NCBI RefSeq assembly: GCF_029894425.1
Contig: NZ_JARXYJ010000001.1
Coordinates: 3,658,001 to 3,722,000, forward strand
DNA: 64,000 nt
From: Streptomyces sp. SAI-127
GTDB lineage: Bacteria > Actinomycetota > Actinomycetes > Streptomycetales > Streptomycetaceae
Direction of reading: 5' to 3'
Shown here piece by piece: positions 1-64,000 of the stretch; the first letter of the stretch is position 1; every line of letters begins with the position of its first letter. The translations under genes were made by a program, and so were the position numbers. Below the pieces are notes generated by a model. The model was not told the origin of the DNA. It searched no databases and saw nothing but the letters and a program-made list of their open reading frames with translations.

Positions 1-288
1 GTGGCGCTGCTGGCCGTTGAATACGCTCTCCCAGGGCCGGGCAATGAGCCCGGGCAGCGCGACCGGGGCACCGAGTGCGAGTCCGTCGGACACCCCGCTC
101 TCCGGAACGGTGACCTTGATCAGGGACGACTCCCCCTCCTCGATGTAGACGACGCCCATCGTCATCAGGGCCTCTCCGCTGACGGCGTCCTTGGCGATCT
201 CGCCGGTCTGCCTGTCGCGGACCTTGGGCTCGGGCGCCTCGGTCAGCAGGATCGTTGCGGCCGAGGTCTCCACACGGATGCTGCGCAA
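1..288 (-). CDS. SCO3933-family regulatory protein, 3' end cut by window
   Basis: The reading frame stays open from a TTG codon at 288 to the window edge, giving 96 residues without a stop. GGGAAG sits 7 nt before the TTG. The N-terminus reads LRSIRVETSAATILLTEAPE, followed by a K-x-RDRQTGE segment and a GAPVALPGLIARPWE stretch. I recognise this as the SCO3933-like family of small regulatory proteins found on Streptomyces integrative elements (AICEs), near replication and transfer genes. Family assignment is from memory. The role is inferred: control of element replication or excision. Two palindromes that match the operator of the neighbouring GntR gene lie upstream (304 and 377), so that repressor probably controls this promoter. 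Confidence 0.72.
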   Translation of the reverse strand, partial: MRSIRVETSAATILLTEAPEPKVRDRQTGEIAKDAVSGEALMTMGVVYIEEGESSLIKVTVPESGVSDGLALGAPVALPGLIARPWESVFNGQQRH

Positions 289-303
289 GATTTCTTCCCA
301 TCT

Positions 304-319
304 ACTCGTCTATACAAGA
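304..319. promoter_or_regulatory. Putative GntR/KorSA-type operator, site 1
   Basis: ACTCGTCTATACAAGA: the left half ACTCGTCTATAC equals site 2 (377-392), while the right half is degenerate. It sits 16 nt upstream of the leftward SCO3933-family start at 288, where a repressor would block that promoter. Confidence 0.5.
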
Positions 320-376
320 TGCAGTCTTCGAACCCGACCTCCGGGAACGACGACCACCCTGCCACACAACTTGCCC

Positions 377-392
377 ACTCGTCTATACGAGT
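377..392. promoter_or_regulatory. Putative GntR/KorSA-type operator, site 2 (best palindrome)
   Basis: ACTCGTCTATACGAGT has perfect 6-bp arms (ACTCGT / ACGAGT) around a 4-bp centre. It lies between the divergent genes starting at 288 (left) and 516 (right). Related sites occur at 304-319 and 1675-1690. HutC-type GntR repressors typically bind such short palindromes. Confidence 0.6.
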
Positions 393-515
393 ATGCCTGT
401 TGGGGCGTACGAGTTCGGGAAGGGAGCCACGCACGACCTCCCGGCGACCCCGACTGTCAGACCTGTCGGGCACGATCCGGTCATGCTGATTGCCACGAAC
501 GCCCGGGGTCACACA

Positions 516-851
516 GTGAAGCGCCCTTCGAAGCCCGCAATAGGCACCACGCTCGGGAACCTGGGGCGCGACAACGAGCACATGGTCGTCGAACGGCGGG
601 ACGAGGACCTTGCAGGTGACTGGTACGTCCAGGTCCTGTTGCGCGAGAACAACACGTACCAACTGGAGTACCGGGACGGCGTTCCCGCGGAGCACTACCA
701 GACGCAGACCATCTCTCAGGAGAAGGTGCTCCGGGCACTGCTCGGCTGGGGGGCCGGAACATCGAACTGGCGAGAAGACTTCATGTGGAACAACATCAGC
801 TCCATGTTCGAGCCGTCTGCTCCTGAGACCACGGACCAGCCGACCGTCTAA
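516..851 (+). CDS. Hypothetical protein of an integrative element
   Basis: 111 residues with the GTG start at 516 (CGGGG about 8 nt upstream). ATG codons at 483 and 393 are in frame but have no clear ribosome site, and the one at 393 overlaps the operator region. The body is polar, with a strand-rich middle (WYVQVLLRENNTYQLEYRDG) and an aromatic C-terminal part (GWREDFMW-like). No family recognised. It is transcribed away from the SCO3933-family gene and faces the GntR gene, so it probably belongs to the repressor-controlled module of the element. No membrane segment, signal peptide or cysteine motif is visible. Confidence 0.55.
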   Translation: MKRPSKPAIGTTLGNLGRDNEHMVVERRDEDLAGDWYVQVLLRENNTYQLEYRDGVPAEHYQTQTISQEKVLRALLGWGAGTSNWREDFMWNNISSMFEPSAPETTDQPTV

Positions 852-876
852 TGTCCGCCCGCTCCCGGTCACTCGA

Positions 877-1662
877 TCACGTGGCCGGAAGCTGGTACGA
901 CAGGACGTACGCGTCCGCTGCCATGACCGTGTCACAGACCTCCACGGCCCGCCCTTCGGTGTCGTACGCGGTGCGGATCAGGTGGATGACGGGCACGCCG
1001 GAGGCCAGCCGGAGCGTCTTCACTTCAGACGGCGAGGGCATCCGGGCGCGGATCTCTTCCTCGAAGTGGTCGAGGTGGTGGCCGAGTTCTTCGAGGCGGC
1101 CGTAGATGCCGCCAGGGCCGGGGTTAGGTTCGGCGATCTGCGTGCCGCGGGCGATGTCGAGCGGGAGGTAGGAGGTGGCGAACTCGACCGGCCGGCCGTC
1201 GAGCAGGTACCGGCGCCGACGGGCGAGCACACGCCGCACCGAGCCGAGCCGGGTCGAGATGTCCTGGCTGGCCTTCTCTTCCTTGACCTCCAGACTGTCG
1301 ACCTGGGGGTGACTGCCGGCGGCATCGGCCTCGACGATGAAGGCGGACTTCCCCTGCTCGCGGTGGCGCCGGGCGAACCGGTCGGATGCGAGCCTTCGGA
1401 CAGGTGGCCGTGGTCGCACGAAGACGCCCTTGCCGTGCTCGGCGTGGACCAGGCCCTCGCCCTGGAGGATGGAGAAGGAGTTTCGAACCGTCATACGGGA
1501 AACCCCGTAATGCTCGACTAGCTCCGCCTCGGAGGGAAGCTTTTCGCCCTCCTTGAACCGCCCACGGTCGATTGCCTCGCGCAACTGGTCGGCGATCTGC
1601 CGGAAGACCGCACGATCACTCGTGGGATCGAGATCACCGAGAAGGCTCGGAAGAGACGTCAC
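877..1662 (-). CDS. GntR-family (HutC/UTRA) repressor, KorSA-like
   Basis: 261 residues, the usual HutC-subfamily length. Residues about 18-85 form the winged helix (FRQIADQLREAIDRGRFKEG, LPSEAELVEHYGVSRMTVRN, then a G-x-L-x-x-x-x-G-x-G-x-F-V wing). The remaining part is a UTRA effector domain ending in a YVLSYQLP tail. In pSAM2 a protein of this class, KorSA, represses the replication activator gene and its own promoter. The neighbours fit: a Nudix (Pif-like) gene reads away on the other side and a SCO3933-family gene lies 0.6 kb off. A palindrome half-site (ACTCGTCTAG on the minus strand, 1681-1690) lies directly upstream of the ATG, suggesting autoregulation. KorSA orthology is inferred from domain and context. 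Confidence 0.85.
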   Translation of the reverse strand: MTSLPSLLGDLDPTSDRAVFRQIADQLREAIDRGRFKEGEKLPSEAELVEHYGVSRMTVRNSFSILQGEGLVHAEHGKGVFVRPRPPVRRLASDRFARRHREQGKSAFIVEADAAGSHPQVDSLEVKEEKASQDISTRLGSVRRVLARRRRYLLDGRPVEFATSYLPLDIARGTQIAEPNPGPGGIYGRLEELGHHLDHFEEEIRARMPSPSEVKTLRLASGVPVIHLIRTAYDTEGRAVEVCDTVMAADAYVLSYQLPAT

Positions 1663-1674
1663 GTGTACTCCTTT

Positions 1675-1690
1675 AGGTATCTAGACGAGT
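1675..1690. promoter_or_regulatory. Putative GntR/KorSA-type operator, site 3
   Basis: On the minus strand this reads ACTCGTCTAGATACCT, matching sites 1 and 2 over the first eight bases and diverging in the second half. It lies 13 nt upstream of the repressor start codon and 56 nt from the divergent Nudix gene, so one bound dimer could control both promoters. Confidence 0.5.
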
Positions 1691-1745
1691 GGGCGAGTGT
1701 TGTTGCTACGGTGGAGAGCCTAGCTAGCCGAGAGGGCCGAGGAAC

Positions 1746-2177
1746 GTGAGCACTGACCGTCCGCACTCCGTGAGCGTTGCCGGAGTCATCGTCGACGACC
1801 AGGACCGCGCCCTTTTGATCAAGCGCCGCGACAACGGCCACTGGGAACCCCCGGGCGGAGTCCTCGAACGCGAGGAAACCGTCCCCGAGGCCCTCCAGCG
1901 CGAAGTGCTCGAAGAAACCGGCATCAAGATCGCACTTCCCGCGACCCTCACTGGCGTCTACAAGAACATGAACGGCTTGATCGTCTCCCTGGTCTTCCGC
2001 TGCGAAGCCGCTGACGGCACGCCCACCACCGGGGATGAGACCCGCGCACTGCGCTGGGCCACCCGCGAAGAAGTCACCGACCTCGCCGACGAGGCGTACG
2101 CGATCCGCGTCCTGGACGCATTGGACGCGGCATCCCCGCCGGCCATCCGCGCGCACGACGGCGTGAAACTCGTCTAG
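1746..2177 (+). CDS. NUDIX hydrolase, Pif-like
   Basis: 143 residues, complete Nudix fold. The Nudix box spans residues about 37-59 (GGVLEREETVPEAL, then REVLEETG), with the REVLEE metal-binding core intact, so a nucleoside-diphosphate-linked substrate can be cleaved in principle. In pSAM2 the immunity factor Pif, which prevents redundant transfer between element-carrying cells, contains a Nudix motif and lies next to korSA. Here the gene is divergent from the KorSA-like repressor across an 83-bp gap holding operator site 3. I therefore infer a Pif-like role, although a housekeeping Nudix activity cannot be excluded. Confidence 0.82.
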   Translation: MSTDRPHSVSVAGVIVDDQDRALLIKRRDNGHWEPPGGVLEREETVPEALQREVLEETGIKIALPATLTGVYKNMNGLIVSLVFRCEAADGTPTTGDETRALRWATREEVTDLADEAYAIRVLDALDAASPPAIRAHDGVKLV

Positions 2178-2223
2178 CCCGAACCCGCTACACATGGCGG
2201 CCTACCAGCACGAAGGAACTTGT

Positions 2224-2652
2224 ATGCACGAGTATACGAGCACTGCGCGGGTCTGGGGCCTCACTTGCCCAGGTTTCCCAGAAGAGGTCAGCCGGGCCCG
2301 CCGCTGGACGAGAGACATCCTGCGCGGCTCACCCCTCGCCGAGGACGCCGAACTGATCGTGAGCGAGCTCAGCGCGAACGCGATCCTCCACACCGCCAGC
2401 GGCCTCACAACCGGCAGCTTCCACCTGGCCCTTGCGGTCTCCACGCAGGTCATTGCCTTGTCGGTCACGGATGACGGCGGCGCCGGCACAGCCCCCAAGG
2501 TCGAGCACCAGGGCCAAGAGGCGGAACACGGCCGGGGCCTGGGCATGGTCAGCGCGATCGCCCACCGGGTCGTAGTCCACGACAGCGACGGCGGACACAC
2601 GGTCACCGCGGAACTCTTCACAGCCCCTCGCCCGGGAGGCCACCCGTGCTGA
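2224..2652 (+). CDS. ATP-binding protein, anti-sigma-type HATPase_c kinase fold
   Basis: 142 residues. The ATG at 2224 is chosen because AAGGAA lies 7 nt upstream. The fold markers are AELIVSELSANAILHT (N-box with the ATP-contacting Asn, about residues 40-55), SVTDDGGAG (G1 box) and GRGLGMVSAIAHRV (G2). This is the RsbW/SpoIIAB-like family, abundant in Streptomyces, often acting as anti-sigma switches or orphan ATPases. No sigma or anti-anti-sigma partner lies nearby. The stop overlaps the next ATG (TGATG at 2650), so the two genes are translationally coupled. A CTCGT-ATA-CTCGT motif on the minus strand (2229-2241) overlaps the fifth codon and may be a weak operator. Confidence 0.8.
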   Translation: MHEYTSTARVWGLTCPGFPEEVSRARRWTRDILRGSPLAEDAELIVSELSANAILHTASGLTTGSFHLALAVSTQVIALSVTDDGGAGTAPKVEHQGQEAEHGRGLGMVSAIAHRVVVHDSDGGHTVTAELFTAPRPGGHPC

Positions 2653-3029
2653 TGGACAAGCCACAGCCGGGCTACTGGTGCGAGTGCTGGACCGAAGAAC
2701 TCGCCGAAGGGGGCCGGCCGACACTGCGAGGTTCGTTCGACGCGTACTCGGCACCCCAAGCCAGCAGATGGGTAGCCGTCGCCCTGCGCACCATCTCCCC
2801 AGCACTCGACCCCGACGCGTCAGACGAGGCCTGGGAGTGGCTCTACGACGGCCGCATCGAGACGAGACGAGCCCTCTCACGCGCGGAGCCCTGCACTGTC
2901 TCCGTCACCCACGCCACCAAGCGCATCACATGGACGATCCGACCAGTGCTCTTCCTGCCCCTAGCCCACCGCCAGAGCCTCGAACTCCCAGCCTGCGTGG
3001 ACGACTTCAAGGCCCGTGCGACCCACTGA
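2652..3029 (+). CDS. Hypothetical protein coupled to the HATPase gene
   Basis: 125 residues. The ATG shares one base with the upstream stop (TGATG), so translation is probably coupled. The sequence starts MDKPQPGYWCECWTEEL and has a mixed strand/helix pattern with C and W residues in the first 15 positions and an ITWTIRPVLFLPL strand near residue 95. I do not recognise a named family, though proteins of this kind often sit beside HATPase genes in actinomycete accessory DNA. It ends the rightward module: two strong GC hairpins follow about 50 bp downstream. Confidence 0.6.
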   Translation: MDKPQPGYWCECWTEELAEGGRPTLRGSFDAYSAPQASRWVAVALRTISPALDPDASDEAWEWLYDGRIETRRALSRAEPCTVSVTHATKRITWTIRPVLFLPLAHRQSLELPACVDDFKARATH

Positions 3030-3080
3030 GTTACAACTTTCTCTACTGGTTCAAGGCGGCTCGCTCCGCTCCCCGCGCGC

Positions 3081-3147
3081 GGCCCGGCCGACGGCCGGGC
3101 CTGCGCTCCTGTCTCCGCCCCGCTTCAGCCCGGCCGGCGGCCGGGCC
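3081..3147. terminator. Double GC hairpin downstream of the HATPase operon
   Basis: Two adjacent perfect stem-loops: GGCCCGGCC-GAC-GGCCGGGCC at 3081-3101 and GGCC-rich arms with a GGC loop at 3127-3147. No U-run follows, which is usual for Streptomyces. They probably end transcription of the 2224-3029 pair. The whole 3030-3452 stretch contains no convincing gene. Confidence 0.5.
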
Positions 3148-3231
3148 GCGCGCACAGCAATCAGCCGCCTGATGTCAGAGGAGGGGTACGTCGTGCCTGG
3201 GGCGGTCGGCTCCACGGCTTTAGGCAGCCAC

Positions 3232-3340
3232 TTTGGCGCGAGCCTCGAAGATCATGGCCCCAACGCCGTGATTTACCGGGCAGGTCCACAGACTGCCCGA
3301 CGCGCCGCAAGCTTACGGGGCCATGATCACTCGCGCCAAA
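3232..3340. repeat. Nested long inverted repeat of unknown role
   Basis: TTTGGCGCGAG (3232-3242) pairs with CTCGCGCCAAA (3330-3340), and GATCATGGCCCC (3250-3261) pairs with GGGGCCATGATC (3317-3328). Inside lies a third hairpin, CGGGCAG-N9-CTGCCCG (3277-3299). All arms are perfect. The region is noncoding and lies between the element's regulatory module and the HNH operon. It could be a replication or transfer origin of the element, a structured RNA, or a protein-binding site. Confidence 0.6.
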
Positions 3341-3452
3341 GCAGCTCCACCGACCGTACTCGTCCCGGCAGCGCACGACTTCTACAGGCAAGACACAAGC
3401 AGCTCTGGCATAATCCATCAACACATACAAACTGCATGAAGGGGCGCCTCCA

Positions 3453-4157
3453 GTGGTGTGCACTTCGGGACGGCCGACTCTGGGTCACGACGCAGATCGA
3501 GCTCTCTTTGCCGAGTCAGCTGGCACATGCTTGCTATGCAACACCACACTTTTCCCATCGGATCCCAAACGTAAGAAATCGATTCCGATAGCTGAACGCG
3601 CTCACATTATCGCCTATAGCGCTGACGGTCCGCGAGCAAACACGGAGATCCCCCAATCATTGCGTGACGACCCGTCGAATATTATCCTCCTCTGCCCAAA
3701 CTGTCATACGAAAGTTGACAAATACCCCGAGGGTTACCCGACAGGCGACCTGATAGCAGCGAAGAAAAGGCGACAGCTAGCCGTATCACAAATCGGCGGA
3801 ACTCCCGAATTTCCCACTCGCACGGACGCGCGAAAAGCAGTGAAGCGACTACTACTGCGAAACAAGCTAGCTTTTCAGCAGAAGGGCCCAGACCCCGAAA
3901 GCGGACTCACCGCATCACAAGAGCACGCTGCAGCCTGGTCTGAATGCGTCCTTTCCGAAATAGTCCCGAACAACCGATTGCTCGTGGCCCTTGTGGAAGT
4001 TAACGAGGACTTGGCTAGCGAAGAGGAGATGGAGACCGCCGAACTTCTTCGGCAGCACAGTAATGCGCTTGAAAGGAAGCACAAGGGAGAACCCCTCCTC
4101 GGTCCGGCTCCTCGATTTCCGCAACAGGCAGAGCGACTTTTCGAGGGGGAGAAGTGA
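3453..4157 (+). CDS. HNH endonuclease-domain protein (first gene of HNH / X / NTase operon)
   Basis: 234 residues from GTG 3453 (AAGGGG about 10 nt upstream). Residues about 22-90 carry an HNH/zinc module: TCLLCNTTLF supplies the first CxxC, RAHIIAYSADG the catalytic His, and SNIILLCPNCHTKVDKYP the Asn, second CxxC and final His. The C-terminal 140 residues are charged and helical and match no family I know, so a fusion of nuclease and sensor or assembly domain is likely. DNA here is visibly less GC-rich than the flanks. The gene overlaps the next by GTGA. Context (integrative element, nucleotidyltransferase gene two downstream, dGTPase nearby) suggests an anti-phage role by inference. It is not a recognisable full-length HNH-SAVED CBASS effector. 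Confidence 0.78.
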   Translation: MVCTSGRPTLGHDADRALFAESAGTCLLCNTTLFPSDPKRKKSIPIAERAHIIAYSADGPRANTEIPQSLRDDPSNIILLCPNCHTKVDKYPEGYPTGDLIAAKKRRQLAVSQIGGTPEFPTRTDARKAVKRLLLRNKLAFQQKGPDPESGLTASQEHAAAWSECVLSEIVPNNRLLVALVEVNEDLASEEEMETAELLRQHSNALERKHKGEPLLGPAPRFPQQAERLFEGEK

Positions 4158-4804
4158 CGCAACTTAAATATCTTACCGACTGGTTCACCCCCAAGATTGC
4201 AGATCACGACGAGGTAGCCTCTGCCAGGCAGATTTCCGCAACCCGTATCCAAGTGCTGCGCGTTAATGGTACGCCGCTAACCATCGCGCCGGTGTCAACT
4301 CAGACACTGACCGAGGATCTAGTGCAGGAGATTCTTCGCGATGAAGAGGCTACGATCATTTGCCTCATACCAAAGGCATCGCACTACCTATGGCCGGCTA
4401 GACAGCGAGCTAATCAGTTTGGGTCAGACGTTCAAACGATGAGTGAAGTTTTTTGGTCCATGGCTGAAGATGATCCACAAGGGTTCTTGTCCAAGGATGT
4501 AGCCTATGCAAGAAGAGTCCTGGGTCAGCACTCAGAGGTTGAACGCGTCGAAATGATCTGCGAGGCGTCGATGAGACTCATTCGTTCGGGCGGGCTTCCT
4601 CACATTACACTTTCGGTCGACTACGGATATGAATTTAGCGAAGAAGCCCTTGTGAAAGCATTGACTCGCCACCCCGGCGTAGATGTGGTGCTAAATTCCA
4701 ACCCCAACGGCCGAGCTACATCCGCCGCGCTGAAGCACGCGGAACATGCCGGGGTACGCCTTCTCGACATGAGCTCTCTAATGGGAGCGCTGAGGAGACT
4801 CTAG
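4154..4804 (+). CDS. Unrecognised protein, middle gene of HNH / X / NTase operon
   Basis: 216 residues. The GTG at 4154 overlaps the HNH stop (GTGA), so the two products are made together. No family recognised. The C-terminal third alternates predicted strands and helices: HITLSVDYGY, then FSEEALVKALTRHP, then VDVVLNSNPNG, then TSAALKHAEHAG, then VRLLDMSSLMGAL. This resembles the tail of Mrr/restriction-like or Rossmann-like folds, where a strand is followed by an A..A helix and a short 'LLD' strand, but the catalytic D..ExK pattern is not evident. No membrane segment. It may be a sensor or a structural partner of the HNH nuclease. Confidence 0.68.
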   Translation: MTQLKYLTDWFTPKIADHDEVASARQISATRIQVLRVNGTPLTIAPVSTQTLTEDLVQEILRDEEATIICLIPKASHYLWPARQRANQFGSDVQTMSEVFWSMAEDDPQGFLSKDVAYARRVLGQHSEVERVEMICEASMRLIRSGGLPHITLSVDYGYEFSEEALVKALTRHPGVDVVLNSNPNGRATSAALKHAEHAGVRLLDMSSLMGALRRL

Positions 4805-4808
4805 TCCC

Positions 4809-5117
4809 GTGGGTCCCCCTCGCCTCGCAGAAGTTCTTCAGCAGGTTACAGAGTGCTGCGCAGATTATCCGTACAGGATTGACGTCTACGTATTCGGTTC
4901 GGCCGCCCACTCGAGCAAAAGTCATCCTAGCGATATAGATATTCTAGTCGTGTATCAGCGCAACGACTTGAATTCCGCGCATGAACTCTGCAACCATCTA
5001 AGAAATCTCATCACGTATCCACCACTCGACGTCTTGGCGCTTAGTGAAGACGAGGAAGCTGAGACCGACTTCATCGGCAACGTTGAGGCAAAGAAAATTT
5101 GGCCACCGGAGCAGTGA
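4809..5117 (+). CDS. Small nucleotidyltransferase (MNT-type)
   Basis: 102 residues from GTG 4809, five bases after the upstream stop. The signature VFGSAAHSSKSHPSDIDILV (about residues 29-48) has the GS and the DxD (DID) that bind Mg-NTP in the polymerase-beta fold, followed by a partner-strand 'PPLDVLAL' region. It is a minimal NTase, much shorter than CBASS cyclases, so second-messenger synthesis is doubtful. Minimal NTases of this kind act as AMPylating antitoxins (MNT/HEPN) or transfer nucleotides to RNA or protein. There is no HEPN gene next door, so its target may be the HNH protein or the middle protein. This is inference. Confidence 0.78.
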   Translation: MGPPRLAEVLQQVTECCADYPYRIDVYVFGSAAHSSKSHPSDIDILVVYQRNDLNSAHELCNHLRNLITYPPLDVLALSEDEEAETDFIGNVEAKKIWPPEQ

Positions 5118-5205
5118 AGTCGCACTGAATTCTTGGATAGCTCTTGCAGGACTAGCCATCCTCCGAAAAAGGATCTTGCTGTCCTCGCTCAATCAAGTCG
5201 ATCGA

Positions 5206-5606
5206 TTACTGCGGCGAGATAGGCACCAACTCGATGATCTGAGGGCCGTATGGCCAGTAGTAGTGTCCCTCGAGTTCCTGACGGCCAGAGATCCTGATGC
5301 CTAGGTTATTTTTGTGTGCGTCTACGGCCATGTCATAGTCATCGACCTTGAGGCGAACTCGCATTTTTCGTACCTCAGTTCCAAGACGTCCAAGCGAACA
5401 ACCCCAGGGTTTCCTGGCTTTGGGCGTTCGAGCAATGTAACAGTACCCAGAACCGTGACGACTTGAGGATTAACTGTTGCGGCAAGCATGTTTCCTGCCC
5501 TTTCCAGGGCGCCATAATCAGATGGCGAAAACTGAAGCCTGTGCCTCTCGGGAGGGCATCCGGAGAACAGCTCTTCGGCTGAATTTAACTTCCACCTCAG
5601 CCCCAT
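5206..5606 (-). pseudogene. Frameshifted actinobacterial hypothetical gene
   Basis: From ATG 5606 the frame encodes a plausible protein (…SDYGALERAGNMLAATVNP, then VTVLGTVTLLERPKPG, then VVRLDVL) and then runs out of sense near 5385. In another frame the sequence continues naturally: GTEVRKMRVRLKVDDYDMAV, then AHKNNLGIRISGRQELEG, ending at a TAA at 5206-5208. The joined pattern (V-x-G-x-V-T-L, then DDY-x-x-A-V-x-AH, then I-R-I-S-G-R) is a motif set I know from uncharacterised actinobacterial proteins. At least one frameshift lies near 5375-5395, and another may lie near the start. The gene is a relic. Confidence 0.6.
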
Positions 5607-5683
5607 CGGAGTCAGGCCGCTTGAGCATGTCAGCGCCTATCGCCGGCCCTCAATGTCCGCAGTTTCCCAAGCAGCGTGGCGGA

Positions 5684-5764
5684 GGTCGGCGGGGGTACAG
5701 CGAGGCACACGCGCGCCTGGTCGGCCGACGCACCCGCCATCGTGGCTGACTGTCGTCGGCTGAG
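5684..5764 (+). repeat. ~80-bp direct repeat, copy 1
   Basis: This stretch is about 85% identical by eye to 9281-9360 in the same orientation, including the shared block GTGGCTGACTGTCGTCGGCT. In both copies a TGCCAGAT motif follows within 15-90 bp. No protein is convincingly encoded. The repeat probably marks duplicated element-end DNA. Confidence 0.6.
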
Positions 5765-5913
5765 GTTCGTGCCACAACCGTGCCAGATGCAGGGGTCAGC
5801 CACGGTAATCACCGGAGCTCCGTGGTCGACTACCCGCCCGCTTCCTCACCTGGTGAAGCTGCAGCTCAGCCCGCAGATCACCCGACCGCTCTCCTAGAGT
5901 GGTTGTCGTCCGC

Positions 5914-6206
5914 TCACCAACTCCACACCCGCTGGAACTCTTCGGCCGAGATGGTCTCCAGCGGGTCCTCTTTAGATACTGCTTGGTCTGTCAAGAAGCC
6001 ATGCTTCGTCTTCCAGGTCTTCCCAGCTGTACGGATGGAGTCGCTCGGCCGCGGCCAATTCGGCTTGCTTGATAACGATCAACTCGCCGCGGTCGGGCGC
6101 GGCGTCGAAGTACCACCGAGCCACCTGATGAAAGGCTGGTCACAGCCCTCCGAATGGATCACGATCTGTTCCGCTTCATAACCCTGACCTGTGATCTTTT
6201 CCATGA
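5914..6206 (-). pseudogene. Frameshifted small hypothetical gene
   Basis: ATG 6206 opens MEKITGQGYEAEQIVIHSEG, which shifts frame after CD and resumes as AFHQVARWYFDAAPDRGELI, then KQAELAAAERLHPYSWEDLE. It shifts again before VSKEDPLETISAEEFQRVW and a stop at 5914-5916. Each segment has natural composition and the three join in order, so a single ancestral gene of about 95 codons is broken by two frameshifts. Family unknown. Together with the relic at 5206-5606 it shows decay of the DNA between the HNH operon and the dGTPase gene. Confidence 0.55.
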
Positions 6207-6355
6207 ATGATGGCATTATCCCGCTTCGGCACCGATAACGCACCCCAGGAGACTGTCACAGAGCCCTCTTCATCCGATCGGACTAATGAAGTTGGTTTAC
6301 CTGTGGCGTCATTTCGACGAGAGCGCGAGACTTGAACGGACTGATGGAGGTAGCC

Positions 6356-7741
6356 ATGCCCGTTAACAGCAGCGCCAAGTTTCACGAAGAGCGAAGGTAT
6401 GGCATGCCCTTGGATCACGATCCACGCACACCATTCGAGCGCGATCGTGATCGAATATTGTACTCCTCTGCGTTTCGGCGCTTGGCCGGAGTGACGCAGG
6501 TAGCCGCAGTCAGGGAACTCCACCTATTGCACAATAGGCTGACGCACAGCTTGAAGGTTGCCCAGGTTGGGCGACGCATAGCCCAGTATCTGTGCATGAA
6601 GCACAGCGACTTTGCTGAAAATGTTCCGGGGGGTCCTATGGGATTCCCTGATATTGTTGAGTCTGCTGGCCTGGCCCACGACATCGGTCATCCTCCATTT
6701 GGGCATACGGCTGAGGCAGTACTCCAAACCAAGATGTCTAAGTATGGCGGGTTTGAGGGAAACGCGCAGACGTTTCGAGCTATCACCAAACTCGCAGTTC
6801 ATGCGCACGTAGACCACGGATTGAATCTCACTAGGGCATCCCTTAACGGTGTGCTGAAGTACCCGAGATACAAAGGAGAAGAGAAGTCTGATTCTGCAGA
6901 TCTGCAATGGCCTTACCGGCAAAAGGGAAGTAAATGGGGAGTCTATGAGAGCGAGAAGCACGACTTTGACTTCGCCCGCGAAGGAGAAGAGGTAACGGGA
7001 AGGCGCAGCCTCGCCGCAGTCCTGATGGATTGGGCGGACGATATTTCCTATGTAGCACATGACCTTTATGACTATTTCCGGGGCGGCCTCATGCCCCTGC
7101 ATCTACTGCACAACGAGTGTTCGAGCGAATTCATGGACTTCGCTCGATCGCGCAGAGGGAAGGATGGGTACGACCGGTTTGACGAGGACGCCTTCAGTCA
7201 ACAATATACGGAGCTCAAGCGAATCATGCCGGACCGTAAATGGAGAGATACGCGGGACGATCGAAAAATACTAGATCGATTCCAGCATGATCTACTTAAC
7301 TTGTTCCGTTTTGCGATCACCCCGGTTGAGGTGGACGGCAACTGGGAGCTGAAGATCGATGACGTGGCCGAATATCAAGTCGAGGTCATCAAGGAACTGA
7401 CCTTCTTCTACGTCATCATGCGTCCTGGGTTGGCTATGGTGCAGCACGGCCAAAAAAAGATCATCGCGTGTCTATTCGACGATTTGATGGAGATGTTTTC
7501 GAGTCACCGAAACGGAAGAGTGGAGCCAAATCATCCGGTCCCTGCACTCCTAGATGACATCTATGACCGCATGGTGAAGCACGAACAGATCAGCGGATTT
7601 TCTCGAAATGACGAAAATCGGCGTGCAAGATCAGTGTGCGACTTCGTTTGCGCACTCACAGAGGATCAGGCGATTAACCTTTATGAACGTATAACAGGCA
7701 ACAGTGTGACTCAAGGCTCTATATTTGGCACGTGGTTCTAG
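6356..7741 (+). CDS. dGTPase-like HD-domain dNTP triphosphohydrolase
   Basis: 462 residues. ATG 6356 follows GGAGG by 5 nt; a TTG at 6332 is also in frame. The N-terminus (RTPFERDRDRILYSSAFRRL) is the dGTPase signature. The HD metal site is complete: LHNRLTHSLKV (His near residue 63), AGLAHDIGHPPFGH (HD near 106) and LMDWADDISYVAHDLYDYF (the distal Asp). The enzyme would cleave dGTP or other dNTPs to the nucleoside plus triphosphate. Length is near the usual 450-500. Housekeeping dgt genes occur elsewhere in Streptomyces; this copy lies in AT-richer element DNA beside nuclease-like genes. Phage-restricting dGTPases that deplete dNTPs are known, so an anti-phage role is inferred. Confidence 0.88.
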   Translation: MPVNSSAKFHEERRYGMPLDHDPRTPFERDRDRILYSSAFRRLAGVTQVAAVRELHLLHNRLTHSLKVAQVGRRIAQYLCMKHSDFAENVPGGPMGFPDIVESAGLAHDIGHPPFGHTAEAVLQTKMSKYGGFEGNAQTFRAITKLAVHAHVDHGLNLTRASLNGVLKYPRYKGEEKSDSADLQWPYRQKGSKWGVYESEKHDFDFAREGEEVTGRRSLAAVLMDWADDISYVAHDLYDYFRGGLMPLHLLHNECSSEFMDFARSRRGKDGYDRFDEDAFSQQYTELKRIMPDRKWRDTRDDRKILDRFQHDLLNLFRFAITPVEVDGNWELKIDDVAEYQVEVIKELTFFYVIMRPGLAMVQHGQKKIIACLFDDLMEMFSSHRNGRVEPNHPVPALLDDIYDRMVKHEQISGFSRNDENRRARSVCDFVCALTEDQAINLYERITGNSVTQGSIFGTWF

Positions 7742-7936
7742 CCTGTCATCCGCTGACGGGTCCCAGTGGGCTTCGATGACCACCACACCATCCATCCCGC
7801 ACCGGCCGTTGCGGTACAGCAACCGCCGTGCCCTCAGCCGACCGCCGACAACCGTCGATGGCTGACTGACCAGCCCACCAGACCTCAACGACCTCCCAGC
7901 CGAGAGCTCGGGGCGAAGAGAGCGTGGGTTTACGTA

Positions 7937-8197
7937 TCAGCGCAGAGGCTTCCGGCGCAGCTTGGGGAGGGGCTCGCCGGTACCGAACTGCCAGTCGAGA
8001 CGGCTGCCAGGACTCTTCTCGATCTTCAGCATGATCGACTGGGAAGCGGAGAACTTAAGGACGAGTCCAGCGCGGAACCTTCCATCGGCTTGCCGGTCCC
8101 AGACAAGATCACTATTTGTCCTGGCCCACGCCGCCACGTCCGTGATTTTTGATAGCAAGGGTGGTGACTCGGCGTCCTTCTTCTTGCCCTCGTCCAT
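7937..8197 (-). CDS. Hypothetical protein
   Basis: 86 residues from ATG 8197 (GGGGGAAGAG lies just upstream). The product reads MDEGKKKDAESPPLLSKITD, then VAAWARTNSDLVWDRQADG, then RFRAGLVLKFSASQSIMLKI, and ends in a basic LPKLRRKPLR tail. The strand-rich middle suggests a small folded domain. No family recognised. An overlapping frame upstream (to about 8400, containing MCKLTVERNCPNRQRVRSLV) also looks coding. The pair is either two overlapping small genes or one longer gene with a frameshift near 8200. Confidence 0.45.
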   Translation of the reverse strand: MDEGKKKDAESPPLLSKITDVAAWARTNSDLVWDRQADGRFRAGLVLKFSASQSIMLKIEKSPGSRLDWQFGTGEPLPKLRRKPLR

Positions 8198-8615
8198 CAA
8201 CTCTTCCCCCACGCTTCTGAAAGATCGCCACCTTGACGATCTCAAGGTTCGTACGTCTCTCGGCCTCCAGCTCCCGCTTGCTGGTCTCGGCCGCGCTCGC
8301 ACTGTAGGACACGAGGGACCGGACCCGCTGACGATTCGGGCAGTTCCGCTCCACCGTGAGTTTGCACATGTGGCCCGGTTGGCTGTCCTCCTGGCCGACG
8401 AGCAGGAGCCAGATAGCAAGCCACGCCGGGCCGTGACAACGGACAGCCCGATCGCGATGTGTTCGGCTCGCTCTGGTCAACCGGTGTGGGCAGGCATCCG
8501 TCCTCGCCCGAACGAGCCCTCGGCCTAACCAAGCTCGTTTCACCCAGCTTCGCGAAAGTCTCTTGCTTTCGTGGTCAGGCCTCTACGATCCGTTACAGGC
8601 GTCGAGGGGGTGGCC
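8198..8615. other. Region without a convincing intact gene
   Basis: The minus strand holds a protein-like open stretch (about 8400-8200: SASAAETSKRELEAERRTNL, then EIVKVAIFQK) that runs out of frame into the small gene at 7937-8197. The remaining part, to the start at 8616, shows no gene, terminator or repeat that I can identify. Confidence 0.4.
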
Positions 8616-9002
8616 ATGGGAGCCAGCGACAACACCATGTCTGGGAATGCATGGATCGGTAAGAGCCGGCACACCTTCTGCATCAACACGGCCCGGCACT
8701 TCGAAGCGCAGCAGCGCAAGGCACTCGAGAGTGGCAACAGCGAGGCGGCCGAACAGTACCGGCTGTGGGGGCTCGGGTTCCTGCACGAGACAGAGGACAT
8801 CAACACAGGGAAGGCCAAGCGGATCGTCTCCGACTCTGAGGCTGCCCGGCTACGGGCAGCCGAGGACGAGGCCAAGCAGGCGGCCGCGGACGCGGAACAC
8901 CTGGCCGCGCTGAAGCAGAAGCTCGGCATCACACCTCGCGCGAACGGCTCCGCATACCGCCCCTTCCGTGGCGGCCTTCCCACCCTTGGCAAGGACCGTT
9001 GA
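8616..9002 (+). CDS. Hypothetical helical protein
   Basis: 128 residues. ATG 8616 is preceded by GGGGGTGG. After a short polar lead (SGNAWIGKSRHTFCINTARH) the protein is almost entirely charged helix: EAQQRKALESGNSEAAEQYR, then SEAARLRAAEDEAKQAAADA, then EHLAALKQKLGI. This suggests a coiled coil at about residues 30-108, with a disordered basic tail. No family recognised. It is separated from its neighbours by noncoding DNA and has no obvious operon partner. Such small coiled-coil proteins are common as cargo or accessory products on mobile elements. Confidence 0.55.
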   Translation: MGASDNTMSGNAWIGKSRHTFCINTARHFEAQQRKALESGNSEAAEQYRLWGLGFLHETEDINTGKAKRIVSDSEAARLRAAEDEAKQAAADAEHLAALKQKLGITPRANGSAYRPFRGGLPTLGKDR

Positions 9003-9695
9003 CACTCGAGTGGGTACGAGAGTTCTACCGGCCCGCTCCCGAGCAGGAGTGGAGCATCGGGCGCCCAGCCTGCGAGTGTCTAACTGCGTGACAACGCCGA
9101 CGAACAGCGGCGGACGAACGCGAACGTGCGCGGACCAGGGGCGCAGGTGAGAGCCACACCAGCCCAAGGCAGCACCCCCACCCAAGTTGCTTCGGGACGA
9201 AGAGGTCCTCACCCAAGATCTCACCGCCACGCTTCCGTCGGCGCATCTTGCTCTGGTCGACGGCATGGCACCGCGGCTGAGGCCGGTGGGGTGCAGCGAG
9301 ACACACGCGTGCGTGGTCGTCCGGCGCACCCGCCATAGTGGCTGACTGTCGTCGGCTGACGCTCTGGCACTCCGGGTCTCAGCTCTGCCGAGGCACGTTC
9401 GAGGCGGAAGGCAGGACCGTGCCATGCGCGTGCCAGATCCTGCGGGGAACCACGGGGAACAGCGGGGAAGCGCCCCGATGCGACCAGGGCTCCAACACGA
9501 CTCCACCGCAGGTCAGCACAGCAACCGCTGCCAAAGAACCCGAGCTTCCCAAGCTCAGAGCTCTCGCCAGAGACTGCTGCGGCCCAGCACTCAGACGCTC
9601 CGCACCTGTGTTACCTGGTGCTACCGCCGTACCAGCGAGGTGGCACGAACGGGAAACGTCTCCGGTCTCGGCTCCGACGCCCATATCATCCTTAA
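9003..9695. other. Noncoding stretch with element repeats
   Basis: No ORF here has convincing protein sense. It contains copy 2 of the ~80-bp repeat (9281-9360) and a CGTGCCAGATC…GGGGAACCACGGG block (9429-9459) that recurs at 15971-15999. It may be the remains of an older element end. Confidence 0.45.
9281..9360 (+). repeat. ~80-bp direct repeat, copy 2
   Basis: This is the second copy of the 5684-5764 sequence in the same orientation, with shared blocks CGCACCCGCCAT and GTGGCTGACTGTCGTCGGCT. The two copies bracket the dGTPase gene and its neighbours, so that segment may have arrived or been duplicated as a unit. Confidence 0.6.
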
Positions 9696-10271
9696 ATGAC
9701 CGACACGTCAGGGGCGTTCGCTGTCGCCGCTCTCAGCTTGGCTGTGTCTGCGGTGTCACTCAGTTGGCAAGTCGCAAGCCACTTCTTGAGCGGCGCCCGC
9801 GTGTGCTGCGAACTGTCGATCGCGATCCATGACGATGGAGACCCTGCCCCGTCCATCGTCTCGGAACTTGTCGATCGCACTACAACGGACCTTCAGCGCG
9901 TCCAAGGCGCAGAGTTCGAAACATACGTGCATGACGCATTCAGTGTCGTCGTACGCAACACTGGTCGTGGAGCTGTGAGTGTGCGTGTGCCGTGCATATC
10001 TGACAGACGTCGCTCCTATTGGGGCGGCGCCCCTTCTCGCGTCAGGGCAGTCGACTTCACGATGCACGGCAGTGTTTGCCGCCTAGAGCCTGGCGAGGTA
10101 AAGACATGGCTCTTACCCATGTCGGAGATCATCGAGGCCATACGTGCCTCCCGTCCCGATGAGCCTCTGACCTGCCGGGCCGCAGTCCTTCTCGGCACCG
10201 GAAAGTGGGTGAAGGGCAGCCGCGCCAACTCATGGCATGTCCCGGCAGGGATGACAAACCTGAGACGCTAG
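9696..10271 (+). CDS. Hypothetical protein with one N-terminal membrane segment
   Basis: 191 residues starting MTDTSGAFAVAALSLAVSAV. Residues about 7-34 form a hydrophobic span, so the product is probably anchored in the membrane with the rest on one side. The body contains strand-like blocks (FSVVVRNTGRGAVSVRVPCI, then GSVCRLEPGEVKTWLLPM) resembling an Ig-like or beta-sandwich fold. No enzyme motif. It lies alone between a repeat-containing gap and the convergent nuclease-like gene at 10446. Family not recognised; a small cargo or membrane-linked defence component is possible but unsupported. Confidence 0.6.
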   Translation: MTDTSGAFAVAALSLAVSAVSLSWQVASHFLSGARVCCELSIAIHDDGDPAPSIVSELVDRTTTDLQRVQGAEFETYVHDAFSVVVRNTGRGAVSVRVPCISDRRRSYWGGAPSRVRAVDFTMHGSVCRLEPGEVKTWLLPMSEIIEAIRASRPDEPLTCRAAVLLGTGKWVKGSRANSWHVPAGMTNLRR

Positions 10272-10445
10272 ACATGTGCATGCACTTGCAGTCCTGCCCG
10301 CTGCCGGCGCTGTTCCGCTGACAACAACGACCCCGGACGGATTGATGGCCCGTCATGCTGATGAATCCGCGGCCGTCCTCACGCAGCCATGGTCGCCCGC
10401 GCCGACGGCACGATGACCTAGCCCGATGATGGGCAGTAGCGATGG

Positions 10446-11546
10446 TCAGGACCTGAAGCGCTCTACCTGCTCCGCGATCCATTCGGGGAGCGCGATGCGC
10501 GCATGTGGGTTTCGGATGAGCTGGGTCTCGGGCCGCCACTCATAGCCACCGTCAGCCAGACGAACTCCCGAGGAAAACAGACAGACACCAGAGACGCGGG
10601 TGTACATGGACGGTTGGAACCGACGCTCGATCACAGCGCGCCAGGTCTTCATCGCGCCCAGTGCGCCTGAAACGTCGACCATGACGAGCCCCGGCACATC
10701 CGTCGGGAGCTGCTTCCTCGCGCTATCGAGAAACACTTGCGCCCTGGCATCCGCAAACGGCCAACGGACAACAATGTCACTCTGAACTACGCCCGCCACC
10801 ATGTTGCTTGCCATAATGTTGACGCGCGTCCTGGGCTCACCGTGGTCATCCACTTCCAAGCTTCCTGGAGTGCGGTCATTCCAGTAGAGTGTGCCGAGTC
10901 CGTCCCTTAGCGCCGTTTCTTCTGCGCCTCGGTCGGAGTGCAGGCTGATGATCTGCGCGGCTACTTCCTCGACTTCGTCAGGAGTGGGCTCCCGCTTAAA
11001 GAATACCTCAAGCGTGAAGCTACCCGCGCAATCCCCGATCAGCCCGACAGAGAGGCGATGAAGGCCGTTTTCCGCTTGTGCGCGAGCTTGAGACGTGCTG
11101 GCCTGCTTAACCTCAATGCACGTCCAGTCTGACTCACCCTGCTTTATTCGGAAATCTGGATTCCGATTTCCACCTGGGATAAGTCCTGGCGGTTCGAGCT
11201 CAAGCGCAACATCCGAGGCACCTGAACGAACGAGATGGATGGCCGTAAGCTCGCCTGATGCGTCCGGCTGCCGTTCCCGAAGCTTACGAAGCAGGCCATC
11301 TGGGTTGACCGCGTTGGCCAATGATTCAAGCCGCCGCCCAAGAGTGACGATGCTCAGAGTCGGCAAAGCTCCTGACTCAACGGCCCTATTAGTGGTTCGT
11401 GAGGCCTCGATCCACGTGCGCCCAAAGTGCGATCCCACACCATTGAAGGCTCCAACGATCGTCTCGGCAGGCAAAGCAACTTGTCCGCCACTGAGCCACC
11501 CCTGCTCAATTTCTGGCCAGTTGAAGACTTCATCGTCAGCGTTCAT
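10446..11546 (-). CDS. Hypothetical protein with PD-(D/E)XK-like nuclease motif
   Basis: 366 residues. The central segment has NPDFRIKQG (about residue 130) followed by WTCIEVKQAS (about 144), the PD…E-x-K spacing of restriction-like nucleases. A DxSGALGAMKTWRAVIERRF block near residue 290 and a C-terminal WRPETQLIRNPHARIALPEW follow. No family name recalled. A second protein with a PD-(D/E)XK-like site is encoded immediately upstream on the same strand (11609-12553) and a HEPN-type gene beyond it, so this looks like a defence cluster. The catalytic assignment rests on one short motif and needs structure-based comparison. Confidence 0.62.
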   Translation of the reverse strand: MNADDEVFNWPEIEQGWLSGGQVALPAETIVGAFNGVGSHFGRTWIEASRTTNRAVESGALPTLSIVTLGRRLESLANAVNPDGLLRKLRERQPDASGELTAIHLVRSGASDVALELEPPGLIPGGNRNPDFRIKQGESDWTCIEVKQASTSQARAQAENGLHRLSVGLIGDCAGSFTLEVFFKREPTPDEVEEVAAQIISLHSDRGAEETALRDGLGTLYWNDRTPGSLEVDDHGEPRTRVNIMASNMVAGVVQSDIVVRWPFADARAQVFLDSARKQLPTDVPGLVMVDVSGALGAMKTWRAVIERRFQPSMYTRVSGVCLFSSGVRLADGGYEWRPETQLIRNPHARIALPEWIAEQVERFRS

Positions 11547-11608
11547 TGCTCCACTTTTACAGAAAGCCGATGTTGGCGCAATCGTCTATCTCCACCTGTC
11601 CTACTGAG

Positions 11609-12553
11609 TTATTCCATCCTAGAGAAGATTTCAGAGACGGGCAGATAGCAGTGACCAGTCTGGCTGGCGTGCTTCCTCTTGTGAGTCATCAGGTCATCCA
11701 GGCGGATGCGTTGGTCCAGCACAGCCATGAAGTCGCCGCCGTCCATCGTGATGAACGGCGTGCTAAGGCTGTAGATCGCCAGGGCATCGGAGGTGAAGCC
11801 GCTCATGCTGACGTACAAGCCGAGGGTGTTCTTGCCCTTGCGCTCGATGTTGGTTTTAAAGACGTCCAGCTCCCGCCGGCCGATGCGCTCCTTCCACCAC
11901 TTGGCCTCAAGAACGTAGTAGTCAGTGTCGAAGGAGAACGCGCCATCGATCTGCTCGTACTCCATGATGTAGGCCGCCCGCGGCTCCAAGTCGTACAGGG
12001 CGAACAGCTCGTTGATGAAGTCCTCGAAGTCCGTCCCCCGCTGGTGCTTGTCGGTTGCCGCGTGCATCACGATGAACCGTTGCTTCAGATCGTCATGAGC
12101 TTGGGCGAAGACCCGACCGTCCTGGTCCTTCTTCGCACTCTCGGCTATGGCCACCGCGTGCTCCTCGTGTTCCTTGATGATGTCCTGCTGCTTGCCAGTC
12201 CAGCGCCGCAGTTCCGCGACGGCCGCCGTGGCCTTGGCCACCATGACGTCACCATCGACCTGTCGTTCGAGGTTCGGAAACCGGTCCATGGCGGCGATGT
12301 CGAGCATGAGCGCCACGGTCACGTCCAGGTACCGGGTCTCATTGGCCCGCAGCAGCTTGACCAACTGGCCGGAGACTTCGCGCTTGGTGGCATAGAAGTT
12401 GAGCTGCGGCAGGAGCTCGCTGTGGTCCTTCAGCATCCCGCGGACGTACAGCTCAAAGGGATCTTTGTTCCAGTAGATCAACCAGAGTGCGTCGGCCAGT
12501 GCGTTGTACGCGCTGGGGTTGATCGTCTTCTTGCGGGCATCAGGCTGCTGCAC
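11609..12553 (-). CDS. Restriction endonuclease-like protein (Mrr-type PD-(D/E)XK)
   Basis: 314 residues if the GTG at 12553 is used (GGAGGAGGGG just upstream). An ATG at 12691 would add 46 basic residues of poor quality. N-terminal region: NALADALWLIYWNKDPFELY, similar to helical N-terminal domains of abortive-infection proteins. Residues about 195-215: RGTDFEDFINELFALYDLEP, then DGAFSFDTDYYVLEAKWW, which gives the E, D and E-x-K of an Mrr-like catalytic core. The tail (FTSDALAIYSLSTPFITMDG) is the typical A..A…(I/L)(D/M)DG end of these domains. No modification methylase is nearby, so a type IV or abortive-infection role is more likely than classical restriction. Confidence 0.76.
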   Translation of the reverse strand: MQQPDARKKTINPSAYNALADALWLIYWNKDPFELYVRGMLKDHSELLPQLNFYATKREVSGQLVKLLRANETRYLDVTVALMLDIAAMDRFPNLERQVDGDVMVAKATAAVAELRRWTGKQQDIIKEHEEHAVAIAESAKKDQDGRVFAQAHDDLKQRFIVMHAATDKHQRGTDFEDFINELFALYDLEPRAAYIMEYEQIDGAFSFDTDYYVLEAKWWKERIGRRELDVFKTNIERKGKNTLGLYVSMSGFTSDALAIYSLSTPFITMDGGDFMAVLDQRIRLDDLMTHKRKHASQTGHCYLPVSEIFSRME

Positions 12554-12753
12554 CTGCCCCTCCTCCACACGCACTGTCACCGACCTATCACGGTACCGCG
12601 CGATCAGTCGATGACCAGCCTGTACGACAAGGCTTGATCGAAGGGACCGTGATGACCCGTCATCCAGCTGGCGCCGGCGGGCCGATGACACAAACGGATG
12701 GCGAGTGACAGAGGCGGCTTGTCCTGGCTGTCATCGAGACGGACTGAAGAGCC

Positions 12754-13299
12754 TCAGGCCCGGAAGTGGGCCGCCACGTCGTCGAGCATGTCCAGGTAGT
12801 CGCCCGCACCAACAGTGCCCCCAGCCGCCTTGGAGCCGTGCAGCGCCGATGTCAGGACAATGCCGCGCAACTCTGCTGGCTGCCTCGGTTCCGCGTTCTG
12901 AAAGTGCCAACGATTGCCGTGCGCACAGGCGTTGCGGAAGTGCCGCACGAACTGAAGCAACGGGCTTGTCCTGTCACTCAGCCCCGCGCGCTGGATGGCA
13001 TCACCCAGGCGGGCTGCACCATGCATCGTCACGAAGTTCAGCAGGTCCTCCCCGAGTCCAGCACCCGCAGTTGAGCTGGCCTTGGCAAAGATGTCTGTCA
13101 GCCGCTCCGCAGAGTGCGGCGTACCGTCATTGCGGTAGATGACCAGCGGTGAGTCAGCGGTTTGCTCGTACAGGTCGCGGTAGATGGCCATGAGTGGCCG
13201 ACGGGGGTCAGCTAGCGGAAGTATGGCCAGGCTGAGACCGCAGAACCCAATCTTGAGTTCGTCAGCCAGCTGCGCGATGCGTTCCGCCTCGATGCTCAT
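12754..13299 (-). CDS. HEPN-domain protein with RNase-type motif
   Basis: 181 residues, largely helical. The signature RHFRNACAHGNRW (about residues 117-129) contains R-x4-H (RNACAH), the catalytic motif of HEPN ribonucleases. HEPN proteins act as toxins in toxin-antitoxin modules or as effectors in RNA-targeting defence. It lies upstream of the restriction-like gene on the same strand, separated by about 200 bp. No adjacent MNT antitoxin is present; the only nucleotidyltransferase in the element is at 4809. A structural, non-catalytic HEPN is an alternative. Confidence 0.7.
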   Translation of the reverse strand: MSIEAERIAQLADELKIGFCGLSLAILPLADPRRPLMAIYRDLYEQTADSPLVIYRNDGTPHSAERLTDIFAKASSTAGAGLGEDLLNFVTMHGAARLGDAIQRAGLSDRTSPLLQFVRHFRNACAHGNRWHFQNAEPRQPAELRGIVLTSALHGSKAAGGTVGAGDYLDMLDDVAAHFRA

Positions 13300-13310
13300 G
13301 GCCCGGCATG

Positions 13311-13499
13311 TTAGGGCTCTCCTGCTCCCCTGCCCAGTGACCGCTTGATCTCCAGCTCCTCGGCTTGCCGGTCAACGCCGACGCCCAACAGGTGCCGGCC
13401 GCAATCGCCCTCGCCAAGAGTACGACGGCCTGCCTCGTAATCCCGAAACAAAGGAGCGGGCTGCATTGAGACGCGCATTCCCGCAACATCGACGCACAT
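13311..13499 (-). CDS. Possible small protein upstream of the HEPN gene
   Basis: 62 codons from ATG 13499, ending 11 bp before the HEPN start on the same strand. The translation (SMQPAPLFRDYEAGRRTLGE, then RQAEELEIKRSLGRG) has acceptable composition but no recognisable fold or family, and no ribosome site stands out. It could be a real leader gene, a gene remnant, or chance. Confidence 0.28.
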   Translation of the reverse strand: MCVDVAGMRVSMQPAPLFRDYEAGRRTLGEGDCGRHLLGVGVDRQAEELEIKRSLGRGAGEP

Positions 13500-13600
13500 G
13501 TCGTCGGAACGACTCTGTCCGTCGACCCTCGTGTCACGTCATGGCTGAATGAGCAGCGGCGCAGCCCAACTGATAGCTCCCGTGGGCCCCTCGTTTGCTT

Positions 13601-13617
13601 GTGGACTATCTGCGGAC
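13601..13617 (+). other. Candidate integrase arm-site pair, left of att copy A
   Basis: GTGGAC at 13601 and GCGGAC at 13612, exactly 11 bp apart. The same 11-bp paired arrangement occurs at 13830/13841, 16214/16225 and 16432/16443, on both sides of both tRNA fragments. Tyrosine integrases bind such directly repeated arm sites. Confidence 0.5.
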
Positions 13618-13677
13618 TCAGCTCGCCAGATCTGCCACGACCGAGGCCCTGACGTGCTGCGTTATCTGGGCCTCAAA

Positions 13678-13723
13678 GGGCCTCCGGAGCCGTGTGCGCA
13701 GGTTCGAATCCTGCCGGGGGCAC
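13678..13723 (+). other. att copy A: 3' part of tRNA-Arg(CCG)
   Basis: The sequence reads as a tRNA from the anticodon arm to the end: GGC-CTCCGGA-GCC gives a 7-nt loop with anticodon CCG. A short variable region, the T arm GCAGG-TTCGAAT-CCTGC and the acceptor strand CGGGGGC-A-CC follow. There is no matching 5' half upstream, so this is the duplicated 3' end left by site-specific integration, not a gene. The intact tRNA gene should lie left of the window. A terminator hairpin follows, as behind real tRNA genes. Confidence 0.8.
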
Positions 13724-13740
13724 CCTGTATGAGGTGCCCA

Positions 13741-13780
13741 AAGACCCCGTCACCAGCGGAAACGCTGAGGCCGGGGTCTT
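13741..13780 (+). terminator. Terminator hairpin behind att copy A
   Basis: AAGACCCCG (13741-13749) pairs perfectly with CGGGGTCTT (13772-13780) over a 22-nt loop. It is conserved in att copy B and probably derives from the terminator of the original tRNA-Arg gene. Confidence 0.7.
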
Positions 13781-13829
13781 CGCGTATGTGCAGGCGTATG
13801 CCGCTCTGAGTGGCCGTATGTCGGGGTCC

Positions 13830-13846
13830 GTGGACTATTTGTGGAC
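13830..13846 (+). other. Candidate integrase arm-site pair, right of att copy A
   Basis: GTGGACTATTTGTGGAC: two GTGGAC repeats 11 bp apart, about 107 bp beyond the tRNA fragment. The matching pair at 16432-16448 lies at the same distance behind copy B. Confidence 0.55.
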
Positions 13847-14209
13847 ACGATCTTGAGTCATCAGCCCAGGTCAGTCCAGGGAATCACGACGGGCCGTCGG
13901 CACAGCGAAATCGAGGTGCCATCACCCGACCTCCGGCCAAGTCTCCGGGGTCTCCGGTGGCTCCGGGTGGGTTTGGCGCTCCACTCGACGCTTGTTCTCA
14001 CCCCGCAGGCTGGTGAGCCAGGGCCAGAGATCGGGCAGCGGTTGCGCCGAGCAGGCAAGTCGGTGCTCGATACCCGCGCCCTGGCCAGTCATGACCGACG
14101 CCGCGAAGACCCGCTCCCGGACCTCCTCCGGCTCTGGCCCAACACCGGCCGGTCCCGCCCGAAGCGGAAAGCACCATGTTGCCGACTTCGCGACCGTTGG
14201 CACTGCGAA
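13847..14209. other. Noncoding stretch right of att copy A
   Basis: The first ~35 bp still match the flank of att copy B. Beyond that I see no gene with credible protein sense on either strand and no clear hairpin. Confidence 0.4.
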
Positions 14210-14461
14210 TCACCCGTCCGTGTCGTCGGCACCGCTCCGCCCGGCCTCCGGTTCCCTGGTGAGCCGGGTCGCAAGGTGGTAGGCGACGGTGACGTCCTGG
14301 TATTCCTGACCGGGGGTGACCGGGTCCGGTAGGTGGGTCCGGTCGCTGTGGCTCGTCGACTCTCGCTTCCCGGTGCCGGGGAAGCGAACGACAGTCTGGG
14401 GTTCCTGCGTGAAGCGGAGCCGTTCGGCGTGGACCGTCGAACGGAACAAGACGTCCCCCAC
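14210..14461 (-). CDS. Small hypothetical protein behind the LEA-like gene
   Basis: 83 residues from GTG 14461 (GGGAGCC upstream), 27 bp after the stop of the LEA-like gene and on the same strand, so probably co-transcribed. The translation (DVLFRSTVHAERLRFTQEPQ, then TVVRFPGTGKRESTSHSD, then YQDVTVAYHLATRLTREPE) has natural composition with strand-like beginning. No family recognised and no membrane segment. Confidence 0.48.
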   Translation of the reverse strand: MGDVLFRSTVHAERLRFTQEPQTVVRFPGTGKRESTSHSDRTHLPDPVTPGQEYQDVTVAYHLATRLTREPEAGRSGADDTDG

Positions 14462-14488
14462 CGGGCTCCCGGCTCCCGCCCCTCGCGT

Positions 14489-15577
14489 TCAGGGCGGCTC
14501 CTCCGGCTCCCTGGCGGTACGTTGGCGACTGGATCTTGGCGGCAGCTTCCCGTCCTCTCCGCGCACCCGGCGCGTGCGGGTGCCGCCTTGACTCCGGCCG
14601 GCCCGGCCCCGCTCTCCCTCCGCGCCTTTGCGCGCCGCACGCGGCTCGGCCGGCTCGGTCCGTTCAGCGGTGGCGTTCGCCGTCTCAGCAGCGTCCGCAA
14701 CGGCGTGGCCGCCGCCCTGTACCGTGTCGCCTGCCCCTTCCGTCACACCCGCGGCCTGTCCGGCCACGCTCCCGGCGGTGCTGTCCACCGCCTCGCCGGC
14801 GCTTCCGACGGTCCGGCTCGTCTCATGGCCGACGTCCTCCACCGCGCGCCCGGCACCACCGCCCAGGTCCTGAACGGCGCTCCCGGCCCCCTGACCGACA
14901 TCCTGCGCCACGGAGCCGACGCCCCGGCCCACGTCCTGGACAGCAGCCCTGGCGCCCTGCCCCACGTCCTGAACGGCCCTCCCGGCCCCCTGACCGACAT
15001 CCTGTACGGCGGCTCCGGCGCCCGAGCCGACCTCCTGGACGGCCCTTCCGGCACCCGTACCCAGCTCCCCCACGGCCTGACGGGCTCCACCGCCGACATC
15101 CTGTACGGCGGACCCGATGCCACGCGCCAGCTCGTGCAGGATCTCCGGGTTGCGGTCGAGAGTGGTGAGCACTCGGTCGATGATCTTCGCGACGTTGTGG
15201 AGGCGCACCTTGAGCTGGGCCTGTGCCTCGACACCTGAGATGCCCAGGTGCACCCGGCCGAGCGAGACGTCGGCGCCCACATTCAGTTTGAGCAGATCCA
15301 GCACCTCGGCCTGCAGCGAGACATGAGCCCGCAGATCCTCGACGTCCAGGTCGATCTCGTCGACCTTCAGGATCGGAACGTCGAGGAAGACGTCAGGGCT
15401 CGCACCGGCTGCGTCCTCCTCGTCGTAGGACGCCGGCTCCTCTTCGAATGATGCCGACTCCTCGTCGTAAGCCTCGGGATTGGCGTACTCGTCACTGTCC
15501 TCGGCGTCGAGTTCGTCACCGTGTTCGTCGTCGTAGTCCTCGACGGAGCCCTCGTCGTTCTCGGCGTTGCCGCGCAT
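14489..15577 (-). CDS. LEA-like protein with nine 11-residue repeats
   Basis: 362 residues from ATG 15577 (GGAGG 8 nt upstream; another in-frame start lies at 15634). Order of parts: acidic disordered lead (about 1-65, many D/E/Y); a conserved folded part (VFLDVPILKVDEIDLDVEDL, then ADVSLGRVHLGISGVEAQAQ, then KIIDRVLTTLDRNPEILHEL). Next come nine tandem 11-mers of the type GAGRAVQDVGQ (about residues 155-255), a less regular repeat tail, and a basic C-terminus. The 11-residue period is typical of group-3 LEA proteins and other surface-bound amphipathic helices, so membrane association or desiccation protection is likely. The gene lies alone between two att copies with the small gene at 14210. 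Confidence 0.78.
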   Translation of the reverse strand: MRGNAENDEGSVEDYDDEHGDELDAEDSDEYANPEAYDEESASFEEEPASYDEEDAAGASPDVFLDVPILKVDEIDLDVEDLRAHVSLQAEVLDLLKLNVGADVSLGRVHLGISGVEAQAQLKVRLHNVAKIIDRVLTTLDRNPEILHELARGIGSAVQDVGGGARQAVGELGTGAGRAVQEVGSGAGAAVQDVGQGAGRAVQDVGQGARAAVQDVGRGVGSVAQDVGQGAGSAVQDLGGGAGRAVEDVGHETSRTVGSAGEAVDSTAGSVAGQAAGVTEGAGDTVQGGGHAVADAAETANATAERTEPAEPRAARKGAEGERGRAGRSQGGTRTRRVRGEDGKLPPRSSRQRTAREPEEPP

Positions 15578-16213
15578 CGCCACGCCTCCGCGGTTTTGGC
15601 GTACGTTTCGTCCATTTTCATACATTATGGTCATTGATGCGCGGTAGTTACCGTCCGCCCAAGCGAGGGCGATGGCCGCCAGGCGGGCTTGGATGGTTCG
15701 TCAGACTCAGCAGAGTTGGGCTGATGCGCAGGTCAGATGGGTTAAAGGACTGGGCTGCCAGGCGCGCGGGGCGGCAAACGGGCGCTCCGAACGAGACGTG
15801 ATGATTTCGCCGGACAGCTGACCGGACAGGACGCGGAGCACCGGCAGCGCAGGCGCACCACATCGCCACGTTGAGCGTCGGCACGAAGGTCCTCGCCAAC
15901 CGGTGTCCGGCGAACTCTCCCTCGACTGGAACATCCTTACCGTCGGCACTGAGGCTGTGGGGACAGACCGCGTGCCAGATCGCGCGGGGAACCACGGGAA
16001 GCGCAGTCAGAGGGTGTGCTGTACAGCGCCTTCCACGCGCCCGACCATGGCCGAGGGCAACTCACGAGCCCTGGGAGGAGAGAGCACGGCGGAAGAGAGG
16101 CGGCAATCCGCGCTGTGGCGCGCCGCGCTGTCCACGTGCACTGGGTACGGGAGAGGCATGACAAGCCGACCTGGCGGGACCGGCTTCACTCCCAGAAAAG
16201 GCACTCAGCAGCT
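15578..16213. other. Noncoding stretch left of att copy B
   Basis: No credible gene. It carries the promoter side of the LEA-like gene and a CGTGCCAGATC…GGGGAACCACGGG block at 15971-15999 that matches 9429-9459, the mark of a shared element end. Confidence 0.45.
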
Positions 16214-16230
16214 GTGGACCATCCGTGGAC
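16214..16230 (+). other. Candidate integrase arm-site pair, left of att copy B
   Basis: GTGGACCATCCGTGGAC: GTGGAC repeats at 16214 and 16225, 11 bp apart, about 70 bp left of the tRNA fragment, as in copy A. Confidence 0.55.
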
Positions 16231-16283
16231 TGGTCCGGCCGGATCCGTCGTGGGCAGGGACCACGACCTGCTGCAGTGCCCAC

Positions 16284-16323
16284 GCCTCCGGAGCCGTGCG
16301 CGCAGGTTCGAATCCTGCCGGTG
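16284..16323 (+). other. att copy B: diverged 3' part of tRNA-Arg(CCG)
   Basis: GCCTCCGGAGCCG followed by the T arm GCAGGTTCGAATCCTGC is the same tRNA fragment as copy A, but the acceptor strand is reduced to CGGTGCA. Similarity to copy A continues about 160 bp to the right (terminator, GTGGAC pair, GATCTTGAG). It is an older or foreign att site. Confidence 0.75.
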
Positions 16324-16342
16324 CACCTTTCTGAGGTGCCTG

Positions 16343-16382
16343 AAGACCCCGTGACCAGCAGAGATGCTGAATGCGGGGTCTT
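16343..16382 (+). terminator. Terminator hairpin behind att copy B
   Basis: AAGACCCCG (16343-16351) pairs with CGGGGTCTT (16374-16382), the counterpart of 13741-13780. Confidence 0.7.
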
Positions 16383-16431
16383 CGCGTGTGTGCAGCCCTA
16401 TGCCACTCTGAGCGGCCCTGTGTCGGGGTCC

Positions 16432-16448
16432 GTGGACTATTCGTGGAC
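16432..16448 (+). other. Candidate integrase arm-site pair, right of att copy B
   Basis: GTGGACTATTCGTGGAC: two GTGGAC repeats 11 bp apart. Their presence on the outer side of copy B suggests that remains of a further element extend to the right, over the VapBC pair. Confidence 0.55.
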
Positions 16449-16651
16449 AGGATCTTGAGGCATCTGCCCCGGTCAATCCCGGGAATAGCGAAGCCCCCCC
16501 GGACGGATCCGGAGATATGAAGCCCATGCGCGGCTCTCACTCGATCACTCGATTTCGCTCAGCAGCTCTTCGATCGCTTCGGGTCTTCGCCGCTCAAGCA
16601 GTTTTCACCGACCCCTCTACGGGCTAGAGGATGAGAGGTAGGATAAGTAGC

Positions 16652-16915
16652 ATGACTGAGACCACCGGCAAGTATTCGATCACTATGCCGCGCGACATTG
16701 CTGAAGCGGCCAAGGCCCGCAGCGGCCCCTCTGGGCTGTCCGCCTATGTGGCCGCCGCTGTGGCCCGTCAGATCGAACGCGACAACCTCAACGAAATCAT
16801 CCAGGTTGCCGAGGCCGAGCACGGTCCCGTCACGGACGAGGAGATCCAGGCTCTACGCGATCAGCTCAACCAGGCCCGCCGGGAGCAGACGCGAGGCGGG
16901 ACGAACGCCGCGTGA
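16652..16915 (+). CDS. Antitoxin, VapB-like
   Basis: 87 residues from ATG 16652 (GGATAAG upstream). Residues about 7-45 (KYSITMPRDIAEAAKARSGP, then GLSAYVAAAVARQIERDNL) form a ribbon-helix-helix DNA-binding domain. The C-terminal part (VTDEEIQALRDQLNQARREQ) is a charged helix that would cap the toxin. The stop overlaps the next start (GTGA at 16912), the usual antitoxin-toxin coupling. Expected roles: neutralise the PIN toxin and repress the operon with it. It lies 170 bp right of att copy B, so it may belong to element remains and help to retain them. Confidence 0.8.
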   Translation: MTETTGKYSITMPRDIAEAAKARSGPSGLSAYVAAAVARQIERDNLNEIIQVAEAEHGPVTDEEIQALRDQLNQARREQTRGGTNAA

Positions 16916-17325
16916 CACGATCCCCCGCCGTCCCGGGCGGCACCCTGGTCCTCGACAGTGAAGGGCTGGCCAAGGCCGTCCTCCGTGACCGCATCGTCAC
17001 CAGCTGGCTCGCCCTCGCCCGCGCCGACGACCTGCGGGTAATCACCTCTGCGGCAACTCTTGTCGAAGTCGTCCATCCTCGGATCAACCGACCGGCCCTG
17101 GAGTGGACGCTGTCCCGACTTGTCGTCGAACCAGTCACCGAGGCCATCGCCCGCCACGCGGCCGCTCTCCTCGCCGACGCCGGCCTGCACGGCCACAAGT
17201 ACGCCGTCGACGCCATGCTCAGCGCCACAGCCCTCGCCGCCCACGCTCCCGTCACCGTGCTCACATCGGACCCGGAGGATCTCAGCACACTGTGCGGTGG
17301 ACGTGCCACCGTCATCAAGGTCTGA
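16912..17325 (+). CDS. vapC: PIN-domain toxin, VapC-like
   Basis: 137 residues from GTG 16912. PIN acidic residues are visible: LVLDSEGLAKAV (Asp near residue 15), VEVV (Glu near 48), KYAVDAMLSATA (Asp near 102) and LTSDPEDLSTL (Asp near 119). Together they would bind Mg or Mn for RNA cleavage. Length fits VapC. Translation is coupled to the antitoxin through a 4-base overlap. The target RNA cannot be read from sequence. No transcription terminator is evident behind it. Confidence 0.82.
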   Translation: MTRSPAVPGGTLVLDSEGLAKAVLRDRIVTSWLALARADDLRVITSAATLVEVVHPRINRPALEWTLSRLVVEPVTEAIARHAAALLADAGLHGHKYAVDAMLSATALAAHAPVTVLTSDPEDLSTLCGGRATVIKV

Positions 17326-17784
17326 CCCGAACGCCTTTCGTGGCACGAGTCAGGGCCGCCAGTTGACGCCTGCACTGGCCGGAACCGCCCGGCAACGCCG
17401 CCGCCGTCCCAGTGCTTGGCCCTCCGCTCGATGTCGTAGGCGGCTTCGGCGGTCGGGGCGCCCCGGGGCTGCGGCCCGGTCAACAGGTCCAACGCCACGT
17501 GTTCCGCGCTCGCCGTCTCTTCCGGGCGGCTCTGTGGGGCGGAAATGAGGATGTGCGGTGCGGGCTTGTGGCAGGAGCAGCCGTCGTCAGGGCCGTGTGC
17601 GGGCACCCGACCCACACGTCGAACGGGCCGAGAGGTTCGTCGACGCGACTGTTGACGCGGCGGACGCCGGTCTCGGTGAGCAGCCCGCGCGCGATGGCTG
17701 ACTGGTCGCTCGCAAGCGCAGCAGGCCGAGTGGCTCGCGGGCGTCGTCGACGGGACGGACAAGGTCCGGGCCCTGCCGGCTCTG
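17326..17784. other. Gene remnants, no intact gene
   Basis: The minus strand carries disconnected protein-like pieces: VALDLLTGPQPRGAPTAEAA followed by YDIERRAKHWDGG (about 17500-17400), and SDQSAIARGLLTETGVRRVN followed by DEPLGPFDVWVG (about 17720-17590). They are in different frames and lack starts. This looks like decayed DNA at the boundary between element remains and the chromosome. Confidence 0.4.
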
Positions 17785-18348
17785 TCAGTCCTGCTTTCCG
17801 CGTCCGGAGAGCATGTCGCGCAGGCGGTCGACCATGCCGGTGCCGGGTGCGAGGAGTTTGTTCGCGGGCGGGGTGTCCGGTGCGGACGGGTGCGGGCGGG
17901 TGGGAGCGTGCTGCTTGGCCGAGCGGACCTTCTCGCCGAGTTCCTCCAGGGCTTCTGCGGAGCAGACCTCGGCCAGCAAGGGGAAGAGCCGGTTCTCCTC
18001 GTCGCTGACATGCGCCGTGACGGAGTTCTTCAGCCGCAGGATCAGCGTGTCGAAACGCCCGTCCCCCGGCTGGCAGCCTTCGAGCTCCTTGAGCATGCGC
18101 TCTACTTCACCGTGGTCGGCGATCTCCTTGTCGGCGAGGTCGTCTCCCCCGTCCACGTACCGGCGCACCGTCGGGTACAGGTACTCCTCCTCGGCCACCG
18201 AGTGCCGGATCAGCTCCATGGTGAGCCGGTCCGCCAGTTCGCGTCGCTGCTGGTCGGGGCCTGGCAGCGCCTCGATCTGCGCGAAGAGATCGTCCACCTC
18301 GCGGTGGTCCGCAGTCAGTTCCTGGATGACGTTTCCGCCGTGTCCCAT
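17785..18348 (-). CDS. Hemerythrin-domain protein
   Basis: 187 residues. The four-helix hemerythrin domain (about 1-140) shows the metal ligands HREVDDLFAQIE, HSVAEEEYLYP, DHGEVERML and HVSDEENRLFPLL, the H…HxxxE…H…HxxxD/E pattern of a diiron site. A proline-rich linker leads to a short C-terminal GTGMVDRLRDMLSGRGK amphipathic helix. Roles known for the family are oxygen or NO sensing and iron/redox defence; in Streptomyces these genes often belong to stress regulons. It is divergent from the SDR gene across 170 bp. This is the first gene of apparently native chromosome after the accessory region. Confidence 0.85.
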   Translation of the reverse strand: MGHGGNVIQELTADHREVDDLFAQIEALPGPDQQRRELADRLTMELIRHSVAEEEYLYPTVRRYVDGGDDLADKEIADHGEVERMLKELEGCQPGDGRFDTLILRLKNSVTAHVSDEENRLFPLLAEVCSAEALEELGEKVRSAKQHAPTRPHPSAPDTPPANKLLAPGTGMVDRLRDMLSGRGKQD

Positions 18349-18518
18349 GGGTTCTCCACTCCTTGTCGTTTCCAGATACCTGCCACGCGTGTACCGACGA
18401 CCTCACCCCGGTCCGCCGCTTCACTCCGGTGGCCGAGGAGGAGTACCCAGGCTTTTCGGGCGATGCAGGGCGGGAACTCGCTGATCCGTCCGAACCCGTC
18501 GGCGTTGAGGAGGCCGCC

Positions 18519-19409
18519 GTGACCGAGCACCAGCACACCCAGCAGGACCCGGCGACGCAGCACCCGCGCCCAAAGTTCCCGGCGCAGGACCAACGGCACC
18601 CGGGCTGGACCGGGCCGATGGACCCGCCGCCCGATCACGGCGAGGAGTCCTACCGCGGCACGGGTCGGCTGGAGGGCCGCAAGACCGTCATCACGGGCGG
18701 GGACTCCGGCATCGGGCGGGCGGTGGCGTTGGCCTTCGCCCGGGAAGGCGCGGACGTGCTGTTCACCCATCTGGAGGAGGAGGCGGACGACGCGCGCGAG
18801 ACGTCCCGCCTCGTCGAGGACGCCGGGCGCAAGGCGGTCGCCGTCTCCTGCGACATCCGTGAGGAGGACAACTGCCGGGCGCTGACAGAGCGCGCGGTTG
18901 CCGAGTTCGGACGCATCGACGTGCTGGTGAACAACGCGGCGTTCCAGATGTCGCAGCCGGACGGCATCGAAGCCATCACGACCGAGCAGTTCGACCGGGT
19001 CATGCGCACCAACCTCTACGGGATGTTCTGGCTGACCAAGTTCGCCCTGCCGCACATCCCGGAGGGCGGCAGCGTCATCAACTCCACGTCCGTGCAGGCG
19101 TACAAGCCCAGTCCGCACCTGCTGGACTACGCGATGACGAAGGGCGGGATCGTGACCTTCACACAGGGGCTGGCCCAGATGCTCGCGGAGCGCGGCATCC
19201 GCGTCAACGCGGTCGCGCCGGGCCCTGTGTGGACGCCGCTGATCCCCGCGACGCTGCCCGACACCGTGGAGTTCGGCAAGCAGAGCCCGCTGGGCCGCCC
19301 GGCCCAGCCCGCCGAGCTGGCCCCGGCGTACGTCTACCTCGCCTCTCAGGAAGCGAGCTTCGTCACCGCCGAGATCCTCAACGCGACCGGCGGCACGCCC
19401 CTGCCGTGA
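18519..19409 (+). CDS. SDR-family oxidoreductase (YhdF/YghA-like)
   Basis: 296 residues from GTG 18519, preceded by GAGGAGG at ideal distance; the frame is open further upstream but without a ribosome site. The N-terminal 45 residues (QHPRPKFPAQDQRHPGWTGP) are the typical lead of stress-related SDRs. TGGDSGIGRAVAL (about 58-70) is the NAD(P)-binding loop, NNAAF the structural motif, Ser near 190 and YAMTKGG (Tyr near 203, Lys near 207) the catalytic set. Substrate unknown; related proteins are general-stress products with broad aldehyde/ketone activity. Divergent from the hemerythrin gene, so both may share stress control. Confidence 0.86.
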   Translation: MTEHQHTQQDPATQHPRPKFPAQDQRHPGWTGPMDPPPDHGEESYRGTGRLEGRKTVITGGDSGIGRAVALAFAREGADVLFTHLEEEADDARETSRLVEDAGRKAVAVSCDIREEDNCRALTERAVAEFGRIDVLVNNAAFQMSQPDGIEAITTEQFDRVMRTNLYGMFWLTKFALPHIPEGGSVINSTSVQAYKPSPHLLDYAMTKGGIVTFTQGLAQMLAERGIRVNAVAPGPVWTPLIPATLPDTVEFGKQSPLGRPAQPAELAPAYVYLASQEASFVTAEILNATGGTPLP

Positions 19410-19544
19410 GCCACGCCTATCCCCACTCGACCTGGGCAGCGCCGTGGTCAACGTCAACGCCCTCGGTGCCCGCGCGCGCCTCTGGGGCACAGCTAGCACT
19501 CAGGTACGGAGTTTGGGCCGCTCCGGAATGGTGAGGCGCCCGGG

Positions 19545-20618
19545 ATGCACGAGCAACTTGTCACGGTCGCCCCTCCGGAAAGACCCTCAGCGCAGCGTCC
19601 CGCGGAGCGCGACGCCTACTTCGACAACACCAAGTATCTGGCGATCGTGCTGGTCGCGGTGGGACACGCGTGGGAGCCGTTGCGGGACGGGAGCCGGGGT
19701 GTCTCGGCGCTGTACCTGCTCGTGTACGCCTTTCACATGCCCGCGTTCATCGTCGTCTCCGGGTACTTCTCGCGGAACTTCGACGCCGCCCCGCAGCGGC
19801 TGCGGAGGCTGGTGACCGGGCTGGTCGTGCCGTACGTCGTGTTCGAGACGGCGTACACGTTCTTCACCCGGTGGACCGACCAGGTGCCGGACCGGCCGGT
19901 GAGTCTGCTGGACCCGCTGTATCTGACGTGGTTCCTGGTGGCGTTGCTCGTGTGGCGGCTGACCACTCCCCTGTGGCAGCGGGTGCGTCATCCGGTGCCG
20001 CTCGCCCTCGCCGTGGCGATGCTCGCCACCCTCACGCCCTCCATCGGCGACGATCTCGATCTGCAGCGTGTCCTGCAGTTCCTGCCGTACTTCGTGCTGG
20101 GTCTGTGCCTGAAGCCGGAGCACTTCCGTCTGGTCCGTCGGCGGGCCGTACGGCTGGCGGCCCTGCCGGTGTTCGCGGTCGCGCTCGCGCTGGCCTACTG
20201 GGCCGTGCCGCGGATGAGCGGGGCCTGGTTCTACCACCGGGACAGCGCCCAGGAGCTGGGGGCGCCCGCCTGGTCGGGGCCGGTGATGACGCTGGTCGCC
20301 TTCGGGTGCTCGCTGGTCCTGGTCTGGTGCTTCCTCGCCCTGGTGCCCGGGCGGCGGACCTGGTTCACGGCGCTGGGCGCGGGCACGCTCTACGGCTATC
20401 TCCTGCACGGCTTCCTCGTCCAGGGCGCCCGGTTCTGGGGCTGGTACGGGCCCGCCTGGGTCCACGAACCACTCGGCGCGGCCGCGGTAGCCCTCGCCGC
20501 CGCCTCCGCCGTGACCGCCCTGTGCACCCCACCGGTCCGACGCGCCTTGCGTGGCCTGGTGGAACCGGAGATGCGGTGGGCCTTCCGACAGCACGCGGCC
20601 CAACCGGGGCGCACCTAG
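19545..20618 (+). CDS. Acyltransferase-3-like membrane protein
   Basis: 357 residues, about ten hydrophobic spans. The start of the domain (RDAYFDNTKYLAIVLVAVGH) with the His near residue 40, and FHMPAFIVVSGYFSRNF, are the acyltransferase-3 signature. LYGYLLHGFLVQ near residue 285 fits the last helices. It would move an acyl group to a sugar or lipid at the membrane; the substrate cannot be read. ATG 19545 is the only good start. The last 12 codons coincide with the first unit of a ~120-bp tandem array that continues downstream to 21400. Confidence 0.83.
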   Translation: MHEQLVTVAPPERPSAQRPAERDAYFDNTKYLAIVLVAVGHAWEPLRDGSRGVSALYLLVYAFHMPAFIVVSGYFSRNFDAAPQRLRRLVTGLVVPYVVFETAYTFFTRWTDQVPDRPVSLLDPLYLTWFLVALLVWRLTTPLWQRVRHPVPLALAVAMLATLTPSIGDDLDLQRVLQFLPYFVLGLCLKPEHFRLVRRRAVRLAALPVFAVALALAYWAVPRMSGAWFYHRDSAQELGAPAWSGPVMTLVAFGCSLVLVWCFLALVPGRRTWFTALGAGTLYGYLLHGFLVQGARFWGWYGPAWVHEPLGAAAVALAAASAVTALCTPPVRRALRGLVEPEMRWAFRQHAAQPGRT

Positions 20619-21400
20619 GGGGCCTTGGCCGTACGACGAGACCGCGGCCCGACCACTCGACGCGGGCTCGGTCAGCCTCGCCGGCACCTCCGCCGTGACC
20701 GGCGCGGTGGACCTTCCGGCAGCGTCCGGTCCAACCAAGCCGCGCCTAGGGGTCCGGGTCCCACGACGAGACAGCGGCACGACCACTCGACGCGGACCCA
20801 GTCGCCCCGCCTCCGCCGTGACCGCGCCGCGGTGCTTCCGGCAGCATCCGGTCAGGGCGCGCCCAGGGGGCTTGGCCCCACGACGAGACAGCGGCACGAC
20901 CACTCGACGCGGTGCCCAATCACCCCCGCCACCTCCGCCGCGACCGCGCGGCAGGGCCTTCCGGCAGCATCCGGCCCAAACAGGGCGCGCCTGAGGGGAC
21001 TTGGCCCTACGACGAGACAGCGGAACGACCGCTCGACGCGGGCCCGGTCCCCCTCCCCGCCACCTCCGCCGACCGCGCCGCGATCCTTCCGGCAGCATCC
21101 GGTAGGGGCGCGCCCAGGGGGCTTGGCCCCACGACGAGACGACCACTCGACGCGGCCCCAGTCTCCCCCGCCACCGCCGTGACCGCGAGGTGTGCCTTCC
21201 GGAGGCATCCGGTCCAACCAGGGCACGCCCAGGGGGCTTGGCCCCACAACAAGACGGCGGCCCGACCGCTCGACGCGGAGCCAGTCGCCTCCACCGCGAC
21301 CGCACGGCGGGGCGGGCCTTCCGGCAGCGCCCGGCCCAACGGCGGGGCGCCTGGGGGGACCGGCCCCACGACGGGACGGCCGCTCCGAACGCCGTCCCGT
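20582..21400 (+). repeat. Tandem array, seven ~120-bp units
   Basis: The landmark CTTCCGGCAGC-like block recurs at 20582, 20713, 20835, 20958, 21086, 21196 and 21318 (spacings 110-131 bp). Each is followed by a GGGCGCGCC, GGGGGCTTGGCCCC, ACGACGAGAC and CCACTCGACGCGG series. The first unit is the 3' end of the acyltransferase gene. Long frames run through the array on both strands but are a result of the GC bias and have no protein sense. The array fills the whole gap to the gene at 21415. Confidence 0.8.
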
Positions 21401-21414
21401 CGCCCGTACCCGCC

Positions 21415-21831
21415 CTACTTCGACGGCCTCGTGGGGACCGACGGCACCGGGCTCGGTACGGTGGTCGGTTCCGCCGGGGCGGGGCTCGGGACGGCCGAGG
21501 GGTGCTGGTCCGGTACCACCGTCGGCACCGGGCTCGGCGCGGTGCCCGGTTCGGAAGGCACCGTGGACGGCACCGGACTCGGCTCGGAAGGCACCGTGGA
21601 CGGCACCGGGCTCGGTTCGGACGGCCGCTCCGACGGGACGGGGGAAGGCACCGGGGACGGGACGGTCGAAGGCGCCACCGAAGAGGCCTCGGAGGCCGGC
21701 GCCGGCTTCGGTGTGGGGGAGCCGGTCGCGGCGCCTGCGACGGCGGCCCAGCCCGCCACGGCCACGGCGCTTCCGGCGAGGACGCCGATCAGCAGGCGGC
21801 GGGTGGGTCGGATGCCAGGACGGTTCGTCAA
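21415..21831 (-). CDS. Secreted or anchored Pro/Ser-rich repeat protein
   Basis: 138 residues from TTG 21831 (GAGGAG 5 nt upstream). RRLLIGVLAGSAVAVAGWAA (about 10-35) is a signal peptide or anchor. The mature part is low-complexity, with repeated VPSPVPS and TVPSEPS units, likely extended in the cell wall. No enzyme motif. It is divergent from the SigE-family sigma gene across 142 bp, which suggests membership in that regulon. The C-terminus ends within 15 bp of the tandem array. Confidence 0.65.
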   Translation of the reverse strand: MTNRPGIRPTRRLLIGVLAGSAVAVAGWAAVAGAATGSPTPKPAPASEASSVAPSTVPSPVPSPVPSERPSEPSPVPSTVPSEPSPVPSTVPSEPGTAPSPVPTVVPDQHPSAVPSPAPAEPTTVPSPVPSVPTRPSK

Positions 21832-21973
21832 AGCTGCTCCTCTGTCGTCGGGTCGATTGCGTGAGAGGAGTACGGGGCACCGGCCCGGGCGGGTTGCACG
21901 CGGCGGCCGGAGACTTTTCTTCCGTGGGCGTGCAACCCCGCAGAGCCCTTCGCCGTACCTCTGAAGGACAGGC

Positions 21974-22513
21974 GTGATCGGTGCGGCGGAGGGTCGGCGG
22001 GTGCGGGAAGCAGTCCGGGAGCGGGAGTTCCGGGAGTTCGCCGAGGCCCGACAGGGGCAGCTCAGGCGCAGCGCGTATCTGCTGTGCGGGGACTGGCACC
22101 AGGCCCAGGACCTCACCCAGACGACGCTGATGAAGCTGTACGCCTCCTGGGGCCGGGTCCGCCGCGACGGCAACGTCGAGGCCTACGCCCGTACGATCCT
22201 CACCCGCGTCTTCATCGACCAGTACCGCAAGCGGAGTTGGCGGGAGGAGCCGACGGAGGACGTGCCCGAGCCGCTGTCCGCCGAGCCGCCGGTCACGCCC
22301 GAGCTGCGGCTGGTGATGCAGGCCGCGCTGATGGAACTGCCGCCCCGCTACCGGGCGGTCCTGGTACTGCGGTTCTGGGAGGACTGGAGCGTGGAGCAGA
22401 CCGCCGAGGCGCTGCGCGTGACCCCGGGCACGGTCAAGAGCCAGAGCGCCCGCGGGCTCGTCCGGCTGCGCGGGCTCGTCGAGGGTCTCGCGGGCGAGAC
22501 GAGCGGGAGGTGA
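21974..22513 (+). CDS. SigE-family RNA polymerase sigma factor (ECF)
   Basis: 179 residues from GTG 21974. Region 2: FREFAEARQGQLRRSAYLLC, then GDWHQAQDLTQTTLMKLYAS (about 16-60). Region 4: LMELPPRYRAVLVLRFWEDW, then SVEQTAEALRVTPGTVKSQS (about 115-165), a clear helix-turn-helix. This is the SigE-like ECF type common in actinomycetes. The next gene, 8 bp downstream, encodes a one-span membrane protein that may be its anti-sigma or partner. Confidence 0.87.
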   Translation: MIGAAEGRRVREAVREREFREFAEARQGQLRRSAYLLCGDWHQAQDLTQTTLMKLYASWGRVRRDGNVEAYARTILTRVFIDQYRKRSWREEPTEDVPEPLSAEPPVTPELRLVMQAALMELPPRYRAVLVLRFWEDWSVEQTAEALRVTPGTVKSQSARGLVRLRGLVEGLAGETSGR

Positions 22514-22521
22514 GGCGGCAG

Positions 22522-22914
22522 ATGTACGACTCGGACGAGTACGGGGAGGGCGGCCGCGTGCGGGGCGCCTTCGAGGTCATCCTCGACGGCTCGCGGGAGC
22601 CGGCCCTGCCCAGCGTCACCGACGCGGCCGTCGCCGGCGGCCGACGAATCCGACGCCGTCGTACGGCGGTCTCGGGCGCCGTGGGAGTGCTGGTGGCCGC
22701 CGTCCTCACGGCCGGGGCCGTGGCCGCCCTGCCCGGCGCGGATCCCAGCCGCTCCTCGGTGCCGCTGGCCCCCGCGAGCAGTCGCCCACCCACCACCACG
22801 GGCCCGGCGTCGCCGTCGGCCGTCCCCTCCGAACCGTCGGCCGTTCCGACGCCATCGGGCGGCACGACCGGGAACGCGCCCGGTGCCGCCCCCCGGACGT
22901 CGCCTCAGCCGTGA
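22522..22914 (+). CDS. One-span membrane protein, candidate anti-sigma factor
   Basis: 130 residues from ATG 22522, 8 bp after the sigma gene. Cytoplasmic part (MYDSDEYGEGGRVRGAFEVI, then a basic GGRRIRRRRT stretch), one membrane span AVSGAVGVLVAAVLTAGAV (about 52-70), and a Pro/Ser/Thr-rich outer tail. The arrangement ECF sigma – one-span protein is typical of sigma/anti-sigma pairs, but there is no zinc anti-sigma motif (HxxxCxxC), so the binding mode is open. The tail resembles the low-complexity part of the divergent protein at 21415. Confidence 0.65.
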   Translation: MYDSDEYGEGGRVRGAFEVILDGSREPALPSVTDAAVAGGRRIRRRRTAVSGAVGVLVAAVLTAGAVAALPGADPSRSSVPLAPASSRPPTTTGPASPSAVPSEPSAVPTPSGGTTGNAPGAAPRTSPQP

Positions 22915-22999
22915 GACCGTGACGCGGTGAGGCCGTCGGACCTGGGCGGCCGTGTGACAAGATGCTTCGGTCATGCCCCACCAGAAAGGGACGATTCCC

Positions 23000-23500
23000 A
23001 TGTCCAGGGTCGAGCTGACCACTAATTTCGGCCGTATCGTCCTCGAGCTCGCCGACGCCGAGGCCCCCAAGACCGTCGAGAACTTCCTGAAGTACGTCGG
23101 CAACGGGCACTACGACGGCACGATCTTCCACCGGGTGATCGACGGCTTCATGGTCCAGGGCGGTGGCTTCACCCCGGACATGGTGCAGAAGCCCACGCTC
23201 GCGCCGGTCCCGAACGAGGCCGACAACGGTCTGAAGAACACCGCGTACACCGTGGCGATGGCGCGCACCAGCGACCCGCACTCGGCGACCGCGCAGTTCT
23301 TCGTCAACGTCTCGGACAACGAGTTCCTCGACTTCACGGCCAAGAGCCCGAACGGCTGGGGTTACACCGTGTTCGGCAAGGTCGTCGAGGGCCAGGACGT
23401 CGTCGACCAGATCAAGGGCGTGCGGACCGGCAGCAGCCGCGGTCACGGTGACGTGCCCACACAGCCGGTGATCATCGAGTCCGCGAAGGCCGTCGACTGA
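23000..23500 (+). CDS. Peptidyl-prolyl cis-trans isomerase, cyclophilin type
   Basis: 166 residues from ATG 23000; an in-frame ATG at 22973 lacks a good ribosome site. The cyclophilin core is complete: [39 protein letters not shown] and [14 protein letters not shown]. The catalytic Arg (FHRV) and Phe/Met residues are in place. No signal peptide, so a cytoplasmic protein-folding enzyme. It resembles PpiB of other bacteria in size. It is convergent with ku. Confidence 0.92.
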
Positions 23501-23551
23501 CCTCGCCGACCGACAGACGCGACCTGCGCGGTGCCGATGGCAGTGCGCAGG

Positions 23552-24553
23552 TCACGCGGTCCGTTTGCGGGCGGTCGTCTTCTTGGCCGCCGTCTTCTTC
23601 GCGGTCGTCGCCTTCTTCGCCGACGCCGCCTTCTTCGTCCCCTGTGACGACTTCGCCGTCGACTTCTTGGCTGCCGTCTTCTTCGTGGCGGACGTGGACT
23701 TCTTGCCACCCGTCTGCTTCGGCGCCGCCCGAGCCGACTTGCGCTGCTGCAGCCGCGTGACCTCCCCCGGCTCCTCGCCCCGGGACTCCTTCGCGTCCCG
23801 GACGCTCTTCTCCAGCGCGGCCATGAGGTCGAGGACCTTGCCGCCCTTCGCCCGCTCGGGTGTCTCCGGAGGTGCCTCGCCCGCGGCCTTCGCGGCGACG
23901 ACCTCCTCCAGCGCCTCGCGGTACTCGTCGTGGAGGTCGTCGAGGTCGATCTCGCCGAGGGTGTCCATCAGGGCGTCGGCAAGGTCGAGTTCCTTGTCGC
24001 TGACGGTGACCTTGGTGTCGGGGGCGAGTCCCTCGGGCGCGCGGACCTCGTCCGGCCACAGCAGCCCGTGCAGCGCGATGGCGTCCTCCACCACCCGCAG
24101 CATCCCGAGCCGCTCCCGCCCCCGCAGCGCGAACTTGGCGATGGCCACCTTGTTGCTGCGCTTGAGCGCCTCTCTCAGCAGGGTGTACGGCTTGGCGGCG
24201 GGGGCGCCGCCCGCCTGGAGGTAGTACGCGGCGTCCATCTGGAGCGGGTCGATCCGGTCGCCCGGCACGAAGGCCACGATCTCGATCGTCTTCGTCGTCG
24301 GGAGCGGCAGATGGGCCAGGTCCTCGTCGGTGATCGGGATGATGGTGCCGTCGGCGTCCTCGTACCCCTTGCCGATCTCCGCCTGGCTGATCTCCCGGTC
24401 CTCCAGTTCGCAGACCTTGCGGTAGCGGACGCGGCCGCCGTCCTCGGTGTGGATCTGGCGGAAGGAGATCGAGTGGCTCTCGGTGGCGTTCACCAGCTTG
24501 ATCGGGATGCTGACCAGGCCGAACGAGATGGCGCCGTTCCATATGGATCTCAC
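23552..24553 (-). CDS. ku: Non-homologous end-joining protein Ku
   Basis: 333 residues from GTG 24553 (AAAGGG about 9 nt upstream); the start VRSIWNGAISFGLVSIPIKL is the standard Ku N-terminus. The Ku core runs to about residue 250 (LDLADALMDTLGEIDLDDLH, then DEYREALEEVVAAK). The C-terminal 65 residues are K/A/T-rich repeats (KKTAAKKSTAKS type), a DNA-binding extension also seen in mycobacterial proteins. Ku forms a homodimeric ring on broken DNA ends and recruits LigD. The gene is divergent from the LigD polymerase gene with 61 bp between starts, so the two can be controlled together. Confidence 0.95.
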   Translation of the reverse strand: MRSIWNGAISFGLVSIPIKLVNATESHSISFRQIHTEDGGRVRYRKVCELEDREISQAEIGKGYEDADGTIIPITDEDLAHLPLPTTKTIEIVAFVPGDRIDPLQMDAAYYLQAGGAPAAKPYTLLREALKRSNKVAIAKFALRGRERLGMLRVVEDAIALHGLLWPDEVRAPEGLAPDTKVTVSDKELDLADALMDTLGEIDLDDLHDEYREALEEVVAAKAAGEAPPETPERAKGGKVLDLMAALEKSVRDAKESRGEEPGEVTRLQQRKSARAAPKQTGGKKSTSATKKTAAKKSTAKSSQGTKKAASAKKATTAKKTAAKKTTARKRTA

Positions 24554-24614
24554 CGGCAGCACCCTTTCTGGCGTATTACGCAGTTTCATCCGATATGCGT
24601 GAGATTCTCATCGT

Positions 24615-25496
24615 ATGACGCCGATCACAGAGGTGGATGGGCGACGGCTCGCGCTCAGCAATCTGGAGAAGGTGCTGTATCCGGCCACCGGCTTCACCAA
24701 GGGCGAGGTGCTGCACTACTACGCCACGACGGCCGAGGCGCTGCTCCCCCATCTGCGTGACCGTCCCGTCTCCTTCCTGCGCTATCCGGACGGCCCGGAG
24801 GGTCAGGTGTTCTTCGCCAAGAACGTTCCGCCGGGTACACCCGACTGGGTCACGACCGCCGAGGTGCCCCGCTCGGAGGGGCCGGCCCGGATCGTGCTCG
24901 TGCAGGACCTCGCGAGCCTGATGTGGGCCGCCAACCTGGTCACCGAGTTCCACACCCACCAGTGGCCGATCGGCACCCCCGACGAGGCCGACCGCCTGGT
25001 CCTCGACCTCGATCCGGGACCGCCCGCGACGATCGTCGAGTGCTGCGAGGTCGCCCTCTGGCTCAGGGAGCGGCTGGCGGCCGACGGGATCGAGGCGTAC
25101 CCGAAGACCGCCGGGTCGAAGGGGCTGCATCTGCTGGCGGCGGTCCGGGGAGCGTCGTCGGAGCAGGTGTCGGAGTACGCCAAACAGCTCGCCGTGGAGG
25201 CGGAGCGGGCGATGCCCCGGCTGGCCCTGCACCGGATGACCCGCAATCTGCGCCCCGGCAAGGTCTTCGTCGACTGGAGCCAGAACGCCGCCCGCAAGAC
25301 CACCGCCACGCCCTACACCCTGCGGGCCCGGATCCGGCCCCTGGTGTCGGCACCGGTGACCTGGACGGAGGTCGAGGAGTGCGGCACACCGGCCCAGCTG
25401 TCCTTCGAGGCACCGGACATGGGCCCACGCCTCCAGGACTACGGCGACCTGCTGGCCCCGCTCCTCGACAGCGAGCGGGCGGCACGGCTGCCGTGA
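24615..25496 (+). CDS. LigD-type NHEJ polymerase domain protein
   Basis: 293 residues, one domain only: the archaeo-eukaryotic primase-like polymerase of bacterial LigD. EVDGRRLALSNLEKVLYPAT opens it; DRLVLDLDPGPPA (about 128-140) supplies the two metal-binding Asp, AGSKGLHLL and AARKTTATPYTLRAR the nucleotide-binding residues. It fills gaps and adds nucleotides at broken ends held by Ku. No ligase or phosphoesterase domain is attached, and none is encoded in the window, so sealing must come from a separate ligase. Divergent from ku. Confidence 0.92.
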   Translation: MTPITEVDGRRLALSNLEKVLYPATGFTKGEVLHYYATTAEALLPHLRDRPVSFLRYPDGPEGQVFFAKNVPPGTPDWVTTAEVPRSEGPARIVLVQDLASLMWAANLVTEFHTHQWPIGTPDEADRLVLDLDPGPPATIVECCEVALWLRERLAADGIEAYPKTAGSKGLHLLAAVRGASSEQVSEYAKQLAVEAERAMPRLALHRMTRNLRPGKVFVDWSQNAARKTTATPYTLRARIRPLVSAPVTWTEVEECGTPAQLSFEAPDMGPRLQDYGDLLAPLLDSERAARLP

Positions 25497-25561
25497 GCGG
25501 GGCGCCTATGGGGGTGCCGGGTGCTGTCGTACGGCGGGTGCGGGCCGGTGGGGGGCTGGTA

Positions 25562-25887
25562 GCGCAGTTCCCCGCGCCCCCAGGGGGTTGCGGTCCCCGC
25601 GCCACGACGGACCGATCCCCACCCCCCGCACCACCACGGACCGGTCGCCGTGAGCCACGATGGACGGTTGGCCGCGTACGGCGCGAAGGGGACGGGGTGG
25701 GGGGTGTCCGCCGGCAGCGGCCGGCGTCCGTTGCCGAGCACATCTCAAAGCAGCAGCAACCGCCGGACCGAGGACGGATACCCCCCACCCCGGCCCCGAC
25801 CCACCCACCGAACCCGACGCGCTACACCAGCCCCCACCGAAGCCGAAACGGGCCGCCGCAGGCACCCAGGGGCGCGGGGAACTGCGC
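25562..25887. repeat. Inverted pair of GCGCAGTTCCCC repeats between ligD and NERD genes
   Basis: A 19-bp arm, GCGCAGTTCCCCGCGCCCC, at 25562-25580 has its perfect reverse complement at 25869-25887. The same arms, in a tight hairpin, occur at 35610-35706. They are a known intergenic family in Streptomyces. Here they lie between convergent genes and may act as a bidirectional terminator. The 288 bp between the arms hold no gene. Confidence 0.75.
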
Positions 25888-25923
25888 AAAAACGCCCGCC
25901 CCCACCCAACCCGCACCGTTCCG

Positions 25924-26727
25924 TCAGACCTTCGTCCACGTGTGCCGGTCCCGGGCCATCGCGTGGAGGGCCTCCACGTCCGCCGGCTTGAGCACTCCGC
26001 CCAGGCGGGCGAGGCCTTCGAGGTCCGTGTCCGCGAGGACGCGGACCCCACGGGGCGGAAGGGTGACCGTCACGGCCGCGGGCCCGACGAGGGCGAGGAC
26101 CGGGTGGACCTCGGCCGTCAGGGCGTAGGAGGCACGGTCGGCGTCGGCGCGGACGCGGCGCAGCAGCGGCTGTGGGTCGCGGCGGCCGAAGGCGACCATC
26201 GGGTCGGCGACCGTGACCCGCTGCCTGCGGGCGTACAGCGCGTGCACGGCGAACAGTCCGGCGGGACCGATCACCAGGTGGTGGACGCGGTCGCCGCCGG
26301 GCAGCGGGACGGAGTGCAGGGTGTGCCAGCCCGCGCCGTCGAGGCTGTCCAGCGCCTCACCCACGGTCTGTTCCGCCTCCAGCGCGCGCCGACGGGGGTC
26401 GCGCCGGATCAGGTGCGGGGAGCCGGGGTCCCGGTCCAGGGCGATGTGGAGGGCCTCGCCGGGCCGGTTGGGCGCGAGGTCGTCGTCCGGGTGGAGGGTG
26501 AGCCGGGCCAGTTCGGCGGGCGTCGGCACCGGGGGCGGGCCCACGGCCACCGGGCCGGTCAGGAAGGGCCCGAGGACATCGAGCACATCCTCTCTGCGGT
26601 CCTCGCTCAGCAGGTTGATCCGGGCCGCCGCACGGTCGTACCAGGCGATGTTCCTGCCGTCCGTGAGGCAGACGTACAGCCGTTCCTGACCATGGCGCCA
26701 GGTCGGTACGACGCGCAGTCCGCTCAT
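25924..26727 (-). CDS. NERD-domain protein
   Basis: 267 residues. The centre reads GWHTLHSVPLPGGDRVHHLV, then IGPAGLFAVHALYARRQRV (about 130-170), the NERD (nuclease-related) pattern of strand–GxxxID-like region–F-x-V-x-(T/A). The N-terminal third (WRHGQERLYVCLTDGRNIAW, then YDRAAARINLL) is common to Streptomyces NERD proteins. The PD-(D/E)XK residues typical of active nucleases are only partly visible, so activity is doubtful. The start ATG 26727 faces the phosphatase gene across 69 bp. Confidence 0.75.
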   Translation of the reverse strand: MSGLRVVPTWRHGQERLYVCLTDGRNIAWYDRAAARINLLSEDRREDVLDVLGPFLTGPVAVGPPPVPTPAELARLTLHPDDDLAPNRPGEALHIALDRDPGSPHLIRRDPRRRALEAEQTVGEALDSLDGAGWHTLHSVPLPGGDRVHHLVIGPAGLFAVHALYARRQRVTVADPMVAFGRRDPQPLLRRVRADADRASYALTAEVHPVLALVGPAAVTVTLPPRGVRVLADTDLEGLARLGGVLKPADVEALHAMARDRHTWTKV

Positions 26728-26796
26728 GCACCATCACCCCATGGACCATGGGAACAGGCGGGGTGCTGCGCAGGCAAGAAGCCGGATACCTTTGGG

Positions 26797-27354
26797 GTGA
26801 GTTGCCGTGAGTTGCAGGGCTTGGCGCAGGGGCTTGGGGAGGCGCTGTTGCGGACCCGCAGGAAGCAACCCGATGTACCGGCTCCGGACAGAGCGTGGGA
26901 CGAGATCGTGCCCGGGCTGTGGATGGGCGGGCATGAGTTCCAGGGCATGTCCGGGCAACGGGAGTTCGCCGTCGTACGGGACGAGTTCGAGGTCGTGCAG
27001 ACGCTGCTGCGGCTGCCGGGCCACGGTCCCGATCCCGGTGTCGAGCACCACGTGTGGCCGATTCCGGACGGCCCGCTGGACGGGACCCAGCTCGCGGGCG
27101 TGATGCGTCTGGCGCAGGCCGCGAGCGACGCACTGGACGACGGCCGCAGGGTCCTCGTCCGCTGTTACCACGGTTACAACCGCTCGGGCCTGGTCGTGGC
27201 GCACGCCCTGGTCCGCAGGGGGCATACGGCCGACGAGGCGATCCGGCTGATCCGGAGCCGGCGCTCGCCGTGGGCGCTGCACAACGAGCTGTTCGTCGAG
27301 TACCTCCGGACCGGCCTTCCGACGGCCCGGCTGCTGGAGGAGCTGACCGAGTAG
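26797..27354 (+). CDS. Dual-specificity phosphatase-like protein
   Basis: 185 residues if GTG 26797 is the start; no ATG occurs before residue 47 and the ribosome site is weak, so the start is uncertain. VLVRCYHGYNRSGLVVAHAL (about 118-137) is the C-x5-R loop of protein tyrosine phosphatases, with Cys near 122 and Arg near 128. WPIPDGPLD upstream supplies the general-acid Asp. DEIVPGLWMGGHEF marks the start of the DSP fold. Probable role: removal of phosphate from Tyr/Ser/Thr or a small molecule. No kinase is linked to it here. Confidence 0.8.
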   Translation: MSCRELQGLAQGLGEALLRTRRKQPDVPAPDRAWDEIVPGLWMGGHEFQGMSGQREFAVVRDEFEVVQTLLRLPGHGPDPGVEHHVWPIPDGPLDGTQLAGVMRLAQAASDALDDGRRVLVRCYHGYNRSGLVVAHALVRRGHTADEAIRLIRSRRSPWALHNELFVEYLRTGLPTARLLEELTE

Positions 27355-27410
27355 TGCGGCCCGGAGGCGCCGGAACGCAAAAAGGACTTCCACACGAATA
27401 AGGTGGGCCC

Positions 27411-27489
27411 GCCACACACCCCCGCCACACACCCCCGCCACACACCCCCCGACGCACAACCCCGCCACGCACCCCCGACGCACGCCCCG
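27411..27489 (+). repeat. Short tandem repeat (13-bp GCCACACACCCCC units)
   Basis: Three near-perfect units are followed by degenerate ones (CCGACGCACAACCCCGCCACGC). They lie just upstream of the lipoprotein gene start at 27509. Such arrays vary by slippage and could influence expression of that gene. Confidence 0.6.
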
Positions 27490-27508
27490 GCCCGACCCCA
27501 GGAGCACA

Positions 27509-28240
27509 GTGCCACCCGCCCGCCGCGCACCCCGTACGACCCGCGCCGTCGCCGCCGTCGCCCTGCTGCTCGCGGCCGCGTCGGGCTGCGGCGACGCGGG
27601 CGACCTGGTGGGCGCGGGCTCGACACCGACCGCGATCAGCCCCGACCGGCTGTGGCCGCAGCTGACGCCCGCCTCCAGCCCGGCGTTCGAGATCGGCGAG
27701 GTGGACTCGCAGGTCGTGGCGGGCGTCTCCGTGCCCGGCGACGACATCCGCGAGGTGGACCCGGTCGCGCTCGTACGCGCGGAGATCAAGGAGGACGCCG
27801 GCAGCTACGCCGACGCGGGCTACGTCGAGACGGCCCGCCGGATGGCGGACTGCGGGAAGAACGGGGCGGCCGGGAAGAGGTGTCCGGTCCTTCAGCCGTA
27901 CTACCGCGACCTGACCGGTGACGGGCGCCAGGACCTGACGCTGGGCTTTCGGCAGCTGCCCGGCAATGTCACCGCCGTACGCGTCTACACCGTCGAGAAG
28001 CACCGGCTCGTGCGGGTCATGCACTGGGAGGACGCGGTCAGCGGGGTCGAGCTGGCCGGGCGGTCGGTGATCATCCGTTCGCCGTCCGAGGTGGCCGGGT
28101 ACGAGTACCGGCTCCAGTGGACCTGGGACCCGCAGCAGAAGTCGATGCTCCTCACGCACGACGAGATGCTGCGCACCGGCAGCCGTTCCCTCGGGGAAGC
28201 GCAGAGCCCGGCGCCCGGCCCGTCCGCGAGCGCGCGATGA
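27509..28240 (+). CDS. Lipoprotein coupled to a sensor kinase
   Basis: 243 residues from GTG 27509 (AGGAGCACA upstream). VALLLAAASGCGDAG (about 14-28) is a lipobox with Cys near 24, so the mature protein is lipid-anchored outside the cell. The body has no enzyme motif; PYYRDLTGDGRQDLTLGFRQ looks like a calcium-loop or FG-GAP-like strand. The stop overlaps the kinase start (ATGA at 28237), so the two proteins act together. In the CseA-CseC system a lipoprotein tunes a cell-envelope kinase; a comparable role is inferred. Confidence 0.82.
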   Translation: MPPARRAPRTTRAVAAVALLLAAASGCGDAGDLVGAGSTPTAISPDRLWPQLTPASSPAFEIGEVDSQVVAGVSVPGDDIREVDPVALVRAEIKEDAGSYADAGYVETARRMADCGKNGAAGKRCPVLQPYYRDLTGDGRQDLTLGFRQLPGNVTAVRVYTVEKHRLVRVMHWEDAVSGVELAGRSVIIRSPSEVAGYEYRLQWTWDPQQKSMLLTHDEMLRTGSRSLGEAQSPAPGPSASAR

Positions 28241-29472
28241 GACTCGCGCTGCCCCGCTGGTCCGGCACGCTGGCCGTGAAGGCCGCCGTCTTCATCACCG
28301 TGATGTGCTGCGCCCTCGCCGCGCTGCTCGGAGTCCTCGTGCATGTCTCGGTGACGAACCAGACCGTCGGCGAGGCCCGTGAGCTGGCGCTGAGCAGGCT
28401 CAAGGACACGGCCGAGGCGTACGAGGCCGGGGACACGCTGAAGTGGGACGCCGGTGTGGATCCGCCGGACCTGCCGGGCTCGCTGCGGGCGCTGGCGGTG
28501 GCCGGGGACCGCGGCACGATGGTCGGCGTGCACCGCGGGCGCCCCGTGATGTGGGCGGCGGGTCCGGTGGACGGGGACCGGGCGCTGGCCGTGGAGGTCG
28601 ACTACTCGCAGAACGCGCGGACGATCGCGGCGCTCGACCGGGCCATCCTGTGGTCGTCGGCGCTGGCGATCACGGCGACGCTGCTGGTGGGCGCGTTCGC
28701 GGTCACCAGGGTGACGAAGCGGCTGCACGCCACCGCTCGGGTGGCCCGGCGGATCAGCGCGGGCGACCTCGACGCGCGGGTCGACGATCCCCGTACGAAG
28801 GATCCGTCGCGGCCGCAGGACGAGGTGGCCGCGGTGGCCGCCGCGCTGGACTCCATGGCGGTGTCCCTGCAGGGGAAGCTGCTGAGTGAGCAGCGGTTCA
28901 CGGCGGATGTGGCGCATGAGCTGCGGACGCCTCTGACCGGGCTGCACGCGGCCGCCGAGTTGCTGCCGCCGGGGCGGCCGACGGAGCTGGTGCGCGATCG
29001 GGTGGGGGCGTTGCGGACCCTGACGGAGGATCTGCTGGAGATCTCCCGGCTGGACACCGGGCGCGAGACGGTGGAACTGGACACCGAGCCCTTGGGGGCG
29101 TTGGCCGAGCGGGTGGTCCGTGCGTCCGGTACCGATACCGAGGTCGTCGTCGTGCGGGACCTTGCCGTGGAGACGGATCGGCGGCGGCTGGAGCGTGTGC
29201 TGGGCAATCTGGTGGCCAACGCGCATCGGCACGGCCGGGGACCGGTGTCCCTGACGGTGGACGGGCCGGTGGTGACCGTTCGGGACCACGGGGACGGGTT
29301 TCCGCCGTATCTCATCGAGCACGGGCCGCAGCGGTTCCGTACCGAGGGCGTGTCGAAGGGGCACGGCCTGGGGCTGACCATCGCGGTGGGGCAGGCGGAG
29401 GTGCTGGGGGCGCGCCTGTCGTTCTCCAACGCGGTGAACGGCGGGGCGGTCGCGACGCTGTTCCTGCGGTAG
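28237..29472 (+). CDS. Membrane sensor histidine kinase without adjacent regulator
   Basis: 411 residues from ATG 28237 (ATGA overlap). Order: membrane span about 15-37 (AAVFITVMCCALAALLGVLV), outer sensor part to about 130, second span about 135-155, HAMP (TRVTKRLHATARVARRISAG), HisKA with FTADVAHELRTPLTG (His near 226), N box GNLVANAHRHG (near 327), then DHGDGFPP and GHGLGLTIAV. All catalytic boxes are present. No response regulator gene follows; the next genes encode a secreted SH3 protein and the FtsW/PBP pair, which fits a role in envelope sensing. The partner regulator is unknown. Confidence 0.88.
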   Translation: MRLALPRWSGTLAVKAAVFITVMCCALAALLGVLVHVSVTNQTVGEARELALSRLKDTAEAYEAGDTLKWDAGVDPPDLPGSLRALAVAGDRGTMVGVHRGRPVMWAAGPVDGDRALAVEVDYSQNARTIAALDRAILWSSALAITATLLVGAFAVTRVTKRLHATARVARRISAGDLDARVDDPRTKDPSRPQDEVAAVAAALDSMAVSLQGKLLSEQRFTADVAHELRTPLTGLHAAAELLPPGRPTELVRDRVGALRTLTEDLLEISRLDTGRETVELDTEPLGALAERVVRASGTDTEVVVVRDLAVETDRRRLERVLGNLVANAHRHGRGPVSLTVDGPVVTVRDHGDGFPPYLIEHGPQRFRTEGVSKGHGLGLTIAVGQAEVLGARLSFSNAVNGGAVATLFLR

Positions 29473-29579
29473 ACGGCCCTGGGCCGGTTCTCCTATGGCT
29501 CAGTGTGAAAGGCGACCCGTGTACGGGGCTCCTAATCTGGCGAATAGTCAGGTTTGCACCCCCATCACGGAGGTCCTCC

Positions 29580-30005
29580 ATGTCCCTGCGCTCCCGTCTC
29601 TCCATAGCCGTGGCCGCCGGCGCCCTCGCCGTCACCGCCCTCGCCACGCCCGCCGTCGCCGGTGACGAACCGGACGACCCGCGCGGCGACTGGGGGCAGA
29701 ACCAGACCCAGAACCAGACCCAGAATCAAAGCCAGAATCAAAGCCAGGGCCAGAACCAGAACCACAACCCCCGCCTGTCCAGAGGCGTCGTGACGGCCAG
29801 TTCGCTGGCGCTGCGCAGTGCGCCGAACCGGGGCGGCCAGATCATCCGGTGGGCCGACCGGGGCGAGGTCGTCTCGATCTTCTGCAAGACCAACGGCCAG
29901 AACATCCAGGGCAACCGCCAGTGGTACCTCCTCACGGACGGCACCTGGGCCTGGGGTTCGGCCCGTTACATCCGGACCATCGGAACGGCGCCACGCTGGT
30001 GCTGA
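29580..30005 (+). CDS. Secreted SH3-domain protein with Gln/Asn repeat
   Basis: 141 residues from ATG 29580 (GGAGGTCCTCC just upstream). Signal peptide: SLRSRLSIAVAAGALAVTAL, cleaved after AVAG. Then a low-complexity QNQTQNQ/SQNQ stretch (about 43-62), then a bacterial SH3 fold: VTASSLALRSAPNRGGQIIR, then GEVVSIFCKTNGQN, then WYLLTDGTWAWGSARYIRTI. Such domains bind cell-wall peptides. The two Cys may form a disulfide. Position between the kinase and the FtsW gene supports an envelope role. Confidence 0.8.
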   Translation: MSLRSRLSIAVAAGALAVTALATPAVAGDEPDDPRGDWGQNQTQNQTQNQSQNQSQGQNQNHNPRLSRGVVTASSLALRSAPNRGGQIIRWADRGEVVSIFCKTNGQNIQGNRQWYLLTDGTWAWGSARYIRTIGTAPRWC

Positions 30006-30056
30006 CATCCCGCGCACGCTAGGAGACATCACGTCCTATTTGGGTAAGTTCCGGAC

Positions 30057-31418
30057 ATGACCAAGGCCGGAACCACCGTGGCCCCCGCGGAGACCTCCGC
30101 TCCCTCGGTACGCCTGCCCCGGCGCCGTGGCATCGAACTGGCCCTCATCGTCATCGCCGTCCTGCTGTCGGTGTACGGCTACTGCGCCGTCGGCCTCGCC
30201 AAGAACGGCTCCGTGCCGCCCGGCGCCGCCGGTTACGGCGCCGGGCTCGGCGTGCTCGCGCTCATCGCCCACGGAGCGGTGCGCCTGAGGGCGTCGTACG
30301 CCGATCCGCTCCTGCTGCCGATCGGCGTACTGCTCAACGGCCTGGGCCTCGTCCTGATCTACCGGCTCGACCTGGAGACGCCCGGGGACCGCGCGGCCCC
30401 CACCCAGCTCGTGTGGTCCACGGTCGGGGTGACCTTGTTCATCGTGGTCGTGCTGATGCTGCGCGACCACCGTGTGCTCCAGCGGTACGCCTACGTCTGT
30501 GTCGCCGCCGCACTGGTCCTGCTGACCCTCCCGATTCTCTTCCCCTCCGTGAACGGCGCCCGCATCTGGATCCGGGTCGCCGGGTTCTCCATCCAGCCGG
30601 GCGAGTTCGCGAAGGTGTTGCTGGCGGTGTTCTTCGCCGCGTATCTCGCGACCAACCGGAACGCGCTGGCGTTCTCGGGCCGGCGGCTGTGGGGGCTGCA
30701 GTTGCCCACCGGGCGAGTGCTGGGCCCGCTGCTCACCATCTGGCTGATCAGCGTCGGGGTCCTGGTCCTGGAGCGGGACCTCGGCACCTCGCTGCTGTTC
30801 TTCGGACTGTTCGTCGTTCTGCTGTACGTCGCCACCGGACTCACCGGCTGGATCGCGCTGGGACTGCTGCTGGCCACCGTCGGCGCCTTCGCCGTGGGCT
30901 GGCTGGAGCCCCATGTGCACATCAGGGTGGAGGACTGGCTGCACCCCTTCGCGTCCATCGAGGCGGGCCAGGGGCCGAACCAGCTCGCGCAGTCCCTTTT
31001 CGCCTTCGCGGCGGGCGGGGTCCTCGGCACCGGGCTCGGGCTCGGCCACTCCATCCTGATCGGCTTCGCCGCCAAGTCGGACTTCATCCTGGCGACCGCC
31101 GGCGAGGAGCTGGGCCTGGCGGGCCTCGCCGCGATCTTCCTGCTGTACGCCCTGCTGGTGGAGCGCGGCTACCGGGCGGGCCTCGCCCTGCGCGACCCGT
31201 TCGGGCGGCTGCTCGCGATCGGACTCGCCTCGATCGTGGCGCTCCAGGTGTTCGTGATCGCGGGCGGGGTCGGCGGACTGATCCCGCTGACCGGCATGGC
31301 GATGCCGTTCCTCGCGCAGGGCGGCTCGTCGGTCGTCACCAACTGGGCGATCGTCGCGCTGCTGATCCGGGTGAGCGACTCGGCCCGCGACCAGTACGAC
31401 GGAAAGGAGATCCCGTGA
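30057..31418 (+). CDS. FtsW/RodA/SpoVE-family peptidoglycan glycosyltransferase
   Basis: 453 residues, about ten to twelve membrane spans. SEDS marks: NGARIWIRVAGFSIQPGEFA (about 164-183), LERDLGTSLLFFGLFVVLLY (about 235-255, with the essential Asp) and IPLTGMAMPFLAQGGSSVVT near the C-terminus. SEDS proteins polymerise lipid II together with a class B PBP, and that partner gene follows with a GTGA overlap. The pair is separate from the division cluster, so a role in sporulation or lateral wall synthesis is likely. ATG 30057 is chosen; the ribosome site is weak. Confidence 0.92.
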   Translation: MTKAGTTVAPAETSAPSVRLPRRRGIELALIVIAVLLSVYGYCAVGLAKNGSVPPGAAGYGAGLGVLALIAHGAVRLRASYADPLLLPIGVLLNGLGLVLIYRLDLETPGDRAAPTQLVWSTVGVTLFIVVVLMLRDHRVLQRYAYVCVAAALVLLTLPILFPSVNGARIWIRVAGFSIQPGEFAKVLLAVFFAAYLATNRNALAFSGRRLWGLQLPTGRVLGPLLTIWLISVGVLVLERDLGTSLLFFGLFVVLLYVATGLTGWIALGLLLATVGAFAVGWLEPHVHIRVEDWLHPFASIEAGQGPNQLAQSLFAFAAGGVLGTGLGLGHSILIGFAAKSDFILATAGEELGLAGLAAIFLLYALLVERGYRAGLALRDPFGRLLAIGLASIVALQVFVIAGGVGGLIPLTGMAMPFLAQGGSSVVTNWAIVALLIRVSDSARDQYDGKEIP

Positions 31419-32899
31419 CGACGCGAGGGCCCGGTATGGCCCGTTACATCCGGCACGCCGCCTGTTTCTGCACCCTGCTGCTCCTGGCGCTCCTCGTCAA
31501 CGCCGCCCGCGTCCAGGTCGTCCAGGCCCGCGCCCACGGCGAGAACCCGGCCAACCGCCGCGAGACCATCGCCCGTTACGGCCGGGAGCGCGGCGACATC
31601 CTGGTCGGCGGGCGGCCGGTCACCGGATCCCGGGACACCGGGGAGCAGCTGCGCTACGAACGGACGTACACGGACGGGCCGTTGTACGCGCCGGTGACCG
31701 GTTTCGCCTCGCAGGAGTACGGCACGTCCTTGCTGGAGCACACCGAGGACTCGGTCCTCTCCGGCTCGGACCCGCTGCTGACGCCGTTCCCGCTGTGGAA
31801 CGACCTCACGCGACGACGCAACCCGGGCGGGAACGTCGTCACCACGCTCAACCGGGCCGCACAGAAGGCGGCCTTCCACGGGCTCGGCGGCCGCAAGGGC
31901 GCGGTGGCGGCGGTGGAGCCGGCGACGGGCCGCGTGCTCGCGCTGGCGTCCTCCCCTTCGTACGACCCCGCGGCACTGTCCGGGAACGACCCGCGGGTGG
32001 GCCGGGCCTGGGCCCGGCTCAACGGGGACGTGGACAAGCCCATGCTCAACCGGGCGGTACGGCAGACCTATCCGCCGGGTTCCACGTTCAAGGTGGTCAC
32101 CGCGGCGGCCGCGCTGGACGCGGGTGTCATCAAGGACGTGGACGCGCCGACCGACTCGCCGGAGCCGTACACCCTGCCCGGCACCACCACCTCCCTGACC
32201 AACGAGTCCGAGGGCTGCGAGGACCTGTCCCTGCGCGAGGCCTTCCGGTGGTCGTGCAACACGGTGTTCGCGAAGCTCGGGGTGAAGGTGGGGGTGCGTG
32301 ACATGACGGCCACCGCGCGCGCCTTCGGCTTCAACGACCGCTCGCTGCGGATCCCCTTCTCGGTGGCCCGCAGCACCTTCGACCCGACCGTCGACAAGGC
32401 TCAGCTGGCCCTGTCGTCGATCGGCCAGTACAACACGCGCGCGACGCCGCTCCAGATGGCGATGGTCTCGGCGGCGGTCGCCAACGGCGGGCAGATCCGC
32501 ACGCCCTATCTGGTGGAGCGGACCACGACAGACGACGGCGACACGGTGGCGACGGCGGGTTCGCGCCCGGTACGGCAGGCGATGTACCCGGCGACGGCCG
32601 CGCGGCTGAAGGAGCTCATGGCCCAGGTCGTCACGGAGGGCACCGGCACGAACGCCGCCATCCCCGGCGCCGTCGTCGGCGGCAAGACCGGCACCGCCCA
32701 GCACGGCATCGGCAACGCCGGGACTCCGTACGCCTGGTTCGTGTCGTGGGCGCAGGGTGAGCGGGACATGGAGCCGAAGGTCGCGGTGGCCGTGGTGGTG
32801 GAGGACGCGTCGGCCGTCCGGGGGGACATCACCGGGGGCGGGGTGGCGGCGCCGATCGCGCGGGCGGTCATGGAGGCGGTGCTCAACTCCAGGTATTGA
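31415..32899 (+). CDS. Class B penicillin-binding protein (FtsI/PbpA type)
   Basis: 494 residues from GTG 31415 overlapping the SEDS gene (GTGA). One N-terminal span (HAACFCTLLLLALLVNAARV, about 13-32), a short dimerisation part, then the transpeptidase domain. Catalytic motifs: PPGSTFKVVTA (Ser near 221), RWSCNTVF (SxN near 279) and VGGKTGTAQHG (KTG near 423). All three are intact. It cross-links peptidoglycan made by the upstream SEDS protein. At under 500 residues it is shorter than FtsI and closer to PbpA-like actinobacterial proteins. Confidence 0.93.
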   Translation: MTTRGPGMARYIRHAACFCTLLLLALLVNAARVQVVQARAHGENPANRRETIARYGRERGDILVGGRPVTGSRDTGEQLRYERTYTDGPLYAPVTGFASQEYGTSLLEHTEDSVLSGSDPLLTPFPLWNDLTRRRNPGGNVVTTLNRAAQKAAFHGLGGRKGAVAAVEPATGRVLALASSPSYDPAALSGNDPRVGRAWARLNGDVDKPMLNRAVRQTYPPGSTFKVVTAAAALDAGVIKDVDAPTDSPEPYTLPGTTTSLTNESEGCEDLSLREAFRWSCNTVFAKLGVKVGVRDMTATARAFGFNDRSLRIPFSVARSTFDPTVDKAQLALSSIGQYNTRATPLQMAMVSAAVANGGQIRTPYLVERTTTDDGDTVATAGSRPVRQAMYPATAARLKELMAQVVTEGTGTNAAIPGAVVGGKTGTAQHGIGNAGTPYAWFVSWAQGERDMEPKVAVAVVVEDASAVRGDITGGGVAAPIARAVMEAVLNSRY

Positions 32900-32944
32900 G
32901 ACGGGGGTTGAGTGCCGCCGGACGACCGACCTAACGTTCGGTAC

Positions 32945-33454
32945 ATGACTGAAGCCAACGCGTACCAACTCGCCCAGGTGAACATCGGCCGTCTCAAAGC
33001 CCCGCTGGACTCCCCGCAGTTGAAGGCCTTCGTCGACAACCTCGATCCCGTGAACGCCGACGCCGACAGCGCCGACGGTTTCGTCTGGCGGCTGGAGGAC
33101 GAGTCCGGCGACGCGACGGACATCGCCGTCTTCGGCGACGAGTGGCTGATCATCAACATGTCGGTGTGGCGGGACACCAACGCGCTGACGGCGTACATGT
33201 ACCAGGGCCGGCACCGCGAGATGCTCGCCCGCCGCAGGGAGTTCTTCGAACGGGTCCAGGAGGCGATGGTGGCCCTGTGGTGGGTCCCGGCCGGCCATCG
33301 CCCCACGGTCGCCGAGGCGGAGTCCCGCCTGCTGCACCTGCGCACGAACGGGCCCACACCGTACGCGTTCACCCTGCGGACGCCGTTCCCGGCACAGGGG
33401 GCGGAGCCGGTCACGGCTCTGGAGATCCCGGACGATCTGGGCTGCCCGGCCTAG
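32945..33454 (+). CDS. DUF3291-domain protein
   Basis: 169 residues from ATG 32945. The N-terminus YQLAQVNIGRLKAPLDSPQL and the following FVDNLDPVNADADSADGFVW, then LIINMSVWRDTNALTAYMYQ, are typical of DUF3291 proteins, small alpha/beta-barrel (ABM-like) folds. No catalytic residues are known for the family. Its 3' end overlaps by four bases the 3' end of the convergent ferritin-like gene. Confidence 0.8.
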   Translation: MTEANAYQLAQVNIGRLKAPLDSPQLKAFVDNLDPVNADADSADGFVWRLEDESGDATDIAVFGDEWLIINMSVWRDTNALTAYMYQGRHREMLARRREFFERVQEAMVALWWVPAGHRPTVAEAESRLLHLRTNGPTPYAFTLRTPFPAQGAEPVTALEIPDDLGCPA

Positions 33455-34557
33455 GGTGTGGCGCCCGCCTCGATGGCCTCCGTCACCTCGGCGACGCGCT
33501 CCCGCTCCTCGGCCGCGAACCGCTCGGCGTCCAGCTTCTCCGCGATCTCCTCGTCCTGTGCCATGAGGAGGTCGAGGTTGGAGTCGCCCATCTCGAACAC
33601 ACCCATGTCGACATAGGCCTGCTGGAGGCGTTTGCCCCACAGGCCGATGTCCTTGACGCAGGGGACGATCCGGGAGAAGAGCAACTGACGGAAGAGGGCG
33701 AGGAATTCGGACCGTTCGGCGTATTCCTCGGCCTCCGCCTTCGGGATGCCGAAGTTCTCCAGGACCTCGACGCCGCGCAGGCGGTCACGCATCAGGTAGC
33801 AGCCCTCGATGACGAACTCCTCGCGTTCGCGCAGTTCGGCCTCGGAGAGCTGCTTGTAGTAGTCGCGCAGCGCCATGCGGCCGAAGGCCACGTGACGGGC
33901 CTCGTCCTGCATGACGTACGCGAGGATCTGCTTGGGGAGGGGCTTGTCGGTGGTGTCGCGGATCATGCCGAAGGCGGCCAGCGCGAGACCCTCGATGAGG
34001 ACCTGCATGCCGAGGTAGGGCATGTCCCAGCGCGAGTCCCTGAGCGTGTCGCCCAGCAGGGACTGGAGGTTGTCGTTGATCGGGTACAGCATCCCGATCT
34101 TCTCGTGCAGGAAGCGGCCGTAGATCTCCGCGTGCCGCGCCTCGTCCATCACCTGGGTCGCCGAGTAGAGCTTGGCGTCGAGGTCGGGGACGGACTCCAC
34201 GATCCGCGCGGCGCACACCATCGCGCCCTGCTCGCCGTGCAGGAACTGGCTGAACTGCCAGGAGGCGAGGTGCTTGCGGAGCTCTCCCTTGTCCTGGTCG
34301 GTGAACTTGTCCCAGTACTTGGTGCCGTAGACGGAGATGGACTCGTCGGGGGTGCCGAGCGGGTCGTACGGGTCGACCTCGATGCTCCAGTCGATGCGCT
34401 TCTGCCCGTCCCACTGCTTGTCCTTGCCCTTCTGGTAGAGGGCCAGCAGGCGGTCGCGGCCGTCGTCGTATTCCCAGCTGAACCGGGCCTTGCCCGTCGC
34501 CGGTACCTGCCAGTGGGGGTCCCCGGGGTCCGTGGTGTACAGGTCGAAAGTCGGCAT
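33451..34557 (-). CDS. Ferritin-like diiron protein
   Basis: 368 residues from ATG 34557. Diiron ligands: HGEQGAMVCAARI (Glu near 115), VMDEARHAEIYGRFL (E-x-x-H near 150), LIEGLALAAFG (Glu near 205) and MQDEARHVAFGRMAL (E-x-x-H near 235). This is the ribonucleotide-reductase-like/ferritin-like fold with both carboxylate pairs. Proteins of this size in actinomycetes act as oxygenases or oxidases of unknown substrate. It is divergent from a second diiron protein of the AurF type (34648), 90 bp away, so both may serve one pathway. Confidence 0.8.
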   Translation of the reverse strand: MPTFDLYTTDPGDPHWQVPATGKARFSWEYDDGRDRLLALYQKGKDKQWDGQKRIDWSIEVDPYDPLGTPDESISVYGTKYWDKFTDQDKGELRKHLASWQFSQFLHGEQGAMVCAARIVESVPDLDAKLYSATQVMDEARHAEIYGRFLHEKIGMLYPINDNLQSLLGDTLRDSRWDMPYLGMQVLIEGLALAAFGMIRDTTDKPLPKQILAYVMQDEARHVAFGRMALRDYYKQLSEAELREREEFVIEGCYLMRDRLRGVEVLENFGIPKAEAEEYAERSEFLALFRQLLFSRIVPCVKDIGLWGKRLQQAYVDMGVFEMGDSNLDLLMAQDEEIAEKLDAERFAAEERERVAEVTEAIEAGATP

Positions 34558-34647
34558 GTTCCGCAGGCTGCCCGTTCCTAGACGCCGGGTCAACAAGTCG
34601 TGCGCAAGGGATTGACGAGCTTGCTGACAAGCAGTCTCATAAGAGCC

Positions 34648-35586
34648 ATGACGAGTCTGACAGAAGTCGACGCGCTCGAAGGGCTGCGTGACGCGCTCGG
34701 TGTGCTCAAGGACCGGGAGCAGGTCGCCGAGCGGCTGCTCGACTCCTCCAGGAAGCACTCCTTCGACCCGGACGAGGAACTGGACTGGGACGCGCCCTTC
34801 GAGGAGGGCAAGTGGTTCTGGCCGCCGGAGCTGGTCTCGCTGTACGACACCCCGATGTGGCGGCGGATGAGCGAGGAACAGCGGATCCTGCTCTCGCAGC
34901 ACGAGGCCGCGGCACTGGCCTCGCTGGGGATCTGGTTCGAGATCATCCTCATGCAGCTGCTGTGCCGTCACATCTACGACAAGGCGGCGACGAGTGCGCA
35001 TGTGCGGTACGCGCTCACCGAGATCGAGGATGAGTGCCGGCACTCCAAGATGTTCGCGCGGCTGATCTCGCGGGGCGGGACGCCCTGGTATCCGGTGAGC
35101 CGGAGCCATCAGCAGCTGGGCCGGCTGTTCAAGACGATCTCCACGACGCCGGGATCCTTCACGGCGACGCTGCTGGGTGAGGAGATCCTCGACTGGATGC
35201 AGCGGCTGACGTTCCCGGACGAGCGGGTACAGCCGTTGATCCGCGGGGTGACGCGGATCCATGTGGTGGAGGAGGCGCGGCATGTGCGCTACGCCCGGGA
35301 GGAGCTGCGGCGGCAGATGATCTCCGCTCCGCGGTGGTCGCAGGAGTTCACTCGGGTGACGTCCGGGGAGTTCGCGCGGGTGTTCTCCGTGGCGTTCGTG
35401 AATCCGGAGGTGTACAGGAATGTGGGCCTCGACCAGCGGGAGGCGTTGGCACAGGTGAAGGCGAGCGGTCATCGGCGTGAGGTCATGCAGACCGGGGCGA
35501 AGCGGCTGACGGATTTTCTGGATGACATCGGCGTGCTGCGGGGTGTGGGGCGACGGCTGTGGAGGTCGTCGGGGCTGCTGGCTTGA
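34648..35586 (+). CDS. AurF-type diiron oxygenase
   Basis: 312 residues from ATG 34648. Diiron ligands: LSQHEAAALASLGIWFEIIL (E near 90 and near 105), ALTEIEDECRHSKMFARLIS (E-x-x-H near 131), LLGEEILDW (Glu near 180) and RIHVVEEARHVRYAREELRR (E-x-x-H near 212). This matches AurF p-aminobenzoate N-oxygenase relatives, which oxidise aryl amines or related groups. The real substrate is unknown, and no biosynthetic cluster surrounds it. Divergent from the ferritin-like gene at 33451. Confidence 0.83.
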   Translation: MTSLTEVDALEGLRDALGVLKDREQVAERLLDSSRKHSFDPDEELDWDAPFEEGKWFWPPELVSLYDTPMWRRMSEEQRILLSQHEAAALASLGIWFEIILMQLLCRHIYDKAATSAHVRYALTEIEDECRHSKMFARLISRGGTPWYPVSRSHQQLGRLFKTISTTPGSFTATLLGEEILDWMQRLTFPDERVQPLIRGVTRIHVVEEARHVRYAREELRRQMISAPRWSQEFTRVTSGEFARVFSVAFVNPEVYRNVGLDQREALAQVKASGHRREVMQTGAKRLTDFLDDIGVLRGVGRRLWRSSGLLA

Positions 35587-35609
35587 TGGTCAGGTGCGGG
35601 CCCGGTGGG

Positions 35610-35706
35610 GGCTGGTCGCGCAGTTCCCCGCGCCCCTGGGTGGGTGCAGTCATGCATGCCTAGCAGTGCCCACCTCTTGGGGGCGCGGGGAACTGCGCGA
35701 CCAGCC
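35610..35706. repeat. Long palindromic intergenic repeat (27-bp arms)
   Basis: Arms 35610-35636 and 35680-35706 are perfectly complementary over 27 bp around a 43-nt loop. The core is GCGCAGTTCCCCGCGCCCC, as at 25562 and 25869. It lies just behind the AurF-type gene and could end its transcription. It is a member of a mobile-looking Streptomyces intergenic family. Confidence 0.8.
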
Positions 35707-35743
35707 ACAACGCACCCGCGGACGGCCGACTACCCTTCGAGGC

Positions 35744-36391
35744 ATGACCCCATCCGCTCCCGCCTATCGCCGCCTCAGCGTCGAGGAGCGACGCAGCCAG
35801 CTTCTCGAAGCCGCCCTCACCCTCTTCGCGCACCGCGCCCCCGAGGACGTCTCCCTCGACGACGTGGCGGAAGCGGCCGGAGTCTCCCGTCCCCTCGTCT
35901 ACCGGTACTTCCCGGGCGGCAAGCAGCAGCTCTACGAGGCCGCCCTCCGCTCCGCCGCCGATGAGCTGGAGCAGTGCTTCGACGAGCCCCGGGAGGGGCC
36001 CCCGCTCATCCGCCTCTCCCGCGCCCTCGACCGCTACCTTGCCTTCGTCGACGAGCACGACGCCGGTTTCAGCGCGCTCCTCCAGGGCGGCAGCGTGGTC
36101 GAGACGTCCAGGACCACCGCCATCGTCGACGGCGTACGACGGGCGGCGGCCGAGCACATCCTCCGCCACCTCGGCGTGACCGAACCCGGCCTGCGACTGC
36201 GCATGACGGTACGGATGTGGATCACCGCGGTGGAGGCGGCCTCGCTGATCTGGCTCGACGAGGGCAAGCAGCCTCCTGTCGAGGAGCTGCGCGACTGGCT
36301 GGTCGAGCAGTTCGTCGCCGTGCTCTCCGTGACCGCGAACCGCGATCCGCAGACCGCCGCGCTGGTCACGGCCCTCGCGGCGGATGGCTGA
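35744..36391 (+). CDS. TetR-family regulator
   Basis: 215 residues from ATG 35744. The HTH spans about 15-60: RRSQLLEAALTLFAHRAPED, then VSLDDVAEAAGVSRPLVYRY, then FPGGKQQLYEAAL. The C-terminal domain contains a LDRYLAFVDEHDAGFSALLQ helix and would hold the ligand pocket. The ligand is not predictable. The stop lies inside the next gene, which overlaps by 8 bp. Confidence 0.88.
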   Translation: MTPSAPAYRRLSVEERRSQLLEAALTLFAHRAPEDVSLDDVAEAAGVSRPLVYRYFPGGKQQLYEAALRSAADELEQCFDEPREGPPLIRLSRALDRYLAFVDEHDAGFSALLQGGSVVETSRTTAIVDGVRRAAAEHILRHLGVTEPGLRLRMTVRMWITAVEAASLIWLDEGKQPPVEELRDWLVEQFVAVLSVTANRDPQTAALVTALAADG

Positions 36392-36731
36392 CACTGGTGC
36401 GGTGAAGAGCGAAGACACCCCCTTCGAGGGCGGGCCCATGGACGGACGGGTGCTGCCCGTGCTGCTGGGACCCACGGGCCGGCCGCCGAAGACGTACCGC
36501 ATCCCCGTCCCCGACGCGGCCGGCGGCCCGCCCACCGTGCTGGTCTACCGCCTGGTGCCCAGGGGCCACTCCAGGATGGGGATCCAGAAGGGGTGGAAGT
36601 ACGCGTACGACCCCGAGGGAAAGATCGGCGGGCTGAAATGGCCCTGGTCCAAGCCCGACAGGCCGAACGACAGGCCGAACGACAGGCTGAACGACGGACC
36701 GAACGACGGCCCGGCTGACACCGAAGGGTGA
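36384..36731 (+). CDS. Hypothetical protein with NDRP-type tail repeat
   Basis: 115 residues from ATG 36384, overlapping the TetR stop by eight bases. The folded part (FEGGPMDGRVLPVLLGPTGR, then PTVLVYRLVPRGHSRMGIQK, then GWKYAYDPEGKI) is a small strand-rich domain known from actinomycete proteins of unknown function. The tail repeats PNDRPNDRLNDGPND and is disordered. Coupling with TetR suggests a common regulon. Confidence 0.68.
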   Translation: MADTGAVKSEDTPFEGGPMDGRVLPVLLGPTGRPPKTYRIPVPDAAGGPPTVLVYRLVPRGHSRMGIQKGWKYAYDPEGKIGGLKWPWSKPDRPNDRPNDRLNDGPNDGPADTEG

Positions 36732-36832
36732 CGACGTTGCGCCGAACCGCCCACCCGGCGCGCGAGAACACCGACCCCGCCTGATGCTCACCGTGCGGAA
36801 CAGAGGGGCTGCTCCGCACCGGAGGTGATGAC

Positions 36833-37939
36833 GTGTCAGGAAGGCTTCTGCGTCTGGTGTGTACGGCGGCGGTGGCGGTCGGCACCGCCCTCGCGCCGCT
36901 GCCCGCGACGGCCGTCCCGGAGCCGGAGCCGCGCGAGCGCTCCGTCGCCGATCTGCTGACGGACCTTCAGCGGCTGTACCGGGAGGCCGAGGAGGCCACC
37001 GAGAACTACAACGCCACCGAGGAGAAGCTGAAGGAGAAACGCGCGGAGGTCACCCGCCTCGATACCAACCTCTCCAAGACCCGCCTCTCCCTGCACGACA
37101 GCCGGGGCGCCGCGGGACGGCTGGCCCGGCAGCAGTACCAGAGCACCACCTCCATCTCGCCGTACGTCCGCCTCCTGCTCGCCCGCGATCCCCAGCGCGC
37201 GCTCGACCAGGGCCATGTCATCGGCCGGATGGCGCGCGATCGGGCCGAGACGGTGGGCCGCCTGACCGGCACCGAGCACCGTGCCGACGAACTCGCCCGC
37301 AGGGCGCGCAAGGCGCTCGACGACCAGCTCACGCTCGCCGCCCGGCAGAAGCGGCAACGGGACGACGTACAGGAGAAGCTCGCCGACGTGCAGGAACTCC
37401 TCGCCTCCCTCACCGCCGAACAGCTCACCAGGCTGGCCGAGTTCGAGGAGAGGGGGGTCGAGAAGGCGCAGGAGGAGCTGACGACCTCCGGCGCCCTCGG
37501 CGAGGAGGACCGCAAGCCCACCCGGAAGGGCGAGACGGCCCTGCGGTACGCCCGACGCCAGCTGGGAAAGCCGTACGAATGGGGCGCGGAGGGCCCGAGG
37601 ACGTACGACTGCTCGGGCCTGACGTCGGAGGCCTGGGCGCACGCCGGCACCCCGATCCCGAGGACCAGCCAGGAGCAGTGGGCCCGGCTCCCGCGGATCC
37701 CGCTGGAGAAGCTGCGCCCCGGTGACCTGGTGATCTACTTCCCCAGGGCGACCCACGTGGCGATGTACGCGGGGAGGGGAAAGGTCATCGAGGCCCCGAG
37801 AACCGGCGAGCGGATCAAGATCTCCCCGATCGCGTCCCACCCGCTCCTCGGAGCCGTACGTCCGGACAGACGCGACCGGCCACAGACGCCGCGCACCCGC
37901 AACGGCGACGATCAGCCGCCCGCGACCGAGGCCAGGTAG
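36833..37939 (+). CDS. Secreted NlpC/P60 peptidoglycan hydrolase
   Basis: 368 residues from GTG 36833 (GGAGGTGATGAC upstream). Signal peptide to about residue 27 (LVCTAAVAVGTALAPLPATA). Coiled coil about 35-220 with LTDLQRLYREAEEATENYNA-type heptads, as in RipA-like hydrolases. NlpC/P60 domain at the C-terminus: LGKPYEWGAEGPRTYDCSGL (Cys near 258), ATHVAMYAGRG (His near 307). It would cut peptide stems of the cell wall. The 3' end overlaps the convergent monooxygenase gene by 28 bp. Confidence 0.9.
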   Translation: MSGRLLRLVCTAAVAVGTALAPLPATAVPEPEPRERSVADLLTDLQRLYREAEEATENYNATEEKLKEKRAEVTRLDTNLSKTRLSLHDSRGAAGRLARQQYQSTTSISPYVRLLLARDPQRALDQGHVIGRMARDRAETVGRLTGTEHRADELARRARKALDDQLTLAARQKRQRDDVQEKLADVQELLASLTAEQLTRLAEFEERGVEKAQEELTTSGALGEEDRKPTRKGETALRYARRQLGKPYEWGAEGPRTYDCSGLTSEAWAHAGTPIPRTSQEQWARLPRIPLEKLRPGDLVIYFPRATHVAMYAGRGKVIEAPRTGERIKISPIASHPLLGAVRPDRRDRPQTPRTRNGDDQPPATEAR

Positions 37940-39165
37940 GCCCCCGTCTTCTCCGGCTCGTAGAAGAAGTTCTCGAAGTCGGCCGGGTCGTCGAAGCCGT
38001 TGGCGAATCGATCCGCCACCGGCTGCAGCTGCCCGGCCGCCCCGATCAGATTCAGGATGTGCTCCGGCGGCGGAGCGAGCATCGCGTTCGTCCACTTGGT
38101 GACGTGCTGGGCGGTGGCCCAGTACCGCTCGAACGTCGCCCGCATCCACTCCTCGTCGAACTCCTTCTCCCCTTGGTCGAGAATCGACGCGAGGTAGGAG
38201 GCCGCGCACTTGGACGCGGAGTTGGAGCCCTGCCCGGTGATCGGGTCGTTGGCGACGACGACGTCGGCCACGCCCAGAACCAGTCCCCCACCGGGCAGGC
38301 GGCCTATCGGATTGCGCACGGTGGGCGCGTAGCGGCCGGCCAGCGTGGCACCGGCGTCGGTGAGTTCGACCTTCGTGGCGCGCGCGTACTCCCAGGGCAG
38401 GAACTTCTCCATGAGTTCCAGGGTCAGGGAGAGATGTTCCGCCGGGTCCTTCACGCCGTTGAAGACGTCGAGCGGTCCGCCGGGTATGCCCTCCCAGAAG
38501 AGGATGTCGGCGCGCCCGGAGGTCGTGAGCGTCGGCATGACGAAGAGTTCACCGACGCCGGGGACGAGGTTGCAGCGGACGGCCTCGGTCTCCGGGTGCT
38601 CCGGGCGCGGGCCCAGGCCGTGGACGTAGGAGACGGCGAGGGCGCGCTGCGGCTCGGCGTACGGGGAGCGCTCCGGGTCCCTCGCGAACATGGAGACCAG
38701 CTCGCCCTTGCCGGCCGAGACCAGCACGAGGTCGTACGTTCGGGAGAAGTAGTCGAGGTCGCCGACCGCCGCGCCGTGGATGACGAGCTGACCGCCGCGC
38801 TGCGCGAAGGTCTCCATCCAGCCGGCCATCTTGACCCGCTGGTCGACCGACTGCGCGTACCCGTCGAGGCTGCCCAGCCAGTCGATCGCGCGCTGCGAGG
38901 GCCCCGGGTCGAACGAGCCGGGAGCCGCCACCGAGACGCCGAGCCCTTCGATCTTCGGGGCCTGGGACTCCCAGAAGTTCAGCTGGAGATCGCGCTCGTG
39001 CTGGAGTGCCGTGTGGAACATGCACTGCGTCGACATGACCCGGCCGGAGCGGATCTCGTCCGCCGTCCGGTTGGACATCAGGGTGACCTCGTACCCGTGC
39101 GACTGGAGGCCGAGGGCGAGCTGGAGTCCGGACTGGCCGGCTCCGACGACGAGTATCTTCCGCAT
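37912..39165 (-). CDS. StyA-like FAD monooxygenase
   Basis: 417 residues from ATG 39165. MRKILVVGAGQSGLQLALGL is the FAD-binding N-terminus (GAGQSG at about 8-13). VMSTQCMFHTALQHERDLQL and the later GVADVVVANDPITGQGSNSA (FAD DP motif) match styrene/indole monooxygenase oxygenase components. Partner flavin reductase (StyB) is not encoded nearby. The gene begins 15 bp behind the conservon cvnABCD on the same strand, where other conservons carry cytochrome P450 genes. It may be the oxidative output of the conservon; this is inference. Confidence 0.82.
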   Translation of the reverse strand: MRKILVVGAGQSGLQLALGLQSHGYEVTLMSNRTADEIRSGRVMSTQCMFHTALQHERDLQLNFWESQAPKIEGLGVSVAAPGSFDPGPSQRAIDWLGSLDGYAQSVDQRVKMAGWMETFAQRGGQLVIHGAAVGDLDYFSRTYDLVLVSAGKGELVSMFARDPERSPYAEPQRALAVSYVHGLGPRPEHPETEAVRCNLVPGVGELFVMPTLTTSGRADILFWEGIPGGPLDVFNGVKDPAEHLSLTLELMEKFLPWEYARATKVELTDAGATLAGRYAPTVRNPIGRLPGGGLVLGVADVVVANDPITGQGSNSASKCAASYLASILDQGEKEFDEEWMRATFERYWATAQHVTKWTNAMLAPPPEHILNLIGAAGQLQPVADRFANGFDDPADFENFFYEPEKTGAYLASVAGG

Positions 39166-39180
39166 GCGGGTGCTGTTCTC

Positions 39181-39837
39181 CTACTCGGGGGTGACGTCCA
39201 GTGCGTGGCCGACCAGGGACAGAAGCGTCTCGATCACCGAGATCTTCCGCCGCGCGTCCATGATCATGACAGGTATGTGGGCGGGGATCGTCAACGCCTC
39301 CCGCACATCCTCCGGTTCGAAGCGATCACTGCCGTCGAAGTGGTTGACCGCGACGACATAGGGCATCCCACAGCCGTCGAAGTAGTCCAGCGCCGGAAAG
39401 CAGTCCTTCAACCGCCTGGTGTCCGCGAGGACCACCGCGCCGATCGCGCCCCGCACCAGGTCGTCCCACATGAACCAGAAGCGCTCCTGGCCCGGCGTGC
39501 CGAAGAGGTACAGGACCAGGTCGTCGTCGAGGGTGATGCGGCCGTAGTCCATGGCCACGGTGGTGGAGACCTTCTCCGGGGTGCCGGTGAGGTCGTCGAC
39601 CTGCTCGCTGGCCTCGGTCATCAGCGCCTCCGTCTGGAGGGGCTCGATCTCCGAGACGGTGCCGACCAGGGTGGTCTTGCCGACGCCGAAGCCGCCGGCC
39701 ACGACTATCTTCGTGGCGATGGGGGCCCGCGTGCGGTCCGTCTGCCAGGACTTGAGGTTGTCGTCGGTCTCGACATCGACGAACGGGGTGACGCCGTACC
39801 CGGGAGAGGCGGCGGCGTCAGAGACGACGGAGTCCAC
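39181..39837 (-). CDS. cvnD: Conservon GTP-binding protein CvnD
   Basis: 218 residues from GTG 39837, overlapping the CvnC gene by 20 bp. KIVVAGGFGVGKTTLVGTVS (about 43-62) holds the P-loop; DDLVLYLFGTPGQERFWFMW holds the DxxG-like switch (TPGQ), and AVNHFDGS replaces NKxD. This is the Ras-like small GTPase of actinomycete conservons, related to MglA. In S. coelicolor such CvnA-D sets form membrane complexes that affect development and secondary metabolism. Confidence 0.9.
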   Translation of the reverse strand: MDSVVSDAAASPGYGVTPFVDVETDDNLKSWQTDRTRAPIATKIVVAGGFGVGKTTLVGTVSEIEPLQTEALMTEASEQVDDLTGTPEKVSTTVAMDYGRITLDDDLVLYLFGTPGQERFWFMWDDLVRGAIGAVVLADTRRLKDCFPALDYFDGCGMPYVVAVNHFDGSDRFEPEDVREALTIPAHIPVMIMDARRKISVIETLLSLVGHALDVTPE

Positions 39838-40231
39838 TGAGCACCCTTTCCAGCAGAGCGCGGTCGGGACGGCCCGTACCATGACCGGTACCGGTGCCGT
39901 ACACACGGATCTTTCCCTGGTCCGCGAGGTCGCTGAGGAGCACGCGGACCACACCGAGCGGCATCTTCAGCAGCGCGGCGATCTCGGCCACCGTGCGCAT
40001 CCGGCGGCACAGTTCGACGATGGCCCGCAGCTCCGGCATGACCGACCTCAGCGAGCCGTTGGTGAGCTCCTTGCGCTCCTCGGGGGCTTCGAGGGCCGCG
40101 GTGCTTGCCACGAACGTCTCCACGAGGAGGACGTGGCCGAAGCGGGTACGGCCGCCGGTGAGCGAGTACGGCCGCACCCGGGCGGCCTTGCGGTCGCCGC
40201 CGCGGACCGGGAGCTCGGGCCTGTTCGTCAT
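39818..40231 (-). CDS. cvnC: Conservon DUF742 protein CvnC
   Basis: 137 residues from ATG 40231, whose first bases overlap the CvnB stop. VRPYSLTGGRTRFGHVLLVE is the DUF742 start; IVELCRRMRTVAEIAALLKM, then PLGVVRVLLSDLADQGKIRV is a winged-helix-like part. DUF742 proteins are invariant members of conservons and link the kinase and GTPase. Order and spacing (cvnA-B-C-D with overlaps) are classical. Confidence 0.9.
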   Translation of the reverse strand: MTNRPELPVRGGDRKAARVRPYSLTGGRTRFGHVLLVETFVASTAALEAPEERKELTNGSLRSVMPELRAIVELCRRMRTVAEIAALLKMPLGVVRVLLSDLADQGKIRVYGTGTGHGTGRPDRALLERVLSGLRRL

Positions 40232-40731
40232 CGGGCGCTCCCTGTCGCGTCGTTCTCCAGCGACTGACGCAGCTCGCTGCGGAGTTCGGGGGTCAGGACG
40301 TGTCCCGCGCGGCCGACGAACAGCGCCATGTGGTACGCCACGACGCTCATGTCGCAGTCGGCGGAGCCGTGCACACCGAGCAGCGAACCGTCGCTGATCG
40401 ACATCACGAACAGGCTGCCGTCCTCCATCGCGATCATGGTGTGCTTGGTCGCGCCGAAGTCCATGAGCTTCGCGGCGCCGAGGGTGAGGCTGCCGATGCC
40501 GGAGACGACGGTCGCGAGGTCGGCGGACGAGCCGCGCGGGCCGGAGGGTTTCTCCACGCGGGCCTCGCGGGCCTCCGCGTTCCGCTCGGCGTCGGAGGAG
40601 AGCAGGAGCAGTCCGTCGGAGGAGACGACGGCGACGGACTGGACGCCGGGGACCTCCTCGACGAGGTTGGTCAGCAGGAAGTGGAGATTGCGTGCTTCAC
40701 GACTCAGTCCGAAGGTACTGGGCGCGGTCAA
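40228..40731 (-). CDS. cvnB: Conservon roadblock/LC7 protein CvnB
   Basis: 167 residues from TTG 40731 (GAGGAGGC 6 nt upstream). LHFLLTNLVEEVPGVQSVAV, then VSSDGLLLLSS, then IGSLTLGAAKLMDFGATKHT, and VMSISDGSLLGVHGSADCDM form the roadblock fold. Roadblock proteins act as GTPase-activating or scaffold subunits of MglA-type GTPases, here presumably CvnD. The start overlaps the end of cvnA by four bases. The N-terminal extension is short. Confidence 0.88.
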   Translation of the reverse strand: MTAPSTFGLSREARNLHFLLTNLVEEVPGVQSVAVVSSDGLLLLSSDAERNAEAREARVEKPSGPRGSSADLATVVSGIGSLTLGAAKLMDFGATKHTMIAMEDGSLFVMSISDGSLLGVHGSADCDMSVVAYHMALFVGRAGHVLTPELRSELRQSLENDATGSAR

Positions 40732-43454
40732 CTGCTTGCCTCCTCGGCTGTGCCCCCCGTGGCTTCTTCGGATGCGGTGCTGTGCGATGCCGGCAGTCTG
40801 GTCTCGCCGGTCTGTTCCTGGATCTCCGCTTCCACGTCGCGGTAGCCGGCCTCTGCCCCCCGGCGGAAGCCGCCCAGCCTGCGGCGGAGAGCGTCGGCGT
40901 CCACGGAACTGTTCCGTTGGCGGGGCGCCGGGACGGTGGGTGCGGTGATCTTGGGGGTGCGCTTGGGGAGGCCCTTGTCGGTGAGGGGCTCCTCGTCGGC
41001 GCGGGTGTGTTCCGTCGCGGCCTCGGTCTCGGCGGCCGTGGGTGCGGGTGCCGGCGGCTCCTCCGGTACGGGGTCCGGCTCCTCCGGTGCCGGTACGGGG
41101 GCCAGGAGTTCCATCGTCGTCTCGGCGGGGGACTCCGCCGCCGCGTGGCGTACGGCCTTCTCGGCCAGGTCCACCAGGGGGTCGCCACCCTGCGAACGGC
41201 CGCTCAGGACGTTGGAGTTGACCTCCGCGTCGGCGCCGGGGAGGGAGAAGGTGTGCGGCGCGCCGGTGACCGGGCCGGTGCCGGAGGCCGGTACGGCGGA
41301 CGTGGGCGCGGCGGTGAGCAGGGACTTGGGGAGGACCACCACCGCGGCCACCCCGCCCTGCTTCTGCTCGCGCAGCTGCACCCGGACTCCGTGCCGGTGG
41401 GCGAGTCGGGCCACGACGTACAGGCCCAGGCCGAGTCCCTCGTCGCCTTCGTCGTACGACTCGTACGCGGCCTCGGGATCGAACTCGGCGAGGCGGGAGT
41501 TGAGGGTGGTCATCCGCTCGGCGGTCATGCCGATGCCCTCGTCCTGCACGGAGAGCATGACCTCGCCGCTCTCCAGGAGCCAGCCGGAGACCTCGACGGG
41601 CAGGTCGGGCGGGGAGAACGAGGTGGCGTTCTCCATCAGTTCGGCCAGGAGATGGGAGAGGTCGTCCGCGGCGAAGCCCGCCACATGGGCGTGCGGCGGG
41701 AGGGCGGCGATGCGGACGCGCTCGTAGCGCTCGATCTCGCTGACCGCGGCGCGGACGACGTCGACGAGCGGGACGGGCCCGGCGCTCTGCTGCACGTGTT
41801 CCGTACCGGCCAGGACGAGGAGGTTCTCGCTGTGGCGGCGCATGACCGTGGCGAAGTGGTCGAGCTTGAAGAGGGTCGCCAGGCGGTCCGGGTCCTGCTC
41901 TCGCTCCTCCAGGCTCTCGATGACGGCGAGCTGCCGCTCCACGAGGCCGAGGGTGCGCAGCGCGAGGCTGACGAAGGTGGCGCCGATGGTGGTGCGCAGC
42001 CGCTCCAACTGGGCCGCGGAGTCGGCGACTTCGGCCTTGAGCTGCTCGCGCGCGTCCGCCATCTTCTGGCGCTGGCCGACCAGGTGCTTGCGGTCGGACT
42101 CCAGGGTGTTGATCCGCTCGGCGAGCGCGACGGCGTGCGCGTGCAGGGCGTTGACGGAGCGGACGACCTGGGCGAACTCGTCGTTGCGGCCGGTGAAGGA
42201 GACCGCTTCCTCGGTGGTGGGGTCCTCGGCCCCGGCGAGCCGGGCGGAACCGCGGCGCAGCACGGAGAGGGGGCGGGTGAGGGTGCGGGCCATCGCGGTG
42301 GCGATGCCGACGGCCAGCAGCATCAGGGCGCCGAGGATCGCGACGCGCAGCTCCAGCGCGGTGACGTCGTCGTCGCGCAGCTGGGCGAGTTCCTTGACCC
42401 GGCGCTCGAAGAGCGCGGACTCGGCGCCGCGCATGAGGTCGACGCGGGCGGAGAGGGCCGCGTCGAGCTTGCCGGTGCCGGTGCCGAGTTCGCCGCCGGA
42501 GAGGGTGGGCTGGTCGGTCAGGGAGGCGAGGTACTTGTCGGCGGAGTTGACCTCGGGACCGGTGACCGTGGAGTCGTAACTCGCCTTGGCGGTGGCGGGC
42601 GCGGAGTCCTGGAAGTCGGCGAGGGCCGCGTCGGAGCGCAGCCGGGCCTGCTGGGCGGCGGCGCTGAGCGCGTCGCGCTGCTGGGCGTCGGCCTTCGAGG
42701 AGACCTTCTTGGTGTTCGTCAGGCCGGTGATCGGGTCGTAGACGCTCTGGGTCGTCGTCGGCACGCTGAGCGCCGCGAGCAGCAGTCCGCGGGTGGCGGC
42801 GGCCTGCTGTACTGCGGAGTCCAGCTCGGCGAGGGAGTAGGCGCCGGAGCCCGCGCGGGACGGCATCCTCTCGGCCAGTTCCTCGGCGAGCCGGTGCAGT
42901 TCGGTGATGGCGGCGGAGTACGCGTTGTGCGCTTCGAGGGCGGTGCTCTTGCCGGTGAGCGCGGAGCGTCGGACGGCGGCGATGTCGTCGAGGTCGCCGC
43001 GCAGGGTCGTGGACAGGCCGGTGTCGGCGCGCAGTTCCTCGACCTGGCGGTCGACGCGGGCGCTCGACTGCTCGCCGGGCGCCTTCGACCTGGGCCGTCC
43101 GGCCGCGATGTAGGAGGTGACCTCGTCGCGTTCGTCGGCGAGCGAGTGGGCGAGGTCGAGGGCGTCCTGGGTCTGCTCGGCGAAGGTCACCAAATCCTGG
43201 GAGTCGTGGAGTTCCCCGGAGGCGGTGACGAGGGAGGGTGCGCCGGCTCCGGCGACGGCGGCGGCCACGACGGCGACGGCGAGGATCAGCCGGGTGCGGA
43301 CGTGGGTGGGGCGGCCCTTGCCGACGGGGGTCTCGGGGGCGCCGGGCGTGGCGGGTGTGCGCTCCGCGCCTGTGCCGGAGGCCGTCTGCTTGCCTGTGCG
43401 ACGAGGCCGCGTCTTCTGCACCGCTGCTCGCATTCCTGAACTCGTGATACCCAT
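40728..43454 (-). CDS. cvnA: Conservon sensor kinase-like protein CvnA
   Basis: 908 residues from ATG 43454; ATG 43433 is an alternative. Order: basic lead, membrane span about 55-75, large outer domain with helical NIT-like sensor part, second span about 360-385, HAMP, coiled coil, HATPase_c with ELMENATSFSPPDLP (N box near 605), VQDEGIGM and GLGLGLYVVARLAHRHGV (near 675), then a 230-residue Pro/Glu-rich tail. No canonical H-box is evident, as usual for CvnA. It is the membrane sensor of the complex. The 339 bp upstream to the divergent phosphatase gene hold no other gene. Confidence 0.9.
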   Translation of the reverse strand: MGITSSGMRAAVQKTRPRRTGKQTASGTGAERTPATPGAPETPVGKGRPTHVRTRLILAVAVVAAAVAGAGAPSLVTASGELHDSQDLVTFAEQTQDALDLAHSLADERDEVTSYIAAGRPRSKAPGEQSSARVDRQVEELRADTGLSTTLRGDLDDIAAVRRSALTGKSTALEAHNAYSAAITELHRLAEELAERMPSRAGSGAYSLAELDSAVQQAAATRGLLLAALSVPTTTQSVYDPITGLTNTKKVSSKADAQQRDALSAAAQQARLRSDAALADFQDSAPATAKASYDSTVTGPEVNSADKYLASLTDQPTLSGGELGTGTGKLDAALSARVDLMRGAESALFERRVKELAQLRDDDVTALELRVAILGALMLLAVGIATAMARTLTRPLSVLRRGSARLAGAEDPTTEEAVSFTGRNDEFAQVVRSVNALHAHAVALAERINTLESDRKHLVGQRQKMADAREQLKAEVADSAAQLERLRTTIGATFVSLALRTLGLVERQLAVIESLEEREQDPDRLATLFKLDHFATVMRRHSENLLVLAGTEHVQQSAGPVPLVDVVRAAVSEIERYERVRIAALPPHAHVAGFAADDLSHLLAELMENATSFSPPDLPVEVSGWLLESGEVMLSVQDEGIGMTAERMTTLNSRLAEFDPEAAYESYDEGDEGLGLGLYVVARLAHRHGVRVQLREQKQGGVAAVVVLPKSLLTAAPTSAVPASGTGPVTGAPHTFSLPGADAEVNSNVLSGRSQGGDPLVDLAEKAVRHAAAESPAETTMELLAPVPAPEEPDPVPEEPPAPAPTAAETEAATEHTRADEEPLTDKGLPKRTPKITAPTVPAPRQRNSSVDADALRRRLGGFRRGAEAGYRDVEAEIQEQTGETRLPASHSTASEEATGGTAEEASS

Positions 43455-43793
43455 GGGCCCGGGGTGACGCTCCGTCAACTGCTGTGCACACCGGGGTACG
43501 GTTCCCGACCCTCCCAGCGCCGGTGGGCGGTGGCCGCGCATCGCCTCAGCCGCCACCCGAAGGAGTGAACCCCGTAGGGGAGTTGGCGGGCAAGTTCCTG
43601 CGGCACGCGCACGGGCCTTGCACGGCAGGCCGGTTGGACGCCGGCGAAGACCGATGGCAGTATTCGCCGCTACGCCTGCTCGGAGTGAACCATTCCACCC
43701 CAAACCTGGCGTCTGACCTGCGCGACTGCGGCAATTCCGCGACCGTTGCCACCCTTTGGCGAAGCATGTGAAGGGCTCGTGCAGACTGGCCGA

Positions 43794-44582
43794 ATGCGTA
43801 CGGAACTTGTCTCGGAACCCGGTGATGCCAGCCGTCCCAACGAGGACTTCGCGAGTGTCGCTCTACCCGCTTCCGGACGGGGCGGTGTACTGGTCGCCCT
43901 CGACGGGGTCACCCCGCCCACCGGCCCGACGGGCTGTCTGCATTCGGTCCCCTGGTTCACGGCCCGTCTCGGCGGGGCGCTGACCGAACTGGCCGTTTCG
44001 CTCATGGATGTTCCACTGGCCGAGGTGCTGTCCCGGGCCATCGCGCGCACAGCTGATTCACATGGTGAAGGTTGTGACCTTTCTCACCCGCGTACGCCCC
44101 AGGCGACGGTGGTGATCGCGCGGTGGTCCCCGGAGACGGTCGAGTACCTGGTCCTGTCGGACTCGGCGCTGCTCGTGGAGGCACCCGACGGCACGGTCAC
44201 GGCCGTACTGGACGACCGCCTCTCCCTTCTCCCCCGCACCTCCCTGGCCACGGACGCCCTGATCGACGCCACCCTCCGCAACAAGGAGGGCGGCTTCTTC
44301 ACGGCGGCGGCCGATCCGTCGGTGGCGGGGCGCGCGGTGTCGGGGGTGCTGCCGCGATCGGCGGTACGCACCCTGGTGGCCCTGACCGACGGGGCGACCC
44401 GGTGGGTGGAGAAGTTCAGCGAGGGCGGCTGGGCGGACTGCCTCACCTTCGTCCGCAAGGAGGGAGCGCGGGCGCTGGTGGACCGCGTCCGGCAGCTGGA
44501 GCGGGCGGACGCGCAGACCCGGACGTATCTGCGCCGCAGCAAGACCCACGACGACGCGACGGTGGTGTACGCGGAGCTGTGA
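43794..44582 (+). CDS. PP2C-like phosphatase-fold protein
   Basis: 262 residues from ATG 43794. The start TELVSEPGDASRPNEDFASV (D-x-x-x-x-N-E-D) and GVLVALDGVTPP are PP2C motifs I and II. ATVVIARWSPETVEYLVLSD and LVALTDGATRWVEKF (D-G) continue the fold, and SKTHDDATVVYAEL is the DD motif at the C-terminus. Metal-binding Asp are mostly kept. It would dephosphorylate Ser/Thr or act as a regulatory pseudo-phosphatase. The ribosome site is weak. No kinase lies nearby. Confidence 0.72.
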   Translation: MRTELVSEPGDASRPNEDFASVALPASGRGGVLVALDGVTPPTGPTGCLHSVPWFTARLGGALTELAVSLMDVPLAEVLSRAIARTADSHGEGCDLSHPRTPQATVVIARWSPETVEYLVLSDSALLVEAPDGTVTAVLDDRLSLLPRTSLATDALIDATLRNKEGGFFTAAADPSVAGRAVSGVLPRSAVRTLVALTDGATRWVEKFSEGGWADCLTFVRKEGARALVDRVRQLERADAQTRTYLRRSKTHDDATVVYAEL

Positions 44583-44705
44583 GGGGCGGGGGCCGGCCGA
44601 GCGGCGTGGGAACCCTGGCCGGGTCGGCCGCCGAGGAGGTCCACCGTCGTCACGTCCCCGAGCCGGCCTACCGGGGCGCCGCCGGGCCGGCAGTGGAGGT
44701 CGGAC

Positions 44706-44880
44706 GGTCCCCGCCGACGAGACCCGCCACCCCTGACAACGCCCCCGGTCACACCCCTCGCCCAGACCACAGAGACCACTCCGCACAACCCCCGACGACG
44801 GTCCCCGCCAACGAGACCCACCGCCCCTGACAACGCCCCCGGTCACACCCCTCGCCCAGACCACAGAGACCACTCCCGCA
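44706..44880 (+). repeat. Tandem 94-bp repeat, nearly two units
   Basis: GGTCCCCGCC…GAGACCC…CCCTGACAACGCCCCCGGTC…AGAGACCACT starts at 44706 and again at 44800, with only a few differences. A fragment (CCGTCCCCGCC) follows near 44897. No gene is visible. Confidence 0.75.
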
Positions 44881-45002
44881 CAGCCCCGGCGCCACCGTCC
44901 CCGCCACTGCCGTGGCCACCCGCACCGAGCCCCCGCCACCACCCGCCCAGCGCCGCTCGGATCGCCACCCTCACCACCAACCGGGTGATCGTCCGTCCGG
45001 CC

Positions 45003-45360
45003 CGTTTCCGGTCGACCGCCGGCGACCACCCCGCACGACTGCCGCCACCGACCATGCCCTCGACACCGAAGGCCCGGGCGCGGCCCCATCCGGGTGCCCA
45101 CCCGCGACGACACAACCGACGGCGGCCTACCCACCGGGCGCTCGTCCAGATGACCCGTTCCCGGTCGACGCCACCGACCACCCCGCACGACTGCCGCCAC
45201 CGACCATGCCCTCGACCACCGAAGGCCCGGGCGCGGCCCCATCCGGGTGCCCACCCGCGACGACACAACCGACGGCGGCCTACCCACCGGGCGCTCGTCC
45301 AGATGACCCGTTCCCGGTCGACGCCACCGACCATCCAGGGCCCGGGGGCGGCCCGATCGG
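45003..45360 (+). repeat. Tandem 152-bp repeat, two units plus fragment
   Basis: The block beginning GACCACCCCGCACGACTGCC at 45024 repeats at 45176, with a period of 152-153 bp and one inserted base; a third partial copy starts near 45329. Together with the 94-bp repeat it fills the 820-bp gap between the phosphatase and MarR genes. No gene with protein sense is seen, although long frames run through on both strands. Confidence 0.8.
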
Positions 45361-45401
45361 GGGGCCCACCCGCGACGACGCGACCGGCGCCCGGCGGCTG
45401 C

Positions 45402-45896
45402 CTACTTCTCCATGCCCCGGTTCAGCTGGTGCAGCAGCCTCGCCAGTTCGGTGACCTCTTCCGGGTCCCAGTGCGCCAGCCGGCCCGCGTACCGGGCCCG
45501 GCGCGCGTCGCGGACCCTCTGTACCCGGGAGCGGCCCTCCTCCGTGAGGTCGACGAGCCAGGCCCGGCCGTCCGCCGGGTCGGGTGCGCGGGCGACGAGG
45601 CCCAGGTCCTCCAGGGCGCGCAGCTGGCGGGACATCGTGGCCTTGCCGACGCCGATGTAGCCGGCTAGTTCCGTGGCGCGCTGGCGGCCGCATTCATCCA
45701 GACGGACGAGCAGGCCGTAAGCCGCCGACTCCAGGTCGGGGTGGACCTCGCGGGCCATCTCGCCCTGGTTGGCCCGGGCCCGGCGCAGCAGGACGGTCAA
45801 CTCGCGTTCCAGTGCGAGGAATCCGGGCTGGTTCACACCGCTCGGCGCCACGTCGGCCCCGCCCCGGCTCCCGCCGCCGTTTCCGTCTTCGTGCAC
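45402..45896 (-). CDS. MarR-family regulator
   Basis: 164 residues from GTG 45896 (GAGGCAGGGG upstream); a TTG at 45941 is in frame. The winged helix spans about 60-130: AYGLLVRLDECGRQRATELA, then GYIGVGKATMSRQLRALEDL, then GLVARAPDPADGRAWLVDLT. Dimerisation helices flank it (ELTVLLRRARANQGEM and ELARLLHQLNRG). Divergent from the lysozyme gene. Ligand and targets unknown. Confidence 0.88.
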   Translation of the reverse strand: MHEDGNGGGSRGGADVAPSGVNQPGFLALERELTVLLRRARANQGEMAREVHPDLESAAYGLLVRLDECGRQRATELAGYIGVGKATMSRQLRALEDLGLVARAPDPADGRAWLVDLTEEGRSRVQRVRDARRARYAGRLAHWDPEEVTELARLLHQLNRGMEK

Positions 45897-46131
45897 GTCA
45901 GCCCCTGCCTCGAATGTCCCGGTCGCTAAGGTTTCCGCCAAATTGCGCCGTCACCGCGGCTCCGTAAGTATTTCGCAGGGCTGGACCAACGGCAGCCGCC
46001 GGTCCCGCTTCCCACCCTCGTCGTCGTACGCAACGTCTTCGCCGAGCCGCGGCTGGCATGCTCACGCCAGCCCGGCGCGGCCTTCCCGTGTTCCCCCCGA
46101 CCGAGCATCACCGAGCCCTCGGAGGCACGCC

Positions 46132-46977
46132 ATGCCCGTGCACAGACCCGGACCGATACGTCCCCGACGCCGCTTCCTCGTCGCACTCCTGCTCACCGCG
46201 TTCTCCCTGCTCCACCCGGCCGCCGCCTCGGCCGCCGAAGGCCCCGACGCCACCGCCACCGCCACCGCCACCCCGGCCCGCGGCTCCGCCCACATGGGAA
46301 TGGGCGTCGTAGCGCATGACGGCCAGGGTGATCTGCCCGCCGGCACCCGCGCCTCCCAGGCGGAGGGCGTCGACGTCGCCAGCTACCAGGGCAACGTCTC
46401 CTGGTCGACCCTGTGGAACAGCGGGGTGCGCTGGGCGTACACCAAGGCGAGCGAGGGGACGTACTACAGGAATCCCTACTTCAGCCGGCAGTACACCGGC
46501 TCCTACGGCGTCGGCATGATCCGCGGCGCCTATCACTTCGCCACCCCGGACACCAGCAGCGGCGCGACGCAGGCCGACTACTTCGTCGACAGCGGCGGCG
46601 GCTGGTACCAGGACGGCAGGACCCTGCCCGGCACCCTCGACATCGAGTGGAACCCGTACGGCGCCACCTGCTTCGGCAAGTCGCAGAGCGCGATGGTCAG
46701 CTGGATCCGCGACTTCCTGAACCAGTACAAGGCGCGCACCGGCCGCAACGCCGTCATCTACACGGCCACCAACTGGTGGACCCAGTGCACCGGAAACTAC
46801 GGCGGCTTCTCCGCCAACCCGCTGTGGATCGCCCGGTACGCCTCGACGCCGGGCACCCTCCCGGCCGGCTGGAGCTCGTACACCATGTGGCAGTACACCT
46901 CCTCCGGCCCGACGGTCGGCGACCACGACCGGTTCAACGGCGCCCTGGACCGCGTACAGGCGCTCGCCGGCGGCTGA
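46132..46977 (+). CDS. Secreted GH25 lysozyme
   Basis: 281 residues from ATG 46132 (GGAGG 8 nt upstream). Signal peptide to about residue 35 with two Arg (PIRPRRRFLVALLLTAFSLL). GH25 motifs: EGVDVASYQGNVSW (Asp near 80), AYTKASEGTYY, MIRGAYHFATPD, TLDIEWNP (Asp/Glu near 169-171, catalytic) and WQYTSSG at the end. It would cleave the glycan strand of peptidoglycan, as cellosyl/mutanolysin-type enzymes do. A good terminator follows 19 bp after the stop. Confidence 0.94.
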   Translation: MPVHRPGPIRPRRRFLVALLLTAFSLLHPAAASAAEGPDATATATATPARGSAHMGMGVVAHDGQGDLPAGTRASQAEGVDVASYQGNVSWSTLWNSGVRWAYTKASEGTYYRNPYFSRQYTGSYGVGMIRGAYHFATPDTSSGATQADYFVDSGGGWYQDGRTLPGTLDIEWNPYGATCFGKSQSAMVSWIRDFLNQYKARTGRNAVIYTATNWWTQCTGNYGGFSANPLWIARYASTPGTLPAGWSSYTMWQYTSSGPTVGDHDRFNGALDRVQALAGG

Positions 46978-46995
46978 CCCGTCCCGGCGTACGGC

Positions 46996-47032
46996 GAAGG
47001 CCCGGGCCTCCCTCACGAGAACCCGGGCCTTC
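46996..47032 (+). terminator. Terminator between lysozyme and lon
   Basis: GAAGGCCCGGG (46996-47006) pairs with CCCGGGCCTTC (47022-47032) over a 15-nt loop. The genes on either side are convergent, so it may serve both. Confidence 0.72.
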
Positions 47033-47078
47033 ACCTCGTCCGGCAGCCGCGGGCCGAGCCCGCTGAGGGGCTACGGCC

Positions 47079-49493
47079 TCACGCCGCCACCGGAACCTCC
47101 GGCGTGGCCCCGTTCGTCGCCGGGGACAGCGCCAGCTCCAGGACCTGGCGGACGTCGGTGACGGCGTGGACGTCGAGCTTGTCCAGCACCTCCGCCGGGA
47201 CGTCGTCCAGGTCGGCCTCGTTGCGCTTCGGGATGATGACGGTCGTCACCCCGGCGCGGTGCGCGGCGAGCAGCTTCTGCTTCACGCCGCCGATCGGGAG
47301 GACCCGGCCGGTCAGCGAGACCTCACCCGTCATCGCCACGTCCGTGCGGACCAGGCGGCCGGAGAGCAGCGAGGCCAGCGCCGTCGTCATGGTGACGCCC
47401 GCGCTCGGGCCGTCCTTCGGGACCGCGCCCGCCGGGAAGTGGATGTGCACGCCCCGGTCCTTCAGGTCGCCGACCGGCAGTTCGAGCTCCGCGCCGCGCG
47501 ACCGCAGGAAGCTCAACGCGATCTGCGCGCTCTCCTTCATCACGTCACCCAGCTGGCCGGTCAGCGTCAGACCCGCCGCGCCCGTCTCCGGGTCGGCCAG
47601 CGACGCCTCGACGAACAGCACGTCTCCGCCCGCTCCGGTGACCGCGAGTCCGGTCGCCACCCCGGGGACCGCCGTACGGCGCTCCGCCGGGTCCTGGGCC
47701 GACTCGGGCACGTGGTGCGGCCGGCCGATCAGACCGCGCAGTTCCGCGTCCGTGACGGTGAAGGGAAGCTCCCGCTCGCCCAGTTCGTGCTGGGCGGCCA
47801 CCTTGCGCAGCAGCCTCGCGATGGACCGCTCGAGGGTACGGACGCCCGCCTCGCGGGTGTACTCGCCGGCGAGCTTGCGCAGCGCGCTCTCGTCGATGAC
47901 GACCTCGTCCTTGGCGAGTCCCGCCCGCTCCAGCTGGCGCGGGAGCAGGTGGTCACGGGCGATGACGATCTTCTCGTCCTCGGTGTACCCGTCGAGCCGG
48001 ACCAGCTCCATCCGGTCGAGCAGCGCCTCCGGGATCGCCTCCAGCACGTTGGCCGTGGCGAGGAAGACGACGTCCGACAGATCGAGCTCGACCTCCAGGT
48101 AGTGGTCGCGGAAGGTGTGGTTCTGCGCCGGGTCCAGGACCTCGAGCAGGGCCGCCGCCGGGTCGCCGCGGAAGTCGGAGCCCACCTTGTCGATCTCGTC
48201 GAGCAGGACCACCGGGTTCATCGACCCGGCCTCCTTGATCGCCCGCACGATCCGGCCGGGCAGCGCGCCGACGTACGTCCGCCGGTGGCCGCGGATCTCC
48301 GCCTCGTCCCGTACGCCACCCAGGGCGACGCGGACGAACTTGCGGCCCATGGCGTGGGCCACGGACTCCCCGAGGCTGGTCTTGCCGACACCGGGCGGCC
48401 CGACGAGGGCCAGGACCGCACCGCCGCGCCGGCCGCCGACGACACCCAGCCCCCGGTCGCTGCGGCGCTTGCGCACCGCCAGGTACTCGGTGATCCGCTC
48501 CTTCACGTCCTCGAGGCCCGCGTGCTCGGCGTCGAGGATCGCCTGGGCGCCCTGGATGTCGTACGCGTCCTCGGTCCGTTCGTTCCACGGCAGTTCGAGG
48601 ACCGTGTCCAGCCAGGTCCGGATCCAGGAACCCTCCGGGGACTGGTCGCTGGACCGCTCCAGCTTGTCGACCTCCTTGAGGGCGGCCTCCCGCACCTTCT
48701 CGGGCAGGTCGGCCGCCTCCACGCGGGCGCGGTAGTCGTCGGACTCCTCGCCCTCCTGCTCGCCGTTGAGCTCGCGCAGTTCCTTGCGTACGGCTTCCAG
48801 CTGGCGGCGGAGCAGGAACTCCCGCTGCTGCTTGTCGACGCCCTCCTGGACGTCCTTGGCGATGGTCTCGGCGACGTCCTGCTCGGCGAGGTGGTCGCGG
48901 AGCTGCTGGCTGGCGAGCTTGAGGCGGGTGACCGGGTCGGCGGTCTCCAGCAGTTCGACCTTCTGTTCGGTGGTCAGGAAGGGCGAGTAACCGGAGTTGT
49001 CGGCGAGGGTGGAGACGTCGTCGATGGCCTGCACCCGGTCGACGACCTGCCAGGCGCCGCGCTTGCGCAGCCAGGCGGTGGCGAGGGCCTTGTACTCCTT
49101 GACCAGTTCGGTGACGTGACCGGGCAGCGGGTCGGGGACGGTCTGGTCGACCGTGGTCCCCTCGACCCACAGGGCGGCGCCCGGGCCGGTGGTCCCGGCA
49201 CCGATCTTCACCCTGCTCCGGCCGCGGATGAGCGCTCCCGGGTCGCCGTCGGCCAGCCGGCCGACCTGCTCGACGGTGCCGAGCACACCGGTGGTCGCGT
49301 AGGTGCCGTCGATGCGTGGCACCAGGAGGACCTTCGGTTTTCCGGGTTCCGAGCGGGCGGCGGCCTCGGCGGCCTCCACCGCGGCGCGGACATCGGTGTC
49401 GTTCAGGTCCAGCGGAACCACCATTCCGGGCAGCACGACCTCGTCGTCGAGCGGCAGCACGGGCAGGGTGAGCGGTGTGGACGTCGAAGCCAT
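47079..49493 (-). CDS. lon: ATP-dependent protease Lon
   Basis: 804 residues from ATG 49493. N-terminal substrate domain (LPVLPLDDEVVLPGMVVPLD), coiled coil, AAA+ module with Walker A LVGPPGVGKTSLG (about 364-376) and Walker B VVLLDEIDKVGSDF, then the peptidase with DGPSAGVTMTTAL (catalytic Ser near 696) and KQKLLAAHRAGV (Lys near 739). The Ser-Lys spacing of 43 fits Lon. It degrades misfolded and regulatory proteins. An HAIR-type inverted repeat and a ClgR-type motif lie upstream, which fits known stress control of lon in Streptomyces. Confidence 0.96.
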   Translation of the reverse strand: MASTSTPLTLPVLPLDDEVVLPGMVVPLDLNDTDVRAAVEAAEAAARSEPGKPKVLLVPRIDGTYATTGVLGTVEQVGRLADGDPGALIRGRSRVKIGAGTTGPGAALWVEGTTVDQTVPDPLPGHVTELVKEYKALATAWLRKRGAWQVVDRVQAIDDVSTLADNSGYSPFLTTEQKVELLETADPVTRLKLASQQLRDHLAEQDVAETIAKDVQEGVDKQQREFLLRRQLEAVRKELRELNGEQEGEESDDYRARVEAADLPEKVREAALKEVDKLERSSDQSPEGSWIRTWLDTVLELPWNERTEDAYDIQGAQAILDAEHAGLEDVKERITEYLAVRKRRSDRGLGVVGGRRGGAVLALVGPPGVGKTSLGESVAHAMGRKFVRVALGGVRDEAEIRGHRRTYVGALPGRIVRAIKEAGSMNPVVLLDEIDKVGSDFRGDPAAALLEVLDPAQNHTFRDHYLEVELDLSDVVFLATANVLEAIPEALLDRMELVRLDGYTEDEKIVIARDHLLPRQLERAGLAKDEVVIDESALRKLAGEYTREAGVRTLERSIARLLRKVAAQHELGERELPFTVTDAELRGLIGRPHHVPESAQDPAERRTAVPGVATGLAVTGAGGDVLFVEASLADPETGAAGLTLTGQLGDVMKESAQIALSFLRSRGAELELPVGDLKDRGVHIHFPAGAVPKDGPSAGVTMTTALASLLSGRLVRTDVAMTGEVSLTGRVLPIGGVKQKLLAAHRAGVTTVIIPKRNEADLDDVPAEVLDKLDVHAVTDVRQVLELALSPATNGATPEVPVAA

Positions 49494-49514
49494 GATCTCC
49501 CCTTAGGCAGTCAA

Positions 49515-49535
49515 GTTGAGCTATGCCGACTCAAT
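49515..49535. promoter_or_regulatory. HAIR-type HspR operator upstream of lon
   Basis: GTTGAGC-TATGCCG-ACTCAAT matches the HAIR consensus CTTGAGT-N7-ACTCAAG in the core TTGAG-N9-CTCAA, with exact spacing. It lies 22-42 bp upstream of the lon start. HspR represses chaperone genes and lon in Streptomyces. Confidence 0.75.
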
Positions 49536-49572
49536 GCATAGCCGCCGTCGAATGTTCCCCACCCACTTGCCT

Positions 49573-49586
49573 GTTCGCTGTCGGCG
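49573..49586. promoter_or_regulatory. ClgR-type site upstream of lon
   Basis: GTTCGC-TGTCG-GCG is an exact match to the ClgR motif GTTCGC-N5-GCG reported for clp and lon promoters in S. lividans. It lies 80-93 bp upstream of the lon start, a usual activator position. Confidence 0.7.
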
Positions 49587-49672
49587 ATCACGGCTGCCGG
49601 GATCAGCAGTTCGGGGCCTATGGTCCTCCAGTAATAGACGGATGCGGATAGCGGTCATTACAGGGGGATGTC

Positions 49673-50329
49673 GTGGACGGAGTTGTACGGGCGTGGGTGA
49701 CCGGCTGGGTCGTGTCCCGCGGGGCGGCGGCGCCGGAGCGTGAGCCGTGGGGGTTCACCGTCGACGTGGGCCAGGTCGCGCAGGTGTCGCGGCACGTGTT
49801 CGACGCGCTGGGCGACGACGTGGACGAAGAGGTCGTGCGCAAGGTGGCGGGCGGGGTGACGGGGGCCGGGGTGTGGCTCAAGGTGTTCCAGGGCCCGGAG
49901 GTGGTCGGGCCCTGGCTGGACGAGGGCTGGTGGGTGGATCCCGAGCCGGGTTACCTGATGACGGTCCCGCTGACCGCGCCCGCGCGACGGACCGCCGCCC
50001 CCGACGGATACCGGCTGCGCACCTGGTCCGTCGGCGGCGTCACCCGCATGCTCGTCGCCGCGCCCGACGGTTCCCTCGCGGCGCGCGGTCAGGTCGCTCC
50101 GACCGGCGCGACCGCCGTCTTCGACCAGATCGAGACCGTGGCCGCCCATCGGCGCCGGGGGCTGGGCAGCGTCGTCATGCGCACGCTCCAGGCCGTGGCG
50201 ATCGGCACGGGTGCGCAGACCGGCGTCCTCGCGGGAACGCCGGCGGGGCGGGGACTGTACGAGTCTCTGGGCTGGCATGTGGAGGCTCCGCTCACCAGTG
50301 CGAAGTTCATGGGGCCGGACGCCGGGTGA
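49673..50329 (+). CDS. GNAT-family N-acetyltransferase
   Basis: 218 residues from GTG 49673 (AGGGGGATGTC upstream). The C-terminal half has the acetyl-CoA loop: FDQIETVAAHRRRGLGSVVM (RRxGLG near 160), followed by GVLAGTPAGRGLYESLGWHV. The N-terminal half (QVAQVSRHVFDALGDDVDEE) is a separate alpha/beta part usual in Streptomyces relatives. Substrate unknown. Confidence 0.82.
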   Translation: MDGVVRAWVTGWVVSRGAAAPEREPWGFTVDVGQVAQVSRHVFDALGDDVDEEVVRKVAGGVTGAGVWLKVFQGPEVVGPWLDEGWWVDPEPGYLMTVPLTAPARRTAAPDGYRLRTWSVGGVTRMLVAAPDGSLAARGQVAPTGATAVFDQIETVAAHRRRGLGSVVMRTLQAVAIGTGAQTGVLAGTPAGRGLYESLGWHVEAPLTSAKFMGPDAG

Positions 50330-50394
50330 CCGTCCGTCGCCGCCCGCGGAAAACCCGGAGGCGACCGGGGACGGCCTCTGTCATGCTGCGCCGG

Positions 50395-50978
50395 TGATCG
50401 CCCCGATACCTCCGGTGGTTCCCGCCGGCCACATGGCGGACAACACCCAGCCGGTCCTGGCTCTTCCCGGCGGTCTGGAACTCCGGCCCTGACGCACGCC
50501 CCTGCTGCCGGCGCTGACCGAGGACGAGGCACGCGCGTACCGGGCGGATGCGGGAGCGGTGGAAGAGGGAGACTGCGGCGGTGTGGGGGGTTGGGTGGGA
50601 GGACGAAGGGGCGGGCGTCCTCACGAGCACCGGCATCGGCCTCGCCGCATGGATCAACGTCGACCTCGGCCGGGGCCACGCCGAGATCGCCTACTGGGTG
50701 CTGCCCGCGGGCCGCGGCACCGGCATCGCGGTCCCCGTCGGCTCACCGACTGGGCGCTGCACGAGCTCGGCCCGCACCGCCTCACCCTCTGTCACGCCGT
50801 CGCCGACGAGGCCTCCTGCCGGGCGGCGGAGAAGGCCGGCTTCCGGCTGGAGGGCACCGTGCGCCACGCCCTCCTCCACGCGGACGGCCGGCACGACCAG
50901 CACCTCCACGCGCGCGTGCGGGGCGACGACCAGAACGACCGACACGACCGGGACGACCGGGGGAACGAGCGACCATGA
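50395..50978 (+). pseudogene. Decayed RimJ/RimL-type GNAT acetyltransferase
   Basis: Three frames together make one GNAT protein: MIAPIPPVVPAGHMADNTQP (50395, frame 1), then GAGVLTSTGIGLAAWINVDL, then GHAEIAYWVLPAGRGTGIAV (about 50600-50730, frame 2), then LTDWALHELGPHRLTLCHAV, then EASCRAAEKAGFRLEGTVRH (about 50743-50880, frame 3). Each join requires a frameshift. The last segment overlaps the start of the next gene by four bases, as an intact predecessor gene would. Confidence 0.7.
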
Positions 50979-51775
50979 CCACCACAGACGTACAGCCCCT
51001 CCTCTCCGCCTACGACGACCAGATGCGCGGCGCTCCCCCGACCCCGCCCGCGGGGGTGACGTACGAGCAGGACGGACCGCTGCTCAGGATCGTCGGCCAG
51101 TTCCGCGGGTTCGTGAGCGGGCCGCGCGACCTCGGCGTCGACGGTGACGCGCTCGACGAACTCATCGCGCGGCAACGTGACTTCTTCGCGGCACGCGGCG
51201 AGGCCGTCGAATGGAAGACCCGCTCCCACGACACCCCGGCCGGCCTCACCGAACGACTCCGTGCCGCCGGTTTCGTGCCCGAGGAGCGGGAGACGGTGCT
51301 GGTCGGCCGGGCCGCCGAGATGGCCGTACGGCAGCCCGCGCCGCAGGAAGGCATCACCGTGCGCCGCGTCACGGCGGACGCCGACATGCGCCGGATCGCC
51401 GCGATGGAGTCGGCGGTGTGGGGCCAGGACTGGAGCTGGCTCGCCGACGACCTGATCGGCAGGGTCGCCGGCGCGCCGGACGACATCGCGGTGTACGTCG
51501 CCGAGGCGGACGGCGAAGTGGTGTGCGCCGCCTGGCTGGTGTTCCGCACGGACACGGGGTTCGCGAGCCTGTGGGGCGGATCCACGCTCGCCGAGTGGCG
51601 GGGCAGGGGCATCTACCGCGCCCTGGTCGCCGTACGCGCCGCTCTCGCCGTCTCCCGCGGAGTCACCTATCTGCACGTGGACGCGTCTGACGACAGCGCG
51701 CCCATCCTGCGCAGGCTGGGGATGCACGCGGTGACCACGACGACGCCGTACGTCTGGACGCCCCCGGGCCGCTGA
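50975..51775 (+). CDS. GNAT-family N-acetyltransferase
   Basis: 266 residues from ATG 50975 (GGGGGAACGAGC upstream). The GNAT core is in the C-terminal part: GITVRRVTADADMRRIAAME, then AVYVAEADGEVVCAAWLV, then GGSTLAEWRGRGIYRALVAV (acetyl-CoA loop RGRGIY near 212), then YLHVDASDDSAPILRRLGMH. Substrate unknown. The start overlaps the decayed GNAT gene by four bases, suggesting a former two-gene operon. Confidence 0.85.
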   Translation: MTTTDVQPLLSAYDDQMRGAPPTPPAGVTYEQDGPLLRIVGQFRGFVSGPRDLGVDGDALDELIARQRDFFAARGEAVEWKTRSHDTPAGLTERLRAAGFVPEERETVLVGRAAEMAVRQPAPQEGITVRRVTADADMRRIAAMESAVWGQDWSWLADDLIGRVAGAPDDIAVYVAEADGEVVCAAWLVFRTDTGFASLWGGSTLAEWRGRGIYRALVAVRAALAVSRGVTYLHVDASDDSAPILRRLGMHAVTTTTPYVWTPPGR

Positions 51776-51783
51776 GATCGCGC

Positions 51784-52584
51784 CTAGGGCCTGTCGGTGA
51801 GGGGCTGACGTGCGCGGTGCCACCGCCGTGCCGCCGGCCAGGTCGCGACGCCGATCGTCAGGGCGATCAGGTGGCCCCAGTCGGTCATCGGGTCGGTGAA
51901 CGCGATCAGGTCCGTCACCAGCATCCAGCCGAACAGGGCGAGCAACGGCCAGCGCAGCCACGGCCCGAGCAGCCCCGTCAGCGCGCCGAGGCTCGCGGCG
52001 ACGCCGAAGCTGACTCCGTAGTCGAGACGGTGCAGTGAGCTGGCGGGCAGATGCCCGAACAGGACCGCGAGCCCTGTGGGGACCTCCGTGGCGAGGGTCG
52101 CGCCGACATGCCCGAGCAGGAAGACACCGGCCGTGCGCACACCACCGATCCGACGCTCCAGCGCGGTGAGGACGAACAGCAGGGCGACGGCGTACGGCGA
52201 GAGGATCCCGCCCGCGATCCACAACGCGCTGGCGACCAGCACCAGTACGGGCGTCCGCACGAGGTGGGCGACATCGGTGCTGGAGCCCTGGTGCAGGGTG
52301 TGCACGAGGGCGGGGTCCAGATACGCGGCCACGAGCGAGACGACGGCCAGGACGGCGCCGTAGACGAAGGTGAACGGGGTCCCGGCGGGGGTGGGGAACA
52401 GCCGCAGCAGGCGAGGGGCGCGAAGTCGGGTGTCCGGGGCGGCCGTTGCCGGGGGTGTCACGGGTGTCTCGGCGGCACCCGTCCCGCCCCGTTCCCGCTG
52501 CCGGGGCATCCCGTCGAGCAGGCCCGCCACCGACGCGGGGGCGGGCGCGTCGTCGGAAGGAGGTGCAGGCACGGTCCGTTCCAA
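51784..52584 (-). CDS. Rhomboid-like membrane protein
   Basis: 266 residues from TTG 52584 (AAGGAG 8 nt upstream). After a disordered Pro/Ala-rich lead of about 60 residues there are six hydrophobic spans. HRLDYGVSFGVAASLGALTG has the GxSxG of a rhomboid active site, and DWGHLIALTIG the His of the last helix, so the Ser-His dyad may be present. FVLTALERRIGGVRTAGVFL is the usual amphipathic part. Many relatives are called inactive 'rhomboid-like' proteins. Substrates unknown. Confidence 0.7.
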   Translation of the reverse strand: MERTVPAPPSDDAPAPASVAGLLDGMPRQRERGGTGAAETPVTPPATAAPDTRLRAPRLLRLFPTPAGTPFTFVYGAVLAVVSLVAAYLDPALVHTLHQGSSTDVAHLVRTPVLVLVASALWIAGGILSPYAVALLFVLTALERRIGGVRTAGVFLLGHVGATLATEVPTGLAVLFGHLPASSLHRLDYGVSFGVAASLGALTGLLGPWLRWPLLALFGWMLVTDLIAFTDPMTDWGHLIALTIGVATWPAARRWHRARQPLTDRP

Positions 52585-52724
52585 GGTGAGCTGCTCCTTC
52601 CGTTTCACCCCCAGCCTTCGTGCCCGACCCACCCGTTGTCTGTGACCTGCGCCACCTCGCCCCCCATTCACAGAGACTTCTCAAGAAGTCCCGGTCCGGA
52701 CGCCGCACCTGCCAGGATGAGCCG

Positions 52725-53402
52725 ATGCCCACCTCATACGACATTCCCGAAGTCCTGGACCGTCGCGAGGGCCCCTACGGGGAGGTGGTCCTGCGGCGCC
52801 ACGGCGAGTTGCTCCAGATCATCGCCAACGGCTGCTTCCTGATGGACACCTCCGACGGACGCTCGGAGCGGATGCTCGTCGACGCGGCGCTCGACGCCCT
52901 CGACGACCGCCCCGCCCCGCACGTCCTCATCGGCGGCCTCGGCGTCGGCTTCTCGCTCGCACACGCGGCCGCGAACCCTCGCTGGGGCCGGATCACGGTC
53001 GTCGAGCGGGAACCGGCGATCATCGACTGGCACCGCGCGGGCCCGCTCTCGGCGCTCTCGGCGAAGGCGCTCGCCGATCCTCGGACGAACATTCTGGAAA
53101 CGGATCTAGTCGGATTCGTCAATGAGACATGCGCCACTTTTGACGCGCTCTGCCTCGACATCGACAACGGGCCCGACTGGACGGTCACGGAGGGCAACGG
53201 CGGACTCTACGCGCGTGCCGGACTCACAAGCTGCGCAAGGGTGTTGAAGCCGGGCGGGGTACTGGCCGTGTGGTCCGCGAAACCCTCTGCGGAATTTGAG
53301 GGATCCCTATCAAATGCCGGGTTCCAGCAGGTACGTACCGAGGAGATCCCCGTTGCCCGGGGCGTACCGGACGTCGTGCACCTTGCCGTCCGACCTGGAT
53401 AG
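52725..53402 (+). CDS. Spermidine synthase-like methyltransferase-fold protein
   Basis: 225 residues from ATG 52725. VLIGGLGVGFSLAHAAANPR (about 67-86) is the nucleotide-binding loop, ITVVEREPAIIDWHR the acidic strand, and FDALCLDIDNGPDWTV the substrate-side Asp. ARVLKPGGVLAVWSAKPSAE closes the Rossmann fold. It resembles the spermidine synthase family, but the polyamine-binding residues are not clear, and many actinomycete members have unknown substrates. It stands alone between the rhomboid gene and the two-component pair. Confidence 0.78.
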   Translation: MPTSYDIPEVLDRREGPYGEVVLRRHGELLQIIANGCFLMDTSDGRSERMLVDAALDALDDRPAPHVLIGGLGVGFSLAHAAANPRWGRITVVEREPAIIDWHRAGPLSALSAKALADPRTNILETDLVGFVNETCATFDALCLDIDNGPDWTVTEGNGGLYARAGLTSCARVLKPGGVLAVWSAKPSAEFEGSLSNAGFQQVRTEEIPVARGVPDVVHLAVRPG

Positions 53403-53492
53403 CAAAGGGGTGATGACTCCCCGTACTCTGCTTCCCTACGCCGATCATTCAAGCGTCAATCGCAGTCATGCGCAGACAAGGAATCACCCCAC

Positions 53493-54263
53493 ATGGTTCC
53501 GGAAAGCACTCCCCAGGGGCGGGCGATGGAGCAGACACACACCTCCCACAACGGCACGACGGCTACGCCGGGCGCACAGCGCCGGGTTCTGGTCGTCGAG
53601 GACGATCCGACGATCGTCGACGCCATCGCGACCCGCCTGCGCGCCGAGGGATTCCTCGTGCAAACGGCGGTCGACGGTCCGTCGGCGGTGGACACGGCCG
53701 AGGCCTGGCAGCCGGACCTGCTGATCCTCGACATCATGCTGCCCGGCTTCGACGGTCTCGAGGTCTGCCGCCGTGTGCAGGCCGCCCGTCCGGTGCCGGT
53801 GATGATGCTCACCGCGCGGGACGACGAGACCGACATGCTGGTCGGGCTCGGCGTCGGCGCCGACGACTACATGACCAAGCCGTTCTCGATGCGTGAGCTG
53901 GCCGCGCGCGTGCACGTCCTGCTGCGGCGGGTCGAGCGGGCCGCACTGGCCGCCGCGACGCCCCGGTCCGGCATTCTCCGGCTCGGCGAGCTGGAGATCG
54001 ACCACGCGCAGCGCCGGGTACGGGTGCGCTCGGAGGACGTGCATCTGACGCCCACCGAGTTCGACCTCCTGGTGTGCCTGGCGAACACCCCGCGTGCGGT
54101 GCTCTCCCGCGAGCAGCTGCTGGCCGAGGTGTGGGACTGGGCGGACGCCTCCGGCACCCGCACGGTCGACAGCCACATCAAGGCGCTGCGCCGGAAGATC
54201 GGCGCCGAGCGGATCCGCACGGTGCACGGCGTGGGCTACGCCCTGGAGACGCCGACGCCATGA
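53493..54263 (+). CDS. OmpR-family response regulator
   Basis: 256 residues from ATG 53493 (AAGGA 9 nt upstream); ATG 53526 is an alternative. Receiver: RRVLVVEDDPTIVDAIATRL, phosphate-accepting Asp near 79 (LLILDIMLPGFDG), Thr/Ala in LTARDDE, Lys near 130 (YMTKPFS). Winged helix: VHLTPTEFDLLVCLANTPRA, then SHIKALRRKIGAERIRTVHG. Its kinase partner follows with an ATGA overlap. Position next to kgd suggests a link to central metabolism but no target site was identified. Confidence 0.92.
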   Translation: MVPESTPQGRAMEQTHTSHNGTTATPGAQRRVLVVEDDPTIVDAIATRLRAEGFLVQTAVDGPSAVDTAEAWQPDLLILDIMLPGFDGLEVCRRVQAARPVPVMMLTARDDETDMLVGLGVGADDYMTKPFSMRELAARVHVLLRRVERAALAAATPRSGILRLGELEIDHAQRRVRVRSEDVHLTPTEFDLLVCLANTPRAVLSREQLLAEVWDWADASGTRTVDSHIKALRRKIGAERIRTVHGVGYALETPTP

Positions 54264-55366
54264 GCGAGGGTCCGGCCGGCCGGAGAAGCCCCAGGGAGCC
54301 CTGGGGCGGCGTAAGCCCGTTCTCGATCAAGACGAAGCTGGGTGCGCTGGTCGTCATCGCGGTCCTCATCACCACCGGGCTGATGATGATCGCGATGCGC
54401 ACGGCGACGGAGCTGCGCTTCATCACGGTCTTCTCGATGATCGCCACACTGCTCATTACGCAGTTCGTGGCGCATTCGCTCACCGCGCCGCTGGACGACA
54501 TGAACGCGGTCGCCCGGTCCATCTCGCACGGCGACTACACCCGCCGGGTGCGCGAGAACCGGCGGGACGAGCTGGGCGACCTGGCCCAGACGATCAACCG
54601 CATGGCGGACGACCTGGAGGCCCAGGAACGCCAGCGCAAGGAACTTGTGGCAAATGTCTCCCATGAGCTGCGCACGCCCATCGCGGGCCTGCGCGCGGTG
54701 CTGGAGAACATCGTCGACGGGGTCACCCAGGCCGACCCCGAGACCATGCGCACGGCCCTGAAGCAGACCGAGCGGCTCGGCCGGCTGGTGGAGACGCTGC
54801 TGGACCTGTCCCGGCTCGACAACGGCGTCGTACCGCTGAAAAAGCGCCGTTTCGAGGTGTGGCCGTACCTGTCGGGCGTGCTGAAGGAGGCCAACATGGT
54901 CGCCACGGCGCGCGCGGGCATCGCGTCCGGGTCCGGCAGTCACACGCGCAACGACGTCCATCTGCACCTCGACGTGTCCCCGCCGGAGCTCACCGCGCAC
55001 GCCGACCCGGAGCGCATCCACCAGGTCGTCGCCAACCTCATCGACAACGCGGTCAAGCACAGCCCGGCGCACGGCCGGGTGACGGTCAAGGCGCGGCGCG
55101 GGTCCCTGCCGGAGTCGCTCGAGCTGGAGGTGCTCGACGAGGGCCCCGGCATTCCGCGCTCGGAGTGGCACCGCGTCTTCGAGCGGTTCAACCGCGGCCA
55201 GGTCAGGCGGCCGCACGGGCCGGGCAGTGACGGCGGCACCGGACTCGGGCTCGCGATCGCCCGCTGGGCGGTGGATCTGCACGGCGGCCGGATCGGAGTG
55301 GCCGAATCCGATCGGGGCTGCAGGATCCTTGTCACCCTTCCAGGACTTCCATCTCTGCCAAGTTGA
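54260..55366 (+). CDS. Sensor histidine kinase
   Basis: 368 residues from ATG 54260 (ATGA overlap with the regulator). Two membrane spans close together (about 28-47 and 55-73) with almost no outer loop, so it senses within the membrane or cytoplasm. HAMP: THSLTAPLDDMNAVARSISH-like region; HisKA VANVSHELRTPIAGLRAVLE (His near 134), N box VVANLIDNAVKHSPAHGRV (near 260), DEGPGIP, and GGTGLGLAIARWAVDLHGG (near 325). All catalytic boxes intact. Signal unknown. Confidence 0.92.
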   Translation: MSEGPAGRRSPREPWGGVSPFSIKTKLGALVVIAVLITTGLMMIAMRTATELRFITVFSMIATLLITQFVAHSLTAPLDDMNAVARSISHGDYTRRVRENRRDELGDLAQTINRMADDLEAQERQRKELVANVSHELRTPIAGLRAVLENIVDGVTQADPETMRTALKQTERLGRLVETLLDLSRLDNGVVPLKKRRFEVWPYLSGVLKEANMVATARAGIASGSGSHTRNDVHLHLDVSPPELTAHADPERIHQVVANLIDNAVKHSPAHGRVTVKARRGSLPESLELEVLDEGPGIPRSEWHRVFERFNRGQVRRPHGPGSDGGTGLGLAIARWAVDLHGGRIGVAESDRGCRILVTLPGLPSLPS

Positions 55367-55660
55367 CGTAAAGTTCGAAGCGGAGCCACAAGATCCATCT
55401 CTGTTCCGCTCCGACGGACACGTGTGATCAGGCAGAGGGCCGCGCCACCGTCGCGCAGGGCCCCGCTCGGCGCTTCCCTCCCGTGGATTCACGCAGCGGA
55501 ACCACGCTTGTTTCCCGCCATTTCCACCCCCGAAACCCGCTCTTTGATGTGACTTACACGACGATGGACCGGCCCGGCCTGACCTTCACCGTCTTGGGGG
55601 CGTAGCCTTTATTCCCGCTGTCCATCACCTTGTGAGAAGCGGAAGAGGGCGGTTGCCGCC

Positions 55661-58600
55661 GTGTCGCCACAGTCCCCCAGTAACTCGAGCATCTCGACCG
55701 ACGCAGACCAAGCGGGCAAGAACCCCGCTGCCGCGTTCGGCCCGAACGAGTGGCTCGTCGACGAGATCTATCAGCAGTACCTCCAGGACCCGAATTCGGT
55801 AGACCGTGCCTGGTGGGACTTCTTCGCCGACTACAAGTCGGGGGCCGCCGCTCCGGCTGCGGCGGGTACCGCGGCCGCGGGGGCCGCGGAGACCACCACT
55901 GCGGCCGCGGCCGCACCTGCCCCCACCGCTCCGGCCCAGGCTGCCGCGCCGGCCCCGGCCGCTGCACCGGTCGCCAAGCCGGCCGCCGCGGCTCCGGCCC
56001 CCGCCAAGGCCGCTCCGGCCGCTGCCCCGGCTCAGGCCGCTCCGGCTGCCAAGCCGGCCGCCGCGAAGCCCGCCGCCGCTGCGGGTTCTGCCGCGGAGGG
56101 CCCGGAGATGGTGACCCTGCGTGGTCCCGCCGCCGCGGTCGCGAAGAACATGAACGCCTCCCTGGAGCTGCCCACGGCCACGTCCGTGCGCGCGGTCCCG
56201 GTGAAGCTGCTCTTCGACAACCGCATCGTCATCAACAACCATCTGAAGCGGGCCCGGGGCGGGAAGATCTCCTTCACGCACCTGATCGGCTACGCGATGG
56301 TGCAGGCCATCAAGGCCATGCCGTCGATGAACTGGCACTACGCGGAGAAGGACGGGAAGCCCACCCTCGTCAAGCCGCCGCACGTCAACTTCGGCCTCGC
56401 CATCGACCTGGTGAAGCCCAACGGCGACCGCCAGCTGGTCGTCGCGGGCATCAAGAAGGCCGAGACGCTGAACTTCTTCGAGTTCTGGCAGGCCTACGAG
56501 GACATCGTCCGCCGCGCCCGTGACGGCAAGCTGACGATGGACGACTTCACCGGTGTCACGGTCTCCCTGACCAACCCCGGCGGCCTCGGTACGGTCCACT
56601 CGGTGCCGCGTCTGATGCCCGGACAGTCGGTCATCATGGGCGTCGGCTCCATGGACTACCCGGCGGAGTTCCAGGGCACCTCCCAGGACACCCTGAACAA
56701 GCTCGGCATCTCGAAGGTCATGACGCTCACGTCGACCTACGACCACCGGGTCATCCAGGGTGCCGCCTCCGGCGAGTTCCTGCGGATCGTCGCGAACCTC
56801 CTCCTCGGCGAGAACAACTTCTTCGACGAGATCTTCGAGGCGCTGCGCATCCCCTACGAGCCGGTCCGCTGGCTCAAGGACATCGACGCCTCGCACGACG
56901 ACGACGTCACGAAGGCCGCCCGCGTCTTCGAGCTGATCCACTCCTACCGGGTCCGCGGCCACGTCATGGCCGACACCGACCCGCTGGAGTACCGCCAGCG
57001 CAAGCACCCCGACCTGGACATCACCGAGCACGGCCTCACCCTGTGGGACCTGGAGCGGGAGTTCGCGGTCGGCGGCTTCGCCGGCAAGTCCCTGATGAAG
57101 CTGCGCGACATCCTCGGTGTGCTGCGCGACTCGTACTGCCGCACCACCGGCGTCGAGTTCATGCACATCCAGGACCCGAAGCAGCGCAGGTGGATCCAGG
57201 ACCGCATCGAGCGCTCGCACACCAAGCCGGAGCGCGAGGAGCAGCTGCGTATCCTGCGCCGGCTGAACGCTGCGGAGGCCTTCGAGACCTTCCTGCAGAC
57301 CAAGTACGTCGGCCAGAAGCGCTTCTCCCTGGAGGGCGGCGAGTCCGTCATCCCGCTGCTCGACGCGGTGCTGGACTCGGCCGCCGAGTCCCGCCTGGAC
57401 GAGGTCGTCATCGGCATGGCCCACCGCGGCCGGCTGAACGTCCTGGCGAACATCGTCGGCAAGTCGTACGCGCAGATCTTCCGCGAGTTCGAGGGCAACC
57501 TCGACCCGAAGTCGATGCACGGCTCCGGCGACGTGAAGTACCACCTGGGCGCCGAGGGCACCTTCACGGGCCTGGACGGCGAGCAGATCAAGGTCTCGCT
57601 GGCCGCGAACCCCTCCCACCTGGAGACGGTCGACCCGGTCATCGAGGGCATCACCCGCGCCAAGCAGGACATCATCAACAAGGGCGGCACGGACTTCACG
57701 GTCCTGCCGGTCGCCCTGCACGGCGACGCGGCCTTCGCGGGCCAGGGCGTGGTGGCCGAGACCCTGAACATGTCGCAGCTGCGGGGTTACCGCACCGGCG
57801 GCACGGTCCACATCGTCATCAACAACCAGGTCGGCTTCACGGCCGCCCCGGAGTCCTCCCGCTCGTCGATGTACGCGACGGACGTGGCGAGGATGATCGA
57901 GGCCCCGATCTTCCACGTGAACGGCGACGACCCGGAGGCCGTGGTCCGCGTCGCGCGGCTCGCCTTCGAGTTCCGCCAGGCGTTCAACAAGGACGTGGTG
58001 ATCGACCTCATCTGCTACCGCCGCCGCGGTCACAACGAGTCGGACAACCCGGCGTTCACCCAGCCGCTGATGTACGACCTGATCGACAAGAAGCGCTCGG
58101 TGCGCAAGCTGTACACCGAGTCCCTGATCGGTCGCGGCGACATCACCCTGGAAGAGGCCGAGCAGGCCCTGCAGGACTACCAGGGCCAGCTGGAGAAGGT
58201 CTTCACGGAGGTCCGCGAGGCCGTCACGGCCCAGCCGGCCGCCGGACCGGTCTCCGACCCGCAGGCCGAGTTCCCGGTCGCCGTGAACACCGCGATCTCC
58301 TCGGAGACCGTGAAGCGGATCGCCGAGTCCCAGGTCAACATCCCCGACACCTTCCACGTCCACCCGCGTCTGCTGCCGCAGCTGCAGCGCCGGGCGTCGA
58401 TGGTCGAGGACGGCACGATCGACTGGGGCATGGGCGAGACGCTGGCCGTCGGCTCCCTGCTCCTGGAGGGCACCCCGGTCCGTCTGTCCGGCCAGGACTC
58501 CCAGCGCGGCACCTTCGGCCAGCGCCACGCGGTCCTGATCGACCGGGAGACGGGCGAGGAGCACACCCCGCTCCAGTACCTCAACGAGGACCAGGCCCGC

Positions 58601-59467
58601 TACAACGTCTACAACTCCCTCCTGTCCGAGTACGCGGTCATGGGCTTCGAGTACGGCTACTCGCTGGCCCGCCCCGACGCGCTCGTGCTGTGGGAGGCGC
58701 AGTTCGGTGACTTCGTCAACGGCGCGCAGACGATCGTCGACGAGTACATCTCGGCGGCGGAGCAGAAGTGGGGCCAGACGAGCGGTGTGACGCTGCTCCT
58801 CCCCCACGGCTACGAGGGCCAGGGCCCGGACCACTCGTCCGCGCGCGTGGAGCGCTTCCTCCAGCTCTGCGCCCAGAACAACATGACGGTCGCGATGCCG
58901 ACCCTCCCGTCGAACTACTTCCACCTCCTGCGGTGGCAGGTGCACAACCCGCACCACAAGCCGCTGGTGGTCTTCACCCCGAAGTCGATGCTGCGCCTCA
59001 AGGCCGCCGCGTCGAAGACGGAGGAGTTCACGTCGGGTCAGTTCCGCCCGGTCATCGGCGACACGTCCGTGGACGCTGCCGCGGTCAAGAAGGTCGTCTT
59101 CTGCGCCGGCAAGGTCTACTACGACCTCGAAGCCGAGCGTCAGAAGCGCGGTGTCACGGACACGGCGATCATCCGCGTCGAGCGCCTTTACCCCCTTCCG
59201 GGTGCCGAGCTCCAGGCCGAGATCGCCAAGTACCCGAACGCCGAGAAGTACCTCTGGGCCCAGGAGGAGCCGGCGAACCAGGGCGCATGGCCCTTCATCG
59301 CCCTCAACCTGATCGACCACCTGGACCTGGCGGTCGGCGCGGACATCCCGCACGGCGAGCGCCTGCGCCGGATCTCCCGCCCGCACGGCTCGTCCCCGGC
59401 GGTGGGCTCGGCGAAGCGGCACCAGGCCGAGCAGGAGCAGTTGGTGCGTGAGGTGTTCGAGGCGTAA
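55661..59467 (+). CDS. kgd: Multifunctional 2-oxoglutarate metabolism enzyme (E1o/E2 fusion)
   Basis: 1268 residues from GTG 55661. Parts in order: short E1 N-terminal piece ([20 protein letters not shown], about 26-45), an 85-residue Ala/Pro linker, an E2-type acyltransferase core with [17 protein letters not shown] (His near 362), and the ThDP-dependent E1o domain ([46 protein letters not shown]). This is the actinobacterial Kgd type, which has no lipoyl domain of its own. It decarboxylates 2-oxoglutarate in the TCA cycle. The E2 motif reads DHR-x-x-Q-G instead of DHR-x-x-D-G, as in mycobacterial Kgd. The 294 bp upstream hold no gene and probably the promoter. Confidence 0.96.
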
Positions 59468-59490
59468 CCGCTCTCGAAGGCTGTACGTGA

Positions 59491-59527
59491 CCGGGCCGCA
59501 CCCCTGTTCGAAAGGGGTGCGGCCCGG
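59491..59527 (+). terminator. Terminator behind kgd
   Basis: CCGGGCCGCACCCC (59491-59504) pairs perfectly with GGGGTGCGGCCCGG (59514-59527) over a 9-nt loop, 24 bp after the stop. Confidence 0.8.
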
Positions 59528-59554
59528 CCGTTTCGGCGCACTTATCCTTGAGCC

Positions 59555-59734
59555 ATGTACTTCACGGACCGTGGCATCGAGGAACTGGAGAAGCGGCGCG
59601 GCGAGGAGGAAGTCACCTTCGAGTGGCTCGCCGAGCAGCTGCGGACGTTCGTCGACCTCAATCCCGACTTCGAGGTGCCGGTGGAGCGGCTGGCCACGTG
59701 GCTGGCCCGGCTGGACGACGAGGACGACGAGTAG
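59555..59734 (+). CDS. DUF6104-type small acidic protein
   Basis: 59 residues from ATG 59555: MYFTDRGIEELEKRRGEEEV, then EWLAEQLRTFVDLNPDFEVP, then VERLATWLARLDDEDDE. Highly charged, helical and very conserved in Streptomyces next to the 2-oxoglutarate dehydrogenase gene (from memory). Function unknown. A terminator hairpin with a T-run follows 20 bp downstream. Confidence 0.8.
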   Translation: MYFTDRGIEELEKRRGEEEVTFEWLAEQLRTFVDLNPDFEVPVERLATWLARLDDEDDE

Positions 59735-59753
59735 GTCGTACGGCTTCTCGACC

Positions 59754-59782
59754 GCGGGGCGCCCCTGAGGTGCCCCGCTTTT
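59754..59782 (+). terminator. Terminator behind the DUF6104 gene
   Basis: GCGGGGC (59754-59760) pairs with GCCCCGC (59772-59778) and is followed by TTTT: a classic intrinsic terminator. Confidence 0.78.
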
Positions 59783-59819
59783 CGTGCCGGTGACCGGACG
59801 CGGTGATCGGACGCGGGGG

Positions 59820-60662
59820 TCAGTCGCGGGGGTGCGTCAGGTCGTACGACAGCCCGAGCGCCCCGTGTGCCAGCAGCAGCGCTCCCGCCGTGAGCCAGCC
59901 CCCGCTGCGGTGTCGCAGGCCCCAGGCGGCCAGCGGGAGGCCTGCCGCCATCTGGGCCAGGGCGAGGGTGCGGGCCTTGGGGTCGCCGGACCAGGGGAGC
60001 CAGGGGGTGAGGCGCCGACCCGCGACGACTTCGAGTTCGCCGCGGACCGTCTGCCAACCCTCCCACTCGACCGGGCGGGCGTCCGGCCGATCCCGGGCCG
60101 CCTCGTGGAGGCGGTCGGTCGGTTCACCGGGAGCGAGGCCGGCGGGGAGGTCGAGGCCCACGCGCGTGAGGACCGCGAGCAGACCGCGCAGGCGGGCGCG
60201 GGCGTCCGAGGCGGGATCCGGTCTCGTCAGGTGGTCGAGGGACTGGACGTCCAGGACCGGGTCGAGGGCCAGGCGGGCCGCGAAGGTGCGCATGGCCTCG
60301 TCCTCGCCCGCCGGGGTGCCATTGGCGAGCCAGACGTAACCCACAGGGCGGTGGAAGCCGGACGCGAGGGTGTAGCCGCCGCGGTCGGCGTCCCACCACA
60401 GGGCGAGAACGGGCCAGGGAGCGCCGACGGCCAGGGCGGTGGCCCAGCCCGTCATGACGCGGTCGACCGGCTCCTCACCGCGCAGCCACGGCCCGCCACC
60501 CGGAACGAGGACGCTCCAGCCCTCCCCCGCGCGCGTGAGGAGCATGCGCTCGCGCAGCAGCCGGGCGGCGGGGGCGACGGAATCCGGCGCGGCCCGGCAG
60601 AGCAGCAGGGCGCCGGGAGCGGGGCCGGTGCGACCGGTGCGGGAGGTGGCTTCCGTCGACAT
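59820..60662 (-). CDS. Hypothetical protein with C-terminal membrane segments
   Basis: 280 residues from ATG 60662. The first 220 residues are a soluble part (GALLLCRAAPDSVAPAARLL, then GWSVLVPGGGPWLRGEEPVD, then LALWWDADRGGYTLASGFHR), unrelated to a family I can name but usual in Streptomyces at this locus. The last 50 residues hold two short hydrophobic spans (AQMAAGLPLAAWGL and WLTAGALLLAHGALGL). Divergent from the DUF4097-PadR operon; the 126-bp gap carries the palindrome at 60757. Confidence 0.68.
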   Translation of the reverse strand: MSTEATSRTGRTGPAPGALLLCRAAPDSVAPAARLLRERMLLTRAGEGWSVLVPGGGPWLRGEEPVDRVMTGWATALAVGAPWPVLALWWDADRGGYTLASGFHRPVGYVWLANGTPAGEDEAMRTFAARLALDPVLDVQSLDHLTRPDPASDARARLRGLLAVLTRVGLDLPAGLAPGEPTDRLHEAARDRPDARPVEWEGWQTVRGELEVVAGRRLTPWLPWSGDPKARTLALAQMAAGLPLAAWGLRHRSGGWLTAGALLLAHGALGLSYDLTHPRD

Positions 60663-60741
60663 GGTCACACGCTAGGGCGATTTTCAGCGTTTTGCGGCGA
60701 TTGTTCATATCTGAAGCCTGGATGTCCCCGGAACGAGTGTC

Positions 60742-60770
60742 TTGACTTTCGACGTCCACGATATATCGTG
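60742..60770 (+). promoter_or_regulatory. Promoter of the DUF4097-PadR operon with embedded operator
   Basis: TTGACT at 60742-60747 is a good -35 hexamer. CACGATATATCGTG (60757-60770), a perfect 14-bp palindrome, covers the -10 area (for example TATCGT at 60764, spacing 16). PadR proteins bind such AT-centred palindromes, and the operon encodes a PadR protein, so autoregulation is likely. Confidence 0.7.
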
Positions 60771-60818
60771 AATTGCAGGAGACGCGATATGGCGCGTTGC
60801 TACGGGGAGGTCTGCACC

Positions 60819-61859
60819 ATGCCCGAGTGGTCCGTGACGGAGCCCAGGAAGCTCACCTTCGACGAGCCCGTACGCGAACTCCACGTGCGCATCGTCAACG
60901 GAACGGTGAACGTGGTGGGCACGGACGAAGGTTCCGCACGCCTGGAGGTGTCCGAGATCGAGGGACCGCCTCTGGTCGTCACCCAGGAGGGCGAGACCCT
61001 CACGGTGGCCTACGAGGACCTGCCCTGGAAGGGCTTCCTCAAGTGGCTCGACCGCAAGGGCTGGCGGCGCAGCGCGGTCGTCTCGCTGGCCGTGCCGGCC
61101 GACACCCGCGTCGAGGTGGGTGTGGTCAGCGCCGCGGCCGTCGTGTCGGGGGTGCGCGGCCCGTCAGTGGTGAAGGGGGTCAACGGCGACACGACCCTCG
61201 TCCGCCTCTCCGGTCCCGTCCGCGCCGACACCGTCTCGGGGAACCTCGAGGCGCAGGCCGTCACCGGTGACCTGCGGTTCAACTCCGTCTCCGGGGACCT
61301 CACCGTCGTGGAGGGTTCAGGCCCCTCGGTGCGGGCCGACTCGGTCAGCGGCTCGATGATCGTGGACCTCGATCCGGAGGGGCCCACCGAGGTCCGGCTG
61401 ACCAGTGTCTCGGGTGAGATCGCCATCCGGCTCCCCCAGCCCGCGGACGCGGAGGTGGAGGCCAACACCGCGAGCGGGACGATCTCCAACGCCTTCGACG
61501 GCCTGCGCGTGCACGGCCAGTGGGGCGCCCACAAGGTCACCGGCCGCCTCGGCGCCGGCACCGGCAAGCTCCGCGCGACCACCGTCTCCGGCTCCATCGC
61601 CCTCCTGCGCCGCCCGCCCCGGGAGGACGAGGAGGAGCCGTGGGAGACGGATCCCTTCGTGAAGGACGCCGACACCGGTGCCGGACCGGCTGACGCCGCC
61701 GACCCGGTGCACAGCGAGGGCGGCACCTCGGGGGACAATCCCCTTTCCGGCCCGGCCGACGACCCCGACCTCACGGACGACCACGACCCCACGGTCGATC
61801 CGACGGACGACCCGACCCGCGCCCCGGCCGACGGCACGACCGACAAGAAGGTGCTCTGA
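60819..61859 (+). CDS. DUF4097-family beta-helix protein
   Basis: 346 residues from ATG 60819 (GGGGAGG 8 nt upstream); ATG 60789 is an alternative. After a short lead the protein is a ladder of strands with the repeated turn V-x-G-D/N/S-x (VKGVNGDTTLVRLSG, then VRADTVSGNLEAQAVTGDLR, then FNSVSGDLTVVEG, then VRADSVSGSMIVDL), the DUF4097 adhesin-like fold. The last 80 residues are acidic and disordered. No signal peptide. It is co-transcribed with the PadR gene one base downstream. Function unknown; such proteins occur with PadR regulators in stress-linked operons. Confidence 0.85.
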   Translation: MPEWSVTEPRKLTFDEPVRELHVRIVNGTVNVVGTDEGSARLEVSEIEGPPLVVTQEGETLTVAYEDLPWKGFLKWLDRKGWRRSAVVSLAVPADTRVEVGVVSAAAVVSGVRGPSVVKGVNGDTTLVRLSGPVRADTVSGNLEAQAVTGDLRFNSVSGDLTVVEGSGPSVRADSVSGSMIVDLDPEGPTEVRLTSVSGEIAIRLPQPADAEVEANTASGTISNAFDGLRVHGQWGAHKVTGRLGAGTGKLRATTVSGSIALLRRPPREDEEEPWETDPFVKDADTGAGPADAADPVHSEGGTSGDNPLSGPADDPDLTDDHDPTVDPTDDPTRAPADGTTDKKVL

Positions 61860-61860
61860 C

Positions 61861-62937
61861 ATGCCTCCCGTCTTCGCCCACGGCCGCCTCCGTCTCTACC
61901 TGTTGAAGCTGCTGGACGAGGCCCCGCGCCACGGTTACGAGGTGATCCGGCTCCTGGAGGAGCGTTTCCAGGGCCTGTACGCCCCCTCGGCCGGCACCGT
62001 CTACCCCCGGCTGGCCAAGCTGCAGGCGGAGGGCCTGGTCACCCACACCACCGAGGGCGGCCGCAAGGTGTACGCCATCACGGACGCGGGCCGCGCCGAG
62101 CTGGCCGACCGCAGCGGTGAACTGGCCGACCTCGAGCTGGAGATCCGCGACTCGGTCGCCGAGCTCGCCGCCGAGATCCGGGCCGACGTGCGCGGCGCGG
62201 CGGGTGATCTGCGGCGCGAGATGCGGGCTGCCGCGACCCAGGCCCGCCGGGGCGGTGGCGCCAAGGACGGCACCGGTGAACACGAGGGCCCCTTCGGGGA
62301 CTTCACGGAGTACGCCGACAAGGAGGCGTGGCGCACCGCCAAGGAGGAGATGCGCCGCGTCAAGCAGGAGTGGAAGGAGCAGGCCCGGCGCGCCAAGGAC
62401 GAGAGCCGCCGCGCCCGCGAGGAGGCCCAGCGGGCCCGCCGCCAGGCCAAGGAGGCCCAGGACCGGGCCCGGGAGCAGGCGCAGGAGGAGGTGCAGCGCA
62501 TCGCCAAGCGTGTACAGGAGCAGGTGCAGGACCATTTCGCGCGCGGCGACTGGCCTACGGGGGTGCGCGAGGGGCTGACCGAACTGGCCAAGGAGTTCGG
62601 CGAGTTCGGGAAGGACTACGGCAAGGAGTTCGGGAAGGACTTCGGCTTCGGCCGGGGCGGCGCGAAGTCCGAGAAGGCCGAAGGGACGTCCCCGGGCCCC
62701 CAGTACTCGCACACCCCGGAGGACTTTCCCGCCGAGTACGAACCCGCCTGGGCCCACGAGGACTCCACCGGCGATCCGGCCCGCGACCTGGACCGCCTGC
62801 TCGACCGCTTCCGCGACGACATCCGCGACGCGGCCCGCGACCACGGCATCACGGCCGAGCAGCTGCGCGACGCCCGCCGCCATCTGTCGACGGCGGCGGC
62901 CCACATAGGAGCACTGCTGCGAGCACCGAAGGCCTGA
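61861..62937 (+). CDS. PadR-family regulator with long coiled coil
   Basis: 358 residues from ATG 61861, one base after the DUF4097 stop. PadR winged helix about 5-85: LRLYLLKLLDEAPRHGYEVI, then SAGTVYPRLAKLQAEGLVTH. Then a long highly charged helix (about 150-235; REEAQRARRQAKEAQDRARE type heptads), much longer than in ordinary PadR proteins, and an acidic tail with LDRLLDRFRDDIRDAARDHG. It probably represses its own operon through the palindrome at 60757. A perfect hairpin terminator lies 7 bp behind the stop. Confidence 0.88.
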   Translation: MPPVFAHGRLRLYLLKLLDEAPRHGYEVIRLLEERFQGLYAPSAGTVYPRLAKLQAEGLVTHTTEGGRKVYAITDAGRAELADRSGELADLELEIRDSVAELAAEIRADVRGAAGDLRREMRAAATQARRGGGAKDGTGEHEGPFGDFTEYADKEAWRTAKEEMRRVKQEWKEQARRAKDESRRAREEAQRARRQAKEAQDRAREQAQEEVQRIAKRVQEQVQDHFARGDWPTGVREGLTELAKEFGEFGKDYGKEFGKDFGFGRGGAKSEKAEGTSPGPQYSHTPEDFPAEYEPAWAHEDSTGDPARDLDRLLDRFRDDIRDAARDHGITAEQLRDARRHLSTAAAHIGALLRAPKA

Positions 62938-62944
62938 GCCGGCC

Positions 62945-62973
62945 GGGCGCCGCCGTCCTGGACGGCGGCGCCC
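62945..62973. terminator. Bidirectional terminator between padR and the Clp-N gene
   Basis: GGGCGCCGCCGTC (62945-62957) pairs perfectly with GACGGCGGCGCCC (62961-62973) over a 3-nt loop. The two genes converge here. Confidence 0.8.
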
Positions 62974-62982
62974 CCGCGGGAC

Positions 62983-63548
62983 TCAGCCGGCCTTCGCCTC
63001 TCCCCCGCCGTAGAGGACACGCACGACCGACTCGTAGGTCACGCCGTGATCGGCGAGGACCTCCCCTGGCACCCCTGGCCTCACGGTCAGGGCCAGCAGG
63101 ATGTGCTCGTCGCCGACATGGCGGTCCCGCCGGGCCACAGCGATACGGAGCGCCTTCTCCAGGATCTCCTTGGCGCCCCGCCCGAAGGAGCGCCGCCCGG
63201 ACCACCACCCCTTCTCCTTCCGGTCACCGGACATCGCCCCGACCCCGTGCACCTCCTCGATCCGGGCGACGATCTCCGAGACGTCGATCCCGAGCCCGGC
63301 CAGCGCCTCGGCGTCCGCCTGGGACAGCCCGGCCCGCCGCCGCGCCTCGCCCAGCGCCTCCCGTACGGCGTCCCCACGCTCAGCCAGCCCGAGAGCGGCC
63401 AGGGCGAAGGAGGCCCGGCTGGCCTCCCGGTCCAGCAGCGCCAGCAGCAGATGCTCGGCGTCCACGGAACCCGCCCCCCCGCCCCCTCGGCCTGTTCGAC
63501 CGCACCCATGACCACCGCCCGGGCGTCCTTCGTGAACCGCTCGAACAT
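62983..63548 (-). pseudogene. Clp-N (ClpC-like) protein broken by one base in a C run
   Basis: ATG 63548 opens MFERFTKDARAVVMGAVEQA, the standard Clp repeat start, then leaves frame in the run of seven C at 63474-63480. The continuing frame is SVDAEHLLLALLDREASRAS, then the second Clp repeat ILEKALRIAVARRDRHVGDE, and a normal stop at 62983. One extra base in the run restores a 188-residue protein. Either a sequencing error, a true frameshift, or a slippery phase-variable tract. Clp-N proteins of this size lack AAA domains and act as adaptors or regulators. The start overlaps the HTH stop (TGATG). Confidence 0.78.
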
Positions 63549-63757
63549 CAATGCCTCCCGTACTTCTTGTGCACGGCCTGCCTGCTCACTCCGAGTTCCG
63601 CGGCGATCTCCTGCCACGACCAGCCCTGATTGCGCGCACTGCGCACCTGCACCGACTCCAGCTGCTCCAGCAGCCTGCGCAGTGCGGCGACGGCACGCAG
63701 TCCGACCCGGGGATCGCGATCACCGGCGCGCTCGGCGAGATCCGTTGCTTCGGTCAT
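63548..63757 (-). CDS. Small HTH DNA-binding protein
   Basis: 69 residues from ATG 63757. The C-terminal half RNQGWSWQEIAAELGVSRQA, then VHKKYGRH is a helix-turn-helix of the sigma-region-4 type. The N-terminal half (AALRRLLEQLESVQVRSA) is a dimerisation-like helix. It is coupled to the Clp-N gene by TGATG. Four GTTGACA/TGTCAAC half-sites lie upstream (63761-63805), probable binding sites of this protein itself. Confidence 0.82.
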   Translation of the reverse strand: MTEATDLAERAGDRDPRVGLRAVAALRRLLEQLESVQVRSARNQGWSWQEIAAELGVSRQAVHKKYGRH

Positions 63758-63760
63758 GAC

Positions 63761-63805
63761 GTCAACCTACGTTGACACCAACCACCTGTCAACCACAATT
63801 GACAA
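63761..63805. promoter_or_regulatory. Cluster of GTTGACA half-sites upstream of the HTH gene
   Basis: GTTGACA (63771-63777) and TGTCAAC (63787-63793) form a perfect inverted repeat with a 9-bp spacer. Further half-sites are GTCAAC (63761) and TTGACAA (63799). They cover the promoter of the HTH gene, which suggests autoregulation. TTGACA is also a -35 hexamer, so part of the cluster may be promoter. Confidence 0.6.
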
Positions 63806-63807
63806 AC

Positions 63808-63843
63808 GTCGGCGGCCGGTCCGAACCCGGACCGGCCGCCGAC
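63808..63843. terminator. Terminator behind the dehydrogenase gene
   Basis: Two perfect 15-bp arms (63808-63822 and 63829-63843; GTCGGCGGCCGGTCC and its complement) around a 6-nt loop. It lies 18 bp beyond the dehydrogenase stop on the minus strand. Confidence 0.8.
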
Positions 63844-63861
63844 GCGAAGTGAAAGCAGAGA

Positions 63862-64000
63862 TCAGCCGTTCGTGAGCACGACCTTCCCGAACTGCTCACC
63901 GGACTCCACCCGTTGAAAGCCCTCACGCGCACGGTCCATCGGGAGCACCTCGTCGATCACGGGCCGCACACCCGTGGCCGCGCAGAACGCGAGCAGGTCC
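63862..64000 (-). CDS. Zinc-type alcohol dehydrogenase family protein, C-terminal part
   Basis: Only the last 45 codons lie in the window, ending at TGA 63862-63864: DLLAFCAATGVRPVIDEVLP, then MDRAREGFQRVESGEQFGKV, then VLTNG. The pattern (PVID…P, A…G/A-F-x-x-x-x-S/x-x-x-x-G-K-V/I-V-L) is the conserved end of medium-chain dehydrogenases/quinone oxidoreductases. The catalytic and NAD(P)-binding parts lie outside, so substrate class cannot be told. Confidence 0.78.
   Translation of the reverse strand, partial: DLLAFCAATGVRPVIDEVLPMDRAREGFQRVESGEQFGKVVLTNG

Follow-up and report, generated by a model that had tools for sequence, protein, structure and literature searches.

Paired arm-type repeats at putative junctions between elements stacked in a tRNA-Arg(CCG) gene of Streptomyces sp. 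SAI-127

The window analysed here (64,000 nucleotides, G000:C1:3658001-3722000 of a 10.7-Mb genome) carries two partial copies of a tRNA-Arg(CCG) gene, A and B, which are very probably junction att sites that arose as elements integrated site-specifically, one after another, into the same tRNA-Arg(CCG) gene. Counted from the tRNA, the order of the units is AICE I, a remnant that we call island II, and the remains of an element III, and we infer that this arrangement also reflects the order of events; the core of copy B is the most eroded, as would fit the greatest age.

Arm pairs around the two tRNA copies

The copies, the hairpins behind them and the paired repeats on either side lie as follows.

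13601..13617, + strand: left arm pair of copy A, GTGGACTATCTGCGGAC (GTGGAC/GCGGAC, one mismatch)
13678..13723, + strand: copy A, tRNA-Arg(CCG) 3' part, core of the element I / island II junction
13741..13780, + strand: terminator-like hairpin behind copy A, predicted by folding
13830..13846, + strand: right arm pair of copy A, GTGGACTATTTGTGGAC (exact pair)
16214..16230, + strand: left arm pair of copy B, GTGGACCATCCGTGGAC (exact pair)
16284..16323, + strand: copy B, eroded tRNA-Arg(CCG) 3' part, core of the island II / element III junction
16342..16383, + strand: terminator-like hairpin behind copy B, predicted by folding; the stretch is identical to one behind the intact tRNA
16432..16448, + strand: right arm pair of copy B, GTGGACTATTCGTGGAC (exact pair)

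A sequence-only reading of the window had proposed two tRNA 3' copies, the second diverged, each followed by a terminator hairpin, and both proposals were borne out. Copy A matches the intact tRNA gene at 46 of 46 nt and copy B over 38 nt at 97%, and the two cores (13680-13717 and 16284-16321) share 97% identity over 38 nt, while the hairpins behind A and B fold with energies of -29.4 and -30.3 kcal/mol (z -5.6 and -6.0, respectively). Behind the cores extends a 177-nt repeat (13724-13900 and 16326-16502) of 82% identity. Five plasmid records, four of them from Streptomyces, share the repeat, and a search of phage records gave no match. ARAGORN found no intact tRNA gene within the 64-kb window.

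The same reading had placed paired GTGGAC sites on both sides of each copy. This holds for three exact pairs, whereas the left pair of A has one mismatch. Exact GTGGAC-N5-GTGGAC occurs three times in the 64 kb (at 13830, 16214, and 16432) against 0.02 expected, each time adjoining A or B, and allowing one mismatch yields four sites against 0.86 expected, the fourth being 13601; the hexamer alone is not enriched in the window (60 matches versus 57.9 expected). Relative to the core CCGGAG, the pairs start at -83 and +146 in A and at -74 and +144 in B. The left pairs of A and B thus differ in distance and also in spacer, and the spacers of the right pairs read TATTT in A, TATTC in B, and GAGGC at the site of the intact tRNA. 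The roughly 100 nt from the left arm of A to its core are 79-80% identical to the L051 attR and to an L123 junction.

These pairs are most likely arm-type sites of an integrase, and we infer that the integrase would bind them. Alternatively, another protein of the element, such as Xis or a regulator, might bind the pairs, in which case A and B would still be junctions. In keeping with this idea, a Xis-like domain adjoins or is fused to the integrase (below), and a second motif, GCAGGTCA (≤1 mismatch), lies just outside the right pair at 35 of 103 sites compared with 1 of 103 control stretches, so that more than one protein may bind. However, paired 11-bp repeats around a tRNA core have been proposed as integrase arm-type sites in mycobacteriophages (PMC3203893), and for pSAM2, binding of the repeats by the integrase has been reported (PMC3364876), which makes a different binding protein quite improbable.

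Element I and the ownership of the arms

Both the intact tRNA-Arg(CCG) gene and the integrase had been expected to the left of the window, and there they are. The tRNA gene was located at G000:C1:3651006-3651079, 6.9 kb left of the window. A pair, GTGGACGAGGCGTGGAC, stands at +146 on its right side, and the left side has none. Behind the gene, 4.2-5.9 kb left of the window, a 573-aa integrase ORF (integrase I; L012:12095-13816, minus strand) shares 49-50% identity over 450 aa with the annotated integrase of plasmid NZ_CP109278.1. It shares one frame with a Xis-like HTH region, whose Pfam match falls below the curated cut-off, and has no sequence match in the PDB. A genome search with PF00589 gave five hits, none of them near, and had suggested that there was no integrase near the locus; this was wrong, as tblastn found it, and the profile search had missed it because integrase I scores only 21.4 bits against Phage_integrase, below the cut-off of 27.1.

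1..13682, no strand: in-window part of element I (AICE), which starts at the intact tRNA and ends at copy A

Element I thus spans about 20.6 kb and contains genes for the integrase, RepSA, FtsK_SpoIIIE, DUF2637, GntR, and NUDIX proteins. With an att-adjacent integrase, a replication initiator (RepSA, 508 bits), an FtsK/SpoIIIE-type transfer protein (L012:16556-18301, 114.8 bits), and direct repeats of the tRNA 3' part, it is, judged from its sequence, a pSAM2-type AICE. Its relatives in L051 and L068 match over much of the first 10 kb.

To ask whether the arms belong to elements, as the sequence-only reading had assumed, or to the chromosome, we compared 103 core copies from 85 sources (L013, L046-L128, and L012 merged with the window as one source); 71 of the copies lie in intact tRNA genes. 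With a period of 11, exact 7-mer pairs were found in 35 of the 103 right flanks and in 9 of the 31 left ones, compared with at most one (right) and two (left) for any other period between 8 and 15. On the chromosome side of the 71 intact tRNA sites there was no type-1 (GTGGAC) pair, even with up to two mismatches, and a single 11-bp pair of any kind; nor was there a pair in L087 and L074, where a match to the Ku region lies close behind the tRNA. An integrase homologue was located within 6 kb at 29 of the 33 tRNA sites with a right pair (four had none within this distance) versus 7 of the 38 without a detected pair, a co-occurrence with a Fisher p of 2.9e-9 that is optimistic, as the sites stem from searches and hand-chosen places and are neither random nor independent.

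The arms also track the integrase. Among the 24 of 72 tRNA sites with a long integrase ORF (the 48 lacking one were left out), the more alike the integrases are, the more alike are the right arms (Mantel r 0.89, p 1e-4, optimistic for the same reason), whereas the upstream chromosome follows neither the integrase (r 0.05, p 0.30) nor the arm (r 0.08, p 0.19). The half-sites of other integrase clades are different but keep the 11-bp period and the position, and even integrases that are 90% alike can differ in their half-sites (GTGGAC in L051, GCGGCC in L094). At a finer scale, all four integrases 90-96% identical to integrase I go with the right-pair spacer GAGGC, as at its own site, and all three that are 76-78% identical go with TATTC.

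These results leave it extremely improbable that the repeat with both arm pairs is native chromosomal sequence. A terminator-like hairpin does occur behind intact tRNAs without a pair, so that this part of the 200-bp repeat is no proof of an element; the arms themselves, by contrast, are missing from the chromosome side and covary with the integrase, and we rejected a native origin for them.

The related insertions in the same tRNA show the expected one-sided pattern: in L051, L053, L058, and L068 alike, attL has a right pair and attR a left one (-83, one to two mismatches), and none of the four has a type-1 pair to the right of attR. In L068, a different, degenerate pair is present on the right of attR, which may for this reason itself be a junction; in L053, the integrase persists only as short fragments.

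Junctions, island II, and the right-hand neighbours

The suggestion that two-armed sites are junctions between tandem elements is supported by these one-sided relatives and by seven junctions with mixed arms elsewhere. CGACAC-type left arms meet GTGGAC right arms in L088, L117, and L165, ACGTAAT left arms meet GTGGAC in L167, the reverse combination (GTGGAC left, ACGTAAT right) occurs in L123, and two other mixtures are found in L050 and L059. The 32 copies outside tRNA genes, a count that does not include L165-L167, comprise 10 with both arms, including A and B, 10 with the left arm only, 4 with the right arm only, and 8 with none detected.

In the array described here, the units are separated by att copies, and the inner copies carry the arms of both neighbours, as is characteristic of tandem accretion; tRNA, A, and B share one orientation, with successive units of 20.6 and 2.6 kb. 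In the proposed mechanism, the right half of each newcomer (core, tRNA terminator, and right arm pair) would come to follow the 5' half of the tRNA, displacing the older right half outward, where it would be joined to the newcomer's left arm pair. The tRNA terminator would then arrive with each element, which would explain the hairpins behind A and B and also why intact tRNAs are followed by hairpins of several kinds. By its spacer, element I falls into the GAGGC group, while the right ends at A and B appear to resemble the TATTC group, and these unlike groups at the tRNA site and at A and B support several successive elements. Acting on tRNA × A, tRNA × B, or A × B, integrase I would be predicted to excise I, I plus II, or II, giving circles of 20.6, 23.2, and 2.6 kb, respectively. 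It may, however, be unable to read the right pairs of A and B, because their spacers belong with integrases that are only 76-78% identical to it.

The middle unit comprises the following features.

13847..16213, no strand: island II, an integrase-less 2.6-kb unit between the arms of A and B
14489..15634, - strand: cargo ORF of island II, 381 aa with repeats, from a family common in Streptomyces

The cargo ORF has 1470 homologous proteins. Parts of island II are matched in at least 197 of the 295 genomes searched, and among the matches listed, the whole stretch is found only in the window's own genome. No integrase was detected between A and B (tblastn, with the window up to 22000 as subject) or within 6 kb to the right of A. 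The 162 nt at 13912-14073 are 78% identical to the stretch between arm and integrase of the L093 element, and their counterpart in L049 (73%) lies beyond an integrase remnant. Island II may be a deletion remnant. CIMEs are cis-mobilizable elements of streptococcal ICEs; island II, as known from its sequence alone, is like a CIME in that it lacks an integrase, lies between two att sites (A and B), and sits beside an integrative element.

The missing integrase, together with first 162 nt that resemble a type-1 arm-to-integrase stretch, could also mean that island II was never a separate element and that an internal deletion, or the duplication of an att site together with its flanks, within a single element or array gave rise to A, island II, and B. 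Pointing the same way, 70 nt of terminator are common to the intact tRNA site and B, suggesting homologous exchange between att copies. Nevertheless, the left pairs of A and B are unlike in spacer and distance (-83 versus -74), their flanks are only 82% identical, and the right pairs of A and B are unlike that of the tRNA site, so that we regard such an origin as unlikely and retain successive integration as the explanation. The arms of the tRNA site and B are unlike despite the identical 70 nt, which are absent from the other genomes' loci examined. Simple accretion does not predict this shared stretch, and our guess is that it reflects gene conversion within the array.

To the right of copy B, two further features bear on the extent of the block.

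16631..17325, + strand: VapBC-like pair (PIN protein and small partner), with the PIN domain in 16912-17325
23552..24589, - strand: Ku gene, which adjoins the tRNA at two element-free sites; right limit of the accreted block

The VapBC-like pair is a possible remnant of element III; near-full-length homologues of its DNA occur in 6 of 84 loci, without a fixed place, and the genome yielded no distal att copy for this element. The pair is followed by hemerythrin, SDR, acyltransferase, sigma factor, and cyclophilin genes and then by Ku. Of 40 long loci, 12 show a match to the Ku region no more than 20 kb from the tRNA; it is inverted in L052, L054, and L057 and begins about 0.1-0.3 kb behind the tRNA in L087 and L074. 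The Ku and cyclophilin parts of the query hit separate places in G010, G016, and G017. If Ku is the old neighbour of the tRNA, the tRNA-to-Ku block measures about 30.5 kb.

Arm pairs as tags and known systems

Since the arm pairs on its two sides allow a junction to be read, elements that have lost their genes become detectable and can be assigned to an integrase clade. It is tempting to speculate further, doubtful as this must be, that the pairs act as exchangeable address tags and that mismatched tags insulate stacked AICEs sharing one tRNA core: many integrase clades would use one core, each reading its own half-site at fixed positions. If so, a junction with matching arms would be cut by one integrase, and one with mixed tags would be insulated. 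Having GTGGAC-type arms on both sides and differing from the tRNA site in the spacer only, A and B offer a test of half-site versus spacer, and the whole set of elements forms a natural panel for the residues that read arm sites and for whether mismatched arms insulate stacked elements.

Accretion of AICEs with remnants in tRNA-Arg genes is already published (PMC9513070, PMC3218068). Choufa et al. (2022, PMC9513070) describe AICEs, some of them defective, that accreted in a Streptomyces tRNA-Arg, where, as here, one to three elements of different families share one tRNA-Arg with identical direct repeats and include an ancient traB-less remnant; the isoacceptor in that account may not be CCG, and arm sites do not appear to be used there to read the junctions. 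Tandem AICEs in one tRNA are likewise described for Sav3708/Sav3728 in the tRNA-Arg of S. avermitilis and for Fean5518/Fean5534 in Frankia, the latter reported to excise singly and together (PMC3218068); unlike in those pairs of integrase-bearing elements, the second unit here has no integrase. A literature search over titles and abstract openings found no use of arm pairs to read junctions, and two-sided arm tags are a useful addition to the published accretion.

Arm-type repeats and a terminator within attP are also published (PMC3203893, PMC3364876). In the AICEs pSAM2 and pACPL, repeats flank the identity segment on either side, as here, but they are 21 nt long and of other sequence, and pACPL resides in a tRNA-Pro (PMC3364876). 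A similar layout is described for Cluster K mycobacteriophages such as CrimD, which use attP sites matching tmRNA or tRNA-Lys sites: two pairs of 11-bp repeats surround the core, a stem-loop terminator separates the core from the right pair, and the arm letters vary between close relatives (PMC3203893). In CrimD, the right pair is inverted, whereas both pairs are direct here.

Motifs and arms of the att flanks

Besides the 11-bp-period pairs that flank the tRNA core as putative integrase arm-type sites, a second motif, GCAGGTCA, recurs in the att flanks, within stretches of roughly +160 to +202 and −70 to −28 relative to the core. Allowing at most one mismatch throughout, it lies right of the core in 35 of 103 flanks versus 1/103 in a control stretch, and left of it in 10 of 31 versus 2/31, among partly hand-chosen, related copies. 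The pairs themselves vary between close relatives: the integrases of three further loci share 87–90% identity, and their right pairs are unlike:

L051 (site s012): GTGGAC/GTGGAC
L068 (site s034): GTGGAC/GCGGAC
L094 (site s066): GCGGCC/GCGGCC

The integrases of L051 and L094 are 75% identical over the first 75 aa versus 92% over the remainder. At the tRNA-Arg(CCG) site, 70 nt of terminator behind the intact tRNA (L012:11080-11150, left of the window) are identical to those behind the eroded copy B (window 16324-16394); past this stretch, which is absent from the examined loci of other genomes, the arms of the two sites differ.

Att copies away from the tRNA

A further copy lies 3.7 Mb from the window locus, its identity starting at CCGGAG:

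G000:C1:7374123-7374327 (L013:10123-10327), minus strand: core, hairpin and right pair, without the tRNA 5′ half

Comparable tRNA-less att copies occur on plasmids NZ_CP109560.1 (L047) and NZ_CP108633.1 (L048), and all three are perhaps old insertions at secondary sites. The 20,952-bp plasmid record NZ_CP109278.1 (L046), with an att core at each end, encodes the AICE genes for integrase, replication initiator and FtsK, and is probably an excised AICE. An aminoglycoside phosphotransferase family gene is also annotated on it.

Genes of element I

In element I, the pSAM2-type AICE, a single open frame (L012:12095-13816) spans Xis and Int; a stop closes the Xis frame ahead of Int in the eight relatives whose Xis frame was compared. 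The joined frame may reflect a real fusion, an indel or a sequencing error. The cargo at window 3453-12691 resembles defence genes:

3453-4157: HNH protein with similarity to effector endonucleases in PADLOC
4809-5117: small nucleotidyltransferase
6332-7741: dGTPase-like HD protein (PADLOC match, 304 bits)
11609-12691: Mrr-type nuclease
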